From Acidobacteriaceae bacterium (GTDB lineage Bacteria; Acidobacteriota; Terriglobia; Terriglobales; Acidobacteriaceae), in NCBI GenBank assembly GCA_903642265.1, contig CAHJWN010000007.1, positions 1-64,000 of the forward strand: a stretch of 64,000 nucleotides of DNA, given 5' to 3'. The notes beneath the pieces were generated by a model. It saw only the letters and a list, made by a program, of their open reading frames with translations, was not told where the DNA came from and did no database searches. Below are positions 1-64,000 of the stretch, piece after piece (within the stretch, counting starts at the first letter, position 1; every line of letters starts with the position of its first letter). Position numbers and translations under genes: made by a program.

Positions 1-2131
1 CAATCTGCCAGTCGCCGCGAAGCCAGCGATGTTTGCGGCGAGTGTGGGCGGAATAATGCGACGGGTAGTCATCAATAATTTCGATGTCTGTTACAAGACC
101 CGCTCGAACATAGGCACCCTCAATAAGGTCGTGCGAGAGGAGCGAATTGCGCGGGAAGCGGCGGTCAAGCACCTGGTGAAGCACGCTTACGTCGTAGATA
201 CCTTTGCCGGCAAAAATGCCTTCGCCGAAAAGGTCCTGGTAGACATCCGAGACCGCACGCGTGTAGATGTCGAATCCAGTTTCGCCGGAGTAGAGAGCGG
301 CGAGGCGCGAACGAGACGCGGAGCTTACCGAAACTCCTACACGCGGCTGCAATATGCCATATCCAGCGGTGACGATGCGGCTGCGCGGATCGACGATCGC
401 CTGGTTCAGCGGATGAGCCAGGGTGCCAACCATGCGGGCGGCGGTACCGCGCGGAAGCTGTGTGTCGGAGTCAAGCGTGATGACGTACCTGGTCCCTTGC
501 AGGTATTCCACGGGGCCGGCTTTGATGGGAAAGGCGTCAAGCTCGTTGAGCAGGTATTTGTTGAGGTCGAGGAGCTTGCCGCGTTTGCGCTCCCAACCCA
601 TCCAGACACCCTGGCGGGCATTGAAGATCCGGTGGCGATGGAGAAGGATGAATTTACCGCCGCGTTGTTTGCGGTATTTTTCATTTAGATCATTGATGGA
701 CTGGATGGCAAGGTTCACCATCAGGTGTTTGTCTTCGTCGAAGGGACGAGCGGCTGAATCGGCAAGATCGGTAAGCAGGCCAAAATGAAGATTAGGATCC
801 TGATTCGACAAATAGCGCGCTTCCAGCTCTTCAAAAAGATCGCGAACTTGAAGTTCATTGAGCAGAAGCGAGGGAATGACAACGAGCGTCTTTGCGTCCT
901 CTGGAATGCCTTTCGCGTAATCGAGCTTCTCAAGTGACTCGGCATGAAGAATTGCGGACACAGTGCCGTTGATGAGGTCGACGCCACCCTGCGAGGCCGG
1001 GATGAGGGCAAGAAACAGTGCAAAGATGACGGCCGCAAAATCATGGTGGGGAACCAGCGGAGCGATAAGCGCAACAATTAGCAGCACGGAGAGTGTGAAG
1101 ATGCCGAGGATATAAAAATCCTCGTTAAAGCGGCGAAGGGTGTCACGCACGGCTTGCATGAACGGGGCCTGATAGCCGATGCGCTGACGGAGCTCGGGTA
1201 GGCCCTCTGCGAAAAGATAGTTACCAATATGTGAAAGGCGTCGGCTGCAACGAGGGTTCGATTCCGGCTTGCGTTGGGCGTCCATTGCAAGCTGCAATGC
1301 GATCTGCGCGGTCTCTACTTCGCTCTTATCGGAGTGAGCCGCGAGGTCGGCAATGCGCATGTGATATGCCGCGCGGGTCTCATGTTCCATGTTGCTGAAG
1401 ACCTGAACAGGATCGCGCCTGAGGATCGCATCGAATGCGAGAATGGATTCCAAAAGTTCGCGCCATTCGTATTGGTTGAGCCTGCGAAGACTGTGGATGG
1501 GTGCGGAGAAGGGCGAATGCTCAATCGGCGGCATGGGCCCGGCGGCAAATGCTTCATCGGCGCGGTCAAGGAGGTATTCGAGCTGCGCGATCTTCAGCGC
1601 TTGAGGAATGACGCGGACCTCCTCAAGTTTTAGGGGATCGAGTCTCTGCGCTTCCTCTGTAAAGATCGCGAGCGAATCCGCCGACCAGATGCCCTTTGCG
1701 ACGGCAAGGTAACCTTCAGCTAGATTCATGACGCGAGGAAGGTCGGCGCCTTCAGGAAGCTGAATCAGCGGCAGGCGAGCGAATGTGTCACTTGCAGACT
1801 CAGCGGCGATGAGTGCCGCCTCGAACATGCGCGTGCTTTCGAGAAATTCGAGCTGCGGCGTCAGTTCTGTAGTCGCAATAGCTTTGCAGGCAGCAAGGTG
1901 TTGTTTTAGACGCCGCGAAAGAGCCTTCAGACGAAGCGGAAGCCCTTTTGCAAATGTTCCTTTCGGCAGCAGTTGCCATTGGCGGACAACGATCTGGGCG
2001 CTGGCACGCAGATCGCTGTCGGAGACGGATGGCGTCTCAGGGAGCCCGGAGGTGGGAAGCTCAATGTCAGGCAAAGTCGAGTGTGGTGCTTTCTGTTCTT
2101 TGGAAACCAACGCTTCGTCGGCTGTGGCCAT
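1..2131 (-). CDS. ndvB: Cyclic beta-1,2-glucan synthase (GT84 family), N-terminal part; runs off left edge
   Basis: An unbroken minus-strand frame starts at the ATG whose complement is 2129-2131, after an AAGGA ribosome site, and is still open at base 1 (710 residues seen). Two hydrophobic segments lie near residues 338-360 and 366-385. A GT84-like glycosyltransferase domain follows, with the acidic motif DSDT at 554-557, a later HDLIEG motif, and the window-edge motif RKHRWLRGDWQ typical of NdvB/ChvB. Family members run to about 2,800 residues and end in a GH94-like phosphorylase domain, so roughly three quarters of the protein should lie outside. The family makes cyclic beta-1,2-glucan from UDP-glucose at the inner membrane. 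The gene follows an ABC exporter by 105 bases, as ndvA and ndvB are adjacent in rhizobia. The exact glucan product is inferred. Confidence 0.85.
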   Translation of the reverse strand, partial: MATADEALVSKEQKAPHSTLPDIELPTSGLPETPSVSDSDLRASAQIVVRQWQLLPKGTFAKGLPLRLKALSRRLKQHLAACKAIATTELTPQLEFLESTRMFEAALIAAESASDTFARLPLIQLPEGADLPRVMNLAEGYLAVAKGIWSADSLAIFTEEAQRLDPLKLEEVRVIPQALKIAQLEYLLDRADEAFAAGPMPPIEHSPFSAPIHSLRRLNQYEWRELLESILAFDAILRRDPVQVFSNMEHETRAAYHMRIADLAAHSDKSEVETAQIALQLAMDAQRKPESNPRCSRRLSHIGNYLFAEGLPELRQRIGYQAPFMQAVRDTLRRFNEDFYILGIFTLSVLLIVALIAPLVPHHDFAAVIFALFLALIPASQGGVDLINGTVSAILHAESLEKLDYAKGIPEDAKTLVVIPSLLLNELQVRDLFEELEARYLSNQDPNLHFGLLTDLADSAARPFDEDKHLMVNLAIQSINDLNEKYRKQRGGKFILLHRHRIFNARQGVWMGWERKRGKLLDLNKYLLNELDAFPIKAGPVEYLQGTRYVITLDSDTQLPRGTAARMVGTLAHPLNQAIVDPRSRIVTAGYGILQPRVGVSVSSASRSRLAALYSGETGFDIYTRAVSDVYQDLFGEGIFAGKGIYDVSVLHQVLDRRFPRNSLLSHDLIEGAYVRAGLVTDIEIIDDYPSHYSAHTRRKHRWLRGDWQI

Positions 2132-2236
2132 GCGGCAGATCCTTCTTGGTTGAGATGGACGGATGTCCGACAGTTGCGTTAGGGATGGTCACGCTCTGAA
2201 TGCCAAGGCGAAACGAAATATCTCAGCGAAGTGAAA

Positions 2237-4078
2237 TTAACGATAGCTGGCGGCTTGCATTTCGAACATGGATGCATACAGGCCACCTTTCTCCATAAGG
2301 CTCTTGTGATTGCCTTGTTCGACCAGCTTACCGCCTGAGAGGACGACGATGCGATCCGCCATGCGCACAGTGGAGAAGCGGTGCGAGATAAGCAGCGCCA
2401 TCTTGCCCTGTGTGAGTTCGGCAAAGCGCTCGAAGACCTCAAGCTCACTGCGGGCGTCGAGTGCCGCCGTTGGTTCATCGAGGATCAGGAGTTGCGCATC
2501 TCGAAGGTAAGCGCGGGCAAGCGCGATCTTCTGCCATTCTCCACCGGAGAGCTCAACGCCACCTTCGAATCGTCGACCCAGCATCTGGTCATAGCCGCCG
2601 CCAAGTTTCGCGACCACCGTGTCGGCAAGACTCTTATGCGCGGCGAGTTCAATTTCGCCGTCGGCATACTCCTGCTCCACACGACCAACGGCAATGTTTT
2701 CCTTTGCAGTCATCTCAAATCGCATGAAATCCTGGAAGATGACACCGATCTGGCGATGAAGATCGACAAGGTCGTACTCGCGAAGATCAATGCCGTCGAG
2801 CAGGATTTGGCCTTCGGTCGGATCGTAGAGACGCGTAATGAGCTTCACGACGGTAGTTTTACCCTGGCCATTCTCGCCGATCAGAGCGATGCGTTCACCA
2901 GGCGCAAGCGTCAAGTTGAAATTAGAAAGGACATTACGACTTGTCCCGGCGTATGCGAACGAGACGTTGCGAAACTCAAACCCTCTCTGGATGACCTTTG
3001 GTGCTGCCAGACCATCTGGCTTGGACATGACGGTGGGTTTCATTTCAAAGAAGGCGAGCAGGTCGGTGAGGAACAGCGCCTGGTCAGCAATTCCCGAAGC
3101 AGTGGAGAAGACCTGCTGTAGGTTTGAACTCGCTTGTTGAATTGACGCGGTGAGAAAGGTGAATTCCCCTATGTCGTAGCGGCCGCCTAAGGTGCGGACT
3201 ATTACGTACACATACGCGCCGTAGTAGCCGAGCGTACCGACAATGCCGAGCAACCCACCGACTATCAGCTTCGAACGAGAGAGAGCGACATCCTCTATAT
3301 AGATGGCCTTCGCAAGGGTCTCGAATCGATCGGTAAAAAACTTATTCAAGCCAAAGAGCTTTACCTCTTTTGCGCCTTCGCGGCTGCCGGCAACCTGTCG
3401 AAGGTAGTCCATCTGGCGTTTTGCAGGAGTCTGGCGAAAGTTTTTTGCGTAGCCTAAGAACGCATAGTGTGTCTCACCCAGAAAGGAGGGCAGAACGCCA
3501 AAGGCGAGCAGGAGCACAAGCCAGGGGGACGCCGCAGCGAGCGCTGCAGAGAAGACGAGGGTGGTAATAACCTGCTGGAACAGACGACCCATCTGCTGGA
3601 TCATGGCGAGCCGGTCTGTGGCTTGGACCCGGGCACGTTCAAGACGATCGTAAAAGACCGGGTCTTCGTAGGTCGTGAGGTCGAGACGCGCCGCCTGTTC
3701 CATCACCCGGACGCTGACATACTGCGTGTACCGGTTCGCCAGCAGGGAATCGGAGTAGTCGATGGCGCGGGTCAATAGACCGAGGACCACGTTGAGACCC
3801 ACCTCAGTTCCGACGAGTATCCAGAAATTCGCCGGTAGAGTTATGCCGCGACCGACCTTATCGGCAATGTCCTGGATGATGTACTGCGCGACTTTGGCCA
3901 AAGCAAAAGGAAGAGTGGCGACGATAAGCCGAAGGATAATGCCGCCGCTGACTACTCCAGGCCCGGAATCCCAAAGGATCTTGAGCACTGGCGGCATGTT
4001 CTTGAGCGCACGAATGCGCTCGCGCCACGGGCTCTCTTTTTGGTCCTGCAAATCTGCACGAGCGTTCGGCAAATTCAA
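2237..4078 (-). CDS. ABC exporter, fused permease and ATPase (possible glucan exporter)
   Basis: A 613-residue half-transporter. Membrane segments lie at about residues 40-70, 85-105, 165-205 and 268-300. The ATPase domain starts near 365 and has Walker A GENGQGKTT at 401-409, signature LSGGEWQ, Walker B LLILDEPTAALD and switch histidine in LLISHRFSTV. It should work as a homodimer in the inner membrane. It sits 77 bases after the sensor kinase and 105 bases before the GT84 synthase, all on one strand, so the likely cargo is the glucan made by that synthase, as NdvA does for NdvB. That substrate is inferred from position only. The family also includes drug and peptide exporters. Confidence 0.85.
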   Translation of the reverse strand: MNLPNARADLQDQKESPWRERIRALKNMPPVLKILWDSGPGVVSGGIILRLIVATLPFALAKVAQYIIQDIADKVGRGITLPANFWILVGTEVGLNVVLGLLTRAIDYSDSLLANRYTQYVSVRVMEQAARLDLTTYEDPVFYDRLERARVQATDRLAMIQQMGRLFQQVITTLVFSAALAAASPWLVLLLAFGVLPSFLGETHYAFLGYAKNFRQTPAKRQMDYLRQVAGSREGAKEVKLFGLNKFFTDRFETLAKAIYIEDVALSRSKLIVGGLLGIVGTLGYYGAYVYVIVRTLGGRYDIGEFTFLTASIQQASSNLQQVFSTASGIADQALFLTDLLAFFEMKPTVMSKPDGLAAPKVIQRGFEFRNVSFAYAGTSRNVLSNFNLTLAPGERIALIGENGQGKTTVVKLITRLYDPTEGQILLDGIDLREYDLVDLHRQIGVIFQDFMRFEMTAKENIAVGRVEQEYADGEIELAAHKSLADTVVAKLGGGYDQMLGRRFEGGVELSGGEWQKIALARAYLRDAQLLILDEPTAALDARSELEVFERFAELTQGKMALLISHRFSTVRMADRIVVLSGGKLVEQGNHKSLMEKGGLYASMFEMQAASYR

Positions 4079-4155
4079 TACATACTCATTAGTGGAATTG
4101 GAGCACCCTCAGGAATGCCCGCTTTTGGAGATGCTCTACTACGGTACGAAGTTGG

Positions 4156-6642
4156 CTATGCGGCGTTGCTCAATTCTATAGCTTTGTCTGTCTTACGGCG
4201 GCGGGGATGGTCCATATCTTCGGCATTAGCAAGGTAACTTTCTGAAAATATGGGCAAAGTAAAGTTGAAAGTGCTACCGCCTTCGGGAGATTCGGTCACC
4301 CAGATCTGCCCGCCCTGACGAGTCACTAGATTTCTCGCAATATGAAGACCGAGACCAAGCCCGATTCGGCCCTGCTGGCTAGTGTCGGGCGCGGACGGAC
4401 CGGTAATCTGGTAAAGATTCTCGAAAATAAGAGTGCGCTTCTCTTCGGGGATCCCCCAACCAGTATCGCTGACCTGGAAGAGCAGGCGATTGAGGTGCGT
4501 TTGGGACACGGTAGCGCTCACGCGTCCGTTGGTGGGCGTGAACTTGATTGCGTTATCGAGAAGGATGATCAGGATCTGACGGAGACGAGTTGGATCGGCG
4601 CACGCTGGGGGTTCATCAAAGGTATCGCTGCCGGTTAACGCGATCTGTTTGGTAAGCGCGGCGCTCCGCAGAGTATGTATCGCATCACCGATTGCGTCTG
4701 CGGGCGAAACGCTTTGGAGTTCAATGCTGAGCTTGCCCTCGCGTGTCTGCGTTACCGTCAGCAGGTCTTCGATCATGGATTGTAGCTGCACGACGTTCTT
4801 GAGCACGATCTGGAGATACTCCTTCTGCTCTGCTGTGGTTGTGCCGGCAAGATCGTCCGCAATAATCGATGTAAAGGAGTAGATCGACGTCAGCGGCGAC
4901 CGTAGTTCATGAGAGACATGGGAGAGGAACTCGTCCTTCGTCTTAAGTTCAAGCTGAAGCCGAGTGACATGTTCAGTCTCTGCCGCCAGTCTTCGCTGCT
5001 CGGTCACGTCTCTAAAAACAAGAATGTTTCCGAGTAGTTCGCCATTGCTGTTGCGGATAGGAGCCGCTTGATTTTCAATGCCGAACTCGCTGCCACTGCG
5101 GCTGATGAGCAACGTCTGGCGAGCTACACCCACAACGTTGCCCTGTGCAGCGTGATGGGCCAGAGGATTGTCCGCGGGCTGGCGGGTCTCCGCATTGAGC
5201 GTGGTGAAAACGATACTAAGTGGCTCGCCGCAAGCTTCGAGGCTGCTCCACCCGGTCATCCGTTCGGCGACCGGGTTCATCCAGGAAACATTCCGGTTCA
5301 GGTCGGTGGTGATCACGCCGTCAGCGATAGAACGCAGCGTCAGGCTAAGCATTTCATGCTGCTCAGCATGTTCTGCCGACAACCGCCGGGCTTCGGTGAC
5401 ATCCCAATTTGCACCTACCATCCTCAACGGGCGGCCATTCGCATCGCGAGTGACCCCGGCTGTGCCGCGAATGGTATGCACGCTGCCATCGGCCCAAACT
5501 ATACGAAACTGACTGTCGAAGTCCTCGACACCATCGAGAGCGTCCTGGAGCGCCTGATCGACCACGGCCCGATCATCCGGGTGCACGTGGTCTCGCCAGA
5601 GGTCTCCTGCCTTCGGCGGCACGTTGGAATCTTTCCCATGTAGCCGAAACATCCAGGAGTTGCACACGAGGGTTTGCGTAGCGACGTCGAAGTCCCAAAT
5701 GCCGATCTCTCCGCTATCGGTGGCGAGGGTGGCGCGTTCATTCGCAAGGCGCAGTTCATCGCGAGCAGCTACGGCGGCGGTGATGTCCTGGAACGCTCCG
5801 AGGAGCCTGTTGGGCTTGCCGTCGCGAAACTGAACTTCACCAACGCATCTGACCATGATGGTCTGCCCATCCTTGCGAACGACCGGAAGTTCAAGGTCCC
5901 AACCCGGACCGCCCAGAGAAGCTGTCAGCACAGCAGCAATGATAGTAGGGCGCGCCTCCGGGGTGTACATGCTGATACCCGCTTGCAACGTCGGTTGATA
6001 ATCGAGCGGCACGCCATGGATGCGATAGGTCTCAGCCGACCAGATCACGTGATCGTTTGACAGATCGACCTCCCAGCCCCCGATCCCGGCGATGCGACCT
6101 GTACGGTCCAGGAATTCCTGGCTCTTACGAAGAGTCTCTGCCTGGGATTTCTCGGTCGTAAGCAGATCGAAGAAGAGATGGACGCTCGAAGCAATGGAAC
6201 GCGCCTGATACGCAAAGATCAAAGCAGTAGGCGTTGCGGCCGCAGCGCAGATGATCTTCAACACGATCGAGAACTGATACATCGGCAGCCACAGCGTGAG
6301 AATGCGGATGAAGACTGACGCACCGCTGGCCAGGAGGAAGATGCGAAAGGCGCTGAGTACCCAGATGTGGCTTTTCAGCTCGGGTACAGTCGACAGCTTG
6401 GAGATTATCCAGCAGAGACCGTAAAAAAAAAGAACATAAGACAGCCCTACCAGGATGTCCGAGACTACGTTTGTCCACAGCAGCCAGGGATGCGCCATGT
6501 ACAGAGCGCGTCTGGGCGAAAACTCCGATGTAAGCAGAGGCTCGATTGACTTCGCACGCACGTATAGCCCAAGCGGAAGCGGTGACGCAAAGGAAGCCAG
6601 GGAATGCAGCCTTCGACGAGTTGGCGTGGATTGGAGAGACAT
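4156..6642 (-). CDS. Sensor histidine kinase: ethylene-receptor-like membrane domain, three PAS domains, HisKA, HATPase
   Basis: 828 residues. Residues 51-145 hold three hydrophobic segments that resemble the ethylene-receptor (ETR1-type) sensor domain: S61-D62 followed by Y69 matches the conserved Asp and Tyr of helix 1. The copper-ligand Cys and His of helix 2 are replaced by S106 and V110. PAS domains lie at about 170-290, 295-420 and 430-550, the last followed by a coiled linker. The dimerisation domain has phosphoacceptor H578 in SHELRSP, then an ATPase domain with N box (LLDNAIKF), DTGWGIP and GLGLGL. It starts 3 bases after the stop of the receiver gene, so the two are surely co-expressed. 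It is likely to phosphorylate that receiver. The ligand is unknown. Confidence 0.88.
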   Translation of the reverse strand: MSLQSTPTRRRLHSLASFASPLPLGLYVRAKSIEPLLTSEFSPRRALYMAHPWLLWTNVVSDILVGLSYVLFFYGLCWIISKLSTVPELKSHIWVLSAFRIFLLASGASVFIRILTLWLPMYQFSIVLKIICAAAATPTALIFAYQARSIASSVHLFFDLLTTEKSQAETLRKSQEFLDRTGRIAGIGGWEVDLSNDHVIWSAETYRIHGVPLDYQPTLQAGISMYTPEARPTIIAAVLTASLGGPGWDLELPVVRKDGQTIMVRCVGEVQFRDGKPNRLLGAFQDITAAVAARDELRLANERATLATDSGEIGIWDFDVATQTLVCNSWMFRLHGKDSNVPPKAGDLWRDHVHPDDRAVVDQALQDALDGVEDFDSQFRIVWADGSVHTIRGTAGVTRDANGRPLRMVGANWDVTEARRLSAEHAEQHEMLSLTLRSIADGVITTDLNRNVSWMNPVAERMTGWSSLEACGEPLSIVFTTLNAETRQPADNPLAHHAAQGNVVGVARQTLLISRSGSEFGIENQAAPIRNSNGELLGNILVFRDVTEQRRLAAETEHVTRLQLELKTKDEFLSHVSHELRSPLTSIYSFTSIIADDLAGTTTAEQKEYLQIVLKNVVQLQSMIEDLLTVTQTREGKLSIELQSVSPADAIGDAIHTLRSAALTKQIALTGSDTFDEPPACADPTRLRQILIILLDNAIKFTPTNGRVSATVSQTHLNRLLFQVSDTGWGIPEEKRTLIFENLYQITGPSAPDTSQQGRIGLGLGLHIARNLVTRQGGQIWVTESPEGGSTFNFTLPIFSESYLANAEDMDHPRRRKTDKAIELSNAA

Positions 6643-6645
6643 TGC

Positions 6646-7071
6646 CTAGTTGGTGGGACCGCTACCGAGTTCATAAACCGTAGACGCAGCAGAGTGGGAC
6701 TTTATTCCCAGGGTTTGCTCAATGGCGTAGAGAAGCTCGGCGTTCTTGACTGGCTTTTGCAGGAACATCTTTGCGCCAGCTTTGAGCGCACGATCCTTGT
6801 TGGCTGCTCGATCGCGTCCAGAGACAACGATGACCGGGATATGGGCCAGCGAGTCGTTGATCTGCAGCCGCTCGAGTACGGTAAAGCCATCACCGGCAGG
6901 CAGACCAAGATCAAGCAGGATCAGGTCAGGCATATGCTTGCGCGTTTCGGCAATGCCGGATACGCCGTCAACTGCTACCGCGACGTCGTAATTATTTGCC
7001 TTGAGACGGATATGGAGAGCAAGTCGCATCTCTGGATCATCATCCACAATCAGGATCTTCTTTTGCGTCAT
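6646..7071 (-). CDS. Single-domain response regulator (receiver only)
   Basis: 141 residues, only a CheY-like receiver: acidic pocket D10-D11-D12, phosphoacceptor D54 in LLDLGLPAGDG, S84 and K106 in LQKPVK. There is no output domain, so it must act by protein contact or as a phosphorelay carrier. It is the first gene of a minus-strand run that continues with the sensor kinase (gap 3 bases), ABC exporter and glucan synthase. The 235-base divergent gap to recN should hold its promoter; I found no convincing -35/-10 pair there. Confidence 0.88.
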   Translation of the reverse strand: MTQKKILIVDDDPEMRLALHIRLKANNYDVAVAVDGVSGIAETRKHMPDLILLDLGLPAGDGFTVLERLQINDSLAHIPVIVVSGRDRAANKDRALKAGAKMFLQKPVKNAELLYAIEQTLGIKSHSAASTVYELGSGPTN

Positions 7072-7306
7072 CTTCGGTAAGCCCCTTTAGGCGATGCATC
7101 TCGAACGTCATCCTGGGCAGTACAGGTCCATCTTGCTTAGGTCGTTTATCGGACCATTGCGGAGAAGCATGTGCCGAAATGATGGAATTGCTTATGTAGC
7201 CTGGGTACCTTTGTGGCACAGGAGGGCAGAGTGCCTTGGGAGGTCATCCGGTGTCTGGCTTTGCTATGCTCGGCTTAGAGTTCCATGCGATCGGGCGAGG
7301 TAGTAC

Positions 7307-8983
7307 ATGTTGTTGGAGTTGCGAGCGGAAAACTATGCGGTGATCGACCGTACCGTCGCCACGTTCGGACGCGGGTTGAATCTGCTGACGGGCGAAACGG
7401 GCGCAGGCAAGTCAATCCTGATCGATGCTCTTGCCCTGCTGCTGGGTGGGAAAGCGTCCAGCGACGTGGTCCGGCATGGTGCGGAGAAGGCGGTCGTGGG
7501 ATGCGTCTTTGAGATGACGCCGGGTGCAATGGAAATCCTCGAAGCAAACGGCATTGAAGCAGAGACGGAAGATGTGCTGCTGCGGCGGGAGATCGCGGCG
7601 AATGGTAAAGCAAGGGTCTTCGTAAATAATCAGCCAACAACAGTGGGTGTTCTTCGGCAATTGGCTCCCGAGCTGGCGCTGGTCCATTCGCAGGATGAGA
7701 CATTGGGCTCCTTTGACCAGGTACAGCAGCGGCATCTTCTGGATCGCTTTGGCGCAATCTCGAGCGAAGCTGTTGCCCAGGCATTTGCAGCGTGGAAAGG
7801 CACTTCGGCTCGGCTTGATGAATTGCAGGCTGCAGAACAGGATCGTCTGCGAATGGCTGATTTGTGGCGTTTCCAGAGTGGCGAGATCCGTGCCGCCGGG
7901 CTAGGAGCTGAGGACGAGGACTCACAACTCGCGGCGGAGAAGCGGGTGCTGGGGAATGCGGAGAAGCTGTTCACTGCGGCGATGAGTGCGCATGATCTTT
8001 TGTACGAATCTGAGGGTGCGGCGGAGGCAACGCTGGGTGCGGCCCTAAAGCACCTCGAGGAACTCGCGAAGTATGACACTCGATTTGCGGAGCCTGTTCT
8101 TCAACTCGCGGCGGCAAAGGCGACGGTTGAAGACTTGAGCGCTGAAGTGCGGGATTTTGCAGACGGGATCAATGCAACTCCCGAACGGCTGGAGGAGATT
8201 GAAGACCGGCTGGCGGCACTTGATCGGCTGAAGCGCAAGTACGGCCAAACTTTGTCGGAAGTGATCGCATTCGAGAAAGACGTCGCGGCAAAGCTCGCCG
8301 AGGTTGAAAATCGCGATGCGTTGCTGCTTGAGTTGACTGCAAAACAGGAGTTTGAGGCGGCGGCGTACCGGATAGCTGCCGAAGCATTGACGACAGCGCG
8401 GCTGGATGCGGCCAACAAACTCGGCGCCGCTGCCGTGCTGCAGATTAATGATCTGGCGATGAACGCCCGATTCCTCGTCGACGTAAAGGGTGGCGGTGAG
8501 TGGACCGTAAATGGGTGGGATGCCGTTGATTGCCTCATTGCGACGAATCCGGGAGAGCCGATGAAGCCACTTACTGAGATCGCATCGGGTGGAGAGATGT
8601 CACGCGTCATGCTGGCGTTGAAAGTGACTGTCGAAGAAGCCGCAGGATCGAAAAAGCGAAAGACAGTGCTGCCCAGGACGCTGGTCTTCGATGAAATCGA
8701 TATTGGCATCGGAGGCCGCGCAGCAGAGGCGGTTGGCCGCAAGCTGAAGGCACTGTCAAAAGGCCAGCAGGTAATCTGTATTACGCACCTACCCCAAATA
8801 GCCGCCTTCGGCGATCAGCATTTTCTGATTGAGAAAACGGTGCGACAGGGGAGAACGCAAACTGAAGTTCGCCTGATGGAACGCTCTGACCGCGTGGAGG
8901 AGATTGCACGTATGTTAAGCGGGGAAAGCCTGACCGACACCAGCCTGAAACATGCGGAGCAGTTGCTGGAGATAAGCCATTAG
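7307..8983 (+). CDS. recN: DNA repair protein RecN
   Basis: 558 residues, the usual RecN length. An SMC-like ATPase with Walker A GETGAGKS at 29-36, a central coiled-coil region (about 160-370), signature ASGGEMSRVMLALK and Walker B TLVFDEIDIGIGG near the C-terminus. RecN acts early in double-strand break repair and binds DNA ends with RecA. The start ATG follows a GAGGT ribosome site six bases upstream. The short motif usually read as GQHE is SQDE here. The metallothionein gene follows after 57 bases on the same strand. Confidence 0.95.
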   Translation: MLLELRAENYAVIDRTVATFGRGLNLLTGETGAGKSILIDALALLLGGKASSDVVRHGAEKAVVGCVFEMTPGAMEILEANGIEAETEDVLLRREIAANGKARVFVNNQPTTVGVLRQLAPELALVHSQDETLGSFDQVQQRHLLDRFGAISSEAVAQAFAAWKGTSARLDELQAAEQDRLRMADLWRFQSGEIRAAGLGAEDEDSQLAAEKRVLGNAEKLFTAAMSAHDLLYESEGAAEATLGAALKHLEELAKYDTRFAEPVLQLAAAKATVEDLSAEVRDFADGINATPERLEEIEDRLAALDRLKRKYGQTLSEVIAFEKDVAAKLAEVENRDALLLELTAKQEFEAAAYRIAAEALTTARLDAANKLGAAAVLQINDLAMNARFLVDVKGGGEWTVNGWDAVDCLIATNPGEPMKPLTEIASGGEMSRVMLALKVTVEEAAGSKKRKTVLPRTLVFDEIDIGIGGRAAEAVGRKLKALSKGQQVICITHLPQIAAFGDQHFLIEKTVRQGRTQTEVRLMERSDRVEEIARMLSGESLTDTSLKHAEQLLEISH

Positions 8984-9040
8984 TCAGCATCCTTACAGAA
9001 TGACTTGGCATCGCAATCTATGTAGGTAAGGGGGATATCA

Positions 9041-9190
9041 ATGGCTTCAAAGAAATGTGCTCACGAACTGTGTCAGTGTATGGTTTCGGATGATCAGAAG
9101 TATTGCTCGCCTTTTTGCGAAGATTCAGTCGGAACAACAACCTTAGCGTGTGACTGCGGGCATGCGAGCTGCGCGGTCGACAAACTTTAG
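9041..9190 (+). CDS. Metallothionein-like small cysteine-rich protein
   Basis: A 49-codon gene with a good ribosome site (AAGGGGG about eight bases before the ATG). The product has eight cysteines (C6, C11, C13, C22, C26, C37, C39, C44) and two histidines (H8, H41), arranged as CxC and CGH/C units as in bacterial SmtA/BmtA metallothioneins, with a central YCSxxC segment like theirs. Such proteins hold Zn(II), Cu(I) or Cd(II) in the cytoplasm. It ends just before a strong intrinsic terminator (9206-9236), supporting a real transcript end. It may be read from recN or from its own promoter. The residue pattern is seen directly; the metal is inferred. Confidence 0.85.
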   Translation: MASKKCAHELCQCMVSDDQKYCSPFCEDSVGTTTLACDCGHASCAVDKL

Positions 9191-9205
9191 TCAGGTCGTG
9201 CACCG

Positions 9206-9236
9206 GAGCCTCGCTGACTCAGCGAGGCTCTTTGTT
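9206..9236 (+). terminator. Intrinsic terminator after the metallothionein gene
   Basis: A perfect 11-bp stem (9206-9216 with 9220-9230), a 3-base loop (9217-9219), then TTTGTT. It separates the recN/metallothionein unit from ispH. Confidence 0.85.
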
Positions 9237-9310
9237 CCTGCACTTTGTCTCTGCACCTTTCCTGGTTCAAACAAGTTTCTTGGTGCCGTCAACGGCGTAT
9301 ACTGAAGTAC

Positions 9311-10318
9311 GTGAAGACGTCAGATTCTATTACCCCTGAAAGCTCAACCAAACGCGTTCTTTTGCTGAAGCCTCGTGGTTTTTGCGCGGGGGTCGTTCGA
9401 GCAATCGACATCGTTCAGATTGCTCTTGATACCTTTGGTGCACCTATCTACGTGCGCAAAGAGATCGTTCATAACAGCTATGTCGTGAATGATCTGGCAA
9501 AGAAGGGCGCAATCTTCGTAGACGAACTTGACGAGGTTCCCGAAGGCGCGCGTGTGATCTATTCCGCGCATGGTGTTTCGCCAGCCGTTCGCACAGACGC
9601 AATGGAACGTGGACTGAAGGTGATTGACGCGACCTGCCCGCTCGTGACAAAGGTGCATTTCGAGGCGATCAAGTTCGCAAAACAAGGCTACTCTCTGGTT
9701 TTGGTGGGACATCGAGACCACGAAGAGGTCGAGGGAACGCAGGGTGAAGCTCCGGACGTGACTCAGGTAGTGTCTACCGTCGAAGAGGTAGATGCGCTGG
9801 TTGTCCCTGATCCTGACAAGGTGGCGTACCTGACGCAAACAACTCTGTCATTGTCAGAAGCTGGCATCATGATTGACGCGTTGAAGAAGAAGTTTCCGAA
9901 TATAGCCGGCCCTAAATCGCAGGATATTTGCTACGCGACGGAGAACCGCCAGACTGCGGTCAAGAATGTAGCTCATGGGGCGGACCTTGTGCTTGTAGTT
10001 GGCTCGGCAAACAGCTCGAACTCCAACCGCCTGGTGGAAGTTTCGAAGAACCTCCACACAAATTCTTACTTGATCGACAGTGCCGATGCCATACAGGCTG
10101 AGTGGCTTGATGATGTAAATACTGTGGCCGTAACTGCAGGCGCTTCGGCTCCTGAAGTACTTGTAATGGAAGTCGTAAAGTATTTGCAGGGCAAGGGTTA
10201 TGGTTCGGTAGACGAAGTAGAGGTGATGCCGGAGAACGTACGATTTGGGCTCCCTCCGGAGATTGTGCAGGCAATTGCCTCTGCACCCGGAAGCGTGCAG
10301 GTCGCATCTGTTGCATAG
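9311..10318 (+). CDS. ispH: 4-hydroxy-3-methylbut-2-enyl diphosphate reductase IspH (LytB)
   Basis: Last enzyme of the MEP isoprenoid pathway; reduces HMBPP to IPP and DMAPP with an Fe-S cluster in the cytoplasm. The family's three cluster cysteines are visible in RGFCAGV (C24 from this start), DATCPLVTKVH and QDICYATENRQ, and the HGV and SxNSSNS substrate loops are present. I chose the GTG at 9311 (335 residues). The frame is open back to a TTG at 9245, but that codon lies only nine bases from the preceding terminator and has no ribosome site. A TATACT hexamer at 9298-9303 could be a -10 box, which would place transcription very close to this start. It lies 50 bases before shc, so isoprenoid supply and hopanoid synthesis may be co-transcribed. 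Confidence 0.93.
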   Translation: MKTSDSITPESSTKRVLLLKPRGFCAGVVRAIDIVQIALDTFGAPIYVRKEIVHNSYVVNDLAKKGAIFVDELDEVPEGARVIYSAHGVSPAVRTDAMERGLKVIDATCPLVTKVHFEAIKFAKQGYSLVLVGHRDHEEVEGTQGEAPDVTQVVSTVEEVDALVVPDPDKVAYLTQTTLSLSEAGIMIDALKKKFPNIAGPKSQDICYATENRQTAVKNVAHGADLVLVVGSANSSNSNRLVEVSKNLHTNSYLIDSADAIQAEWLDDVNTVAVTAGASAPEVLVMEVVKYLQGKGYGSVDEVEVMPENVRFGLPPEIVQAIASAPGSVQVASVA

Positions 10319-10368
10319 TGGGCCTGAAGAGCTTTCCACTAATTCTCTTGCCTTGAGTAAAAACACGA

Positions 10369-12387
10369 ATGAGTACAACAAGTAACCCGAAGCCAGGTTT
10401 GCAGGTGGCTCAACCGCGCTTTGGCCGTATGGATCTCGGTCTGGAGCATGTCGCCGCGGGTATAGAGCGAGCAAAGGACTGGCTGCTGAGTCTGCAGCAC
10501 CCGGATGGCTACTGGTGCGGCGAGCTTGAGGCTGACTCGATGCTGGAGTCGGATTACATCTTCATGCATAAACTGCTCGGTACCGGGGACCAGGGCAGAA
10601 TGGAGCGCGCAGTCAATGAAATTCTGCGCCACCAGAATGAGGACGGCGGCTGGAGCATCTACCCGAACGGTCCGTCGAATATTTCACTCGGTGTCAAAGC
10701 GTATTTTGCCTTGAAGTTGATGGGCTGGTCCAAAGATCATCCGGTCCTGGTGAAGGCGCGTGGATGGATTCTCGAGCATGGCGGTGTAGTGGAGGTAAAT
10801 ACCTTCACAAAAATATACCTGTGCTTCATGGGGCAGTATGAATACGATGCTGTGCCTGCCGTGCCACCGGAGTTGATCCTATTTCCAAACTGGTGCTACT
10901 TCAACATTTACGAGATCTCAGCGTGGTCGCGAGCCATCCTGGTTCCCCTGTCAATCGCGTACGCTAAAAAACCGTTTAAGAAGCTGCCGCCTGAGCAGAG
11001 CATCGACGAGCTGTTTGTTGGTGGACGCGCGAACGCTAACCTTCATCTAAGGTGGGACACAAAGCGTCCGATCGGCTGGCGCAATCTTTTTCTCGCATTC
11101 GACCGCATCGCGCACTGGGCAGAACGCGTTCATATCCGACCACTGCGTAAGATGGCGTTAAAACGAGCGGAGAATTGGCTGCTGGAGCGCTTCGAAATGT
11201 CAGATGGTCTGGGTGCAATCTATCCAGCCATGTTGAACGCGGTGATCGCGCTGCGAGCACTGGGCTACTCGGAAGATGATCCACAGGTCATCCGCGCGAT
11301 GGACGAGATGGAAAAGCTGGGCCTCGACTTTCCGGATGGCGAGCCCAACTACCCGACTCCAACCTTCCGAATGCAGCCATGTGTTTCTCCAGTGTGGGAT
11401 ACAGCGCAGGCCGTCTTTGCGCTGGGTGAGGCAGGTATTGATAAATCTGACCCGCGCATGGTCAAAGCCGCGGATTGGCTTCTTTCAAAAGAGGTACGGC
11501 ACAAAGGCGATTGGTCGAACACTCTACCGAATGTGGAGCCCGGCGGCTGGTATTTCGAGTTCAACAATGAGTTTTACCCAGATGTTGATGACTCCGCACA
11601 GGTCTTGCTCGCGCTAAAGTGTGTCGAGCACCCTCGCGAGAAGGTTCAGCATGTTGCCGCAACACGCGCCATTGACTGGATCTTCGCTATGCAGTGCCGG
11701 AATGGCGGCTGGGCCAGCTTTGACAAAGACAACACGAAGAAGATCTTCGAATACATTCCATTCGCCGATCACAACGCCATGATCGACCCGCCAACAGTGG
11801 ACATAACCGGCCGCATTCTTGAGATGCTGGCTAGTTACGGCTATACCCGCCGCGACAAGCGGGTCGAAGCTGGTATTCAGTTCATCCTGAAAGAGCAGGA
11901 GTCTGATGGTAGCTGGTTCGGCCGTTGGGGCGTGAATTACCTATACGGGACCTTCCTGGTGCTGCGCGGCCTTGAAGCCATGGGTGTCTGGAATCACGAA
12001 CCAGCGATTCAGCAGGCTGCTGAGTGGATTCGCATGATGCAGAATGCTGACGGCGGTTGGGGCGAGACCTGTGGCAGCTACGATGACGCTCTTCAAAAAG
12101 GCATTGGCCCCAGTACACCTTCGCAGACGGCCTGGGCAGTTCTCGGCCTCCTTGCAGCCGGGGATACCCGCAGTGACTCGGTCGCTAAAGGGATCCGATG
12201 GCTCATCTCAAAGCAGGGGGAACATGGATCATGGGATGAATCGGCTGCCGCGCGAAATGGTGAGGCAACATATACCGGAACAGGGTTCCCGAGAGTGTTT
12301 TACCTGGCCTACCATTTGTATCGCGAGTACTTTCCGCTGCTGGCATTGACTACGTATAAACGAGCCATGGAACAGGAAGCGGCTTAG
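10369..12387 (+). CDS. shc: Squalene-hopene cyclase
   Basis: 672 residues, full family length. The catalytic acid motif is DVDD at 405-408, and several QW-type repeats are visible (for example GDWSNTLPNVEPGGW, GGWASFDKDN, GSWFGRWGVNYLYGT, GGWGETCGSYDD). The enzyme folds squalene into hopene and diplopterol at the membrane surface. It heads the run shc-hpnH-unknown-hpnA-hpnG-dehydrogenase. The squalene-making genes hpnC, hpnD and hpnE are not in this window. Confidence 0.96.
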   Translation: MSTTSNPKPGLQVAQPRFGRMDLGLEHVAAGIERAKDWLLSLQHPDGYWCGELEADSMLESDYIFMHKLLGTGDQGRMERAVNEILRHQNEDGGWSIYPNGPSNISLGVKAYFALKLMGWSKDHPVLVKARGWILEHGGVVEVNTFTKIYLCFMGQYEYDAVPAVPPELILFPNWCYFNIYEISAWSRAILVPLSIAYAKKPFKKLPPEQSIDELFVGGRANANLHLRWDTKRPIGWRNLFLAFDRIAHWAERVHIRPLRKMALKRAENWLLERFEMSDGLGAIYPAMLNAVIALRALGYSEDDPQVIRAMDEMEKLGLDFPDGEPNYPTPTFRMQPCVSPVWDTAQAVFALGEAGIDKSDPRMVKAADWLLSKEVRHKGDWSNTLPNVEPGGWYFEFNNEFYPDVDDSAQVLLALKCVEHPREKVQHVAATRAIDWIFAMQCRNGGWASFDKDNTKKIFEYIPFADHNAMIDPPTVDITGRILEMLASYGYTRRDKRVEAGIQFILKEQESDGSWFGRWGVNYLYGTFLVLRGLEAMGVWNHEPAIQQAAEWIRMMQNADGGWGETCGSYDDALQKGIGPSTPSQTAWAVLGLLAAGDTRSDSVAKGIRWLISKQGEHGSWDESAAARNGEATYTGTGFPRVFYLAYHLYREYFPLLALTTYKRAMEQEAA

Positions 12388-12413
12388 GACTTTAGTTCGA
12401 AGGAGACAAGATT

Positions 12414-13553
12414 ATGGGAATTCCTGTATCGCAAGCCTGGACGGTTGCAACTTATGTGTTGAAGCAAAAGCTCACCGGACGCAAGAAATATCCGCTGGTG
12501 CTTATGCTGGAGCCGCTGTTTCGCTGCAATTTGGCATGTGCAGGCTGCGGTAAGATCCAGTATCCTGCGCACATCCTCAAGGCTGAGTTGTCGCCTGAGG
12601 AGTGTTTCAAGGCCGTCGACGAATGCGGCACACCGATGGTGTCCATTCCCGGCGGTGAGCCATTGCTGCATCCGCAGATGCCGGAGATCGTTGCGGGCTT
12701 GGTTGCACGCAAGAAGTATGTCTACATGTGCACCAATGCGCTGCTTCTTAAGGAAAAGTTGCACCTCTTCAAACCGAGCAAGTACTTGTCCTTCTCGGTT
12801 CACGTGGACGGGCAGCGCGAACATCACGACTTCTCGGTCTGCCGCGAAGGCGGACATGACATTGCCATGGAAGGGGTTCGCGCTGCGGTCGCCGCCGGCT
12901 TCCGCGTGACTACCAACACCACCTTGTTTGATGGTGCCGACCCAAATAGCGTCCGCGCCCACTTCGACGAACTTACCGCCGCTGGCGTTGAGAGCATGAT
13001 GGTTTCGCCGGGGTACACCTACGACAAAGCTCCGGACCAGAACCATTTCCTTGGCAAGGCCCGGTCGCGCCGTATGTTCAGGGCCATCCTCTCAAATCGC
13101 AAGAAAGCCTGGCAATTCAACACACACCCACTGTTCTCAGAATTCTTGATGGGCAAGCGGAACTTTGAGTGCACTCCGTGGGGAATGCCGACCTTCTCTA
13201 TCTTCGGCTGGCAGAAGCCCTGCTACCTTCTGCAGGATGGCTACGCGGACACCTTCAAGGAGCTCATGGAGACGGTCGAGTGGCAGAACTACGGAGCCAA
13301 GAGCGGTAACCCTAAATGCTCCAACTGCATGGTCCACTCTGGCCACGAAGCTTCAGCTGTCGACTACAACTTCAGTTCAGTGAAAGGGTTCATCGAGACC
13401 GCGTCCAAGTACATGTTTCCAAATCTCTATGAAGACCAGGATGCAATGAAGCTCTTGAACGAATGGCCCAAGCCGCAACATCTTCCGCTCGTACAGATCA
13501 ATGCATCCGTCACCTCCAAGATCGAGGAACTGCAAAGCGTTTCGGGAGACTAA
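12414..13553 (+). CDS. hpnH: Adenosyl-hopane synthase HpnH (radical SAM)
   Basis: 379 residues. The radical-SAM cluster motif CxxxCxxC is at C38, C42, C45 (RCNLACAGCGK), followed by SIPGGEPLLH, the SAM-binding GGE. The family joins a 5'-deoxyadenosyl group to diploptene to start the hopanoid side chain. The ATG follows an AAGGAG ribosome site and starts 26 bases after the shc stop. A C-terminal cysteine pair (CSNCMVH) and an earlier ECTPWG segment are also present. Confidence 0.95.
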   Translation: MGIPVSQAWTVATYVLKQKLTGRKKYPLVLMLEPLFRCNLACAGCGKIQYPAHILKAELSPEECFKAVDECGTPMVSIPGGEPLLHPQMPEIVAGLVARKKYVYMCTNALLLKEKLHLFKPSKYLSFSVHVDGQREHHDFSVCREGGHDIAMEGVRAAVAAGFRVTTNTTLFDGADPNSVRAHFDELTAAGVESMMVSPGYTYDKAPDQNHFLGKARSRRMFRAILSNRKKAWQFNTHPLFSEFLMGKRNFECTPWGMPTFSIFGWQKPCYLLQDGYADTFKELMETVEWQNYGAKSGNPKCSNCMVHSGHEASAVDYNFSSVKGFIETASKYMFPNLYEDQDAMKLLNEWPKPQHLPLVQINASVTSKIEELQSVSGD

Positions 13554-13555
13554 TT

Positions 13556-14002
13556 ATGGCAACAGAGACGCAGGAGGGAGCTAAACTCGAACAACTCGCT
13601 CATGTCAATCAGGATGAGATTGAGATTGCAGCCGGCCGTAAGAGAGAGCAACTGGAAGGTTGGGTCCCGGAATTAGCCTCTGAGATCGAAGTTCGGGAAG
13701 CGCTGGAGAAGGCCTTTGACTACCGGGGCGACGTCACGCTAACACTAAAGGATGGTTCGAAGGTCGAGGGTTATCTGTTTGATCGGCGCACAGGCATGAC
13801 TTTAGCTGATTCCTACGTCCGCCTCATCCCTTCCAAGGATAAAACGAAGGTAAGCATCGCGTACAGCGACATCGCCGGGCTGATATTTACGGGACGCGAC
13901 ACGGCAGCCGGGAAGACGTTCGAAGCCTGGGTCAAGAAGTATCGGGAGAAGAAGGCCGCCGGTGAGAAAGACATCCACATCGAGCCAGAGAAGCTTGACT
14001 AG
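13556..14002 (+). CDS. Unknown protein inside the hopanoid operon, possible Sm-like/SH3-like small barrel
   Basis: 148 residues, not assigned to a named family. The frame is open further upstream, but the ATG at 13556, two bases after the hpnH stop, is the natural start. Residues 1-45 are acidic and polar. Residues about 45-105 look like a small beta barrel: DVTLTLKDGSKVEGYLFDR, then a strand with a conserved-looking arginine (SYVRLIPSKD), then YSDIAGLIFTGRDTAAGK. The alternating pattern resembles Sm/Hfq-like barrels. The rest is a charged helix (FEAWVKKYREKKAAGEKD). There is no signal peptide or membrane segment. Tight coupling to hpnH and hpnA implies a role with them, perhaps as a partner or scaffold, but this is inferred. 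Confidence 0.8.
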   Translation: MATETQEGAKLEQLAHVNQDEIEIAAGRKREQLEGWVPELASEIEVREALEKAFDYRGDVTLTLKDGSKVEGYLFDRRTGMTLADSYVRLIPSKDKTKVSIAYSDIAGLIFTGRDTAAGKTFEAWVKKYREKKAAGEKDIHIEPEKLD

Positions 14003-14039
14003 CGTCTGCAGTCGCTGACACTCTTGCACGAGTTTATCC

Positions 14040-15035
14040 ATGAAAGTTTTTCTTACAGGCGCGACGGGATTTGTGGGGAGTCACGTTGCACGTTCCTACG
14101 CGGACGCAGCCATAGGGCTTCGTTTGCTCACGCGCTCTTCCAGCAACCTTACGGCGATTGAAAATCTGAACGCCGAGCAGGTCGTCGGTGATCTACAAGA
14201 GCCTGAGAAGCTGCGATCCGCAATCGCAGGTTGTGAAGCTGTCGTTCACGTTGCAGCAGATTACCGCCTCTGGGTGCGTGATCCTCGCAGTATGTATGCT
14301 GCGAATGTTGATGGGACGCGGGAGCTTCTTCGTATCGCCAGGGAAGAAGGTGTACGACGGGTCGTGTACACGTCCAGCGTGGCGACAATGGGCTTTAGAA
14401 AAGACGGCACTATTGTGGATGAGAACTCGCCCGTTTCCATCAACGAGATGATCGGGCACTACAAGCGATCTAAGTTCCTGGGAGAGCAAGAGGCCATCAA
14501 AGCGGCGCAGATGGGACAAGAAGTGATCATCCTCAATCCGACCACGCCCATTGGAGCAGGAGACGCAAAGCCAACGCCCACCGGGAAGATCGTCGTAGAT
14601 TTCTTGAACAAGAAGTTTCCCGCCTACGTCGATACGGGCCTTAACCTGGTCGACGTCAGCGAGGTCTCGCGCATCCACCTGGCAGCGCTCGAGAAGGGGT
14701 CCCCTGGCGAGCGGTACATCCTTGGTGGGGAAAATCTTACCCTGAAGCAGATCCTTGACCGCATGTCTTCGATTACCGGTTTACCCTCACCAACCTTGAA
14801 GGTGCCACATGCCGTAGCAATGATGTTCGCTTTCTTTGATGAAAATGTGTCAGGCCGTTTACTGGGTAGGGAACCACGAGCGACAGTTGAAGCGGTAAAG
14901 ATGGGACAGAAGATGATGTTTGCCTCCTCCGCCAAGGCCGAGCGCGAGCTTGGCTTCCACGTGTTGCCAGTGTATTCAGCCATGCGAGCAGCAATCGAAT
15001 GGTTCGTGGAGCACGGGTACGCTCCCCGTTTTTGA
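14040..15035 (+). CDS. hpnA: Hopanoid-associated NAD-dependent sugar epimerase/dehydratase HpnA
   Basis: 331 residues, extended SDR fold. It has the NAD motif TGATGFVGSH near residue 6, a DL pair about 50, VVHVAADY and the catalytic pair Y141 and K145 (HYKRSK) with the upstream YTSSVATMG serine. HpnA enzymes occur in hopanoid clusters and are thought to act on the side chain or its sugar; the exact reaction is not settled. It follows the unknown 148-residue protein by 37 bases and precedes hpnG by 25 bases. Confidence 0.92.
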   Translation: MKVFLTGATGFVGSHVARSYADAAIGLRLLTRSSSNLTAIENLNAEQVVGDLQEPEKLRSAIAGCEAVVHVAADYRLWVRDPRSMYAANVDGTRELLRIAREEGVRRVVYTSSVATMGFRKDGTIVDENSPVSINEMIGHYKRSKFLGEQEAIKAAQMGQEVIILNPTTPIGAGDAKPTPTGKIVVDFLNKKFPAYVDTGLNLVDVSEVSRIHLAALEKGSPGERYILGGENLTLKQILDRMSSITGLPSPTLKVPHAVAMMFAFFDENVSGRLLGREPRATVEAVKMGQKMMFASSAKAERELGFHVLPVYSAMRAAIEWFVEHGYAPRF

Positions 15036-15060
15036 CAGCCCATCGGTTGAGGAGCAAGCC

Positions 15061-15762
15061 TTGAGGATTGGCATTATCGCGGCGCTGCCGGGCGAGTTGA
15101 AGCCGCTGGTTCAGACATGGTCGGCATCTGTTCTGAAGGACGGAACGCGTGTATGGACCCGCGCTGCAACGAACGGTGATGCATGGATTGCCACGTGCTC
15201 AGGGATGGGTGCAGATGCGGCTCGGCGGTCGTTTTCGGCTGCTGAATCTGGTGGACCGCTCGATGTTGTCTTGTCAGTAGGTTGGGCGGGCGCGGTCTCT
15301 GCCGAAGCCAAGGCTGGTGCGGCCAGTTCTCCTTCTGTCGTCATGGATGCAAGAACGGGCGAGCAATTCAGGATGAGCCGCGGGAATGCGGGCATGTTGA
15401 TCACCGCAGCGCGGGTGGCCGATACAACGGAGAAGACACGTCTACGCCATGCCTACCCAGGAGCGGTGATGGTCGACATGGAGGCTGCAACGATAGCGCG
15501 GCTGGCTGCTATGCGAGGCATTCCGATCGCATGCATCAAGGGTGTTTCCGATGGAATTGGAGCCACGTTGCCCGACTTGAATCTCTTCATCAGTCCACTG
15601 GGAAATTTTCGGCTGATCCCATTCCTTGCACATCTGGCGATTCGTCCTGCATATTGGAAAGCGGTCGCGGAGCTTAACCGAAGTTCGGGTGAAGCGGCCC
15701 AAGCAATGCGCCGTTTGATACTAGAATTCTTGGAAGAGAACAATGTCGACAAACTCAATTGA
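15061..15762 (+). CDS. hpnG: Hopanoid nucleosidase/phosphorylase HpnG
   Basis: 233 residues, nucleoside-phosphorylase fold: IGIIAALPGELKPL at the start, SVGWAGAV, and VMVDMEAATIARLA, the purine-phosphorylase-type acidic loop. HpnG removes adenine from adenosylhopane to give the ribosyl side chain. The start is TTG at 15061, chosen because GAGGAG (15049-15054) lies six bases upstream. The open frame extends back inside hpnA but without a better site. The gene overlaps the following dehydrogenase by 20 bases, so translation is coupled. Confidence 0.9.
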   Translation: MRIGIIAALPGELKPLVQTWSASVLKDGTRVWTRAATNGDAWIATCSGMGADAARRSFSAAESGGPLDVVLSVGWAGAVSAEAKAGAASSPSVVMDARTGEQFRMSRGNAGMLITAARVADTTEKTRLRHAYPGAVMVDMEAATIARLAAMRGIPIACIKGVSDGIGATLPDLNLFISPLGNFRLIPFLAHLAIRPAYWKAVAELNRSSGEAAQAMRRLILEFLEENNVDKLN

Positions 15763-16876
15763 ACTGGAAGTCACTGATCCTGTAGATGGTCCTTTGCTGG
15801 TGACAATGCGAGCTGCCGTATACCGCGGCATCGACGACGTGCAGATCGAGACCGTTCCGGTACCGGAGATTGGGCCTGGCGAACTGCTGGTCAAGATCCA
15901 CACCTGTGGCGTCTGTGGGACTGATCTCAAGAAAATCCACACGGGATCGCACACTGCTCCAAGGATCTTTGGACACGAGATGGCCGGCACCGTTGTGAAG
16001 GTGGGCGACGGAGTGACAGATTTCATCGTTGGCGATCGCGTAATGGCCTACCATCACGTTCCATGCGGCGACTGCTACTACTGCCGCAAGCAGACTTTTG
16101 CCCAATGTGACGACTACAAAAATGTGGGGTGCACTGCCGGTTTTGCACCTTCAGGCGGCGGGTTCGCGGAGTACATCCGCGTGATGGACTGGATCGTGGA
16201 GCGCGGTGTCGTGAAGATTCCTGACGACATTCCCTTTGAGCAAGCGGCGTTTATCGAACCTGTAAATACCTGCTACAAGGCGATTCGCACACTTGCGTTG
16301 AAGCCGGATGAAACCGTGCTTGTCATCGGGCAGGGGCCGATTGGAATTCTCTTAGCCGCACTCGCCAGGCGTACCGGGGCGGAGGTGCTGACAAGTGATC
16401 TGTATGCTGAACGCCATGCCGTTGCGGCGTGTTACGGCCTGACGCATCCGCTCGACGCGAGAGGCGACGTAGTGGCTGCAGTGCGCTCAATGACGGAGGG
16501 CCGCGGTGCAGATGTTGCGTTGCTGGCCGTGAGTGGCGACGCATTGATCAAGGTGGCGATCGACGCTATACGACCAGGCGGCCGGGTGATGCTGTTTGCA
16601 GCAACACAGCACAGCGCGGCTACCTTTGATCCCGGTACGGTGTGCATGGACGAGAAAACGTTGATGGGTTCTTATAGTTCGTCTCTGACAGTGAATGATG
16701 AGGTTGCAGAATTAGTCTTCGACGGGTATCGCGACGGCACCTTTGACCTGACCAAACTGATCTCGCACCGGTTCTCGCTTGAAGATGCCGTAGAAGGAAT
16801 CCATGTAGCTTCAAATCCGCAGGCAGATTCGCTTAAGGTTGTGATTCAACCCGAAGCCTTACCCTGTTCGTTATGA
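15743..16876 (+). CDS. Zinc-dependent alcohol dehydrogenase (MDR family), candidate hopanoid side-chain reductase
   Basis: 377 residues. The catalytic zinc site is visible as C in CGVCGTDLKK and H-E in FGHEMAGTV; a four-cysteine structural zinc lobe follows (CGDCYYCRKQTFAQC). The Rossmann motif is VIGQGPIGILLA, followed by TSDLYAERHA, where an acidic residue suggests NAD preference. The ribosome site GGAAGAG lies inside hpnG and the genes overlap by 20 bases. It is the last gene of the hopanoid run, followed by a convergent regulator 56 bases on. Position suggests oxidation or reduction of a hopanoid side chain, perhaps ribosylhopane to bacteriohopanetetrol. Sorbitol/threonine-type dehydrogenases are the closest general class. 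Confidence 0.88.
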   Translation: MSTNSIELEVTDPVDGPLLVTMRAAVYRGIDDVQIETVPVPEIGPGELLVKIHTCGVCGTDLKKIHTGSHTAPRIFGHEMAGTVVKVGDGVTDFIVGDRVMAYHHVPCGDCYYCRKQTFAQCDDYKNVGCTAGFAPSGGGFAEYIRVMDWIVERGVVKIPDDIPFEQAAFIEPVNTCYKAIRTLALKPDETVLVIGQGPIGILLAALARRTGAEVLTSDLYAERHAVAACYGLTHPLDARGDVVAAVRSMTEGRGADVALLAVSGDALIKVAIDAIRPGGRVMLFAATQHSAATFDPGTVCMDEKTLMGSYSSSLTVNDEVAELVFDGYRDGTFDLTKLISHRFSLEDAVEGIHVASNPQADSLKVVIQPEALPCSL

Positions 16877-16932
16877 AAGTACGAACTGGCATACTCGGCC
16901 GCTCTGGATCGGACGTTCAGGATGGATTTCCG

Positions 16933-18360
16933 TCACTCCCGAGGCCGCTTACGGATCTCCACGTTGAGCCGCTTGATCTTCTGATTGAGAGTGCTTAGCG
17001 GAATCTTGAAGAACTCTGCTGCTTCGGTCTGGTTCCAGTGGCAGCGCTCAAGGCGATCGGCAATGATGCGACGTTCGATCTCCTCCATCAGGTCGAAGAG
17101 CGAAGCATCGGGCCGGTGGTCCAGAATTGAGGCGGAGTACGTGCTTCCGGTAAGTTGTGCAGGTAGAAGCTCGGCAGGTATATTACGTTCGGTTGAGAGC
17201 ACAACGCCGCGCTCCATTGCGTTTTCGAGCTCGCGGACATTGCCGGGCCAGTCGTAATCCATCAGAATGCGAAGTGCGTCGGGCGATAGTGTGCGTTCGC
17301 CGGTGCCGTTCTCCTCGGCATAGAACCGCAGAAAGTGGGTGGCCAGCAGGGGAATATCTTCGCGCCGCGAACGCAGCGGCGGCAACTCCAGCGAGATGAC
17401 GTTGAGGCGGTAGAAAAGATCTTCGCGGAAACGTCCGTCGCGTACGGCCTGCTGGAGATTGACGTTCGTCGCTGCGACAATGCGAACGTCCACCTGGATC
17501 TCGTGGGTTCCACCAAGATGCATGAAACGGCGATCCTGCAGAACGCGCAGGATTTTGGCCTGCATGTCCATTCCCATGGTGCCAATTTCGTCGAGAAAGA
17601 GCGTCCCACCATTTGCGACTTCGAAAAGACCCTTCTTTGAGGCGATCGCGGATGTGAATGCGCCCTTTACGTGTCCAAAGAGTGTCGATTCAAGCAGCTC
17701 GGAGGGAACTGCGCCTGTGTTTACCGGCACGAACGGCTTATCGCGACGGGGTGAGTTCGAATGGATGGCCTTCGCAATGAGCTCTTTGCCTGTGCCACTC
17801 TCGCCTTGAATGAGGATTGTCGAACGACTTGGAGCGACCTGGGCCACGGTGTCGAAGAGGCGCAGCATCAGGTCGCTCTTGCCTACTATATTGTCGAAGT
17901 TATAGCGCTGCTTCAACGTGCGTTTAAGCTGGATGACCTCTTCTTCGGCTTTACGCCGTCCAATGGCGGAGCGAATGTCGGCGAGTAGCTTCTCGTTGTC
18001 CCACGGCTTTTGAACGAAGTTGTCGGCTCCTGCATGGATGGCATCGACGACATTGCCAACCGTCCCATAGGCCGTGATCATAATGACTGGAAGCGCCGGA
18101 CGTAGCTCTTTGATCCGAGGCAGAAGGTCAATCCCGGATTCACCGGGAAGGGCAAGATCGAGCAACAGGAGATCGTAGTGGTTGCGTGCGATGAGGTCGA
18201 GGCCTGAGGGGCCGTCCGGAGCCAGAGACACGGTGAAGCCCTCCAGCGTAAGGAGTGTGTCAATCGATTCACGGATGGCCGCTTCATCATCGATCATGAG
18301 AATCTTGGCGTTCGTCATCGATACGGCTTGCGGAGTTGCTTCTAGCGTGGTGCTGGGCAT
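16933..18360 (-). CDS. Sigma-54-dependent response regulator (NtrC type) with GAFTSA loop
   Basis: 475 residues. Receiver domain 19-135: D24-D25, phosphoacceptor D68, T97 and K118. AAA+ domain about 155-390: Walker A GESGTGKE, Walker B GTLFLDEIG and arginine finger region FREDLFYRLN. A C-terminal Fis-type helix-turn-helix follows (NQTEAAEFFKIPLSTLNQKIKRL). The loop that touches sigma-54, normally GAFTGA, reads GAFTSA at 233-238. A shorter start at 18318 (MTNAKILMIDDE) is possible. It lies 148 bases downstream of the PDZ kinase, its probable partner. Target promoters are unknown; I saw no clear -24/-12 site nearby. Confidence 0.93.
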   Translation of the reverse strand: MPSTTLEATPQAVSMTNAKILMIDDEAAIRESIDTLLTLEGFTVSLAPDGPSGLDLIARNHYDLLLLDLALPGESGIDLLPRIKELRPALPVIMITAYGTVGNVVDAIHAGADNFVQKPWDNEKLLADIRSAIGRRKAEEEVIQLKRTLKQRYNFDNIVGKSDLMLRLFDTVAQVAPSRSTILIQGESGTGKELIAKAIHSNSPRRDKPFVPVNTGAVPSELLESTLFGHVKGAFTSAIASKKGLFEVANGGTLFLDEIGTMGMDMQAKILRVLQDRRFMHLGGTHEIQVDVRIVAATNVNLQQAVRDGRFREDLFYRLNVISLELPPLRSRREDIPLLATHFLRFYAEENGTGERTLSPDALRILMDYDWPGNVRELENAMERGVVLSTERNIPAELLPAQLTGSTYSASILDHRPDASLFDLMEEIERRIIADRLERCHWNQTEAAEFFKIPLSTLNQKIKRLNVEIRKRPRE

Positions 18361-18508
18361 GTGTCTTGTGTACCTGGGTGAAGATGGAGCTATACGTCAG
18401 CTCATTGTGGTTGAGCCTGCAGAACAGAATTACGGCCCATTGTTAGTCCGAGACCGATTATGTAAGGCAGATCGGCGAGGCGTAGCGGGCAGTCTGGCGG
18501 GAGCGAGT

Positions 18509-21500
18509 TCATGAGTAGCTCGCGGTAGTGATGAGGGGCAGGGTTGCCGAAGTTACTGGCGTCGGCAGGTCAAGCGTGAACACCGTGCCAACGCCCACTT
18601 CAGAGTCGACGCCTATCTTTCCGCCATGCTCCTGCATAATGCCGTAGGTCACGGCCAGTCCAAGTCCGGTGCCCTTGTGCTGACCGGGCTGCGGCTTCAC
18701 CTTGGTGGTAAAGAAGGGGTCGAAGATGCGGTGGAGATGCTCACGCTCTATGCCGCTACCGGTGTCCTTGATGCGCAGGAAGACACGATTGTCGTGAGAG
18801 TCGGAGGTGATGGTCAGTACGGCTCCTGGCCTTCCGTACATTGCATCCTTGGCGTTCAGAAGCAGGTTGAGGACCACCTGCTGGAGTTTGCCCTGGCTTC
18901 CCTGTATTTCAGGCAAGGTGGAAAGGAGATCAGTTTCGATATGAATTTGCGCCGTTTTGTACTGGTGCTCCAGCAAAACCAGCGTGTCGCGCACAAGGTT
19001 GTTAAGGTTGATACTCGTAAACTCTGCTCCACTGGTGCGAGAGAAGTTGAGCAGGCCGTTAACAATCTCAGAGGCGCGAAAGGTCTGCTGCGTAATCTTT
19101 TCGAGCACGGGCGCTAGTCGCGTATCATCCCGCAACTGCTTGGAGAGCATCTGTGTGTAGCTCGAGATTACGGCGAGTGGCGTGTTCACTTCATGTGCAA
19201 CGCCGGCCGCAAGCAGGCCGATAGAGGAAAGCTTCTCGGACTGCGTGAGTTGGGCTTCGAGCTCGATGCGATCGGTTATGTCATCGACCAGAACGATGCG
19301 GCCAACCGTCCGAAAATTTCGTGTGACAAGCGGTGCAATCGCGATGTTCGCGATACGCGTCTCGCCGGTGGGGAGCGAAATAGGAAACTTGTAGAGGGTG
19401 TGTGTACCCTGGTCCGTCTCATACGAGCCGCCGGTTACGTTCGAACTGTCGGTCTCGCTACGGCTGCGCACATTCTGATAACGCGCAAGGAACTCCTTTG
19501 GAAAGACGGCAGACAAGGGTTGCCCCAGTGCCTCGGAGCGGGTACGGCCGTAGAGTGTCTCCATCTGGGCGTTCCAGCTGTTGATGCGGTCATCCAGATC
19601 AACAGCAAAAATTCCGATATTGATCGACTCGACGATGTTTTCGTGGAACTCGGTAAGTCGCTCAAACTCAGAGGCCTTCAATTGAAGGCTGCGGTAGAGT
19701 TGAGCATTCTGAATCGCAATGCCGATGTATCCTGCGAGCGATTCCAGCACTTCCATATCTTCAGAAGACAGGAAGTCGCCATCATTGGTGCGGCCAAGAC
19801 CGATAACTGCGACGGTTCGGGTACCGAACCCTTCGCGGTTGGCCACTCTACAGGGCAGATAATAGTTCAGGTCGAGGCGCTTTGCGGCTTCCTGCTGGTC
19901 TTCCGGAAGTGTAAGTGCCTGCTGCGGATTTTCGAGGAAGAGATGGTTGGCCGAGTCGCGGCGGTCGAAGTCAAAGAAGCCAAGGTCGAGCGCTCGCAAC
20001 GAGATTGCCTGTTGCTCCCGTGTGCGCGAGTCTGAGGCCTGCAGTGTCGTAAGCCCGTGGGAGGCCGTCAGCTCGAATCGTTTGCGGGCCGAGTGCGTTG
20101 TGTCCTCTGCTGCAAGAAAGACAGCAACGCGAGTTACCAGAAGTGTTTGCGGAAGCCGCTCAACGATGGAGCTTACAAGTGCATTCAAGTCCGTTTGGGA
20201 GTTCAGGCTGCGTCCAAAATCTACCAGTGTCTCGCGATAATCAAAGCGCTTCCGGTCGAACACACGATCAACCCGCGATTGAATTCCGCGTTTAAGGGGA
20301 TCGAAGATGAGACCAGTCACGATGATGGCTGCCATCAGCCCCCAGATGCCGAGGTTTGGGATGCGCGTGTGAACCAACTCTGCCGTGACCGCAACCACGC
20401 CGAAGTAGAGGCCAACCAGAGAGGCGGTGGCCAGCGTATAAGTAACGCCGCGCTTGAAGATCAGGTCAACGTCCATTAGGCGATAGCGGACGATTGCCCA
20501 ACTGAACGTCAAGGGAAGCATAACCAGGCAGGCGGCGCTGAACTTGGTGAGCAGGCTCGGAACCTGCAGGTCAAACAGAAGCGGCAGAACGTTCAGCAGG
20601 GTGTATGGGGCGAACGCAAGCAGTGTGCCTCGCGTCAACCATTTCAGCTGTTGGCGTTCCAGCGGGGAACTGGCGTGGGTGTAGCGAAAGATGAAGACGC
20701 CTGCGGCGATCGCGTAATAAAGGCCAAGGTAGCCAAAGAAGATCTGGTCAAGTCGTTGCACAAGGGCGCCCGATGCCGACCAGAACTGAAAAGCATAGAC
20801 CTCGAGCGCAATGAGCGAAGCACCGGGCAGATAAAGTAGGGCCCCAACCGCTCGGCTTCGGAGGCGGTAACGCTCGTGTTCATCATCGGATCCCGAAAAG
20901 TCGACGGCGAAGTGGAGGAACAAAGCGGGTTGCAGAGCGAGTGCGGCGATTTCGCCCCAAAAGATCACGGAGTCGAGCAGATCAAGCTCACCCGTGTACT
21001 TGAACGTGTAAAGGACAAAGGACACAAGGCAGAACACGAAGAAGTGAAGCGACTTTGGTGCAGTCCACCGGCGAAATAGAACATACAGGCCAATACAGAG
21101 GTAAACCAGTGCAATAATCCGTAAGCCCTGGTTAATGCTTTTGTCCGTTGGTTCCACAATAACCGGTATTTCGAGCTTAGCGGCCGAGTCAGAGGCACCA
21201 ACACGGCGGACTGGCCGGATGATGGAGTAGGTCGAATGGGACCATATGCCATTGTGGTAGATCTCACGAGTGAAAGCGGCAAGGCGCGGCGTGGGATGTT
21301 CGTTGACGGCGATAAGGATGTCCCCTGCGCGCACCCCGGCACGGTCACCGGGGGTACCTGCGGGCACGCGTTCGGCGCGAAGCCCTCCGGACGCCTCAAT
21401 CCATCGAATACCGTCGGTCGGCTCGTCAAAATTGCTTTCCTGCGAAAAGTTAAACCCCGCCAACAGGCAGACCGCGAGTGTCGCTATTGCAAGTGCAATG

Positions 21501-21532
21501 GCAAAGACGCGATTCTGAAGAGCGTTTTTCAT
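18509..21532 (-). CDS. Large sensor histidine kinase with periplasmic PDZ domain, membrane block, GAF and PAS
   Basis: 1007 residues from the ATG at 21532. The frame stays open to 21619, but the signal/anchor [19 protein letters not shown] begins here. Order: one membrane anchor; a PDZ-like domain (about 35-110, with [20 protein letters not shown]); a block of about eight membrane helices (about 140-400); a GAF domain (about 430-610); PAS (about 635-750); HisKA with [14 protein letters not shown]; and HATPase with N box [15 protein letters not shown] and GTGLGLA. It likely reads an envelope signal and phosphorylates the NtrC-type regulator encoded 148 bases downstream on the same strand. Confidence 0.9.
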
Positions 21533-21897
21533 AGGACTTCCCGGTAGCAATGTTTCCCGTGCACATGTCGTGCCATTCAGCAATAGGTAAGCAAAGTAGT
21601 GGAATGTTGCAAACTGCATCGGTTGAAGCTGGCTTGGTGCATATGCCGGGCGACTTTCTGGGCCAACCTGCGGCTTGAACTATGACTAATCATAAGCGAT
21701 TCCATTATTTAGAGGCATACCTGTAAGTGCTGCAAGCTATACGTTTGGCGTTGCTTCGAGGTTCATGGGCGAGCGGCAATCGATGTGAGGCGCCTGGAGT
21801 GTCAGATCGCTTCATTCATCTTCCTGTAACATAGACATAAGACCGAAGGCGAAGTTCAGCGCACGGGTTCCAGGAACAGTAAAGGTGGTCAGCAACA
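21533..21897. promoter_or_regulatory. 365-base divergent gap between PDZ kinase and alpha/beta hydrolase
   Basis: I see no gene here. It should hold promoters for both flanking genes. The only clear structure is a short inverted repeat at 21681-21694 (TATGA, four bases, TCATA) next to a TTGAAC hexamer at 21675-21680. It could be an operator, but nothing identifies the protein that would bind it. Confidence 0.4.
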
Positions 21898-22833
21898 TTG
21901 TCGAGCACGGCTTCAATCGAAGCGATGGGTGATCTGCGCGATGATGCGGACTGGCGTCCATCGAACCATGCCGCCGGCGATCTGTTGGTCGCAGACGATT
22001 CATTGGTCACAGACCATTTTGTTGAGGTCTGTGGCGCACGACTGCATTACCAGCTTGCCGGTATTGGCCAACCCCTCTTGCTGCTCCATGGCCTGGTGGG
22101 ATCTGGTCGGAACTGGCGGCAGAACATTGGCTTCCTGTCGCGGCACGCAAGCGTTTACGCGATCGACCTGCTGAACATGGGAGATTCTCAGCGGGTGCCC
22201 GACCTTGACGCAAGCCTTGAAGCGACTGCCGACCGTATCGCGGCGACCATGGACGCTTTGGGTCTGCGGGTCGCAGATATAGCTGCCCACTCCCACGGGG
22301 GTGCCGTTGCACTTATGTTTGCGGCAAGACATCCAGAGCGCGTTCGCAAACTTATCCTTTTTGCACCGGCCAACCCGTTCTGTGATGCGGGTAGGCATTT
22401 GCTCCGGTTTTACAACACGCGTACTGGAGCCTGGTTCGCTCGCCGTATCTCGGTGCTGCCTCGTCTGCTCCACGCCGCGGCGCTCGGACGGATGTATGGT
22501 GATCCCACGCGTGTCGCCGAGGGCACGCTTGAGACGTACACCGACGGAATCGGAATACCGGGGACGATCGAACACGTGCTGCGCATCGTTGCCGGGTGGT
22601 ACGACGACATGCACGCGCTGCGCGCAGAACTGGCTAAACTGGCTGCCAAGCCCACCTTGTTCATATGGGGCGATCGCGATCGAGCGGTGACACTACATTC
22701 AGGGGAGCAGCTCCAGCGCATGATGCCGAAGTCAAGGCTGATGGTGCTCCCAGGTGTCGGGCACCTGCCGTTTGAGGAACAGCCCGAAACGTGCAATGCG
22801 GCTATGTTGGAGTGGTTGATGGGTCCTGCCTAA
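21898..22833 (+). CDS. Alpha/beta hydrolase
   Basis: 311 residues of the MhpC/haloalkane-dehalogenase-like group: HGLVGSGRNW oxyanion strand, nucleophile elbow AHSHGG (the usual first Gly is Ala), acid in WGDRDRAV and histidine in GVGHLPFEE. There is no signal peptide. The TTG start at 21898 has AGGTGG nine bases upstream; an in-frame ATG at 21925 is the alternative. Substrate unknown. It meets the next gene tail to tail, the two overlapping by four bases. Confidence 0.8.
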   Translation: MSSTASIEAMGDLRDDADWRPSNHAAGDLLVADDSLVTDHFVEVCGARLHYQLAGIGQPLLLLHGLVGSGRNWRQNIGFLSRHASVYAIDLLNMGDSQRVPDLDASLEATADRIAATMDALGLRVADIAAHSHGGAVALMFAARHPERVRKLILFAPANPFCDAGRHLLRFYNTRTGAWFARRISVLPRLLHAAALGRMYGDPTRVAEGTLETYTDGIGIPGTIEHVLRIVAGWYDDMHALRAELAKLAAKPTLFIWGDRDRAVTLHSGEQLQRMMPKSRLMVLPGVGHLPFEEQPETCNAAMLEWLMGPA

Positions 22834-23540
22834 GAAGCGTCATATAACCCGTACGTCTGCCTGAGCCACTCACTCATCGCACCTTTCATCACGTCCAGTT
22901 TGGACTTCGGTGATTCGGTGACACCCTGAAAGAAATGATCGGCTCCCTCGATCCATACAAGTCTGCTTGGCGCAGGCGAATGCAGTAAAACCTGCTCGAT
23001 GGCATCGCGCGGGGCGAACGGGTCATGATCGCCAATGATGAACAGCTTCGGTTGAACGCAGCGTGGAAGAAACCCGTAGGTGTAGTCGCGGCCGTCTGCC
23101 CGCACCGGAAGACCGAGTCCGATCAAGCCTTTCACGCGAATGTCGCCGCAGCAGGCACGAAAGCCCACGTTGGAGCCGAACGAGAAGCCGCCAAAGAGAA
23201 TCGGTTTACGGTAGTTCAACTCCAGCCATTCGAGGGCAGCGCGAACGTCATTCTGCTCGCCATGACCTTCATCGTGCGTCCCTTCGCTTAGTCCGGCACC
23301 GCGAAAATTGAAGCGAAGTACCGGGAGCCCAAGCGAAGAAAAGACCTTCATGGCGTTGTAGACGACCTTATTATGAAGGGTACCGCCGCTGGGTGGGTGC
23401 GGATGACAGACGAGTGCGGTGAATGGCGCATCGTCAGAGCCGGTGTTTAAGACGGCTTCCAGTTTGCCAGCGGGGCCAAAAAGATCATCAACTGAGCGAA
23501 CGTGTGAGATGGACCTGGTGGTGGGGAGCGGCTCGGACAT
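22830..23540 (-). CDS. Alpha/beta hydrolase, dienelactone-hydrolase-like
   Basis: 236 residues. It has VCHPHPPSGGTLHNKVV, FNFRGAGLSEG, nucleophile elbow GGFSFGSNVG, acid in IGDHDPFAP and histidine in EGADHFFQG, matching the family often labelled alpha/beta hydrolase COG2945. It is cytoplasmic. The function is not known; members are general carboxyl-esterase-like proteins. The stop overlaps that of the convergent hydrolase by four bases. Confidence 0.85.
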   Translation of the reverse strand: MSEPLPTTRSISHVRSVDDLFGPAGKLEAVLNTGSDDAPFTALVCHPHPPSGGTLHNKVVYNAMKVFSSLGLPVLRFNFRGAGLSEGTHDEGHGEQNDVRAALEWLELNYRKPILFGGFSFGSNVGFRACCGDIRVKGLIGLGLPVRADGRDYTYGFLPRCVQPKLFIIGDHDPFAPRDAIEQVLLHSPAPSRLVWIEGADHFFQGVTESPKSKLDVMKGAMSEWLRQTYGLYDAS

Positions 23541-23607
23541 GCTTCAAGTCTACGGGGGGGACGGCCTGCGGCTTTGTGGCGGGCGCAGTCGAGTATGCTG
23601 AAGGCTC

Positions 23608-24651
23608 ATGGCGATTGATCCAATCCAGCTGACGCGCGACCTTGTGAACATCCAATCGACTACCTTTCACGAGGGTGTCGCGGGAGCGTTTCTCTCTAAC
23701 TTTCTCGAGGAGCAGAAGTACGACGTCGAACGCACGGCGGTGGCACAGCCTGATCGCGAGACGAACCCGGGCGCAGGTGAAGGCGAACGGTTTAACGTGT
23801 ACGCCGCCCTCCCGGGAGTAAAGCCGGACGTTGTCCTATCGACTCACATGGACACGGTTCCACCGTTCTTTGGATGTACCGAGGATGACGAGTTCCTCTA
23901 TGGGCGGGGCACATGCGATGCAAAAGGGATTATTGCCGCGCAGATTGCCGCAGCGGATCGCTTGCGAGATGCCGGTGTGAAGGTCGGACTGCTCTTCGTT
24001 GTAGGTGAAGAGCGCGATTCAGCCGGGGCGACTGTCGCGAATGAATCACCAAAAGGATCGCGGTTTTTGATCAACGGCGAGCCTACGGATAATCGGCTCG
24101 CGCTGGCGTCAAAGGGCGCACTTCGCGTGGAGTTGTGGGCGAAGGGAAGGATGGCCCACTCGGCCTACCCTGAACTTGGCGAGTCAGCCATCGACAAGCT
24201 TCTGGGCGCGTTGCACGATTTGCTTGGAATGCCATTACCTATCGAGCCTGAGATCGGACCATCCACCTTAAATGTCGGCCTGATTGCGGGCGGACGGGCG
24301 CCGAACGTCATCGCCGATAAAGCCGAAGCGCATCTCCTGATAAGGCTCGTCGGCTCATCGGAGCGGACGAAGGCGGACATTCTTCGTGTTGTTGGCGACC
24401 GCGCCGAAGTAAAGTTCACATTGGAACTGCCATTCGTTCGCATGCGCAAGGTGGGAAATCTTCCGACGATGATTGCGAAGTTCACCACCGACATCCCACG
24501 GCTGACCTCCTGGGGTGAACCTTTCCTGCTCGGACCTGGGTCGATCCACGTTGCTCACACAGAACACGAGCGGATATCTAAAAAGGAGTTGGTAGAGGCG
24601 GTGGATCTTTACGTCAACTTGGCTACGGAACTCATCGGCAGTGGGATATGA
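23608..24651 (+). CDS. M20-family metallopeptidase/deacylase (ArgE/DapE-like)
   Basis: 347 residues. Metal-site residues are visible in LSTHMDTVPP, GRGTCDAKG, GEERDSAG and the late HTEHE; a dimerisation domain sits between about 175 and 285. Relatives remove acyl groups from ornithine, succinyl-diaminopimelate or small peptides. No arginine or lysine genes lie nearby, so the substrate is open. It starts 67 bases from the divergent hydrolase. Confidence 0.85.
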   Translation: MAIDPIQLTRDLVNIQSTTFHEGVAGAFLSNFLEEQKYDVERTAVAQPDRETNPGAGEGERFNVYAALPGVKPDVVLSTHMDTVPPFFGCTEDDEFLYGRGTCDAKGIIAAQIAAADRLRDAGVKVGLLFVVGEERDSAGATVANESPKGSRFLINGEPTDNRLALASKGALRVELWAKGRMAHSAYPELGESAIDKLLGALHDLLGMPLPIEPEIGPSTLNVGLIAGGRAPNVIADKAEAHLLIRLVGSSERTKADILRVVGDRAEVKFTLELPFVRMRKVGNLPTMIAKFTTDIPRLTSWGEPFLLGPGSIHVAHTEHERISKKELVEAVDLYVNLATELIGSGI

Positions 24652-24854
24652 CAGCAGGGATTTCGTGCATGAGGGATGGCTCATTAGAAATACCTTTTTT
24701 TGTAGAAAGATGCAGAAAACAGTTTTTGTTTCCACAGGCAAGCAACTTTTATTTGGGTTCCGCGTCTACTGATATGTAGCAACCAGACAGTCGAGACTTG
24801 CAGTTCCTACAGTGTCGGCTTCCCCTATCCGCACAAAATCTCCCCCCAGTTAGA

Positions 24855-24880
24855 AGAGCCCCCAGAGTACCGGGGGCTCT
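24855..24880. terminator. Hairpin between convergent M20 peptidase and GH92 genes
   Basis: A perfect 9-bp GC-rich stem (24855-24863 with 24872-24880) and an 8-base loop, 18 bases from the GH92 stop. Neither side has a strong T run, so it may be a bidirectional but imperfect terminator. The rest of the 247-base gap is AT-rich with no gene seen. Confidence 0.5.
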
Positions 24881-24898
24881 CACTCCTTCAGTGTCGCT

Positions 24899-27220
24899 TT
24901 AGGCTTCCGCCAGCACCAGCGAAGGTGGAATGGATGCCGCGTCCGTACCGAAATCCGTATTCGGCTCTGAGCCCATCTTAAACGTCAGTTTGGCACCTTC
25001 GGCTATCTCGGCGTGATTGAACCACGCCCTGGTCTGCATCTTTCCGTTTATGGCGAAGCTTTGAATGTACGCATGAGATGGATCGGTACGCTGTACATCG
25101 ACTTCAAGTCGCTTGCCATTGCCAAGATCCACCTTGACGTTTTCGAAGAGCGGCGAACCTAGAATGTAGTTGCCGCTCACTGGATCAACCGAGTAGAAGC
25201 CCAGCGCACTAAGAAGGAACCACGCTGACATCTGGCCTACATCTTCGTTGCCTTCGATTCCGTCCGGAAGAGCGCGGTACATCGTCTCCATCAAGCTGCG
25301 TGCGCGAGCCTGCGTCTTCCAGGGCTGTCCAGCGTATACGTAGAGGTAGGCGATGTGGTGGGAAGGTTCGTTGCCGTGCGCATACTGCCCCACCAGACCT
25401 GCAATGTCCGGCGGTGCATTCTCAGGCAGCGTCGAAGCTGTGGTAAAGAGTTCATCCAGTTTTGCAATGAATGGTGCCTGCCCGCCGAAAAGTTCAATCA
25501 GCCCTGCTGCATCATGCTGCACTCCGAACGTTGTCTGCCAGGCGTTCGACTCTGTGTAGTCACGCCACTTCTTCGAATGGCCAAGATCGATTGGATTGAA
25601 GGGCGACGTGAACGTTCCATCGGCGAGCTTTGGACGCATGAACTTGACCGTTGGATCGAAGTAGTTGCGATAGTTCTTGGAGCGTTGAGCCAGCATCGTG
25701 GCGTCATCAGCGTGGCCCAGCTTCCTTGCAACATGCGCGATCGCCCAATCGTTATAGCAGTACTCGAAAGTCTTTGACACGGACTCTTCCTCAAGATCGG
25801 CAGGGATATAGTTCATCTTGCGGTAGTAGCCAAGTCCTCTGTAGTTGTCGACCATCGCGCGCTTCATCATGCACTTGTACGCGAGCTCGGTGTCAATGCC
25901 CTTGAAGTTCTTGTTGATCGCCTCCGCAATGATCGATGCCGAGTGATAACCGGTCATGGTGCCGGTTTCCGTCCCCTGCAGTGGCCATACCGGCATTCCT
26001 GCCGGGCTTTCCACGGCCATGCGGATCAGCGAGTTTGCAAAATCTGGTACCCGTTCCGGTTCAAGTAGTGTGTAGGCGGGATGCGCCGCGCGATAGGTGT
26101 CCCAACAGGAGAATGTCGTGTACTGATGATGCCCAGCGTCAAGCGTATGTACGTTTCCGTCCATCCCGCGATAGCGGCCATCGACGTCGTCGAAGAGCAC
26201 TGGTCCAAGCGACATGTGGTAAAGCCCGGTATAAAAGATCTTCTTGTGCGTCTCATTTGCGGAAGTCACGCTGACCTTCGAAAGCTGCTTCTTCCAACTC
26301 GCCCGGGCGTCGGTGCGGACTCGCTCAAAGTCCCATGCAGGAATCTCGTGCTTCAGGTTCATCGCCGCGTTCTCAGAGCCAATGGCGGAGATCCCGGTCT
26401 TCAGTAAAATTGCTTCGTTCGCGGACGTCTTGAAGTGAAGCACGCACTTGAGATTCTTGCCTGTAAGCGGGGCTGTGCCCGCAGCAACCTCCTTATCGTC
26501 GTCATAGAAGACGATGCGGCTGGGTGTCTTCGAGACCTGCATCGTGAAATACGCATGCCGCCCGTCGCCCCATGCTTTCGTTACATGTCCGCCCGCAAGC
26601 ATGTCGGCAGCAGGTGAAGAAAGCTCGGCAGAGAGCACATTCTTAGTGCCGCCGTAGCAATGTTGCAAGTCAAGCAGGACCCACGATTCGTCGCTTGCAG
26701 GGAATGTATAGCGGTGCAGGCCGGCTCGTTCAGTCGCGGTAAGCTCGGCGCGTATATTGTGGTCCTTCAGGATGACGGAGTAGTATCCCGGCGACATACG
26801 TTCGTCGTCATGGCTGAAACGCGAACGGTAACCAAGCTCTGGATTCGCTTGCGTTCCCGGCACAAGCTTCACCGGCCCACTCCCTGGCATGACGAGGAAG
26901 TCGAGCAGATCGCCGCATCCGGTGCCGCTCAGGTGGGTATGGCTGAAGCCCATAATGGACGTATTCGAAATGTGATAACCGGAGCACCAGTCCCAGTCGT
27001 CGTCGTACGTATCCGGGCTTAGTTGGACGGCGCCGAAGGGAACTGCTGCACCGGGAAAGCAGTGGCCGTGGCCGCCGGTACCGATGCTCAGGTCTATCCA
27101 TTGCAGCGGGTCTTCTTTCGAGCTCTTTTCAGTGGCTGCCAGCGCGAGAGCAGTGGACGGAAGATATGCAGTAGCGACTGCACCGGCGGTACCATGCAGA
27201 AAATTGCGGCGGGAGATCAT
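24899..27220 (-). CDS. GH92 alpha-1,2-mannosidase, Tat-exported
   Basis: 773 residues. A twin-arginine signal (SRRNFLHGTAG) is followed by an alanine-rich segment. The GH92 hallmark regions are clear: IDLSIGTGGHGHCFPGAAVPFG, HTHLSGTGCGD, the central GTETGTMTGYHSASII and the C-terminal GNEDVGQMSAWFLLSALGFYSVDP. Family members are calcium-dependent exo-mannosidases that trim high-mannose N-glycans or fungal mannans in the periplasm. It is divergent from the GH125 gene across 135 bases, so the two are probably induced together. Confidence 0.95.
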   Translation of the reverse strand: MISRRNFLHGTAGAVATAYLPSTALALAATEKSSKEDPLQWIDLSIGTGGHGHCFPGAAVPFGAVQLSPDTYDDDWDWCSGYHISNTSIMGFSHTHLSGTGCGDLLDFLVMPGSGPVKLVPGTQANPELGYRSRFSHDDERMSPGYYSVILKDHNIRAELTATERAGLHRYTFPASDESWVLLDLQHCYGGTKNVLSAELSSPAADMLAGGHVTKAWGDGRHAYFTMQVSKTPSRIVFYDDDKEVAAGTAPLTGKNLKCVLHFKTSANEAILLKTGISAIGSENAAMNLKHEIPAWDFERVRTDARASWKKQLSKVSVTSANETHKKIFYTGLYHMSLGPVLFDDVDGRYRGMDGNVHTLDAGHHQYTTFSCWDTYRAAHPAYTLLEPERVPDFANSLIRMAVESPAGMPVWPLQGTETGTMTGYHSASIIAEAINKNFKGIDTELAYKCMMKRAMVDNYRGLGYYRKMNYIPADLEEESVSKTFEYCYNDWAIAHVARKLGHADDATMLAQRSKNYRNYFDPTVKFMRPKLADGTFTSPFNPIDLGHSKKWRDYTESNAWQTTFGVQHDAAGLIELFGGQAPFIAKLDELFTTASTLPENAPPDIAGLVGQYAHGNEPSHHIAYLYVYAGQPWKTQARARSLMETMYRALPDGIEGNEDVGQMSAWFLLSALGFYSVDPVSGNYILGSPLFENVKVDLGNGKRLEVDVQRTDPSHAYIQSFAINGKMQTRAWFNHAEIAEGAKLTFKMGSEPNTDFGTDAASIPPSLVLAEA

Positions 27221-27355
27221 TGCGTGTTGGACTCCGTAACTAGAGGGTTCAAATTACTCAATCATTATCCGCCTATCTACGGGTCAATGGCTGGACCGGT
27301 CATCGATAGCGCCCGAAACACGACTTTGAAAGATCACGTTAGTCTGGTTCAGGCC

Positions 27356-28801
27356 ATGACTATGCATTTCACGAGACGGACAGCAGCAAGATGGATTGGA
27401 GCCGCGGCAGCGGGAGCTCACCTGGGCGCAGCATCGGCACTTGCAGCGGTCTTGCAGAAAGCGTTTGATCCGGCGAACGGACGACCTAAGCCGGCCGATC
27501 GCAGATTCAGAAGTGCGGCTGTAGAGCAGATGATTGTAGAGGTCTCCGCCAACGTAGCCGATCCGGCGCTCGCACGAATCTTCGCGAATTGCTACCCGAA
27601 TACGCTTGACACGACGGTCGAACCCGGACGCTTCGAGGGCAAGCCTGATACGCCCGTCATCACTGGAGATATCGCCGCAATGTGGCTGCGTGACTCCTCA
27701 GCACAGGTGTGGCCCTACCTGGCGCTCGCCGCGAAAGATGAACCGCTGCGGGAGTTGCTGGAGGGTGTGATCCGCCGACAGACGCGGTGCCTGCTGATCG
27801 ACACCTACGCGAATGCCTTTATGGCCGACCTGAACGCGCCGCCCCTGGAATGGAGTGCCAAAGACAATACCGAGATGCGCCAGGGCGTGGGCGAGCGAAA
27901 GTACGAGCTGGATTCGCTTTGCTATCCAATTCGCCTCGCGCATGGCTACTGGAAACAGACCGGCGACACCAAGCCATTTGACACAGCATGGCAGAAGGCG
28001 ATGGGCCTGGTTGTCGACACGATGGTGGTTCAGCAGCGCAAGCAAGGCGATGGGCCATACCACTTCCAGCGGACGTCATCGATCGCGACCGAAACCCTCC
28101 CAGCGGTTGGCTACGGCAATCCGGTGAAGCCTGTCGGATTGATTGCCTCTGGTTTTCGGCCTTCCGATGACGCCTGCATATTCCCGTTCCTTGTGCCCTC
28201 GAATCTCTTCGCGGTTACATCACTGCGTCACCTGGCAGAGATGGCGCATGCAATCCTGCATGACGATGGTCTTGCGAAACGAGCGACCGCTCTCGCCGAT
28301 GAAGTCCGCATTGCTTTGGCAAGCCATGCCATCGCGCAAACGTCGCAAGGAACCATCTGGGCATACGAGGTAGATGGCTTCGGCAGCCAAGTCTTGATGG
28401 ATGACGCAAACGTCCCAAGTCTGCTCGGTCTGCCCTATCTTGACGCTTCACCCGACGAAGCGCTCTACGCGCGGACCCGCGACTTCGTATGGAGCGAACG
28501 CAATCCTTGGTTCTTCCAAGGCAGCGCCGGCGTAGGGATCGGCGGTCCTCATGAAGGTAAAAACATGATCTGGCCGATGTCGCAAATGGTGTACGCGCTC
28601 ACTTCGAACAGCGATGTCGAGATACGTAAAGCACTCAAAATGCTGAAAACTTCAACAGCCGGTTCAGGCTTTATGCACGAGAGCTACAACAAAAGTAATG
28701 CCGCAACGTTCACCCGGCCCTGGTTCGCGTGGGCGAATACGCTCTTTGGCGAATTGATCGTCCGAACGGCTAGTAAGCGTCCAGATCTACTAGTCAGCTG
28801 A
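27356..28801 (+). CDS. GH125 exo-alpha-1,6-mannosidase, Tat-exported
   Basis: 481 residues from the ATG at 27356 (the one at 27362 is equally possible). The open frame continues back to 27023 inside the GH92 gene, but the Tat-like signal TRRTAARWIGAAAAG begins here. GH125 signatures: GDIAAMWLRDSSAQVWPY, FRPSDDACIFPFLVPSN, GPHEGKNMIWPM and FMHESYNK with TRPWFAWANTLFGE. The family removes non-reducing alpha-1,6-mannose, complementing the GH92 enzyme on N-glycan cores. It converges with the fucosidase gene. Confidence 0.94.
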   Translation: MTMHFTRRTAARWIGAAAAGAHLGAASALAAVLQKAFDPANGRPKPADRRFRSAAVEQMIVEVSANVADPALARIFANCYPNTLDTTVEPGRFEGKPDTPVITGDIAAMWLRDSSAQVWPYLALAAKDEPLRELLEGVIRRQTRCLLIDTYANAFMADLNAPPLEWSAKDNTEMRQGVGERKYELDSLCYPIRLAHGYWKQTGDTKPFDTAWQKAMGLVVDTMVVQQRKQGDGPYHFQRTSSIATETLPAVGYGNPVKPVGLIASGFRPSDDACIFPFLVPSNLFAVTSLRHLAEMAHAILHDDGLAKRATALADEVRIALASHAIAQTSQGTIWAYEVDGFGSQVLMDDANVPSLLGLPYLDASPDEALYARTRDFVWSERNPWFFQGSAGVGIGGPHEGKNMIWPMSQMVYALTSNSDVEIRKALKMLKTSTAGSGFMHESYNKSNAATFTRPWFAWANTLFGELIVRTASKRPDLLVS

Positions 28802-28840
28802 ACCTTCAAACAATCCTCAACTGATTGCCGCGCCGGTTCT

Positions 28841-30211
28841 TCACCTTGGTGCATCAATCGCGAAGAGTTGGAATTCCCTGATGCGTGCGTCTCCTGCGCT
28901 GGTCAGAATGTTCAACCGCACTCGTTGCGTGGTGACGGAAGGGAAGCGATCAATCTTCTTGTGGCCGATGGCCTGATCCGTGACGAGCGTCTTCCACGCT
29001 CCATCAACAAACGCTTCGATTTTATACTTCTGAACGAGCTGTCCCTCGATGAGCCACTCCATGGTCATCGCATGATCGAACGCCGTCGGCTGAGCGAATT
29101 CTACCTCCAGCACTGCTGCATGCGAGCCCGCGGGAGCACTCCAGAAAGTATCGGCATTACCATCGAGCGCGCGTGCAGTGTTGTCATCGGTGGGCTGATG
29201 CTTCGCGGCAAGGTTCCTGCTGTAACGCTGCTGAAGTGCGTTGCCAAGCTCGTGCAGGCGAGCAACATCGGAGTCCGGCAGAAGGCCGCGGCTGTCAGGT
29301 GCAACGCCCACCATCCATTGGCCGCCGTGGCCAACCGAGTTTTCATAACTGTCGATGAGGTCTTTCAGTGGCTTGAGCGATGCTTCGTCATTAGGATGCC
29401 AAAACCAATGCAACGCTCGGAGCGGTGTGTCCACCTCTACAGGCCGCCATCGGAGGTATCCATGACGATCAATGACGTTCCAGTTTTGATAGTCAATTTT
29501 GCCAGACTCATCACCGGCCCAGCGTGCGTCGCCGTACTCGAACAGACCTGTGTCGGCAAAGACTATCGTGTTCGGCTGGTAGGTGCGAAGCCGCTCGATG
29601 ATGCCGGGAAAGTCATACGTGTGCCCATTGCTTCCGGCACCGTCCAGCCAAAGTTCCACCAGATCGCCGTAGTTCTGGACCAGCTCTTCCAATTCGGCTT
29701 TGTAATACTGGTCGTAAGCCACAGGGTCGGCGTACTTTGCTTCGTGGCGGTCCCAGGGAGATAGATAGATCCCAAATGCGAGACCGTTAGCTCTTGCAGC
29801 TTGCGCGACTTCGCGCACAATATCGCCTTTACCTTCCTTCCAAAGGCTTTGCTTGATGCTGTAATCGGTTTGGCCAGTAGGCCACAGGCAGTAGCCATCG
29901 TGGTGTTTGGCGACCATCACAACGTACTTCGCCCCCGACGCCTTGATGGCCTTCATCCATTGATCGGGATTGAAGGCGGAAGGATTGAAGATCCTGGCGC
30001 TTGCAGAGCCATCGCCCCACTCCTGGTTTAAGAAAGTGTTGGGACCGAAGTGGATGATGACTCCGAACTCAAGATCCTGCCATGCTGTCTGTTGTGGTGT
30101 CGGTCTAAAGTCGACCGTGTTCTGCGCATTGCTTGCATGGACGACGTTCATCCCCATCAGCAAGCAGAACCCGGCCACAAGTCGTATGGATCGAAGCAAT
30201 TGGCCTTTCAT
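28841..30211 (-). CDS. GH29 alpha-L-fucosidase with C-terminal carbohydrate-binding (F5/8-type) domain
   Basis: 456 residues with a signal peptide (cleavage near residue 26). GH29 landmarks: FGVIIHFGPNTF, VVMVAKHHDGYCLW and the nucleophile D190 in LVELWLDGAG. A discoidin-like domain covers about 350-455. It is secreted to the periplasm or beyond. A strong ribosome site (GAGGAGAGAGG) precedes the ATG. It is third in a minus-strand run after the deaminase and kinase genes (27-base gap to the kinase). It could act on fucosylated N-glycans or, less likely by position, on xyloglucan. Confidence 0.94.
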   Translation of the reverse strand: MKGQLLRSIRLVAGFCLLMGMNVVHASNAQNTVDFRPTPQQTAWQDLEFGVIIHFGPNTFLNQEWGDGSASARIFNPSAFNPDQWMKAIKASGAKYVVMVAKHHDGYCLWPTGQTDYSIKQSLWKEGKGDIVREVAQAARANGLAFGIYLSPWDRHEAKYADPVAYDQYYKAELEELVQNYGDLVELWLDGAGSNGHTYDFPGIIERLRTYQPNTIVFADTGLFEYGDARWAGDESGKIDYQNWNVIDRHGYLRWRPVEVDTPLRALHWFWHPNDEASLKPLKDLIDSYENSVGHGGQWMVGVAPDSRGLLPDSDVARLHELGNALQQRYSRNLAAKHQPTDDNTARALDGNADTFWSAPAGSHAAVLEVEFAQPTAFDHAMTMEWLIEGQLVQKYKIEAFVDGAWKTLVTDQAIGHKKIDRFPSVTTQRVRLNILTSAGDARIREFQLFAIDAPR

Positions 30212-30238
30212 CCTCTCTCCTCTGTCTGCCTCGTACCG

Positions 30239-31153
30239 TTAATGTCCGTTGCGAGCGCGCCAGAGTGCGCCGTTAAGCGGGTCGACCACGCCATCAAGGA
30301 CGCGGACGGCAGGAAATTCTTCTTCAACAGTCGCAGTAAGCGTATGGCGTACCGGCAACAGGTTCTCCATGATCGAACCTGCAAACGCGAGCGGCGGTGT
30401 CCAATGTTCTCCCGGCGTCAACTGCCTAAGACGGCGCATGACTAAGCATGCAAGGTGTGCGAGATCTTCACCCTCGCGGCGGAGCACAGAGTTGGCGACC
30501 TGATCGCCAGCTTCAGCACAGCGAAGTACGGCGTGGGTGAGACGTGAGAAATCAGGAGAAGGGATTTGATTTGCAACGGCGATGATCTGCTCGGCAGAAC
30601 TGAGCTGCCACGCGTCAAGCACCGCTTGGAGAAGCGTGGTTGGCTGGCCTTCGTCGATTGCACGGAATGCTGCGCGCAACGCTTCCTGGCCGATCCGGTG
30701 TCCTGATCCCTGGTCGGCAAGCGCCGGTCCATAGCCGCCTGCACTCGTCAATGCTCCGAGCTTGTCGCGACCAGCAACGTTTGATCCCGTACCTGCGAGA
30801 ACAAGCACGCCGGGCTGTCCCGGAAATGCTGCATCAAGAGCAATCTCAACATCGCCCAACAGGATGAGTTCACCTCCAACGAATTCATCGAACGCCGCAC
30901 GCAGGAAGTCGGTTACGAGGGGAACGGTCTCGCCGGCTGTTCCAATGCAGGTGCGCGTGACGGACGACAGAGCCACGCCGGAAAGTGCGGCCAACTCTGT
31001 AAGCGCGGTGTGTAGATTTCCTGACGCGGTATGTTCATCGGTCCGCATGCGCTTGATGGTTGCACCACGCACACGGGCGATCTCTCGCACCTCATCGGCG
31101 ATCAGGTAGTCAGTCTTGGTGCCGCCTGCGTCAACTGCGAGAAACAAACTCAT
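30239..31153 (-). CDS. N-acetylglucosamine kinase-like sugar kinase (BadF/BadG family)
   Basis: 304 residues from the ATG at 31153 (an in-frame GTG at 31171 adds six residues and has no ribosome site). ASKHA ATPase fold: phosphate-1 motif LAVDAGGTKTDYL, VLAGTGSNVAG and GGYGPALADQGSGHRIG, the pattern of GlcNAc kinases. It likely phosphorylates GlcNAc or GlcN in the cytoplasm, feeding the GlmS-like deaminase encoded 35 bases upstream. No NagA deacetylase is seen in the window. Confidence 0.85.
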   Translation of the reverse strand: MSLFLAVDAGGTKTDYLIADEVREIARVRGATIKRMRTDEHTASGNLHTALTELAALSGVALSSVTRTCIGTAGETVPLVTDFLRAAFDEFVGGELILLGDVEIALDAAFPGQPGVLVLAGTGSNVAGRDKLGALTSAGGYGPALADQGSGHRIGQEALRAAFRAIDEGQPTTLLQAVLDAWQLSSAEQIIAVANQIPSPDFSRLTHAVLRCAEAGDQVANSVLRREGEDLAHLACLVMRRLRQLTPGEHWTPPLAFAGSIMENLLPVRHTLTATVEEEFPAVRVLDGVVDPLNGALWRARNGH

Positions 31154-31188
31154 CTGGAGGTACCTGGACACTCAGTCAAACGACGTTG

Positions 31189-32325
31189 CTAATCAACCAG
31201 GACAGCCTTTGTCAGATTGCGCGGATTATCCACATCGATGCCATTGTTGATGGACATGAAGTATGAGAATAACTGGAGCGGGATGACTTCGAAGAGAGGA
31301 AGTAGTGCTTCCGGAGCTTCTTCGACAAAGATGACGTGGGTGGCAAGTTCCGCAACGGCGGAATCGCCTGCGTTTGAGATGGCAAGAATGTTTGCCCTTT
31401 GGCCGCGCATGTCGCGCATCAGCTGCAGGATTTTTTCATATCGGAGAACTGAATCCGGATCAGAGTGGTCAACGGTCGCAATCATCACGAGCGGCGTTGC
31501 TTCGCTCACAAGAGCGTTCGGGCCATGCTTCAGCTCGCCGCTCGGATAACCTTCCGCATGAAGATAGGCTGATTCTTTCAGCTTTAGTGCACCCTCGCGG
31601 GCGATAGGGTTGTGAACACCCCGGCCGAGGAATAAGAAGTTCTTGATGGCGCGATACTCCCCGGCTATGTTTCGGACGTTGGTCTCCCAGCTTGCGAGCT
31701 GCGCTTGTATCTTTGCGGGTACATTGGAGAGTTCAACGAGGCGCTGCTTCAGTTGGTCTGGAGTCTGCTTGCCCTCCACTTCGGCTCCAAGCAACGCCAG
31801 CAGGTAGAGGTTCAGCAACTGGGCGGTAAAGCTTTTCGTTGCGGGAACGGCTCGCTCCCTGCCCGCCTCGGTTGGAAACGAGACCGTAGCTTCTCGCGCC
31901 ATGCTTGAGGTCGAAACGTTTGTTATGGCCAGCGTCGGATGGCCTGCGGCGGTAGCTTTGCGCAGGGCCGCGAGCGTGTCGGCAGTCTCCCCGGATTGTG
32001 ATATCAGCATAACTCCGCCGCTGCGACGAGCTTTTCCGGAGCTGTAGGAGTACTCGCTGGCATATTCGACGTCGACAGAGATGCTACTCAGATCCTCAAT
32101 CGTGAGTTCGGCAACTAGCCCGGCATGACGGCTGGAGCCGCTTGCCGCGATCAGGATGTGGCCATCGACACGTCGAAGCCATTCACGGATCGGTCCGCAG
32201 ATTTCGTCGCGAAAACTACCTGCTGCAACGTACCTTGCCAACGTTGTGGCTAAAGTGGCTGGCTGTTCAAAGATCTCGCGCAGCATCCAGTGCGCGTAGG
32301 GTGATGGACTTTGGACCTCGGGCAT
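31189..32325 (-). CDS. GlmS-like SIS protein lacking glutaminase: probable glucosamine-6-phosphate deaminase
   Basis: 378 residues comprising two SIS domains, as in the isomerase half of GlmS; the N-terminal glutamine amidotransferase domain is absent. Motifs: AASGSSRHAG, SQSGETADTLAAL, ATKSFTAQ, the catalytic-type LKLKESAYLHAEGYPSGELKHGP and a C-terminal NLTKAV. Without glutaminase the expected reaction is amino-sugar phosphate to fructose-6-phosphate plus ammonia, or an aldose-ketose isomerisation (AgaS type). It is first in the run with the kinase and fucosidase and is divergent from the DeoR regulator, its likely controller. Confidence 0.88.
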   Translation of the reverse strand: MPEVQSPSPYAHWMLREIFEQPATLATTLARYVAAGSFRDEICGPIREWLRRVDGHILIAASGSSRHAGLVAELTIEDLSSISVDVEYASEYSYSSGKARRSGGVMLISQSGETADTLAALRKATAAGHPTLAITNVSTSSMAREATVSFPTEAGRERAVPATKSFTAQLLNLYLLALLGAEVEGKQTPDQLKQRLVELSNVPAKIQAQLASWETNVRNIAGEYRAIKNFLFLGRGVHNPIAREGALKLKESAYLHAEGYPSGELKHGPNALVSEATPLVMIATVDHSDPDSVLRYEKILQLMRDMRGQRANILAISNAGDSAVAELATHVIFVEEAPEALLPLFEVIPLQLFSYFMSINNGIDVDNPRNLTKAVLVD

Positions 32326-32469
32326 GATGAACTTGTTCCTTAGCGATCTCAGACTGATTGTTTCGTGTCTATTCGATCAGATTAGTGTACGGTTTGCGCC
32401 ACTGCAAGGAGAAAACGAAGGGTTAGCTCCTGCGAGCGCGTTAGACTGGGCAGGGAATACAAGGTAAAT

Positions 32470-33255
32470 GTGTCAAAAAAGATCGATATTCGCGGCGATC
32501 GAATCATGCGAGCACTACTAAGAGCCGGCGACATCTCCGTTCGGCAGCTGGTGGAGCAAGTCGGGGTTTCTGCGCCGAGCATCCGCCGGGATCTTGCGAG
32601 ATTAGAGAAACGCGGCCTGGTTCTGCGGACGCACGGCGGAGCGACACTGGTTGAGCACTTGTTGTACGAGCCTTTTAGACACGACACGTCGTTCCAGGCT
32701 CGTGAGTTGCGATCGGCCGACGAGAAGAGGCGAATAGGCCTCGCAGCGAGTGAACTAATCGCTGAAAAGGAGACCGTCGGCCTGACTGCGGGTACAACAA
32801 CAACGCAGATCGGCCGATCCCTTCGCCACCGGCATGGCATTTCTGTCGTCACAAACGCGTTGAACATCGGCATGGAGCTCTGTAACCAGCCGGCAATCAA
32901 GACCACATTGACTGGCGGTTCACTTGCGTGGGCCTGGACTTTCGCCCTTGCCGGGCAGCCAGCGCTGAATACCTTAAAAGATGTCTATCTGGACAAGGCG
33001 TTCATCAGCGTCACCGGCTTTGATATCGAACGCGGCCTTACCACGCTTGAGGCGGAAGAGGCTACGGTCTCGCTCGCGATGCTGCGCCAGGCCCGCGAGG
33101 TTATCGTGGTTGCAGATTCGAGCAAGATCGGGCAGGTAAGCCCAGCGTTGATCTGCCCGCTTTCGGCGGTGCATGTTCTGGTGACAGACCACGCCATCCC
33201 GGAAGACGTGTACCAGGTGCTGACGGCACGCGGGATCAAAGTTATCCGGGCCTAA
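32470..33255 (+). CDS. DeoR/GlpR-family transcription regulator (AgaR-like)
   Basis: 261 residues. N-terminal winged helix (about 5-60: ISVRQLVEQVGVSAPSIRRDLARLEKRGLVLRTHGG, a classic DeoR signature in two pieces) and a sugar-phosphate sensor domain with GLTAGTTTTQIGR, TNALNIG and the late VVADSSKIG. It starts with GTG at 32470. It probably binds the 144-base divergent gap (32326-32469) to repress the deaminase/kinase/fucosidase run until a sugar phosphate appears. Its end overlaps the formamidase gene stop by four bases. Confidence 0.92.
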   Translation: MSKKIDIRGDRIMRALLRAGDISVRQLVEQVGVSAPSIRRDLARLEKRGLVLRTHGGATLVEHLLYEPFRHDTSFQARELRSADEKRRIGLAASELIAEKETVGLTAGTTTTQIGRSLRHRHGISVVTNALNIGMELCNQPAIKTTLTGGSLAWAWTFALAGQPALNTLKDVYLDKAFISVTGFDIERGLTTLEAEEATVSLAMLRQAREVIVVADSSKIGQVSPALICPLSAVHVLVTDHAIPEDVYQVLTARGIKVIRA

Positions 33256-34199
33256 TCGACAATCGAGCTGAAAAGTTGGCGAGCGGGCAGGATGTGTTTA
33301 GGGATCGAGGCGGCTACTGTGATCATGGGCCGGTTCACCACCTGAGCGAGACGGAGGTCCATCGCAACGCTGCATAGCAGGTAAGCCTCGAGTGGGCTGA
33401 AGCCCCACCGCGAAGCAAGTAGATCTATCATCCGCGAAGTAGCAGCGCGAGCAGCGTCCAGCGCATCAGCGGCAGACTCGACGACGCTCCACAGCCCCTG
33501 TGCTGCGGTTGCGGGTGGCGGCGCATCTACGATGGGTGCCGAAAGAGGCTGGTCCTTGTGAAGGTGGAACCTGAGCGTCACATCGGCAGGGCACTCAATA
33601 CCATTGATGCAAACCTCACCATCACCTTGAGCGGCATGGGCGTCCCCGCAGGAAAAGAGCGCTCCCGGATTGAAGATTGGAAGGTAAAGCGTCGCACCGG
33701 CTGAAAGGTCGCGTACGTCCATGTTTCCCCCGAAGTGGCCTGGCGGACGCGTTCGAAAAGCCCCAGCTTCAGCAGGAGCAACACCCATCACCCCGCAGAA
33801 AGGCCGTAGCGGGACAATGGCAGGCGCAAGCGACTTTGACACGTTCTGATCCAGCTTCCAATGGAAGAGGCTGGCTTCCGTAAAGCGGTATTCCAAGAAA
33901 CCCAGTCCAGGAATAGTGCTGGTCCAGCCCCACCCCCTGTGACTTACTTCGAGGATCTCTACCTGCAGAACGTCACCGGGCCTGGCTCCCTCAACGAGTA
34001 CAGGGCCAGTCAACGCGTGTATGCGGTCGCGATCGATCGCCAGGTACTCCGCGAGCGTAGACGAGGAGGTCAGCTGATTGCCTGTCGCGTCATGGCAGCT
34101 GAAATGGACGGTATCACCGGGGGCGATAACCAGGCGCGGCTCAATGTCCCGAGACCACAATGAATGGGTTGGATCTGCCTCGAGCACATGGGTAGGCAT
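33252..34199 (-). CDS. Acetamidase/formamidase family protein
   Basis: 315 residues from the ATG at 34199, five bases past the RidA stop; a TTG at 34223 is possible but lacks a ribosome site. Family landmarks: GARPGDVLQVEILEV, PFCGVMGVAP, HFGGNMDVRDL and GDAHAAQGDGEVC, where the metal/active-site Asp and His lie. Relatives hydrolyse formamide or acetamide to ammonia. With RidA it forms a two-gene minus-strand unit diverging from the 13-gene operon, so it could remove formamide or a similar amide made there. Confidence 0.9.
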   Translation of the reverse strand: MPTHVLEADPTHSLWSRDIEPRLVIAPGDTVHFSCHDATGNQLTSSSTLAEYLAIDRDRIHALTGPVLVEGARPGDVLQVEILEVSHRGWGWTSTIPGLGFLEYRFTEASLFHWKLDQNVSKSLAPAIVPLRPFCGVMGVAPAEAGAFRTRPPGHFGGNMDVRDLSAGATLYLPIFNPGALFSCGDAHAAQGDGEVCINGIECPADVTLRFHLHKDQPLSAPIVDAPPPATAAQGLWSVVESAADALDAARAATSRMIDLLASRWGFSPLEAYLLCSVAMDLRLAQVVNRPMITVAASIPKHILPARQLFSSIVD

Positions 34200-34203
34200 G
34201 TCC

Positions 34204-34656
34204 TTATCGGCCCTCGATCTCAACGATCATCTGCAGTTCCACCAGTGCATTGCGCGGCAGGGAACTCACACAGATTGCAGCGCGAACGTGACGGCCTACC
34301 TCTCCGAAGATTTGCACCAGCAGATCAGAAGCGCCGTTGACCACCTTAGGAGCATCGGCGAAACCGGGTGGTGCGGCAACATACCCGTTTACGCTCAGGA
34401 CGCTTTTTACAACATCAAGTGAGCCAAGGTGCTGCTTGAGAACTGCGAGCTGCGTCAGTGCGCAACGCTGGGCGGCCAGGTAAGCGTCATCGAGGTTAGT
34501 GAATGGCGCGGTGATCACACCTTTCTCGTTAGAGGAGATCACTCCAGCTAGATAGACAAGGTTGCTACTCGTCTTTGCGGGAAGGTAGTTGCCGCCAGGC
34601 GCAGGTAGAACGGGCAGCGTGTGGCCAGCTGCAGCCAGGGTCTCTTCATAGCTCAT
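34204..34656 (-). CDS. RidA/YjgF family enamine/imine deaminase
   Basis: 150 residues starting at MSYEETLAAAGH, the usual N-terminus of this subgroup (an upstream GTG at 34674 adds six residues). It has the core ANLVYLAGVISSN-like segment and the C-terminal VRAAICVSSLPRNALVELQMIVE, with the conserved Arg of RidA proteins. These trimeric enzymes hydrolyse reactive enamines and imines; RutC, in uracil breakdown, belongs to the same superfamily. It diverges from the cytochrome-led operon by 73 bases. Confidence 0.9.
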   Translation of the reverse strand: MSYEETLAAAGHTLPVLPAPGGNYLPAKTSSNLVYLAGVISSNEKGVITAPFTNLDDAYLAAQRCALTQLAVLKQHLGSLDVVKSVLSVNGYVAAPPGFADAPKVVNGASDLLVQIFGEVGRHVRAAICVSSLPRNALVELQMIVEIEGR

Positions 34657-34729
34657 GTTGCGGTACTGTATCACGGCAAACTGGTGTGTTTCGCTGGCGC
34701 GGAGGGCAGCTTCAGGGTAGGCTTCATGA

Positions 34730-35605
34730 ATGCTGCGTCACATAGGGCTTCTCACAGCATTTGCCGGTCTGCTGCTTGCGGGCCAAAAGCCACAGCATGC
34801 GCCAATGCATGCGCATCGCGAAGCGCCCAATGATCTTGAGGTCTCAGGCTTACTTGATTCGGGACTGCCTGGCCAGTCTCAATTTGTTTCACGTGAGGCA
34901 ATCGCTCGCATGCCGCAGATCACCATGACCATGACCAGGACAGCAGATTTTCCTACGCTGCCGCAATCCGGTGTATCCGTACGCGGGGTCTATCTTGATA
35001 CGCTCGTCCGGAGCCTTGCCCTAAGAACCGGCGGCCTGGCGATCGAGGCCATATGCGCGGACGGCTATACGGCGACCTACTCGTCAGAGTATGTCAAGCA
35101 GCATCATCCCGTGTTTCTCCTTGAAGTCGACGGCCTAAACCCGCATGAGTGGGCGATCAAAGCAGGGCAATATGACGCCGGACCGTATCTGATTGAATAT
35201 CGGCGTTTTGTGCCATCATTTCGCGTTCTCTCGGATCGTGACCGGCCACTCGAACCTACTGGCATAGTCAAGTTGCACATTGATACACAACGGCATGTCT
35301 TTGCAGGCATCCAAATCCGTTCCGCTGGTCGTCACGAGAGGCGCGCGATTCAGGGTTACATGATTGCAAAACAGAACTGCTTCCGATGCCACAACGCAGG
35401 AGAACACGGAGGCACCAAGGCCAATGTGAGTTGGTCGAGGATCGGAAGCATTGCTAGGAAGCGACCGGACTACTTCGCAGATTGGGTGCACGATCCGCAA
35501 GCAGTGAATCCCAAAGCCGCTATGCCTTCGAATCTTGATTATGATGCTGTGACGCTATCGGCTTTACAGCATTACTTCGCAATGTTTGCCAAGGAGAGCG
35601 AGTGA
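34730..35605 (+). CDS. Exported c-type cytochrome with N-terminal molybdopterin-oxidoreductase-like domain
   Basis: 291 residues. A signal peptide (1 to about 18) leads into a domain (about 35-185) whose pattern (FVSREAIARMPQITMT, VSVRGVYLDTLVRSLALR, AICADGYTATYSSEYV, FLLEVDGLNP) resembles the sulfite-oxidase/YedY-like fold in a shortened form; I cannot assign a molybdenum ligand. The C-terminal part binds haem through C217, C220 and H221 (CFRCH), with M265 in AAMPSN as likely distal ligand. It should pass electrons in the periplasm. It is the first gene of the operon, overlapping the DUF2165 gene by four bases. Confidence 0.82.
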   Translation: MLRHIGLLTAFAGLLLAGQKPQHAPMHAHREAPNDLEVSGLLDSGLPGQSQFVSREAIARMPQITMTMTRTADFPTLPQSGVSVRGVYLDTLVRSLALRTGGLAIEAICADGYTATYSSEYVKQHHPVFLLEVDGLNPHEWAIKAGQYDAGPYLIEYRRFVPSFRVLSDRDRPLEPTGIVKLHIDTQRHVFAGIQIRSAGRHERRAIQGYMIAKQNCFRCHNAGEHGGTKANVSWSRIGSIARKRPDYFADWVHDPQAVNPKAAMPSNLDYDAVTLSALQHYFAMFAKESE

Positions 35606-36099
35606 CTGTCATCCGCATATCGAAGTGTCTGTTGATGCTGTCGGTCGCCTTCTTCTGCACCCTTGTTGTTTTCAACAACCTTACTGACTACGACTCCAAC
35701 TTTCAGTTTGTTCGCCATGTGCTGCAGATGGACTCGACCTTCCCTGGCAATAGAGGGATGTGGCGCGCCATTAACTCGCTGGTGGTTCATCACGTCGCGT
35801 ACGGCCTCGTCATTCTATGGGAAGCACTGACAGCAGCCACGGCCTGGTGGGGCGGGCTCCGATTGTTCCGGCACCGGCGCGGGAGTCCTCAGGCCTTTGC
35901 GCGGGCAAAGGCGCCGAGTATTGCTGCGCTCACAATGGGCATAAGTCTATGGTTTGTCGGCTTTATTGCCGTAGGTGGCGAGTGGTACCTGATGTGGCAA
36001 TCCAAGACGTGGAACGGACAGGAAGCAGCGTTCCGTCTTGTGGTCGTGCTCGGAATCGTGCTGCTTTACGTCGTTTCGCCCGAGAGTCAACATGAGTAA
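35602..36099 (+). CDS. DUF2165-like small membrane protein
   Basis: 165 residues with four hydrophobic segments (about 8-28, 62-86, 105-130, 142-160). The first loop has NNLTDYDSNFQFVRHVL, DSTFPGN and MWRAI, which I recognise as the DUF2165 pattern. GTG start inside the GTGA overlap with the cytochrome gene, preceded by AAGGAGAG. Function unknown; the coupling suggests it anchors or assists the cytochrome. Confidence 0.85.
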   Translation: MTVIRISKCLLMLSVAFFCTLVVFNNLTDYDSNFQFVRHVLQMDSTFPGNRGMWRAINSLVVHHVAYGLVILWEALTAATAWWGGLRLFRHRRGSPQAFARAKAPSIAALTMGISLWFVGFIAVGGEWYLMWQSKTWNGQEAAFRLVVVLGIVLLYVVSPESQHE

Positions 36100-37402
36100 A
36101 CCTACCGTCTTGCAGAAGCTTCAAAACCAGTTGAAAACGGGAGTAATTACACCGATTGGAGTAATGCTCGAAGCAAATCGGCGCGCTGATGCGAGCGCAT
36201 CCCTGAAGCACACAGACTGCGGAACGTACATCCGGCGAGATGCTGGTGCCGTGCTCCAATATGCGCAGTCATTGCCAAACACTTTTCCTGATCCAGATAA
36301 GCGCCCGCTTCTTTACGGCGTGCCCGTTTCAGTAAAAGACTGCTTCGATCTTGTGGGAACCGTTACAGGATGTGGATCGAAGTTTTATGCGAGCTTCAAC
36401 CAACCTGCTACGGAGAACGCATGGATCGTCGAACGCCTGCTCGCCGCCGGTGCGGTCATCATGGGCAAGACGCATCTCCACCAGCTTGCTTACGGAATCA
36501 CTGGTGAAAACGAAGACTATGGAAATCCATTGCAGCCGCGAGACCGCTCGCTGCTCACCGGCGGTTCTTCCAGCGGGGCTGTGGCAAGCATCCAAGAGGG
36601 TTCCGCTTTGGTGGCCGTCGGGACCGACACTGGCGGCTCGGTGCGTGTGCCTGCTGCGCTCTGCGGACTTGCCGGATATCGCGCTTCGCACGGCCTGTTT
36701 GCAGAAGAAATCTGCTGGAAGGGAGGTGCGCATCTGGCCAGGTCTTTCGACACCATCGGCCTCCTGTTTCAGGATCTACGTGATGGACCGATGCTAGGGC
36801 TGGCGGTCTTCGGACTGCAGCCCGCAGCTGTACCTCAACAACCCCGGATCGGGTTCGTCGGCACCGAATTCCTTGAGGACTGTGACCCTGATGTTCTAGC
36901 TGCCTATACAGCGTGGAGGCGCAGGCTCGAAGACCGGGGCGCCACGCTCGCTTACTTTGACACGAGCTTCTGGGGCGAGAGTAAGGAGATCTTTATGGCC
37001 ATCCAGGCAAGTGAAGCTGCCGCGTCGCATAGAGGTCACTTCGAGCGCTTCGAGAAAGCCATCGCAGAACGCCTCGCCTGGGGCGAGTCCATTACCCCAG
37101 AACAACTCAACGTGTTGCACCAGCGGCATAAGGCATTCTGCGGAAAGATGGATGGATTGTTCGATCAGTATCAATTCCTCGTGCTCCCTTGCGCTCCTGT
37201 GAGCCGTCTTGTGGCGGGTGAAGATCAAAGCAGCGCCCGCGCGAGGATCCTTCGGTACACTGCACCTATAAGCATGGCAGGCCTGCCGACCGTCACGCTC
37301 CCGGGCGAAATGATCGGCAACTTCTTTGGAACCGGAGTTCAACTTGTAGCCAAGAAGGGCAACGACGCAGAGCTGCTGGCGTTTGCCGCTGCCATGGTTT
37401 GA
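36092..37402 (+). CDS. Amidase signature family hydrolase (allophanate-hydrolase/AtzF-like)
   Basis: 436 residues from the ATG that overlaps the DUF2165 stop by eight bases. The Ser-cisSer-Lys triad is visible: K in VSVKDCFDL, the glycine/serine loop TGGSSSGAVA and GTDTGGSVRVPAA with the nucleophilic serine. It hydrolyses a C-N amide bond in the cytoplasm; the substrate is not determined. The set GVPVSVKD and LAGYRASHG is close to allophanate-type amidases. Confidence 0.9.
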   Translation: MSKPTVLQKLQNQLKTGVITPIGVMLEANRRADASASLKHTDCGTYIRRDAGAVLQYAQSLPNTFPDPDKRPLLYGVPVSVKDCFDLVGTVTGCGSKFYASFNQPATENAWIVERLLAAGAVIMGKTHLHQLAYGITGENEDYGNPLQPRDRSLLTGGSSSGAVASIQEGSALVAVGTDTGGSVRVPAALCGLAGYRASHGLFAEEICWKGGAHLARSFDTIGLLFQDLRDGPMLGLAVFGLQPAAVPQQPRIGFVGTEFLEDCDPDVLAAYTAWRRRLEDRGATLAYFDTSFWGESKEIFMAIQASEAAASHRGHFERFEKAIAERLAWGESITPEQLNVLHQRHKAFCGKMDGLFDQYQFLVLPCAPVSRLVAGEDQSSARARILRYTAPISMAGLPTVTLPGEMIGNFFGTGVQLVAKKGNDAELLAFAAAMV

Positions 37403-37464
37403 ATCGCCCCTTCGCTGCTATGCTTCAGGAACACTTGAATTGTCTATCGGAGATCCCTATCGCG

Positions 37465-38442
37465 ATGCGGAAGGTTTTCAGACCAGTTGCCGTCATCTGT
37501 TTCGGAGCACTTTCTTTACTGCCTGGCTGCCGCAAACAGGCTTCTAGAAACGGTCTCTTCCCCGTCACACTGCAGACGGATTGGTACCCGCAGCCGGAGC
37601 ACGGCGGCTTCTACGAAGCACTTTTGAAGGGATACTACAAGCAGGAAGGTCTCGATGTGACTATCGCCCCGGGTGGACCCATGATCGTTGGCGACCAGCA
37701 GGTGGCAAGCGGCGCAGCCACCTTTGCGATGGACTCTTCAGATCAGGTGCTGGTGTCTGTCTCGCATGGCTTACCGTTGATAGCAGTTGCAGCCACGCTG
37801 CAGCGTGACCCCCAGGGAGTCATGGTTCACAAGGATTCGCCGGTGAAGACATTTGCAGATCTCAACGGTCACGCTGTAGCTGTAAGGCCTGGCTCGATCT
37901 GGTTCCAGTATTTGGTGAAGAAGTACAAGCTCGACGATGTTCAAGAGATTCCTGCAACGTATAGCGTCGCCAACTTCCTTGCTGACCCAAACTATATCCA
38001 GCAGGCATTCGTGACCTCCGAGCCATACTTCGCGAAGAAGGGGGGTGCCGAGGTGCGAATGCTGCAGGTAAGCGAGACCGGCTACGTTCCGTATCGTGTC
38101 TACGTCACCTCATCGAGCTTTGTAAGAGAGCATCCGGACATCGTTGCGAAGTTCGTGCGCGCTTCAACAAAAGGGTGGCGCGACTACATTGCCGACCCGA
38201 GCCTTGCCGATGCCGAAATCAACAAGCTGAACCCTGCAATGAACGTCGACCAGATGAACTTCAGCGCGTTGACACTGAAAGATATGAAGTTCGAAACAGG
38301 TGATGGCCCAGATGGCGACCAGCTTGGACGTTTTACACCGGAGCGATGGGCAACGATGTATCAGCAGCTCATCGACCTGAAGGTGATTACCACACCCATC
38401 GACCCAAAGACTGCCTATACATTGAAATATCTGCCGCGATAG
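37465..38442 (+). CDS. ABC transporter substrate-binding lipoprotein (NMT1/THI5/SsuA-like)
   Basis: 325 residues. Lipoprotein signal ending in LLPGC, cysteine at residue 22 from the ATG at 37465. The mature protein starts TLQTDWYPQPEHGGFYEALLKGYYKQEGLDV, the THI5/NMT1-type opening with a tryptophan in the pocket, then GDQQVASGAATFAM. Relatives bind pyrimidines (HMP, formylaminopyrimidine), riboflavin or sulfonates. The partner ATPase and permease lie 4.5 kb downstream in the same operon. Confidence 0.9.
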   Translation: MRKVFRPVAVICFGALSLLPGCRKQASRNGLFPVTLQTDWYPQPEHGGFYEALLKGYYKQEGLDVTIAPGGPMIVGDQQVASGAATFAMDSSDQVLVSVSHGLPLIAVAATLQRDPQGVMVHKDSPVKTFADLNGHAVAVRPGSIWFQYLVKKYKLDDVQEIPATYSVANFLADPNYIQQAFVTSEPYFAKKGGAEVRMLQVSETGYVPYRVYVTSSSFVREHPDIVAKFVRASTKGWRDYIADPSLADAEINKLNPAMNVDQMNFSALTLKDMKFETGDGPDGDQLGRFTPERWATMYQQLIDLKVITTPIDPKTAYTLKYLPR

Positions 38443-38453
38443 CGAGGACGGAA

Positions 38454-38999
38454 TTGCCGAAAAAAAAATCAGATCCGCAGCGAGCAAAGGATAAGGCGTT
38501 CATGGCCGGGCTGGTTGCATTTACTGCTCAAAGCATGGACACCGAGACACCCGTGCCCTTTGGAGCGCTTATCGTCGAGACATCGACGGGCAAGCCGCTC
38601 ATGCAGGCGCTCAACGCTGTTGCGGCAGAGAACGACCCGAGCTCGCATGCGGAGTTGCGCACGGTTCGGCTTGCGACCAGGAAACTCAGGTCCCGTTCAC
38701 TGAAGGGCCATACGATGTACTCAACCTGCGAACCCTGTCCGATGTGCATGGCTAATGCACTTTGGGCCGGGTTAGATCGCGTGGTCTACGGCGCAACCAT
38801 CAAGGATGCCAACAGACACTGCAACCAGATACGCATTCCTGCAAAGGAAGTTGCCCGACGCAGTGACATGCCTTGTGAGATTGTCGGTAAAATCCTACGC
38901 AAGCAGTGCTACGCGCTCTTCACTCATCCCAATATGTTGAAGGTGTTTGCAAGCTGGAGTTCAAGCAATCGCAAGCTCGACAAAACAGGTACGGCATGA
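38454..38999 (+). CDS. Cytidine/guanine-deaminase-fold nucleobase deaminase
   Basis: 181 residues from TTG at 38454, which has GAGGA five bases before it; the longer open frame is discarded. Zinc-site motifs: SSHAELRTVR (His and catalytic Glu) and CEPCPMCMANALWAG (two Cys). This fold removes an amino group from a pyrimidine, purine or similar ring. It overlaps the FAD oxidoreductase by four bases (ATGA). Closest known class: guanine/cytosine-type deaminases; substrate unproven. Confidence 0.88.
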   Translation: MPKKKSDPQRAKDKAFMAGLVAFTAQSMDTETPVPFGALIVETSTGKPLMQALNAVAAENDPSSHAELRTVRLATRKLRSRSLKGHTMYSTCEPCPMCMANALWAGLDRVVYGATIKDANRHCNQIRIPAKEVARRSDMPCEIVGKILRKQCYALFTHPNMLKVFASWSSSNRKLDKTGTA

Positions 39000-40357
39000 C
39001 TGCAGCCGATATTGCCGCTCTTACTGAACGTATTGCTGATCCAGCACGCGTCATCACCAATCCCCAGATTGTGCAGCGCCTGTCCCATGACTTTTATTGG
39101 TATTCGCCTATTCTTAAGCAGCAGCTTGATGACAAAACGGCAGAGCTTGCGGTGCAGGTAGTCAATACGGAAGAGATAGTCCACGTACTTACCTATTGCA
39201 ATGCGCATGAAATTTCGGTGACTGTTCGCGGAGCAGGAACAGGGAACTACGGTCAGGCAGTTCCGCTGGCCGGTGGCGTTGTACTCGATATGGTCGCGAT
39301 GGACAAGATCGTCGAAATTACCAGCGACGGCGTTGCAATCTGCGAAGCGGGCGTTCGTCTTGGAGCGCTTGAAGTTGCAGCCCGCGAGTCTGGCTGGGAG
39401 CTGCGCTGCTATCCCAGCACAGTGGTCAAGGCCGCAGTGGGAGGCTTCCTGGGCGGCGGCTCGGGAGGCATTGGCTCCGTCGCACACGGCGGTCTGCGCG
39501 ACTTCGGGACCGTTCGCGCGATTGAGGTGGTCACTATGGAAGACCCACCTCGCATCGTTTTACATGAAGGGCAAGCAGTGCATGACGTGCTGCATGCCTG
39601 GGGAACGAACGGTATCATCACGAAGGTCTGGCTTGCACTCACGCCCGCAGTCGATTGGGCACAGTGTGTTGTCGCATTTGACACCTTTGAGGCAGCATTC
39701 ACGTTCAGCGAAGCTGTTGCCGTAAGCGATGCGTGGACGAAGCGGCTGGTCACGACCTTCGAATGGCCAATCCCATCGTGCTTTGCGCCAATTGCGCTGT
39801 ACACCCGGAAAGACAAAGCGCTCGTTTTCTTCATGATTGCGGCTCCGCAACTCGAGAGCTTGGCTGCTGCTGCCGTGAAGGCAGGCGGAGAGGTAACGCT
39901 GGCTGATGCATACACAGGATTGAAGACGGCGCCGCTGCTCTCTGACTACACGTGGAACCACACTACGCTCTGGGCCATCAAGCAGGACGGAGCGTTTACT
40001 TATCTTCAATGCGGCTTCGACCCGCAGAACGCACGAGCACAATTCGCAGCATTGAAGGCAAAATTTGGCAACGAGATACTCTTCCACATCGAATGGATGA
40101 AACGTGGCGATAACACCGTTGTTCCAGGTTCCATTCCCCTGGTGCGGTTTACGACAGAAGCACGCTTGAACGAGATGATCGACTTTTGCCGTTCGATCGG
40201 CGTAAGCGTAGCAAACCCGCACGTCAATAACGTTGAAGGCGGCGGTCGATATCGCGAAGATAACGTCCAGTTACTTACGAAGTACAAATATGACCCCAAG
40301 GGCCTCTTGAACCCGGGCAAGATGGTCACGTTTCAACGCATGGACGCTGCAGTCTGA
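38996..40357 (+). CDS. FAD-binding oxidoreductase (PCMH/VAO type)
   Basis: 453 residues from the ATG at 38996. The FAD domain reads EISVTVRGAGTGNYGQAVPL, then CYPSTVVKAAVGGFLGGGSGGIGSVAHGG and LRDFGTVRAIEVVTME; the C-terminus ends YDPKGLLNPGKM as in glycolate-oxidase-like enzymes. Asn replaces the His that binds FAD covalently in many relatives, so the flavin is probably not covalent. It may oxidise the imported compound and pass electrons to the operon's cytochrome, which is inferred. Confidence 0.9.
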   Translation: MTAADIAALTERIADPARVITNPQIVQRLSHDFYWYSPILKQQLDDKTAELAVQVVNTEEIVHVLTYCNAHEISVTVRGAGTGNYGQAVPLAGGVVLDMVAMDKIVEITSDGVAICEAGVRLGALEVAARESGWELRCYPSTVVKAAVGGFLGGGSGGIGSVAHGGLRDFGTVRAIEVVTMEDPPRIVLHEGQAVHDVLHAWGTNGIITKVWLALTPAVDWAQCVVAFDTFEAAFTFSEAVAVSDAWTKRLVTTFEWPIPSCFAPIALYTRKDKALVFFMIAAPQLESLAAAAVKAGGEVTLADAYTGLKTAPLLSDYTWNHTTLWAIKQDGAFTYLQCGFDPQNARAQFAALKAKFGNEILFHIEWMKRGDNTVVPGSIPLVRFTTEARLNEMIDFCRSIGVSVANPHVNNVEGGGRYREDNVQLLTKYKYDPKGLLNPGKMVTFQRMDAAV

Positions 40358-40384
40358 TCTAAGTTCTTCGTTCAAAGGAATGCA

Positions 40385-41173
40385 ATGCATACGTGGATCC
40401 CTGATGAGCGGCAGCTTGCTTATCTGAACTGGAAGCAAGTCGAAGCCCTGCACAAAGAAAAGACGCTGCTGGTCCTTCCGACCGCAGCAATTGAGCAGCA
40501 TGGACATCACTTGCCGTTGGCGACTGACACGCTTATCAACAACCTTTTGCTTGGCAGGGCTCTCGGCAAGCTTCCCAAAGATGCGCCGATATATGCTTTG
40601 CCGCCAATCTGCTATGGAAAGAGCAACGAACACACGGGCTTTCCAGGGACCATGTCAATCTCGGCAGCGACGTACATGGCTGTGGTCCGCGATATAGGCG
40701 CAAGTGTTGCAGCTTCAGGATTCAGGAAGCTGGTGCTTTACAACTCGCACGGCGGCAACAGCGCTTTAAACGATGTGATGGCGCGTGACCTTCGCGCGGA
40801 GTTCGGACTGCGTACCTTTCAGATGGGTGCTTCAGGCGGAGCAAAGTTCGAAGACATCGCCGCACAGGAGCGGGCATACGGCTTCCATGCCGGGGAGTAT
40901 GAAACATCGCTGCTGCTAGCCGCCATTCCTCAGTTCGTCGATACGTCGGCATATACGATCAACTACATTGCTGACGTCACCAGGCCGGAGGTCTTAAAGC
41001 CGGAGTTCGCCCCGGCAACATTTGCCTGGCTCACGCGAGACATAGCACCCAGCGGCGTCATGGGTGATCCAAATCCTTCAACTGCTGAGAAGGGCGAGCG
41101 CTGGATCGAAGAAGCCGCCACGTGCGCTGCAGCAGCACTTGTCGCCATGCTGGCCTACGAGAACCACTCTTAG
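40385..41173 (+). CDS. Creatininase-family amidohydrolase
   Basis: 262 residues. Metal ligands of the family are present: E and H in AIEQHGHHLPLATD, then LYNSHGGNSALND and the glutamate of HAGEYETS. The family opens lactam or cyclic amidine rings (creatinine) or removes formyl groups from ring compounds. Starts after TTCAAAGGAATGC, a good ribosome site, and ends one base before the next gene. Confidence 0.92.
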   Translation: MHTWIPDERQLAYLNWKQVEALHKEKTLLVLPTAAIEQHGHHLPLATDTLINNLLLGRALGKLPKDAPIYALPPICYGKSNEHTGFPGTMSISAATYMAVVRDIGASVAASGFRKLVLYNSHGGNSALNDVMARDLRAEFGLRTFQMGASGGAKFEDIAAQERAYGFHAGEYETSLLLAAIPQFVDTSAYTINYIADVTRPEVLKPEFAPATFAWLTRDIAPSGVMGDPNPSTAEKGERWIEEAATCAAAALVAMLAYENHS

Positions 41174-41174
41174 C

Positions 41175-42896
41175 ATGAGTGCGAGCGGCACGGTTGCGAG
41201 AACGATCGATTGCGGCGGCAGAGTCCTCCTGCGGCGCGGACTACGCTGCACAATGTCCGATGGCGTGGTCCTCGTTTCAGACCATTACGGTCCGGAGAGC
41301 GGTGGCAAGCTGCCCACTCTCTTGATGCGGCAACCCTATGGGAGCGACATAGCTTCTACGGTCGTCTACGCGCATCCTGCGTGGTTTGCGCGGCATGGCT
41401 ACAACGTCGTGATCCAGGATGTGCGTGGCCGCGGTCAATCCGAGGGCGAGTTCTATCCATTTCTGCATGAGGAGAAAGACGGCGCCGAGACGATCGCCTG
41501 GCTTCGTACCCTGCCTGAGTGCAACGGCAAGGTGGGCATGTATGGCTTCTCGTATCAAGGAATGACGCAGCTTCTTGCCGCCGTTTCCAGACCTGAAGGC
41601 CTGATGTGCATTGCGCCAGCGATGGCAGCACATGATCTTTATCGGGGTTGGTTCTACAACAATGGCGCGCTGCGACTTGCCTCATCGCTCGGTTGGGGTT
41701 TGCAGATGTTGAAAGAAGACGCACGCCGGTGCGGGCTGGGTCAGGCGAGCCATTTGTTAGAGCGGGCGTGGGCTGATTTGCCGGCGCAGTTTCTACAAAC
41801 ACCGTACGGTGCACATCCAGCAATAAAGTCCCAGGGCTTGCCCTCCTACGTCACGGACTGGCTCGAGCATGATGCTCCGGAAGAGTTCTGGTCGCGGATG
41901 GATTTGAGTGAGCGCGTCTCAGACATTAACATCCCTGCATTGCACGTCTCTGGCTGGTTTGACACCTACGTGAAAGGCACGATCGACGGCTTTCGCGCGC
42001 TAACGGCGAAGGCAGGTTCGGAGTTTGCGCGAGCGAATCAATATCTTGTGGCAGGTCCATGGGTGCATATTCCCTGGGGATCGCGGATAGGCGCGAAAGA
42101 TTTTGGCCCTGCTGCAGAGCTCGACACGGACGCCCTGCTGCTCCGGTGGTTCAATCACTGGCTGAAAGACTCTGCAGAATTTGCACACGAGCCAAGAGTG
42201 CAGCACTTTGCAATGAACGCAAATAAGTGGTGCGCAGCGGAGACGTGGCCTGAAGCGGGCACAGTCAATCTTTTCCTGCACAGTGCAGGCAGAGCCAACT
42301 CTTCGAGGGGTGATGGTCTTCTGTCCGCAACTGCTGCCAGCGACAACCAGCCCGCGGACATCTTTGTCGTCGATCCCGAGGTCCCGGTCGTCGCCCCTGG
42401 AGGCATCAGTTCAGCAAGCGGCTGCTTCAATCAGGCGGTGATGGAACAAGGAAACAATCTGCTGGTATACACGGGCCCTGTGATTGAGCATTCGCTGCAT
42501 GTCTTTGGTGCTCCGCTAGTAAGCCTGTGGGTAGCCACTTCGACGTTTTATGCCGATTTAGTTGTGAAGCTGGTGTGTGTGCGGGGCAATGGGGATGCGG
42601 ACTTCGTGACGATTGGGATTGCACGAAGCTCGTTTCTTTTTGCTGGGAATTACGTTGCCGATTCGACACGACAGTGGACGTTTGAGATGGAGCCAACTTC
42701 CTGGGTGTTCGCCAGGGGCGAGCGTGTGCGAATAGAGATTGCGGGTGGCAGCTTCCCGCTATTTGACAAGAATCCGGGAACAGCCGTAAAGCCACGTGAG
42801 GCGAGTTCGTGGAACTGGACTCGGTCGACGCACCTCGTCTATCACGATTTGGAACGACCTTCAGTGATTCACCTTCCGGTTGCTGCGCTAGACTGA
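41175..42896 (+). CDS. CocE/NonD family hydrolase
   Basis: 573 residues from the ATG at 41175. X-Pro-dipeptidyl/cocaine-esterase-like: DVRGRGQSEG, nucleophile S126 in YGFSYQGM, acid/base region VSGWFDTYVKGT, AGPWVHIPWG, and a C-terminal beta domain (about 340-570). There is no signal peptide, so it is cytoplasmic. It cleaves ester or amide bonds of unknown substrates. Spaced one base from the creatininase gene. Confidence 0.9.
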   Translation: MSASGTVARTIDCGGRVLLRRGLRCTMSDGVVLVSDHYGPESGGKLPTLLMRQPYGSDIASTVVYAHPAWFARHGYNVVIQDVRGRGQSEGEFYPFLHEEKDGAETIAWLRTLPECNGKVGMYGFSYQGMTQLLAAVSRPEGLMCIAPAMAAHDLYRGWFYNNGALRLASSLGWGLQMLKEDARRCGLGQASHLLERAWADLPAQFLQTPYGAHPAIKSQGLPSYVTDWLEHDAPEEFWSRMDLSERVSDINIPALHVSGWFDTYVKGTIDGFRALTAKAGSEFARANQYLVAGPWVHIPWGSRIGAKDFGPAAELDTDALLLRWFNHWLKDSAEFAHEPRVQHFAMNANKWCAAETWPEAGTVNLFLHSAGRANSSRGDGLLSATAASDNQPADIFVVDPEVPVVAPGGISSASGCFNQAVMEQGNNLLVYTGPVIEHSLHVFGAPLVSLWVATSTFYADLVVKLVCVRGNGDADFVTIGIARSSFLFAGNYVADSTRQWTFEMEPTSWVFARGERVRIEIAGGSFPLFDKNPGTAVKPREASSWNWTRSTHLVYHDLERPSVIHLPVAALD

Positions 42897-42974
42897 AATC
42901 CTTGACCTTCCACTAAGACGCACGCTATAGCACCCTGCAAACTCGATCAGTAGCTCCCGCAAAAGACGCAATCT

Positions 42975-43775
42975 ATGGCCAACGAGGGTGTGACGCAACC
43001 CGTGACAAGAACCGTTACAGAACCCGCAATTGCTCTCAGGGCTGCGACGAAGCGCTATGGTACTGGCCCGGCAGTTCTTGAAGCGGTTGATCTGAGCGTA
43101 GGGAAACGTGAGTTCGTTAGCATTATCGGACCTTCCGGGTGCGGCAAATCGACACTGCTGAAGCTGGTTGCCGGGCTCAGTCCGCTAAGCGCAGGGACAA
43201 TCGCGATTGATGGCATGACCCCGTCGAACGCCCGCGAGATCGTGTCGTTCATCTTTCAGGATGCTACGCTGCTGCCCTGGCGAACAGTGCGTGAAAACAT
43301 TGTCCTTGGCCTTGAACTCGAAGGCATGGCCAAGGCGCGCCGCCACGAGAAGGTCGACAGGGTTCTCTCCCTTGTAGGGCTTGACAATGTCGCGGATTCC
43401 TTTCCAAGGCAGCTCTCCGGCGGGATGAAGATGCGTGTCTCGATTGCGCGTGCGCTTGCGACACGGCCCCAGGTCCTGTTGCTCGACGAGCCGTTTGCAG
43501 CACTGGATGAGATGACCCGCGACCGCCTGAATGAAGACCTGCTGCGGCTGCGCGACGAGCATCAATGGACCGCTCTGTTTGTAACGCACTCCGTCGCAGA
43601 AGCAGTCTTTCTCTCAACCAGGATCATCGTCTTGGCTCCGCACCCTGGACGCCTGGCTCGAGACATCCCGATAGATCTTCCTTTCCCGCGCACCGAGGCA
43701 ACGCGAAGCACAGCGGCATTTGAGCAAAGTGTCATCGATGTCTCACGGGCTCTGCGGGGGGTGAGTCTTCAATGA
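42975..43775 (+). CDS. ABC transporter ATP-binding protein (NitT/TauT/SsuB-like)
   Basis: 266 residues. Walker A GPSGCGKST, Q-loop FIFQDATLLPW, signature LSGGMKMRVSIARAL, Walker B LLLDEPFAALD and H-loop VTHSVAEAV. It overlaps the permease gene by four bases and pairs with the lipoprotein encoded upstream to import a small solute. Confidence 0.94.
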   Translation: MANEGVTQPVTRTVTEPAIALRAATKRYGTGPAVLEAVDLSVGKREFVSIIGPSGCGKSTLLKLVAGLSPLSAGTIAIDGMTPSNAREIVSFIFQDATLLPWRTVRENIVLGLELEGMAKARRHEKVDRVLSLVGLDNVADSFPRQLSGGMKMRVSIARALATRPQVLLLDEPFAALDEMTRDRLNEDLLRLRDEHQWTALFVTHSVAEAVFLSTRIIVLAPHPGRLARDIPIDLPFPRTEATRSTAAFEQSVIDVSRALRGVSLQ

Positions 43776-44566
43776 AGACGCTCATCATCAATATCGCTAG
43801 CGCCCTCGCAATCTTCTGCGGATTGCTGATGACATGGCAGGCAATCATCTGGTTGTTCAGCATCCAGCCCTATCTTTTACCTACGCCTGTGCGAGTGGCC
43901 CGCGCGGTGGTAGCTAATTTTCCGTCCCTCATCACTTCTCTGGCGATCACGACAGCTTCAGCCGCCGGCGGCCTGCTCTCTGCTCTGGTCGTCGGGATCG
44001 TGGTGGCGCTGCTCTTCGCACAGTCTCCATGGTCGCGCCGCATGTTCTACCCATACACCGTGCTCTTGCAGACCGTGCCCATCGTCGCGGTGGCACCCCT
44101 TATCCTGCTATGGGTGGGAACCGGGATCGGCTCTGTGATGCTGGTCGCGTTCATCATTTGCCTTGCACCGATCATTGCAAACACCACGCAGGGATTGGTC
44201 AGCGTGGACCGCAATCTTGTAGATCTTTTCCTCATGCACAACGCTTCGCGATCACAGGTGCTTCTGAAATTGAGACTTCCTCACGCGCTGCCATCGATCT
44301 TCACTGGCGTACGAATCTCTGCAGGAATCGCAGTGATTGGAGCGATTACTGGAGAACTCTTTGGTGGCGGCACCATCCGCGTAGGCGTAGGCGGAATTGG
44401 CTATGCCATCCAGTATGCGAACTCGCAATTACAAACCGACTATCTGTTCGCATTGGTGCTCGCGGCGTCGGCTCTAGGATTTTTCTTTTTCTTTATAACG
44501 ATGTTTCTGGAATGGTATTTCCTGCACCAGTGGCATGAGTCAGCACGAAGCGGGGAGGCGGAGTAG
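43772..44566 (+). CDS. ABC transporter permease (NitT/TauT/SsuC-like)
   Basis: 264 residues, about six membrane helices, with the ATPase-contact EAA-like loop near LVDLFLMHNASRSQVLLKLRLPHALPS (residues about 150-176, written here in part). The following gene starts two bases after its stop. Confidence 0.93.
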   Translation: MKTLIINIASALAIFCGLLMTWQAIIWLFSIQPYLLPTPVRVARAVVANFPSLITSLAITTASAAGGLLSALVVGIVVALLFAQSPWSRRMFYPYTVLLQTVPIVAVAPLILLWVGTGIGSVMLVAFIICLAPIIANTTQGLVSVDRNLVDLFLMHNASRSQVLLKLRLPHALPSIFTGVRISAGIAVIGAITGELFGGGTIRVGVGGIGYAIQYANSQLQTDYLFALVLAASALGFFFFFITMFLEWYFLHQWHESARSGEAE

Positions 44567-44568
44567 CT

Positions 44569-45390
44569 ATGTTGCGTTTAGAGACACAGAGAGGCTGGTG
44601 GCTTGTGACGCACCCAGACCATGCCCGCTTGGCTGGCACAATTGCGGCACATTGGGGCAATGATCTGTTCGCTGCCCCAGAACCGCGTGCGCATGTCTTG
44701 CTCGGTATCAATGTTCATGACGATGGCTGGGCCGTTCGTGATGCGAGTCCTTCCATTACAAAGCAAGGCAAGCCAGCTGCTTTCTCCGTGGAGTTGGTAG
44801 GCAGGTATTCGGCTTTTGAAGAGATCGACCTTGAGGACTATCTAAACGTTCGCGAACGCGCAGTTGCGGAGATTGCCGCTGAGGATGCGTATGCAGCCCT
44901 GCTGGTCTCCAAGCACACCTATAATCTGCTCACTGCGAGAGCCGATCGCTCGACAATTGAACCAGACCAGCTTCCGTCACTTGATAACTTTCTCGAGCGA
45001 CAGTTGCAGCTGCAGGCACGCTTGTTCGCCGCCATCCGAACCGCGCCCTCATTTTCGCAGCAAGACGTCACGGACGAGAAGATCGATGAGAACTTTCGAT
45101 TGCTGCAGGCGACAGACAACATGTCGCTATTAGCCTGTGTGGACTACAGTGCGCCCGCCTCGCTGCTGCATCCCTTGAAGCTGCGGAATGGTGCAACATC
45201 CGAGGTAAAGGTCACGCCACTCGGACAGAGGTCTTTCAAGCTTGAGCCATATCCGCTGTCTCAGGATCAAGTAGAAATCGATTTTTCGGCTCGGCATGTG
45301 GCCGCAAAGTCATTCGGATCGACCACTGAATTCAGACAGGCGTTCCATGCTGCTCCAATTGAAACCCTCACTCTCACGCTCTCAACCTGA
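44569..45390 (+). CDS. DUF3891 protein, possible HD-like metal hydrolase
   Basis: 273 residues; I recognise the DUF3891 layout. Histidines and acids are spaced as in HD-superfamily enzymes: H18 in PDHARLAG, H50-D51 in NVHDDGW, H116 in SKHTYNLL and a late D in QATDNMSLLAC. The HD link is my inference. No signal or membrane segment. It starts two bases after the permease stop, so it belongs to the same transcript. Confidence 0.82.
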   Translation: MLRLETQRGWWLVTHPDHARLAGTIAAHWGNDLFAAPEPRAHVLLGINVHDDGWAVRDASPSITKQGKPAAFSVELVGRYSAFEEIDLEDYLNVRERAVAEIAAEDAYAALLVSKHTYNLLTARADRSTIEPDQLPSLDNFLERQLQLQARLFAAIRTAPSFSQQDVTDEKIDENFRLLQATDNMSLLACVDYSAPASLLHPLKLRNGATSEVKVTPLGQRSFKLEPYPLSQDQVEIDFSARHVAAKSFGSTTEFRQAFHAAPIETLTLTLST

Positions 45391-45417
45391 GTTTCGAGTA
45401 GGCTGAAGCTTGGTCTA

Positions 45418-46302
45418 ATGGGCCCAGGAGCGTTGCACGTGGTAAAGATTGTGGAGTGTCCGCGCCTTGCTTGGCAAGGCCTGGCGAAGCCGATGCCAGC
45501 GGAGATCAAGGCAGATTACCTACGCACACTAGTCGCAGCAGGGTTCAAGCAGATCGACGCTGTAAGCTTTGTAGGCCGATCGATCATGCCGCAGATGGCA
45601 GATTCTGAGTTGGTGCTTGAGTACCTCGACCCACCCGACGACGTCGAGATCATCGGCTTGGTGTGGGATGTCAAGGGTGCCGAACGTGCAATCAAGTGCG
45701 GCTCTGTTCAAACACTCGCGTTCCAGTACGCGTTGTCGCCCAGGTTCCTCGAGAAAGATTTTGATCACACCCTGGAAGAGTCGCTGGACATGCTCGAAGA
45801 GGTGGGTACCCTGGCGTACAAAGCGGGCTTGGACGTGGTTACCTACATAGCCACAGCGTTCGGAAATCCATTCGGCGATCCGTGGGACATCGAAGAGGTA
45901 GTCAACGCGGTCGACCTCTTGGTTGAAAGCGGAGTCCGCAACATTGTGCTGACGGACTCCCTTGGTCAGGCATCTCCAAAGCTGATCGCTGACGTCTTTG
46001 CCGACGTAAGCGCAGTGCACGATGAACTGGAAATAGGCTTGCACCTTCGATCTGAACCGAGCGCCTCTGATGCGAAGGTGAGGGCTGCATATGAAGCTGG
46101 ATGCAGGCGCTTTCACTCCGTGCTCGGGGGGTTTGGCGTTGAGGCAGTCGGCGAGGCAGGCATGGTCCCAAATCTAGCGACTGAAGCTCTCATTGCGACG
46201 CTAAGTGGGCTTGGAGCCGAGCTCGAGCCGATGCGACCCGTTGAGGAAATTGCCAGAGCGGCATCGGAGATCGCCCGCAAGTATGGAGCGAGAATCCAGT
46301 GA
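45418..46302 (+). CDS. HMG-CoA-lyase-like enzyme (DRE-TIM metallolyase)
   Basis: 294 residues, TIM barrel of the HMGL-like group: VKIVECPRLAWQGL, TDSLGQASPKLIAD, GLHLRSEPSAS (metal-type His) and GCRRFHSVLGGFGV. The usual DP/GG ligands are partly altered. Relatives cleave hydroxymethylglutaryl-CoA or similar hydroxyacyl-CoA compounds. It overlaps the thioesterase gene by four bases, so a CoA thioester is the likely substrate class. Confidence 0.85.
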   Translation: MGPGALHVVKIVECPRLAWQGLAKPMPAEIKADYLRTLVAAGFKQIDAVSFVGRSIMPQMADSELVLEYLDPPDDVEIIGLVWDVKGAERAIKCGSVQTLAFQYALSPRFLEKDFDHTLEESLDMLEEVGTLAYKAGLDVVTYIATAFGNPFGDPWDIEEVVNAVDLLVESGVRNIVLTDSLGQASPKLIADVFADVSAVHDELEIGLHLRSEPSASDAKVRAAYEAGCRRFHSVLGGFGVEAVGEAGMVPNLATEALIATLSGLGAELEPMRPVEEIARAASEIARKYGARIQ

Positions 46303-46739
46303 TTCCCGGCATGCTGAAGGACGGAATAAAACACTTTGGCGAAGCAGCTGTGAGGGTCCGCTACCAGGAGACCGATCAGATGGGTGTTGTTTACCACGCC
46401 AACTACCTGGTTTGGTTTGAGGTCGGTCGCGTCGAGCTCATGCGACAGATGGGTCTGTCTTATAAAGACATGGAGCGCGAGGAACAGTGCGGCATCGCGG
46501 TCGTCGAGGCAAGTGCCCGCTACCGTGCCCCCGCTAAGTACGACGATGAATTGATCGTCAGGACGTGGCTTACGGCTGTGCGCGGACCGGTCATCAAGTT
46601 TGCATACGCAATTGTGCGCGTGGCCGACCAGGTGGTATTGTGCGAGGGACATACGGTGCATGTTGCAGTCAACGCCGAGATGAAGAAATGCTCCTTGCCG
46701 AGGAGATACGCGGAACGTTTCGCCGAGTACCTTACTTAG
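46299..46739 (+). CDS. Hotdog-fold acyl-CoA thioesterase (YbgC/4-hydroxybenzoyl-CoA thioesterase type)
   Basis: 146 residues. Motif YQETDQMGVVYHANYLVWFEVGR, with the catalytic Asp, followed by GIAVVEASARY. GTG start within the GTGA overlap; an ATG at 46311 is the alternative. It releases free acids from CoA thioesters in the cytoplasm. Follows the lyase directly. Confidence 0.9.
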   Translation: MIPGMLKDGIKHFGEAAVRVRYQETDQMGVVYHANYLVWFEVGRVELMRQMGLSYKDMEREEQCGIAVVEASARYRAPAKYDDELIVRTWLTAVRGPVIKFAYAIVRVADQVVLCEGHTVHVAVNAEMKKCSLPRRYAERFAEYLT

Positions 46740-46755
46740 TCGTAAAAGGAGAATT

Positions 46756-47496
46756 ATGAGTGAGCAAAAGAAGGTTGCATTAATTACCGGAGCGAACAAA
46801 GGACTCGGACTTGAGACTGCGCGGCAGTTGGCGGCTCAGGGGATCATCGTGCTGCTGGGTGCGCGGAATGCTGAACGTGGCGAAGCTGCGGCAGCACCTC
46901 TGAAGACCGAAGGTCTCGACGTGCGGGCCGTAAAGCTCGATGTAGACGACCGCGCAGATCACGCTGCAGTCGCTGCCTTGATCGAGAAAGACTTTGGCAA
47001 GCTTGACATACTCATTAACAATGCAGGCGTCATGCTCGATGGGGAGTTGGGCGCGAATACTACGCTGAAAGTCTCCGAAGAAAACGTGCGGAAGACCTTC
47101 GATACAAACTTCTTTGCAGTCGTAGCATTGACCAAAACCCTGCTGCCACTGCTGCGCAAGAGCAATTCTGGCCGCATCGTGAACCTGTCAAGCATCCTCG
47201 GCTCGCTGACACTTCACGCGACCAAAGGCTCTCCGATCTATGATGGCAAGGTGTTCGCGTATGACACATCGAAGGTGGCGCTGAATTCGTATACCGTTCA
47301 CCTTGCACACGCGTTGCAGGACACCAGGATCAAAGTCAATTCTGCCCACCCGGGTTGGGTGAAGACGGACATGGGCACTGACGCGGCTCCGATGAATGTT
47401 GTCGAAGGCTCGAAGACAGGCGTATGGCTGGCTACCCTGCCGGAGGATGGCCCGACTGGCGGCTTCTTCCACATGCAGGATCGTTTGCCCTGGTAG
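46756..47496 (+). CDS. Short-chain dehydrogenase/reductase
   Basis: 246 residues. NADP-binding TGANKGLGLETA with basic R38-type position (LLGARNAERG), NNAGVM, catalytic serine in NLSSILG and YDTSKVAL. Strong ribosome site AAAAGGAG. Probably the last gene of the operon; a hairpin lies downstream. It resembles carbonyl-reductase-type SDRs; substrate unknown. Confidence 0.9.
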   Translation: MSEQKKVALITGANKGLGLETARQLAAQGIIVLLGARNAERGEAAAAPLKTEGLDVRAVKLDVDDRADHAAVAALIEKDFGKLDILINNAGVMLDGELGANTTLKVSEENVRKTFDTNFFAVVALTKTLLPLLRKSNSGRIVNLSSILGSLTLHATKGSPIYDGKVFAYDTSKVALNSYTVHLAHALQDTRIKVNSAHPGWVKTDMGTDAAPMNVVEGSKTGVWLATLPEDGPTGGFFHMQDRLPW

Positions 47497-47512
47497 GAAC
47501 GTGGTTCGAAAT

Positions 47513-47557
47513 TAAGAAGATCAGGCGAATACGCTACTGTCCCGCCCGATCTTCTTA
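47513..47557. terminator. Long hairpin between convergent SDR and aminotransferase genes
   Basis: A 15-bp stem with one mismatch (47513-47527 with 47543-47557) and a 15-base loop, just after the SDR stop and just before the aminotransferase stop. Its outer arms are AT-rich. It probably ends transcription in both directions. Confidence 0.65.
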
Positions 47558-47565
47558 CAAATCAC

Positions 47566-48960
47566 TTAAGTCTTCGCCGCGATCGCAATGCACTCCTCGA
47601 ATATGTCGAGAGCAACACCCGTTTCTTCCAAGGAGACGATTAGCGGCGGGCAAAGTCTGATCGTTGTCTCACCGCAGCCGAGAAGCAGTAGGCCGCGTTC
47701 GAAAGCAAGATCGACGATGCGATTACGAACATCCGGAGCAGGCGTCCGTGTCACGGTATCCTTGACAATCTCTACGCCGATCATCAAGCCGCGTCCGCGA
47801 ACATCTCCCACGATCGCATGCTTTCCAATCCACGTTCCTAAACGAGACAGCGCCGCTGAGCCGACCGTTGCTGCGTTCTGCATCGCCTCGCGCTCGATGA
47901 TCTCGATGGATGCGAGACAAGCCGCAAGGGCGATGGGATTGCCGCCGAACGTGCTGGCGTGCGAACCGGGTAGCCAGTTCATGATGTGCGCCTTCGACAT
48001 GCAAACGCTCAACGGCATGCCAGAAGCAATGCCTTTGGCCATGGTTACGATGTCTGGTTGAACTCCGGAGTGCGCAATGGCGCACCACTTCCCGGTCCGT
48101 CCTGCCCCAGACTGAATTTCATCGGCGATCATCAAGATGCCGTGACGGTCGCAGATGCGACGGATCTCTTCGAGGAAGATATTGGGCGGAACGACGTAGC
48201 CGCCTTCACCCTGGATCGGTTCAACGATTATGGCGGCAACCTCTTCTGGCGGCAGGCTCGTCTTGAAGAGTTTCTCTTCAATGAAACGTGCGCAGGCAAG
48301 GCCGAAAGCTTCTGCGGCTTGCGGACCTCCGCTACAGCCGCGGTAAGCGTAGGGATAGCGGACATGCGTCACGCCTGGCATAAATGGGCCGAATCGGCGT
48401 TTCTGCTGCGGCTTGGACGCAGTGAGCGAAAGTGCGCCCATAGTCCGACCATGAAAGCTGCCATAAAAGCTGATGATGTTCTGTCGACCGGTGTGATACC
48501 GCGCCAGCTTCAGGGCGCACTCGACCGCCTCAGCACCGGAGTTGCCGTAGTAGAACTTATGCGGGCCAGCCATCGGGGCGAGTGCGGAGAGGCGTTCGGC
48601 GACCTTAGGCATCAGATCGTAGTAAAAGTCTGTGCCGGACATGTGGATGAGTTCGGCCGCTTGCTTCTGGATTGCCGCGACTACCTCGGGGTGGCAATGG
48701 CCGGTAGAGTTGACGGCGATGCCAGCGGTGAAGTCAAGAAACTCGTTTCCATCAACATCTTCTATGCGGCAGCCGCGTCCGTTCTTCACGACGAGCGGGT
48801 AGTCGCGGGTATAGCTGGGAGACATGTGTACGTCGTCCCGAGCAATAATGGCGGCGGCTTTCGGGCCGGGTAGCTGGGTCCGGAGTTTAGGGCCGTAAAC
48901 GGCGTGCAGCTCTTCTTTTGTGCGGACGGTGCTTTCCTGCTCCTGCAATATGGCGCTCAT
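47566..48960 (-). CDS. Class III PLP-dependent aminotransferase (ornithine/GABA type)
   Basis: 464 residues. Signatures: YGNSGAEAVE, FYGSFHGRTMGALSLT, IVEPIQGEGGY, LMIADEIQSGAGRTG and the PLP lysine in VTMAKGIASG. It transfers an omega-amino group, as in acetylornithine, GABA or beta-alanine aminotransferases. No arginine genes are nearby. It faces the 13-gene operon across a hairpin, so a link to nitrogen release there is possible but only by position. Ribosome site AGGAGAA precedes the ATG. Confidence 0.92.
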   Translation of the reverse strand: MSAILQEQESTVRTKEELHAVYGPKLRTQLPGPKAAAIIARDDVHMSPSYTRDYPLVVKNGRGCRIEDVDGNEFLDFTAGIAVNSTGHCHPEVVAAIQKQAAELIHMSGTDFYYDLMPKVAERLSALAPMAGPHKFYYGNSGAEAVECALKLARYHTGRQNIISFYGSFHGRTMGALSLTASKPQQKRRFGPFMPGVTHVRYPYAYRGCSGGPQAAEAFGLACARFIEEKLFKTSLPPEEVAAIIVEPIQGEGGYVVPPNIFLEEIRRICDRHGILMIADEIQSGAGRTGKWCAIAHSGVQPDIVTMAKGIASGMPLSVCMSKAHIMNWLPGSHASTFGGNPIALAACLASIEIIEREAMQNAATVGSAALSRLGTWIGKHAIVGDVRGRGLMIGVEIVKDTVTRTPAPDVRNRIVDLAFERGLLLLGCGETTIRLCPPLIVSLEETGVALDIFEECIAIAAKT

Positions 48961-49328
48961 TTGATTCTCCTGCCGGATTGGGTCCAGTGGGTGGGGAGAT
49001 CGTTGCGTATTGCCGGTCCTTTTCAGGCGGCTCGCTTGAGGCTGGATTTTGGGAGGAGCTAGTCGCCGAACAGATTAGGGCGCGACTGGTTCGGAACACT
49101 CACTGCGAGGATAGCCGGCATGTTCGCGGTGTGCATGGTATGTGCCCTTTGCGCAAAGTATAGCGCGGCTCTATGAAGGCTGACTACACAATTGGCGCCG
49201 GTCGTGAGTATTTCAGACAGCCCTGTTCGTGGATAGCAGTTTTGCTGTCTACTGTGGCTACGAAGCAAAGTGAACATTGGCTACGAAGCACATCGAGTGG
49301 TGACTACGGACCAAAGCGAGGCGAAACA
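48961..49328. promoter_or_regulatory. 368-base divergent gap between aminotransferase and rpiA, with repeats
   Basis: No gene is supported here. It holds a 12-base perfect palindrome CTTTGCGCAAAG (49147-49158) followed at once by TATAGC, an inverted repeat AGACAGC/GCTGTCT (49215-49221 and 49244-49250) and a 13-base direct repeat TGGCTACGAAGCA (49255-49267 and 49278-49290). The last lies just before the rpiA start, so it could affect rpiA expression. Confidence 0.5.
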
Positions 49329-50009
49329 GTGACACAGGACGAGGCGAAGCGGCTGGTAGCAAGACGAGCGGTGCAATTTGTCGAGGACGGAATGGCTGTC
49401 GGGCTGGGAACGGGAACGACATCCAGGATGTTTATTGAAGAGCTCGGAGCCAAGGTGAAGGCAGCCGGGTTGAAGATTCGCTGCGTGGCTTCGTCGGATG
49501 CAAGCCACGATCTCGCGAAGTCACTGGGGATGGATGTGACGACACTGGCCGAGCTGCCGACGCTAGACGTCTACATCGACGGCGCGGACGAGGTCGCTCC
49601 GGGGCTGGCGCTGATCAAGGGTGGTGGTGGCGCGTTGCTACGGGAGAAGATCGTCGCCAGCTCGGCAAAGCGCTTCATCGTTGTCGCCGATTCAACAAAG
49701 GTCGTCGAGCACCTGGGCAAGTTTCCGCTGCCAGTTGAGGTGGTAAAGATGGCCCTGCCGAAGGTGCAGACAAAGCTGACGGAGCTTGGCTTGAAGCCGC
49801 AGTTGCGGAAGTATCCGGATGGATCCATCTATCTGACGGATGAGAACAACTATATTCTCGATTGCCATGTCGGAATGATTACAGATCCTGTTAAAACAGC
49901 AGCGGATGTACGCGCCATCATAGGCGTGGTGGAACATGGCCTTTTTCTACATATGGCCGCGTTGGCGTTGATTGCAGGTGATGACGGTGTCCTGGAGTTG
50001 CAGCCCTAG
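49329..50009 (+). CDS. rpiA: Ribose-5-phosphate isomerase A
   Basis: 226 residues from the GTG at 49329, with GAGG seven bases upstream; the open frame back to 49173 has no family match. Motifs GLGTGTTSR, DVYIDGADEV and KGGGGALLREK hold the phosphate loop and catalytic Asp/Glu/Lys set. It interconverts ribose-5-phosphate and ribulose-5-phosphate in the pentose phosphate pathway. Confidence 0.95.
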   Translation: MTQDEAKRLVARRAVQFVEDGMAVGLGTGTTSRMFIEELGAKVKAAGLKIRCVASSDASHDLAKSLGMDVTTLAELPTLDVYIDGADEVAPGLALIKGGGGALLREKIVASSAKRFIVVADSTKVVEHLGKFPLPVEVVKMALPKVQTKLTELGLKPQLRKYPDGSIYLTDENNYILDCHVGMITDPVKTAADVRAIIGVVEHGLFLHMAALALIAGDDGVLELQP

Positions 50010-50028
50010 ACTGTAGTATTTTGCCGAC

Positions 50029-50055
50029 TCATCGCGTCAAGCGAAGGCGCGATGA
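50029..50055. terminator. Weak hairpin between convergent rpiA and GH2 genes
   Basis: Perfect 8-bp stem (50029-50036 with 50048-50055) and 11-base loop, without a T run on either side. It may help end transcription; support is only the inverted repeat and its place. Confidence 0.35.
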
Positions 50056-50084
50056 ATAGCCAAATGGGGCAGGTGACCCTTGAG

Positions 50085-51926
50085 CTACTCCGCTTTGCCG
50101 AGAGCATTCTCCTTATAGGCTTTTTGCAAAGTGAAAAAGGCCAGCTTCTTCTTGCCTTCATTGGAGATGAGGCCCTTCCGATTGAAACCGTCCTGCACGC
50201 CAGGTAAGACGCGCACTGGAGAGCGGAAATCCATCAGGATCCAGGGCGTTGTCCCGCGGAGCTGCGGAATCTTGTTGAGCATTGCTATCTGGTTGCGGTA
50301 GATGGCGGCCTGGAACTCTTCGGTCCAGCGCTGGGTTTCAGGGCCGTGCAGGCCGGCCTTCGCGCCGCCGCCAAACTCGCTCATGATGACAGGTTTGTCG
50401 TAGCGGATGTCCCATGTGACGTTGCTGATCTTTTCAGGTGACATCTCGTACCAGCCGGCGTACTCGTTGGTGCCGATGACATCAAGCTCCTTGCCGAGCG
50501 GGTCATCGACAATTTTGGTGTCGGCCTGCGCGCCTTCGCCATTGTGGACCAGCAGCGCGGCGGTTACGAGCCGTGTGGTATCGGCTTGATGCGCAAACGC
50601 GGCGAGCTTCGTAAGGAACTCCGTCCGCGCCGGCGTGCTTGGAGTCTCGTTGGCGATCGACCAAAGTATCACCGATGCCTTGTTGCGATCGCGGCGGATG
50701 TTCTCGCCAAGCTGCTGTTCGGCTTTTGCAAGAACGGCGGCATCGGCGAAGTGAATGCCCCAGTAGACCGGAACCTCGCTCCAGACCAGAATGCCGCGAC
50801 GGTCAGCCTCGCGCGTCATTCGCTCATCGTGCGGGTAGTGGGCAAGGCGAACGAAGTTGCAGCCAAGCTCCTGTGCCCAATCGAAGAGCGTTTTTACGTC
50901 CGCGTCCGTGTTCACACGGCCGCTGCGGTAGGGAGCTTCAGCGTGCATGTTAATCCCGTGCAGGAAGACGGGCTTGCCGTTGAGAAGGATCTTTGACCCG
51001 GAGACTTCGATGGTGCGGAAGCCAATCTCATCGATGAGTTTGTCTGGACCGGTGGACACTTCGACTTTGTATAGCTTCGGGTGCCCGGGGGCCCATGTTT
51101 CAAGACCTGCTGGCACAAAGGAGATCGCCGCGCGTCCGTTGGCGTCGACCAAAACGTCGCTGTTTGCAGAGAGTTCGGGAATGGAAACTTGGATTTTGCT
51201 GCCTGACTGGGCATCGATGACATGGACGTAGCCTTCAATGGTCTTGTGGTCGGTGCGGCTCAGGTGCAGGTCATAGTCGTCGATGAAGGTCGTAGGGACA
51301 GTGACGAGCGAAATATCGCGCGTTAGGCCGCCGTAGTTGTACCAGTCGGTCTTGAGTGTGGGTATGCCATCGGCTAGGCGGGTGTCGTCAACGGCGAGGA
51401 CGGCGAAGTTCTTGCCATCATGCAGGACAGACGTAACTTCACAATCAAACGGCGTGAAGCCGCCCTCATGGTCGCAGATATGTTTGCCATCGACGAACAG
51501 GCTGGCCTTATAGTTCGCCGCACCCACGTGAAAGAAGACCCGGCTGCCCGGCTTTGGCATGAACTCAAAATTGCGCTGGTACCAGAGCAGTCCTTCGTAA
51601 TTGAGCAAAGCTTCGCGCTGCGTGTTCCAATCGCCTGGAACCTTCAGAGTTGGTGACCGGGCAAAGCTGTATTCAAGCAACCCATCTTTTGCAGTTGTGT
51701 TCGTACCCGCCTCCGGCTCGCGATCCTCAAAGAAGCCGTGCTGATTGATCGCTCCTTGGAAATTTGAAAGCCCTGCCAGGTAAGGGTCGAGGATGTAGTG
51801 CCACTCACCATTCAGCGAAGTAGTCTGCCGATGGTCTACATCGACCAGAACGGTAGAGGCTTGTTGTGCTCGGACCGCAGCCGGTACAACCATCAGTGAG
51901 AGAAGTAGAACCGTGAATTTATTCAT
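50085..51926 (-). CDS. GH2 family beta-galactosidase/beta-glucuronidase-like enzyme, exported
   Basis: 613 residues from the ATG at 51926, where a signal peptide begins (MNKFTVLLLSLMVVPAAVRAQ). The open frame reaches 52112 but that part overlaps the LacI gene start region. GH2 order: sugar-binding beta sandwich, immunoglobulin-like domain, then TIM barrel with acid/base E427 (SIANETPS) and nucleophile E517 (MSEFGGG). It acts on beta-linked galactose, glucuronate or mannose in the periplasm. Divergent from the LacI gene across 97 bases. Confidence 0.92.
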   Translation of the reverse strand: MNKFTVLLLSLMVVPAAVRAQQASTVLVDVDHRQTTSLNGEWHYILDPYLAGLSNFQGAINQHGFFEDREPEAGTNTTAKDGLLEYSFARSPTLKVPGDWNTQREALLNYEGLLWYQRNFEFMPKPGSRVFFHVGAANYKASLFVDGKHICDHEGGFTPFDCEVTSVLHDGKNFAVLAVDDTRLADGIPTLKTDWYNYGGLTRDISLVTVPTTFIDDYDLHLSRTDHKTIEGYVHVIDAQSGSKIQVSIPELSANSDVLVDANGRAAISFVPAGLETWAPGHPKLYKVEVSTGPDKLIDEIGFRTIEVSGSKILLNGKPVFLHGINMHAEAPYRSGRVNTDADVKTLFDWAQELGCNFVRLAHYPHDERMTREADRRGILVWSEVPVYWGIHFADAAVLAKAEQQLGENIRRDRNKASVILWSIANETPSTPARTEFLTKLAAFAHQADTTRLVTAALLVHNGEGAQADTKIVDDPLGKELDVIGTNEYAGWYEMSPEKISNVTWDIRYDKPVIMSEFGGGAKAGLHGPETQRWTEEFQAAIYRNQIAMLNKIPQLRGTTPWILMDFRSPVRVLPGVQDGFNRKGLISNEGKKKLAFFTLQKAYKENALGKAE

Positions 51927-52023
51927 AAATGTCTTGTTGAAATAGTACGCCCAGGAGGTCTGACCTTGATCGCCATGCATGAAGCAACATAGACGGTGCA
52001 AGGGAATCGAGATAGCATCGGCC

Positions 52024-53091
52024 ATGGCCGTAAAGTCCGAAAAGGTAAAAGAGAATCGTCCCGTCAATCTCAAGGTGATGGCCGAGTATTTGGATCTTTC
52101 GCCAGCAACCATCTCTATCGTGTTGAACGATGCTCCAGGAGCAAAGTCGATCGCACCAGCGACGCGGGACCGGATCTGGGCTGCCGCAAAGAAGCTCGAC
52201 TACAGGCCGAACACAATCGCTCGGTCACTTCGAATGCGGCAGACGCTCACAATTGGCGTCATTGTGCCGGAGCTGAGCGAGGGTTATTTCACAATGGTGA
52301 TGAACGGCGTCCAACGCACGTTGATGGAGGCCGGCTACATCTACATGGTGCTTTGTCACCAGGGCCAGGCCGATCTCATCGAAGAGTACCCGCGATTGCT
52401 GTTGAAGCGTTCTGTCGACGGCTTCATCTTTGTGAATACAGAGCTCAATGAAACGGTAAACCAGCCTGTCGTCTCTATCTCCGGACATAAGCAGATGGCT
52501 GGCGTCAGCAACATCCAGTTGGATCATGATCGGTCGGCTACCCTGGCGCTGAAGCACCTCCGCGACCTTGGACACAAACGCATTGTCTTTATGAAAGGCC
52601 AGGATCAGGTCAGCGATGCTGAATCGCGCTGGCAGGGCATCCTGAAGATTGCACAGTCGCTTGGGATTGCAATCATCCCGGACCTCTGTGTCTACCTCGC
52701 GACTAACTCCTGGTCCCCGGAGGTGGGCTACCGATTGATACGCGACCTGCTCAAGCGAACACGTGACTTCACGGCCATCTTCAGTTTCAATGACATCGCA
52801 GCCATAGGCGCAATTCGTGCGCTGGCGGACGCTGGTCTATCGTGTCCGGGCGATGTCTCGGTCGTCGGCTTCGACGATATTGCCAGCGCGATGTACCACA
52901 CGCCCAGTCTCACGACGGTGCGTCAACCCCTGCACCGAATGGGCGAGACCGCGGCGCAACTGCTGCTGCGGAGGATACAAAATCCCACCGAGGCGTATCC
53001 AGAGGTCATGACGTTCGAGCCAGAATTGATGGTGCGGGAATCGACTGGGGCCGCGCGTATATCAGTGGTCAAACCCAAGCCAAGAACGTGA
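52024..53091 (+). CDS. LacI-family transcription regulator
   Basis: 355 residues from the ATG at 52024. N-terminal helix-turn-helix and hinge (about 12-68: VNLKVMAEYLDLSPATIS, then YRPNTIARSLR) and a periplasmic-binding-like sensor core ending in FDDIASAMYHTPSLTTVRQP. It probably represses the flanking GH2 and GH35 genes until a sugar binds. Its stop TGA abuts the GH35 stop with no base between. Confidence 0.93.
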   Translation: MAVKSEKVKENRPVNLKVMAEYLDLSPATISIVLNDAPGAKSIAPATRDRIWAAAKKLDYRPNTIARSLRMRQTLTIGVIVPELSEGYFTMVMNGVQRTLMEAGYIYMVLCHQGQADLIEEYPRLLLKRSVDGFIFVNTELNETVNQPVVSISGHKQMAGVSNIQLDHDRSATLALKHLRDLGHKRIVFMKGQDQVSDAESRWQGILKIAQSLGIAIIPDLCVYLATNSWSPEVGYRLIRDLLKRTRDFTAIFSFNDIAAIGAIRALADAGLSCPGDVSVVGFDDIASAMYHTPSLTTVRQPLHRMGETAAQLLLRRIQNPTEAYPEVMTFEPELMVRESTGAARISVVKPKPRT

Positions 53092-54702
53092 TCAGTAGGT
53101 TGCAAGACTAATCTTGAGCAGTTGCGGAGTGGTTAGGAAATTTAACCCGTAATCGGTCTGGTCACCGTTCCAGATTCGGTCGCGCGTCCAGTGGTCGTCT
53201 GTGTAGTGGCCTTCTTCAACTGCCAGGAACTGGCGATTCTTGCCGGGAATGTTTGACTCGAAGCTGACGCGGGCGCTGTAGGCGGTGACGAGAAACTCAT
53301 TCGGGCCAAGCTGGGCAACGAGTGCTTCGCCAATCGCGGGTTTGTTGCCGGGTGCGGGTGTCCAGCTACCGAACTGAGGAAGTCCGTAGGAGACGACGGC
53401 CGTCCATGCGCCGAAGTCGAGACGCTGAACGTGCTTTGAGTCTAAAGCTTCATCTTCGGCCACGCCCTTCACTTTACCCTCGAAGTTTAGCCGAGCAATG
53501 AGGCGCGATATGGGTTCAAGATCTGCGTAGTTGAAGCTGTACTGCTTCAGCAGCGTATCGTCTATCTCCGCAGCGCCAAGGGGATAGTTCGTGTAGCCCG
53601 TCTGGTCCAGGCCAAAGGGCGACCAGCCAAGCGAACCATGACCAATCGCGGCGAAGCAGAAACGGGCGAAGCTGGCCGAGTTGCCAGTCTCGGGAACCAT
53701 CAAGGCGTTATCGGGGCGGGTGTAGAGATCAAGGACTGCGTTGTATTTGCGGTGCTCGTCCATGTAGATGTCCGGGGCGAGGATGTCGATGCTGGGTGCG
53801 GCAGCTTTCCATAAGGCAAGGACATCGTCCGTAGGGCCGCCTGACTCCCAGCTGCCCTGCTTGCCAGAGTTGATGGGGTCGCGCAGGGCGGCATTGACGT
53901 AGAGCGGCAGCAGATCCTCCGCCTTTCCAGCAGCTGCCACTTCGTTGATGTACGTTGCTACCGACCAGGTTTGAAAATAGCCCTCGGCTTGGTCGCCGAA
54001 GACCTGCGACCAAGTGCCGGCCTGCTTCTTGCCCATGGCTGTTGCAGCGGCCAAGGGGACTTGCTGTGCGAAGAGTGCATCGGCTGCGGGCGAGTGGTCC
54101 CGAACAGTGCCGTAGGTGCCCGACTCGTTTTCTACTTGCACCATGATGACCGTGTGTTGGAGATCTCTCGTCTTCAAATGTCGCATCAGGGTAGCAAAAG
54201 CACGCTTGTCTGCTTCGAGAGTAAACCTTGAGAACGGCGAGAGTGAGTCAACACGTTTGCCTTGAGCAGTAACAACATGCGGATACCGCTGCTCGTCAAG
54301 CTTCATCCATTGCGGTATGTAGTGGCCGCTGCCGTTCTTCCAGGTGCCAAACCAGAGCAGGACAAGGCGGACGTTGTGCTGGCGGCATTCATCGATCAGC
54401 ATGTCGACTTGTGCGAAGTCAAAGTTTCCGGGCGAGGTCTCGAGGGTCTCCCAGTAGACTGGAGCCTCAAGCGTGTTGATGTGGAGCTGCTTTGCTGTGG
54501 GCCATACCTTTGGCGTGGTGAATGCAAAGGCGGAGGAGTTGTTCACCTGCGTTGCAAGCATGAGGTACGGCGCGCCATCGACCATCAGGGCGTAACGCCC
54601 ATCCTTGTGGACGAGGGTGGGGGCGGGTTTGGCCTGAGCTTGAATCAGCGTTGGAGTAGAGATTAAGAAAGACAGCAGAGCTGTATGCAGCAAGCGGGCC
54701 AT
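53092..54702 (-). CDS. GH35-type beta-galactosidase with DUF5597-like C-terminal domain, exported
   Basis: 536 residues from the ATG at 54702, where a signal peptide starts (MARLLHTALLSFLISTPTLI). The frame is open to 55209 but upstream translation is not protein-like. TIM barrel with acid/base E191 (VQVENESG) and nucleophile E338 (MVPETGNS); the C-terminal part (about 400-530) matches the DUF5597 pattern. It removes terminal beta-galactose, for example from xyloglucan side chains. Divergent from the GH31 gene. Confidence 0.9.
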   Translation of the reverse strand: MARLLHTALLSFLISTPTLIQAQAKPAPTLVHKDGRYALMVDGAPYLMLATQVNNSSAFAFTTPKVWPTAKQLHINTLEAPVYWETLETSPGNFDFAQVDMLIDECRQHNVRLVLLWFGTWKNGSGHYIPQWMKLDEQRYPHVVTAQGKRVDSLSPFSRFTLEADKRAFATLMRHLKTRDLQHTVIMVQVENESGTYGTVRDHSPAADALFAQQVPLAAATAMGKKQAGTWSQVFGDQAEGYFQTWSVATYINEVAAAGKAEDLLPLYVNAALRDPINSGKQGSWESGGPTDDVLALWKAAAPSIDILAPDIYMDEHRKYNAVLDLYTRPDNALMVPETGNSASFARFCFAAIGHGSLGWSPFGLDQTGYTNYPLGAAEIDDTLLKQYSFNYADLEPISRLIARLNFEGKVKGVAEDEALDSKHVQRLDFGAWTAVVSYGLPQFGSWTPAPGNKPAIGEALVAQLGPNEFLVTAYSARVSFESNIPGKNRQFLAVEEGHYTDDHWTRDRIWNGDQTDYGLNFLTTPQLLKISLATY

Positions 54703-54802
54703 AGGCGATATCTTCGCATGTGGCTCGCTTGTATGTCGCTGCGATGCGCAGCCCTTATGGAGGCTTGCGTGTACAGCCACATCGTCGCAAGGTAGATTAT
54801 CT

Positions 54803-54815
54803 GAACACGGTGTTC
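54803..54815. promoter_or_regulatory. Palindromic operator candidate between GH35 and GH31 genes
   Basis: GAACACGGTGTTC, a perfect 6+1+6 inverted repeat, in the 198-base divergent gap (54703-54900). Its size and symmetry fit a LacI- or GntR-type site. I found no second copy in the GH2/LacI gap, so the binding protein is unknown. Confidence 0.5.
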
Positions 54816-54900
54816 TTATTAGACTGTTCAGGGCAATCCTGTTCGTAGATGTGCGCATGGATTTGTCCGCAATGCTGAGTTTTGAAACGAGGAAATGACG

Positions 54901-57261
54901 ATGTATTTCTCCTGGAAGTTCTGTGGGGCTGCAGTAGCGGCTGGGTTGTTCCTGATTACGACCGCTCCCGCGCAGAAGTTGACGCTCGACCGCGGCAAGG
55001 CAACGGTCTTGGTTGAGCCGTATGCACCGAACGTGGTTCGGGTGACGTTGAGCTTGATTAGGGAAGAAGCACTCGCGGCTCCCGGGTACGGGATTGTTGC
55101 AAAGTCCCTGCCGCAAGGCTGGGAGACGGCAAAGGATGGGCAGAAAGATGTGTTGCGCTCCTCGCGGATGGTGGTGACAGTAACGCCGCCCCCCGGTCCA
55201 CCGGGCCACATGCCCGAGACCTCAAAGTTCTTTTCAGGATCGGCTCCTTACGTTGGTATTTCGATCAAGACGCCGCAAGGGCAGACGCTGCTCGACATGC
55301 ATGGCTGGCAGATGGCGGAGCCGAATCGCAAGGATGGCACCTACGACGTGGAGTACGACCGTCGGCCATCGGACAAGCCTTTCTACACAGTGGGTGCGAG
55401 CTTTGCTGCGCAAAAGGACGAGCACTACTACGGACTGGGCCAGAATCAGGAGGGATATCTTGACCGGCGCGGGCATGTGGTGCGATGCGCGCATGATTAC
55501 AACGCTCCCAGCGGGCAGAGTGTATGTGTGCCGTTCGTGGTCACAAACAAGGGTTATGGCTTGCTTTGGGACAATCCGGCTAAAACGACAGTTGCGTTCG
55601 GATTTAATGACTCGACCAATTGGACCTCCGACGTAGGCCAGCGAGTCTCATTCTTTGTAATTGCCGGCAAGACCTACGACGAGATCTACGAGGGCTATCG
55701 GCTGCTGACAGGCGATACCCCGATGCTGCCGAAATCAGCCTATGGATATATCCAGTGCAAGCAGCGTTACCGGAGCCAGGCAGAGATACTTGCCGTGGCC
55801 AAGGGATATCGCGACCGGCACCTGCCGATCGATGACCTGGTGATTGACTGGTTTACGTACACCAAGATGGGGCAGATGGATATGGATCCGGCCATGTGGC
55901 CCGATCCAGTGGGGATGAACAAACAACTGCATGACATGAACTTTCACGTGATGATCAGCGTCTGGCCTCGGTTCGTCCCGGGAAGCCGGTACTACGACTT
56001 GATCGAAAAGAATGACTGGTTTGAAAAGATCGCGGATGGGACGCCGACGAACGGCCTGCCGTACGACCTCGCTGGCTCGGACATCGACACGACGAACCCC
56101 GATGCAGCGAAGTGGTACTGGAACATCGTCAAGGAAAACTATGTCGCCAAGGGCTTTGACGCGTTCTGGGCAGATGAGACCGAACCAGACCTGAGCCCTG
56201 GGAACAGCTACTTCCACGTTGGCCCGGGCACGCAGTTCTTCAACGTGTATCCGCTATTTCACACGGGCGCCTTCTACAACGGCATGCGCCAGGATACGAA
56301 TCAACGGGCACTGATCCTCGCGCGCGACTCGTATCTCGGGGCGCAGCACAACGGCACGATCTTCTGGTCGTCGGACATCAGCCCGAGCTGGGATGTGCTG
56401 AAGCGACAGGTACCAACAGGGATCAACTTCGTCGCTTCGGGGTCGCCCTACTGGAGCACAGATATCGGCGGCTGGCAGGACATTGCAATGCAGCATACGC
56501 CGGAACGGACTCCGCTGATTGATCCCTCTGATGCACGGGACAATGTGGGCCACAACGATGATTATCCGGAGCTATACGTTCGATGGTTCGAGTATGGCGC
56601 GTTTCAACCGAACTTTCGCACGCATGGTGGGCGGAAATATAACGAGGTCTGGTCCTACGGGAAACAGGCAGAGCCAATCCTGGAGAAGTATCTCAAGCTG
56701 CGCTACCAACTTATGCCTTATCTCTACTCACTTGGGCACATGACACACGAGACAGGGGCGCCATTTATGCGTGGGTTGTTCATGGACTTTGGCGACGACC
56801 CGAAGGTCGCAAACATTGGCGACGAGTACATGTTCGGACCTTCGCTGCTGGTTGCACCGGTCACGGAGCAGGGAGTCACGAATCGCGAGGTGTATCTACC
56901 GGCGGGGACCGACTGGTACAACTACTGGACAAACGAGAAAGTACACGGCGGGCAATCCATTACGGTAAGCGCGCCCATAGACACCATCCCGCTCTTCGTC
57001 AAAGCTGGTTCCATCATCCCATTGGGAGCGCCGGTCGAGAGCACGAGCGAGGTGCAGCCGGTTGCCAGGATTATGGTGTATCCGGGAGCAAACGCGAGCT
57101 TCGATTTGTATAACGATGATGGAACGACCTACGCGTATGAGCATGGCAAGTTTGAAGTGTCAAAGCTGACATGGGTCGACGGAAGGTTCTCGACGTCTGG
57201 CGCGAAGTTTGTAGGCGAAGGCGCGAAAGATCTTCTGGAGGTGGTCGGAGCCCCAAGGTAG
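54901..57261 (+). CDS. GH31 alpha-xylosidase/alpha-glucosidase, exported
   Basis: 786 residues. Start at the second ATG (54901), seven bases after GAGGA; the ATG at 54895 is only one base from it. Signal peptide (MYFSWKFCGAAVAAGLFL). GH31 barrel about 240-600 with nucleophile D425 in FWADETEPD, the EPD form common in alpha-xylosidases, plus SGSPYWSTDIGGW and a C-terminal beta domain ending near FDLYNDDGTTYAYE. With GH35 and GH2 it would strip xyloglucan side chains. Alpha-glucosidase activity cannot be excluded. Confidence 0.92.
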   Translation: MYFSWKFCGAAVAAGLFLITTAPAQKLTLDRGKATVLVEPYAPNVVRVTLSLIREEALAAPGYGIVAKSLPQGWETAKDGQKDVLRSSRMVVTVTPPPGPPGHMPETSKFFSGSAPYVGISIKTPQGQTLLDMHGWQMAEPNRKDGTYDVEYDRRPSDKPFYTVGASFAAQKDEHYYGLGQNQEGYLDRRGHVVRCAHDYNAPSGQSVCVPFVVTNKGYGLLWDNPAKTTVAFGFNDSTNWTSDVGQRVSFFVIAGKTYDEIYEGYRLLTGDTPMLPKSAYGYIQCKQRYRSQAEILAVAKGYRDRHLPIDDLVIDWFTYTKMGQMDMDPAMWPDPVGMNKQLHDMNFHVMISVWPRFVPGSRYYDLIEKNDWFEKIADGTPTNGLPYDLAGSDIDTTNPDAAKWYWNIVKENYVAKGFDAFWADETEPDLSPGNSYFHVGPGTQFFNVYPLFHTGAFYNGMRQDTNQRALILARDSYLGAQHNGTIFWSSDISPSWDVLKRQVPTGINFVASGSPYWSTDIGGWQDIAMQHTPERTPLIDPSDARDNVGHNDDYPELYVRWFEYGAFQPNFRTHGGRKYNEVWSYGKQAEPILEKYLKLRYQLMPYLYSLGHMTHETGAPFMRGLFMDFGDDPKVANIGDEYMFGPSLLVAPVTEQGVTNREVYLPAGTDWYNYWTNEKVHGGQSITVSAPIDTIPLFVKAGSIIPLGAPVESTSEVQPVARIMVYPGANASFDLYNDDGTTYAYEHGKFEVSKLTWVDGRFSTSGAKFVGEGAKDLLEVVGAPR

Positions 57262-57309
57262 ATGGCCAGTTGGAGGCATCTCTCTCGTGCGTCCATTAGA
57301 ATCGCTAAG

Positions 57310-58392
57310 ATGAGCTTTCATGTTCGGCAGAAGCGGGCTATGTCACACATAGCGATAGGACAGGACGGTTTGCTGGTGACGCATCCTGCGGATATTCGTT
57401 ACCTGTCGGGCTTCACCGGGTCGGCTGGCGCGTTGGTGCTGCATGGCAAGCGGTCAACCCTCTTCACGGATGGGCGGTACACGGCGCAGGCGAAAGCCGA
57501 AGCGAAAGGAACAAAGGTCGTTATCGTGCCGAAGGGCGTGTTGGGAGCGGCGAGTGCGGCGGCGGCCGCTGCGGGGCTGAAGCACTGCGGTTTTGATGCT
57601 TCGCTAACGACAGTCGCAGCGCTCGAAGCGATGCGAAAGGCCGTTCCGGCAGGTGTGAGGAGGAGCTTTTTTCAGGCGAGTGGTCCGGTGGTGGCAGGTC
57701 TTCGCGAGGTGAAGGACGACGCCGAGATCGAGATCATGCGACGGGCGGCATTGGTGGGCTGCAGGCTATTCGACCACATGCTCGAGTTTATCCACGCCGG
57801 GTTGACGGAGATGGCGATCGCGGCGGAGTTGGAGTATGCTGCTCGGCTGGCAGGCGCGGAAGCTATGTCGTTTGAGACGATCGTTGCGAGTGGCGAGCGG
57901 TCTTCCTTGCCGCATGGTCGAGCGACAGGGTCGAAGTTGCCGAAACGAGGATTTCTAACGATGGATTTTGGAGTGGTGGTGGATGGATATTGCTCCGACA
58001 TGACCCGGACCGTGCACCTGGGGAAAGCCACCCAAGAGGAGTTCGACGTGTATCACGCAGTGCTGGAGGCGCAGGAGGCTGCGGTAGCGGCAATCTCCGA
58101 GGGCGTGATGGCCGGAGATGTGGACGAGGCAGCACGAAGTGTTTTGAGGCGGGCCAAGCTGGACAAGTACTTTACGCATTCGACCGGCCACGGCGTTGGT
58201 TTGGAGATTCATGAAGGGCCTCGCGTTGCGGCAGAGCAGAAACAAGTATTGAAACGCGGTATGGTTATTACGGTGGAACCGGGAGTCTATATTCCCGGCA
58301 AGTTTGGTGTGCGCATCGAAGACATGGTGCTGGTTACGGGTTCGGCCGGCGAGGTGCTTACGCCGAGCGTCAAGGCATGGACGCAGCTATAG
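57310..58392 (+). CDS. pepP: Xaa-Pro aminopeptidase (M24 family)
   Basis: 360 residues. The N-terminal creatinase-like domain (DGLLVTHPADIRYLSGFTGS) and the M24 catalytic domain with five metal ligands: Asp in MDFGVVVDGY, Asp in SDMTRT, His in STGHGVGLE, Glu in ITVEPGVY and Glu in VRIEDMV. I place the start at 57310, which gives a family-length N-terminus; an ATG at 57262 just after the GH31 stop has AAGG nearby and is possible. Genes accB and accC follow closely. Confidence 0.92.
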   Translation: MSFHVRQKRAMSHIAIGQDGLLVTHPADIRYLSGFTGSAGALVLHGKRSTLFTDGRYTAQAKAEAKGTKVVIVPKGVLGAASAAAAAAGLKHCGFDASLTTVAALEAMRKAVPAGVRRSFFQASGPVVAGLREVKDDAEIEIMRRAALVGCRLFDHMLEFIHAGLTEMAIAAELEYAARLAGAEAMSFETIVASGERSSLPHGRATGSKLPKRGFLTMDFGVVVDGYCSDMTRTVHLGKATQEEFDVYHAVLEAQEAAVAAISEGVMAGDVDEAARSVLRRAKLDKYFTHSTGHGVGLEIHEGPRVAAEQKQVLKRGMVITVEPGVYIPGKFGVRIEDMVLVTGSAGEVLTPSVKAWTQL

Positions 58393-58427
58393 AATTTACC
58401 GCCAAGATCGGCGAAGGAAGAGATGTG

Positions 58428-58916
58428 ATGGAAGACGAGAACAATTTCGAGAAGCTGCAGGCGCTGGTCGAGTTTCTGAAGGCGAATGGCGTTGCGGAGT
58501 ATGAGTCGGAACACGACGGTGAGAAGGTACGGATAAAGTTCGCCTCGGTAGCCGAGCCTGTTACGGCGGGATTCGATGCGTCACAACTTGCGCAGTTGCT
58601 GGGATCGCATGCGAATGTTCCTACCCCGGTAGCAGCGGTGAGTGCGGTTGCTTCTATTCCGGAACCTGAGTTGGCGCTGCATACGGTGAAGTCGCCGATT
58701 GTGGGGACATTTTATGATTCGCCGTCGCCGGGATCCGCACCATTTGTAAAGGTCGGCGATATGGTCGAGGCGGGGCAGGTGCTTTGTATCGTCGAGGCAA
58801 TGAAGCTGATGAATGAGATTGAAGCGGACGCTGCGGGAGAGATTGTTGCCCGAATTGCGGCGACTGGACAGCCGGTGGAGTATGGGCAGCCGCTATTCTC
58901 AATCAGGACGAGCTAA
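58428..58916 (+). CDS. accB: Biotin carboxyl carrier protein of acetyl-CoA carboxylase
   Basis: 162 residues from the ATG at 58428 (GGAAGAG upstream); an in-frame ATG at 58377 inside pepP is less likely. N-terminal helix FEKLQALVEFLKANG, an Ala/Pro/Val linker, then the biotinyl domain with the modified lysine K126 in EAMKLMNE. It carries CO2 for fatty acid synthesis and works with AccC, encoded 105 bases downstream. Confidence 0.95.
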   Translation: MEDENNFEKLQALVEFLKANGVAEYESEHDGEKVRIKFASVAEPVTAGFDASQLAQLLGSHANVPTPVAAVSAVASIPEPELALHTVKSPIVGTFYDSPSPGSAPFVKVGDMVEAGQVLCIVEAMKLMNEIEADAAGEIVARIAATGQPVEYGQPLFSIRTS

Positions 58917-59021
58917 CGTTCTGCGCAGGTTGACAGTGCAGTCGAGCCTCTCTCGATCTCTCCACTCGTCGCGAAGTAGGGGCACCCGGCCTTGAGAGCT
59001 GGATAATTCTGAAAGGTACAA

Positions 59022-60377
59022 ATGTTTCGTAAGGTATTGATTGCAAATCGGGGAGAGATTGCGCTGCGGGTGATCAGCGCTTGCAAGGAGATGGGGATAC
59101 GAACCGTCGCGGTGTATAGCGAGGCAGACCGGAACAGCCTGCATGTACGGTTTGCGGATGAGGCGATTTGTATTGGACCGCCACGGTCGGCAGATTCGTA
59201 CCTGAATGTGCCTGCGGTGATCTCGGCGGCGGAGATTGCGGACGTAGATGCAATCCATCCGGGGTATGGGCTGCTGAGTGAAAATGCCAACTTCGCAGAG
59301 GTTTGCAGGGCGTCGAACATCAAGTTCATCGGGCCTCCGCCAGAGGTCACACGCATGATGGGCGAGAAGTCTACGGCCCGACAGACGATGAAGAAGGCAA
59401 AGGTGCCGATCTTGCCGGGGTCAGATGGCGTGATCGCGAACGAGGGCGAGGCGCTGGAGTGGGCGCGAACGGTGGGCTATCCAGTCATCCTGAAGGCTGT
59501 CGCTGGTGGTGGTGGACGTGGGATGCGGATCTGCCGCAATGCAGCGGAGTTGCCGGCGATGTTCAACCAGGCTTCCACAGAAGCGGCCAATGCGTTCGGT
59601 AATGGCGATATGTACATGGAAAAGTTCATTGAGCGCCCGCGCCACATTGAGTTTCAAGTGCTTGCAGACGAGCATGGGAACGTGATGAGCCTCGGCGAGC
59701 GGGAATGCTCGATCCAGAGAAGACACCAGAAGCTTATCGAAGAAGCTCCATCGCTGCAGATTACTCCCAAGCTCCGCGCGGAGCTTGGAAAAACCATTGA
59801 GAAGTCGCTGAAGGAGATCGGATACTGGAACGCCGGGACAATCGAGTTCCTGATGGATGAGGATGGCAAGATCTACTTCATCGAGATGAACACGCGGGTG
59901 CAGGTGGAGCACTGCGTGACCGAAATGGTGACGGGCATCGATATCGTGAAGGCGCAATTGCGGATTGCGGCGGGAGAGAAGCTGAGCTCGATCATTACGG
60001 AGCCGGTAACGATTCGTGGGCACGCGATCGAATGCCGCATTAACGCCGAGCATCCGGAGAAGTTCACGCCGAGTGCGGGCAAGATCACGGCGTTTAACCT
60101 GCCGGGTGGCAATGGAGTCCGGGTGGATACAGCGCAGTATGCGGAGGGCGTGGTGCCGCCGTACTATGACTCGCTGATTGCGAAGCTGATCTGCCACGGT
60201 AAGGACCGCGAAGAGGCGATGAACAAGATGCAGCGGGCGCTAAGCCAATTCGTCGTACAAGGGATCCATACAACGATTCCGCTGCACCAGAAAATCTTTG
60301 CGGATGAGGAGTTTCGGTCGGGGCAGTTCGATACGAAGTTCATGGAACGATTCTTCGAGCGCCAGGCGGGGCGCTAG
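59022..60377 (+). CDS. accC: Biotin carboxylase subunit of acetyl-CoA carboxylase
   Basis: 451 residues, full length. [16 protein letters not shown] start, [14 protein letters not shown]-grasp glycine loop [24 protein letters not shown] and [12 protein letters not shown] with metal and bicarbonate-site residues. It carboxylates the biotin on AccB using ATP. A consensus TTGACA at 58930-58935 in the gap could be a -35 box, but its -10 partner is poor. Confidence 0.96.
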
Positions 60378-60384
60378 GCGCGGC

Positions 60385-60564
60385 TCACCAGACGGCCCGC
60401 TGGTAGTGCTTTCGATTGTCTTCGTAGGCTGAGATGAGGTAGGCGAGTGCGTTGGCTTTGGCCTGCGCGACGATGATGTCATCAAAGGGATCGCGTATCC
60501 AGCCCTTTCTCAGTACTGAATGTACATTGGCTGGTATGGGCCTTATGCGAAGTTCCATTCCCAT
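60385..60564 (-). pseudogene. C-terminal remnant of a PIN-domain (VapC-like) protein
   Basis: A 59-codon minus-strand frame ends with a segment matching the last part of PIN-domain toxins: GWIRDPFDDIIVAQAKANA, a LIS/LIT-type strand, then HYQRAVW at the stop. In VapC-like proteins RDPFDxLIVAQA and the HYxxAVW end are standard, but about 80 more residues with the first catalytic acids should come before. Here an in-frame TAG lies just upstream. It overlaps the thiE start by 29 bases. No antitoxin gene is seen, so it is most likely a relic. Confidence 0.65.
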
Positions 60565-61234
60565 CTCAAAGCTCTATGCGATTGTCGACGCGGGCGTGTT
60601 AGCCGCGCATGCCTTGAATTTGAAGGAGTTTGCTGAGGAGTTGAGGGCTGGTGGAGTGACGCTGCTCCAATATCGGGATAAGGAAGGCGGCCCGCAGACG
60701 GTGCTGCGGAACGCGTCGGCAATTGCAGAGGTATTCGCGGGAGGCGAAGCCACTCTGATCCTGAATGATCGGGTTGATCTGGCAGTGCTGGCACAGTGGG
60801 ATGGAGTGCATGTCGGACAGGGGGATATATCCCCGGAGGACGCAAAAACGGTTTTTGCTTCTTTGAAGGCCTCCACATCTCAGAGTCCAGAAGTGGGGCG
60901 CCGTGCTTCTGCGCTTGGCATCGTGGGAATCTCCACGCATACAGACGAGCAGGTACTTAAAGCGAATGTCGGCATAGCAAATTATGTTGCGATAGGACCA
61001 GTGTTCTTCACCGGTACAAAGCTCGATGCGACTGCAGTGGTGGGACTCGAAGGCGTGCGGCGGGCGCGAGCGCTTACGACAAAGCCGCTGGTGGCGATTG
61101 GCGGCATTACACGGGAGAATGCGCGAAGCGTGATTGATGCGGGAGCGGATTCGGTGGCGGTGATTAGTGGACTGTTGGTCAAGGGCGAGACTGTCGAGCA
61201 GGCAGCTCGGCACTTTCTGGAAATTTTGGGGTAG
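60536..61234 (+). CDS. thiE: Thiamine-phosphate synthase
   Basis: 232 residues from the ATG at 60536 (ATG at 60545 also possible). TIM barrel with KLYAIVDAG, LLQYRDKEGG, LILNDRVDLA, GVHVGQGD, GIVGISTH, YVAIGPVFFTGTK and LVAIGGITRENA, the pyrophosphate/thiazole pocket. It joins HMP diphosphate and thiazole phosphate. No other thiamine gene is in the window. The start overlaps the PIN-like relic on the other strand. Confidence 0.93.
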   Translation: MGLMRSSIPISKLYAIVDAGVLAAHALNLKEFAEELRAGGVTLLQYRDKEGGPQTVLRNASAIAEVFAGGEATLILNDRVDLAVLAQWDGVHVGQGDISPEDAKTVFASLKASTSQSPEVGRRASALGIVGISTHTDEQVLKANVGIANYVAIGPVFFTGTKLDATAVVGLEGVRRARALTTKPLVAIGGITRENARSVIDAGADSVAVISGLLVKGETVEQAARHFLEILG

Positions 61235-61261
61235 CGGCGTTTTGCTGTAGAACAATGGAAC

Positions 61262-62824
61262 GTGACAATTCCGGTAAAGATAAAGACAGGAGCAGGTCTT
61301 CCGCTCTCGGCGGAAGTTGGCAAAGTTCCTCATTCAACCGATCCGCGTCTCGTGCAAGACATGGGGCTATTCTCTGCAACCGCGATCGTCATGGGGTCGA
61401 TGATCGGGTCGGGGATCTTTATTGTGTCGGCGGACATGTCGCGGACGCTGGGGTCGCCGGCGTTGCTGATCGCGGCGTGGCTGGTAACAGCCGCAATGAC
61501 GATCATTGGTGCGCTGAGCTACGGTGAGTTGGCGGCGATGATGCCAAAAGCAGGCGGGCAGTATGTCTATCTGCGGGAGGCGCTGGGACCGCTTTGGGGT
61601 TTCCTCTACGGGTGGACGCTCTTCCTTGTGATCCAGACAGGGACGATTGCCGCTGTGGGCGTGGCGTTTGGGAAGTTTCTAGGAGTGTTTTTCCCCTCGG
61701 TGAGCACAAAACACTGGATCTGGCATATTGGCTCGGGGAATGTGGGATTGAGCACAGCCAATCTGGTCGGCATTGGCATCATTACGCTGCTGACGTTTGC
61801 GAACACACGCGGCGTACGGCTGGGTGCGGCAGTGCAGAACGTGTTCACTTCGGCGAAGATTCTGGCGCTGGCAGCGGTGGTGCTAGTTGGAGTGCTCGCA
61901 AAGAACGCGCTTGCCGTAGCAACTAATTTCGGTGTTGGGTGGCATCGATTTTGGGTGGGATCGGGTCTGAGAACCAGCCACGCGGTGCAGGTTGGTTCTG
62001 GCGGGCCGACGGTTCTGGTGGGTGTGCTGACGGTCATTGCAGTTGTGCAGGTAGGATCCTTGTTTTCAGCGGACGCATGGAACAACGTGACCTTTACAGC
62101 GGGGGAGATCAAGAACCCTAAGCGGAATCTGCCGCTCTCGCTGGCGCTGGGTACCGGTGTGGTCCTGGCGCTCTATCTGCTTTGCAATCTTGTCTATTTG
62201 AGCGTGCTGCCGCTGGCGGGAGACGCGAATGCGTCAACGATTGCAGGGCGCGGGATCCAGTTTGCTTCCGAGGATCGGGTTGCGACCGCGGTCATGGAGG
62301 TTGTCTTCGGAAGCCTGGGCGCGAAGCTGATGGCGGGAGCGATCCTGATCTCCACTTTCGGCTGCGTGAACGGCATGCTGCTCGCCGGAGCCCGCGTTTA
62401 TTATGCGATGAGCCGCGATGGGCTGTTCTTCAAGGGCGTAGGCAAGCTGAATCCGAAGTCGAATGCGCCGGTGAACTCGCTCTGGCTGCAGTGGGCGTGG
62501 ACCTGCCTCCTGTGTCTCTCAGGGAGCTACGGGCAGTTGCTGGACTACGTGATCTTTGCGGTGCTGGTGTTTTATATTCTGACGATTATGGGTTTGTTTG
62601 TGCTGCGCCGGACGCGGCCAGACGCTCCAAGACCATACAAGGCATTCGGATATCCGGTGCTGCCGGCGCTGTATATCGTGATGGCTGCGTGGATTTGTGT
62701 TGTACTCTTGCGATACAAACCTCAGTACACATGGCCGGGATTGATCCTCGTTTTATTGGGAATTCCCGTATATCTAGTGTGGAAGCGGATGGGAACGGCC
62801 ATGACGCAAGAGCCAGGGTTTTGA
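61262..62824 (+). CDS. APC-family amino acid permease
   Basis: 520 residues, about 12 membrane helices. GTG start. Helix 1 carries the substrate-binding GSMIGSGIF break; GELAAMMPKAGGQYVYLREALG is the APC signature. It is an inner-membrane cation/amino acid transporter of the LAT/basic amino acid group. Follows thiE by 27 bases and precedes a second APC permease. Confidence 0.93.
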   Translation: MTIPVKIKTGAGLPLSAEVGKVPHSTDPRLVQDMGLFSATAIVMGSMIGSGIFIVSADMSRTLGSPALLIAAWLVTAAMTIIGALSYGELAAMMPKAGGQYVYLREALGPLWGFLYGWTLFLVIQTGTIAAVGVAFGKFLGVFFPSVSTKHWIWHIGSGNVGLSTANLVGIGIITLLTFANTRGVRLGAAVQNVFTSAKILALAAVVLVGVLAKNALAVATNFGVGWHRFWVGSGLRTSHAVQVGSGGPTVLVGVLTVIAVVQVGSLFSADAWNNVTFTAGEIKNPKRNLPLSLALGTGVVLALYLLCNLVYLSVLPLAGDANASTIAGRGIQFASEDRVATAVMEVVFGSLGAKLMAGAILISTFGCVNGMLLAGARVYYAMSRDGLFFKGVGKLNPKSNAPVNSLWLQWAWTCLLCLSGSYGQLLDYVIFAVLVFYILTIMGLFVLRRTRPDAPRPYKAFGYPVLPALYIVMAAWICVVLLRYKPQYTWPGLILVLLGIPVYLVWKRMGTAMTQEPGF

Positions 62825-62883
62825 CAACCATGCAAACGTAGTCATCTGTATAACTGTTTAGAAACAAGGGAGAATCAGGCCAC

Positions 62884-64000
62884 GATGGGCAATTTGCTTG
62901 CGAAGAAGACAATGAACTCCTTGATGGCGGAGGCCAATGAGGAGGGTTCGCAGACGCTGGAACGTTCGCTTGGACCATTCTCACTGACCGCGCTGGGCAT
63001 CGGCGCTGTGATCGGCGCCGGGATCTTTGTGCTGAGCGGACTGGGAGCGACCACCGCAGGTCCGGCCCTTATGCTGGCGTTTGTGCTTTCAGGGCTGGGA
63101 TGCGCCTTTGCGGGACTTTGCTACGCGGAGTTTGCGGCGATGATTCCGCTGGCTGGTTCGGCCTACACGTATGCGTATGCGACTTTGGGCGAAATCTTTG
63201 CATGGATCATCGGTTGGGACCTGACGCTCGAGTATGCGATGGGCGCGAGCACGGTAAGCTCGGGCTGGTCGAATACGTTTGTGGAGTTCCTGGCAATCTT
63301 TCATCTGAAATTTCCGCTCTGGCTGGCTTATGACCACTGGACAGGGCTAAAAAAGGCATTTGATATCGTGGCGCGGCAGTCAGTGCATGCGACCAATCCT
63401 GATCTGGTTCCGGGAACCAAGGGATTCAGTGATGCGCTTTCGCTACTGGTTTCGGCTCCACCAGCCGGTCTTACAGCACAGGCGCATTCGCTCTTGAATG
63501 CTCCGCATGTCTTTGGCGTGGAGATCGGATTCAACCTGCCTGCGTTTCTGATCGCGCTGCTGATTACAACAGTGCTGGTGATCGGGATCAAGGAGTCGGC
63601 AAACTTCAATGCAGGCATCGTGGTGCTGAAGGTCGCTGTAGTTTTGTTCGTGCTCGGACTTGGATCGCACTACGTGAATAGAGCCAATTGGGGTTCCGAC
63701 TGGCACACGTTCGCGCCCTTCGGCTTTGGTGGCATTGGGCTGGCAGCGGGGCTGGTGTTCTTTTCGTACATCGGCTTCGACGCGGTGTCGACAACGGCGC
63801 AGGAGGCGAAGAACCCGCAACGGGATATGCCGATCGGCATCATCGCTTCGCTGGCTATCTGTACGCTGCTTTATATTGGCGTGGCGGCGGTGCTGACAGG
63901 GATGGTTTACTGGCCGGAGATCAATATCGAAGCTCCAATCTCGCGGGCATTTCTCGATAGGAACTTGAATACGGCAGCAAACGTGATCACTGTTGGCGCG
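62884..64000 (+). CDS. APC-family amino acid permease (CAT type), 5' part; runs off right edge
   Basis: 372 residues seen, no stop by base 64000. GIGAVIGAGIFVLSG in helix 1, CYAEFAAMIPLAGSAYTYAYATLGE and SYIGFDAVSTTAQEAKNPQRD match the cationic amino acid transporter group. A loop of about 60 residues (about 150-210) between helices is longer than usual. It is distinct from the upstream permease and 59 bases from it. Confidence 0.92.

Follow-up and report, generated by a model that had tools for sequence, protein, structure and literature searches.

Folate synthesis is textbook knowledge; to our knowledge few genes are known for the bacterial breakdown of folates, and breakage of the pterin ring is nearly blank. 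The known parts of pterin breakdown that we found amount to two pterin deaminases with known genes, as given in the excerpted text of PMC9513972, and one deposited flavin-oxygenase structure. According to the same excerpts, the cloned pterin deaminase of Variovorax sp. F1 deaminates folate and pteroate, and V. paradoxus carries conserved 'endoribonuclease' genes downstream of pterin-deaminase-type genes (PMC9513972). Since the Rid genes of the proteobacterial clusters described below carry the Pfam name Endoribonuclease L-PSP, we infer that this V. paradoxus neighbour is of the Rid type. The structure, PDB 6V42/6V43, was deposited under the title of a flavin oxygenase involved in folate catabolism; no paper naming 6V42 or 6V43 was found in the openly licensed literature, and substrate and mechanism are known from the title alone.

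Clusters with a 6V42-type enzyme occur in Proteobacteria, in Rhizobium, Agrobacterium, Klebsiella, Pantoea and Roseateles and on other plasmids. With the locus analysed here, which lies in a 64,000-nt stretch of DNA (the window) of a soil-type acidobacterium, they share an orthologous FAD enzyme (38-44% identity to that of the window), a related creatininase (35-42%), a THI5-type ABC importer, a Rid-type protein (alike by family only) and a ring-amine deaminase, the last alike in kind, being an amidohydrolase in the proteobacterial clusters, unlike in the window. Many of them add a flavin reductase, a TauD/IPNS-type dioxygenase or a PDR reductase, whereas a Pfam scan recovered no such flavin reductase or dioxygenase in the window cluster. 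Conversely, the latter has CocE, amidase, DUF3891, FmdA and cytochrome genes, unlike its proteobacterial counterparts. The window RidA is by sequence of a different subfamily from the Rid proteins of those clusters, and the window RidA, DUF2165 and FmdA proteins gave no blastp match to the plasmid proteins at E <0.1. A sequence-only reading had called the cluster possibly undescribed, and among the papers listed in a search of openly licensed literature only, none appeared to describe it. Given the 6V42 title and proteobacterial clusters with similar partners, it rather varies on a type that is already known in part.

Gene content of the locus

The gene run and its two satellite genes are listed in Table 1. 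The positions of the plus-strand genes given in the sequence-only reading stand, and so do its 13 junctions (4 overlap, 8 overlap, 62, 11, 4 overlap, 27, 1, 78, 4 overlap, 2, 27, 4 overlap and 16 nt), where the starts at 36092, 37465, 38454, 38996 and 41175 are used and not the longest open reading frames. These junctions however join 14 genes and not the thirteen counted. Likewise, the families it named are recovered by Pfam and NCBIfam, although its list of functions passes over the cytochrome-type protein, DUF2165 and DUF3891 (first, second and eleventh genes), and the FmdA_AmdA and YjgF_endoribonc (RidA) genes, assigned by Pfam, diverge from the run as it had stated.

Table 1. Features of the gene run and its surroundings, in window coordinates.
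Feature	Position	Strand	Basis
FmdA/AmdA-family amidase (formamidase-like), satellite module	33252..34199	-	PF03069 E 9.7e-58
Rid-family protein (imine/enamine deaminase-like), satellite module	34204..34656	-	PF14588 58.9 bits
Probably exported protein, C-terminal c-type cytochrome domain (CxxCH)	34730..35605	+	PF13442 weak, under cut-off
DUF2165 small membrane protein	35602..36099	+	PF09933 E 1.5e-63
Amidase-signature hydrolase	36092..37402	+	PF01425; PDB 2dc0 and biuret hydrolase 6c62
Substrate-binding lipoprotein, NMT1/THI5/ThiY type	37465..38442	+	PF09084; PDB 4nmy, THI5, ThiY
Zinc deaminase, guanine-deaminase type	38454..38999	+	PF00383; PDB 1wkq; start TTG 38454 assumed
FAD enzyme, 6V42 folate-catabolism type	38996..40357	+	FAD_binding_4
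Creatininase-family metal amidohydrolase, cluster subfamily	40385..41173	+	PF02633 E 1.5e-68; tree
CocE/NonD-type serine hydrolase	41175..42896	+	TIGR00976 387.9 bits, cut-off 66.3; S15/PepX_C; PDB cocaine esterase
ABC importer ATPase	42975..43775	+	PF00005 (ABC_tran)
ABC importer permease	43772..44566	+	PF00528 (BPD_transp_1)
DUF3891, possible metal enzyme of HD-domain type; final gene in the conserved cluster	44569..45390	+	
HMGL-like lyase, 4HBT thioesterase, SDR (adh_short); adjoining independent block, outside the cluster	45418..47496	+	

The FmdA/AmdA protein scores 123 bits against an FmdA equivalog cut-off of 500, and the creatininase falls below both the creatininase and the MftE equivalog cut-offs. 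In the cytochrome-domain protein C217, C220, H221 and M265 are invariant in 11 sequences, and it is possibly an electron acceptor. The DUF2165 Pfam family is also present in a cluster of Ruegeria TM1040, the two proteins not being alike (blastp E 0.12). Among the families compared, none emerges as a clear fold match to DUF3891. Scans of the run yielded 3 promoter-like sites (shuffle mean 5.7) and 7 terminator-like sites (shuffle mean 13.7) and are uninformative on whether it forms one transcript; no tRNA was detected in the 64,000-nt window.

Conservation and gene order in two phyla

The gene cluster is real and conserved, with a stable core membership across Acidobacteriota and Verrucomicrobiota. 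Among 61 genomes searched, orthologues of the FAD enzyme (66-77% identity) are present in eight, the window's own and 7 of 36 others in the genus, all remaining matches being at most 40% identical, nearly all partial stretches of other VAO-type enzymes. The same eight genomes hold the close creatininase orthologues (71-85%), matches of any kind extending to 26 genomes but at 39% or less beyond the eight, and DUF3891 (56-70%) is found in exactly these eight. Of 396 genomes sampled evenly over the phylum, 8 hold the FAD enzyme at E 1e-60, and the cluster is thus rare and accessory. All eleven cluster genes are present with FmdA and RidA in 6/7 relatives' loci, with blocks inverted or swapped; the binding protein of one (L026) runs past the edge of the stretch compared. 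At the seventh, L025 of genome G005, none of FmdA, RidA, cytochrome and DUF2165 was seen within 16 kb, and the locus ends before DUF3891, an orthologue of which is on a different contig.

We then considered a wider set from both phyla, the best 80 of 150 qualifying loci picked by the FAD enzyme, with partners counted by tblastn using defined probes. The two sets are not independent, having six genomes in common, and many of the 80 loci end at contig ends, making the partner counts lower bounds. Deaminase and creatininase each accompany the FAD enzyme in 78/80 of these best loci, followed by CocE (75), ATPase and binding protein (71 each), permease (69), DUF3891 (56), amidase (50), FmdA (34), DUF2165 (23), RidA (21) and cytochrome (10). 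The set deaminase-FAD enzyme-creatininase-CocE-ATPase-permease is complete in 68 of the best 80, and in all 68 it retains the same order and strand. Most of the genes of the run thus recur together in two phyla, placing it beyond chance. The sequence-only reading had named a break in order between transporter and enzymes as refuting it, and half of such a break is seen. Of the 67 loci, among the best 80 of 150, that have a binding-protein match above 35%, the gene diverges in 65 and stands in line in 2, but ATPase and permease are in line downstream of CocE in 68/68 complete loci. The stable two-phylum core represents a defined enzyme set for assay, and the cultured hosts of the cluster include Granulicella aggregans, Terracidiphilus gabretensis, Bryocella elongata and Silvibacterium bohemicum.

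Additional genes surround the cluster elsewhere. In 6/7 relatives FmdA is followed by an AtzH-like gene, which is present in 33 of the best 80 of 150 loci and has no match in the window. In the same 80, outer-membrane barrel proteins were detected in 24 loci with an acidobacterial probe (PF25183) and in 14 with a verrucomicrobial probe (TonB receptor), and Mo-hydroxylase subunits in seven. The labels of these neighbours come from Pfam for some probes, and for Pao subunits, PreT and the aldo-keto reductase from plasmid annotation or a look at the sequence. Collectively, they fit nitrogen-heterocycle scavenging, without settling which heterocycle.

A candidate route for pterin breakdown

That the cluster imports and breaks down some cyclic nitrogen compound, as previously proposed from the sequence, is still the best reading, with creatininase, deaminase, FAD enzyme and transporter travelling together. 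That proposal had only inferred the substrate; the title under which the nearest solved relative of the FAD enzyme was deposited narrows it, probably to a pterin. On balance, we lean towards an accessory nitrogen-scavenging cluster that would import pterin, free or as the pterin part of folates, and dismantle it.

The FAD enzyme is 42% identical to 6V42, which would leave room enough for substrate drift. In the FAD-enzyme tree, 36 rows comprising window-type, proteobacterial and 6V42 sequences are grouped (100/100) apart from six GlcD-like rows, and the window enzyme is orthologous to 6V42. Furthermore, a gene of the creatininase subfamily is found beside the FAD enzyme in 10/10 plasmid loci read, picked for spread over genera and not at random, and in 9/10 of them the binding protein is similar to that of the window (E 6e-11 or better). 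The creatininase tree places the window clade as sister to one of two plasmid groups (97/92), the deepest split from the paralogues being weak. The creatininase and Variovorax links run through the Klebsiella and Comamonadaceae groups, whose FAD enzymes are themselves only 41-44% identical to 6V42.

The deaminase has guanine deaminase 1wkq as its best PDB match (E 6.8e-15). Its HAE and PCxMC motifs and the guanine-deaminase-like N54 and D118 are conserved above 95% in an alignment of 76 sequences, from which rows with stops, X or less than 75% coverage were dropped. The conserved positions include the zinc and catalytic residues H65, E67, C95 and C98, and the residues aligned with a guanine-deaminase Asn and D114. 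With its zinc CDA fold, the window enzyme is not homologous to the known pterin deaminases of Variovorax and Agrobacterium (F1 PDA, Arad3529), which belong to the amidohydrolase superfamily; the reaction proposed for it is the same as theirs. The common target would be the 2-amino-4-oxopyrimidine half of guanine and pterin.

The analysis establishes which genes are present, their conservation and co-occurrence, and the subfamilies of the FAD enzyme and the creatininase; the substrate, the individual reactions and their order are envisaged as follows. Uptake of the heterocycle would fall to the THI5-type lipoprotein, ATPase and permease, the guanine-deaminase-type enzyme would remove the 2-amino group, converting pterin to lumazine, and the FAD enzyme would oxidize either the pyrazine ring or its side chain. 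The cyclic amide so formed may then be opened by the creatininase-type metal enzyme, and RidA, amidase and formamidase would clear imine and amide fragments, liberating ammonia. CocE, DUF3891, DUF2165 and the cytochrome are not assigned to a step of this proposed route. Assignment of the cluster would link DUF3891 to a process.

A more far-reaching version, which we regard as doubtful, is a complete and independently assembled route of pteridine mineralization in Acidobacteriota and Verrucomicrobiota. Here the CDA-fold zinc deaminase would replace the amidohydrolase pterin deaminase, DUF3891 would take over from the Fe/2-oxoglutarate or reductase-coupled oxygenases of the proteobacterial clusters as a diiron oxygenase of the HD-domain mixed-valence type, a type marked by an HD fold with H, HD, H and D as metal ligands, and a purine-like product would be passed to the adjoining urate and ureide genes of some genomes. 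An Alcaligenes route reportedly described by McNutt, from tetraoxypteridine via xanthine-8-carboxylate to purines, would explain such purine neighbours, but is not relied on here.

Other readings of the cluster

The strongest contender to the pterin reading, though an unlikely one, is that the substrate would be a purine or pyrimidine of an unusual kind, such as an oxidised or methylated base, which a guanine-deaminase-like enzyme would deaminate and which would undergo the same oxidation and ring opening. The window deaminase is nearest to guanine deaminase, THI5-type binding proteins bind pyrimidines according to the names of the structure matches, and purine or pyrimidine genes adjoin a minority of the best 80 of 150 loci: uricase, HIUH, OHCU decarboxylase and M20 genes in four (L037, L046, L048 and L052), and PreA/PreT-like genes with an amidohydrolase in three. 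Against this, the nearest structure of the FAD enzyme is assigned to folate catabolism, and in the window genome OHCU decarboxylase, HIUH, uricase and M20 matches stand separately, together on contig C2 (L121), so that no replacement is needed. The canonical urate-allantoin pathway resembles our reading of the cluster in scavenging nitrogen from a fused pyrimidine ring, but its signature enzymes are absent, Pfam detecting no uricase, HIU hydrolase or OHCU decarboxylase family among the window cluster proteins. The RutA luciferase-like monooxygenase and RutB isochorismatase-type hydrolase families of the Rut pathway were similarly absent from the 20 window proteins scanned.

A route for creatinine, hydantoins or lactams, suggested by the creatininase name and by the amidase in the same cluster, is very unlikely, as the enzyme reaches 91.1 bits against a cut-off of 235 for the creatininase equivalog TIGR04448, and no hydantoinase, creatinase or M20 carbamoylase families were found among the cluster proteins.

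Equally hard to sustain, and if anything slightly more so, is the view that all 14 genes form one pathway with an acyl-CoA tail of HMGL, 4HBT and SDR, as the sequence-only reading had it. The strand is uninterrupted, the gaps are short, and in L022 and L023, as in the window, the tail stands beside the cluster. However, it is apart from the cluster in the other 5/7 genus loci (of which L025 ends before DUF3891), and an HMGL match occurs in 1/80 of the best 80 of 150 loci, many ending at contig ends. Moreover, HMGL matches are present in 47/61 relatives' genomes, compared to 8/61 for the FAD enzyme, and in five stretches elsewhere HMGL has 4HBT within 1 kb in all five, SDR in four and cluster genes in none; in G028 contig C8 carries the HMGL block and contig C16 the cluster. 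Being free-standing elsewhere, the tail is an independent, adjoining block, the cluster ends at 45390, and an acyl-CoA step as part of the pathway finds no support in the distribution of HMGL and its separate loci.

Finally, a new urate route, with the FAD enzyme in place of uricase and creatininase in place of allantoinase, is hardly credible despite the purine genes neighbouring the cluster in a few loci, as uricase accompanies the FAD enzyme in 8/8 genus genomes (and is present in 19 of the 33 others, four of these 33 being unscreened for the FAD enzyme) and stands, with HIUH and OHCU decarboxylase (Pfam), directly beside the cluster in L048, which largely refutes the FAD enzyme as a urate-oxidase substitute. 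Rather, the pterin-type route favoured here and the urate route may meet downstream, neither replacing the other.

The gene beside FmdA

A gene of the AtzH-like type (PF11533) lies directly after FmdA in all six of the genus relatives whose loci bring FmdA into view (L022, L023, L024, L026, L027 and L028), as compared with positions 33252-34674 of the window. For this AtzH-like gene, no match was found in the window.

Neighbouring genes

The genes flanking or composing the compared clusters are collected below. Those upstream of the window's cluster perhaps represent an amino-sugar operon, without relation to the cluster.

Genes beside or within the probable pterin-type clusters
Locus	Coordinates	Strand	Genes	Placement
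Window	30239-32325	minus	BadF-type ATPase; SIS-domain	upstream of cluster
L048	774-7114		XDH FAD subunit-OHCU decarboxylase fusion, then HIU hydrolase, uricase, two M20 genes	directly adjoining cluster
L111 (Klebsiella plasmid)			PDR reductase, amidohydrolase, RidA, creatininase, ABC importer, FAD enzyme	6V42-type cluster

Copies and carriers of the FAD enzyme

The FAD enzyme occurs in two copies in one genome of the family (G229, contigs C9 and C1). Locus L032 (CAJCHN010000108.1) is titled Rhodanobacteraceae, a name that looks wrong; its match falls at the same place as in G006, a genome of the window's own acidobacterial genus. A cluster of the type named after the flavin oxygenase 6V42 is borne by the Klebsiella pneumoniae plasmid p2B30155 (L111), the source of the isolate being human blood.
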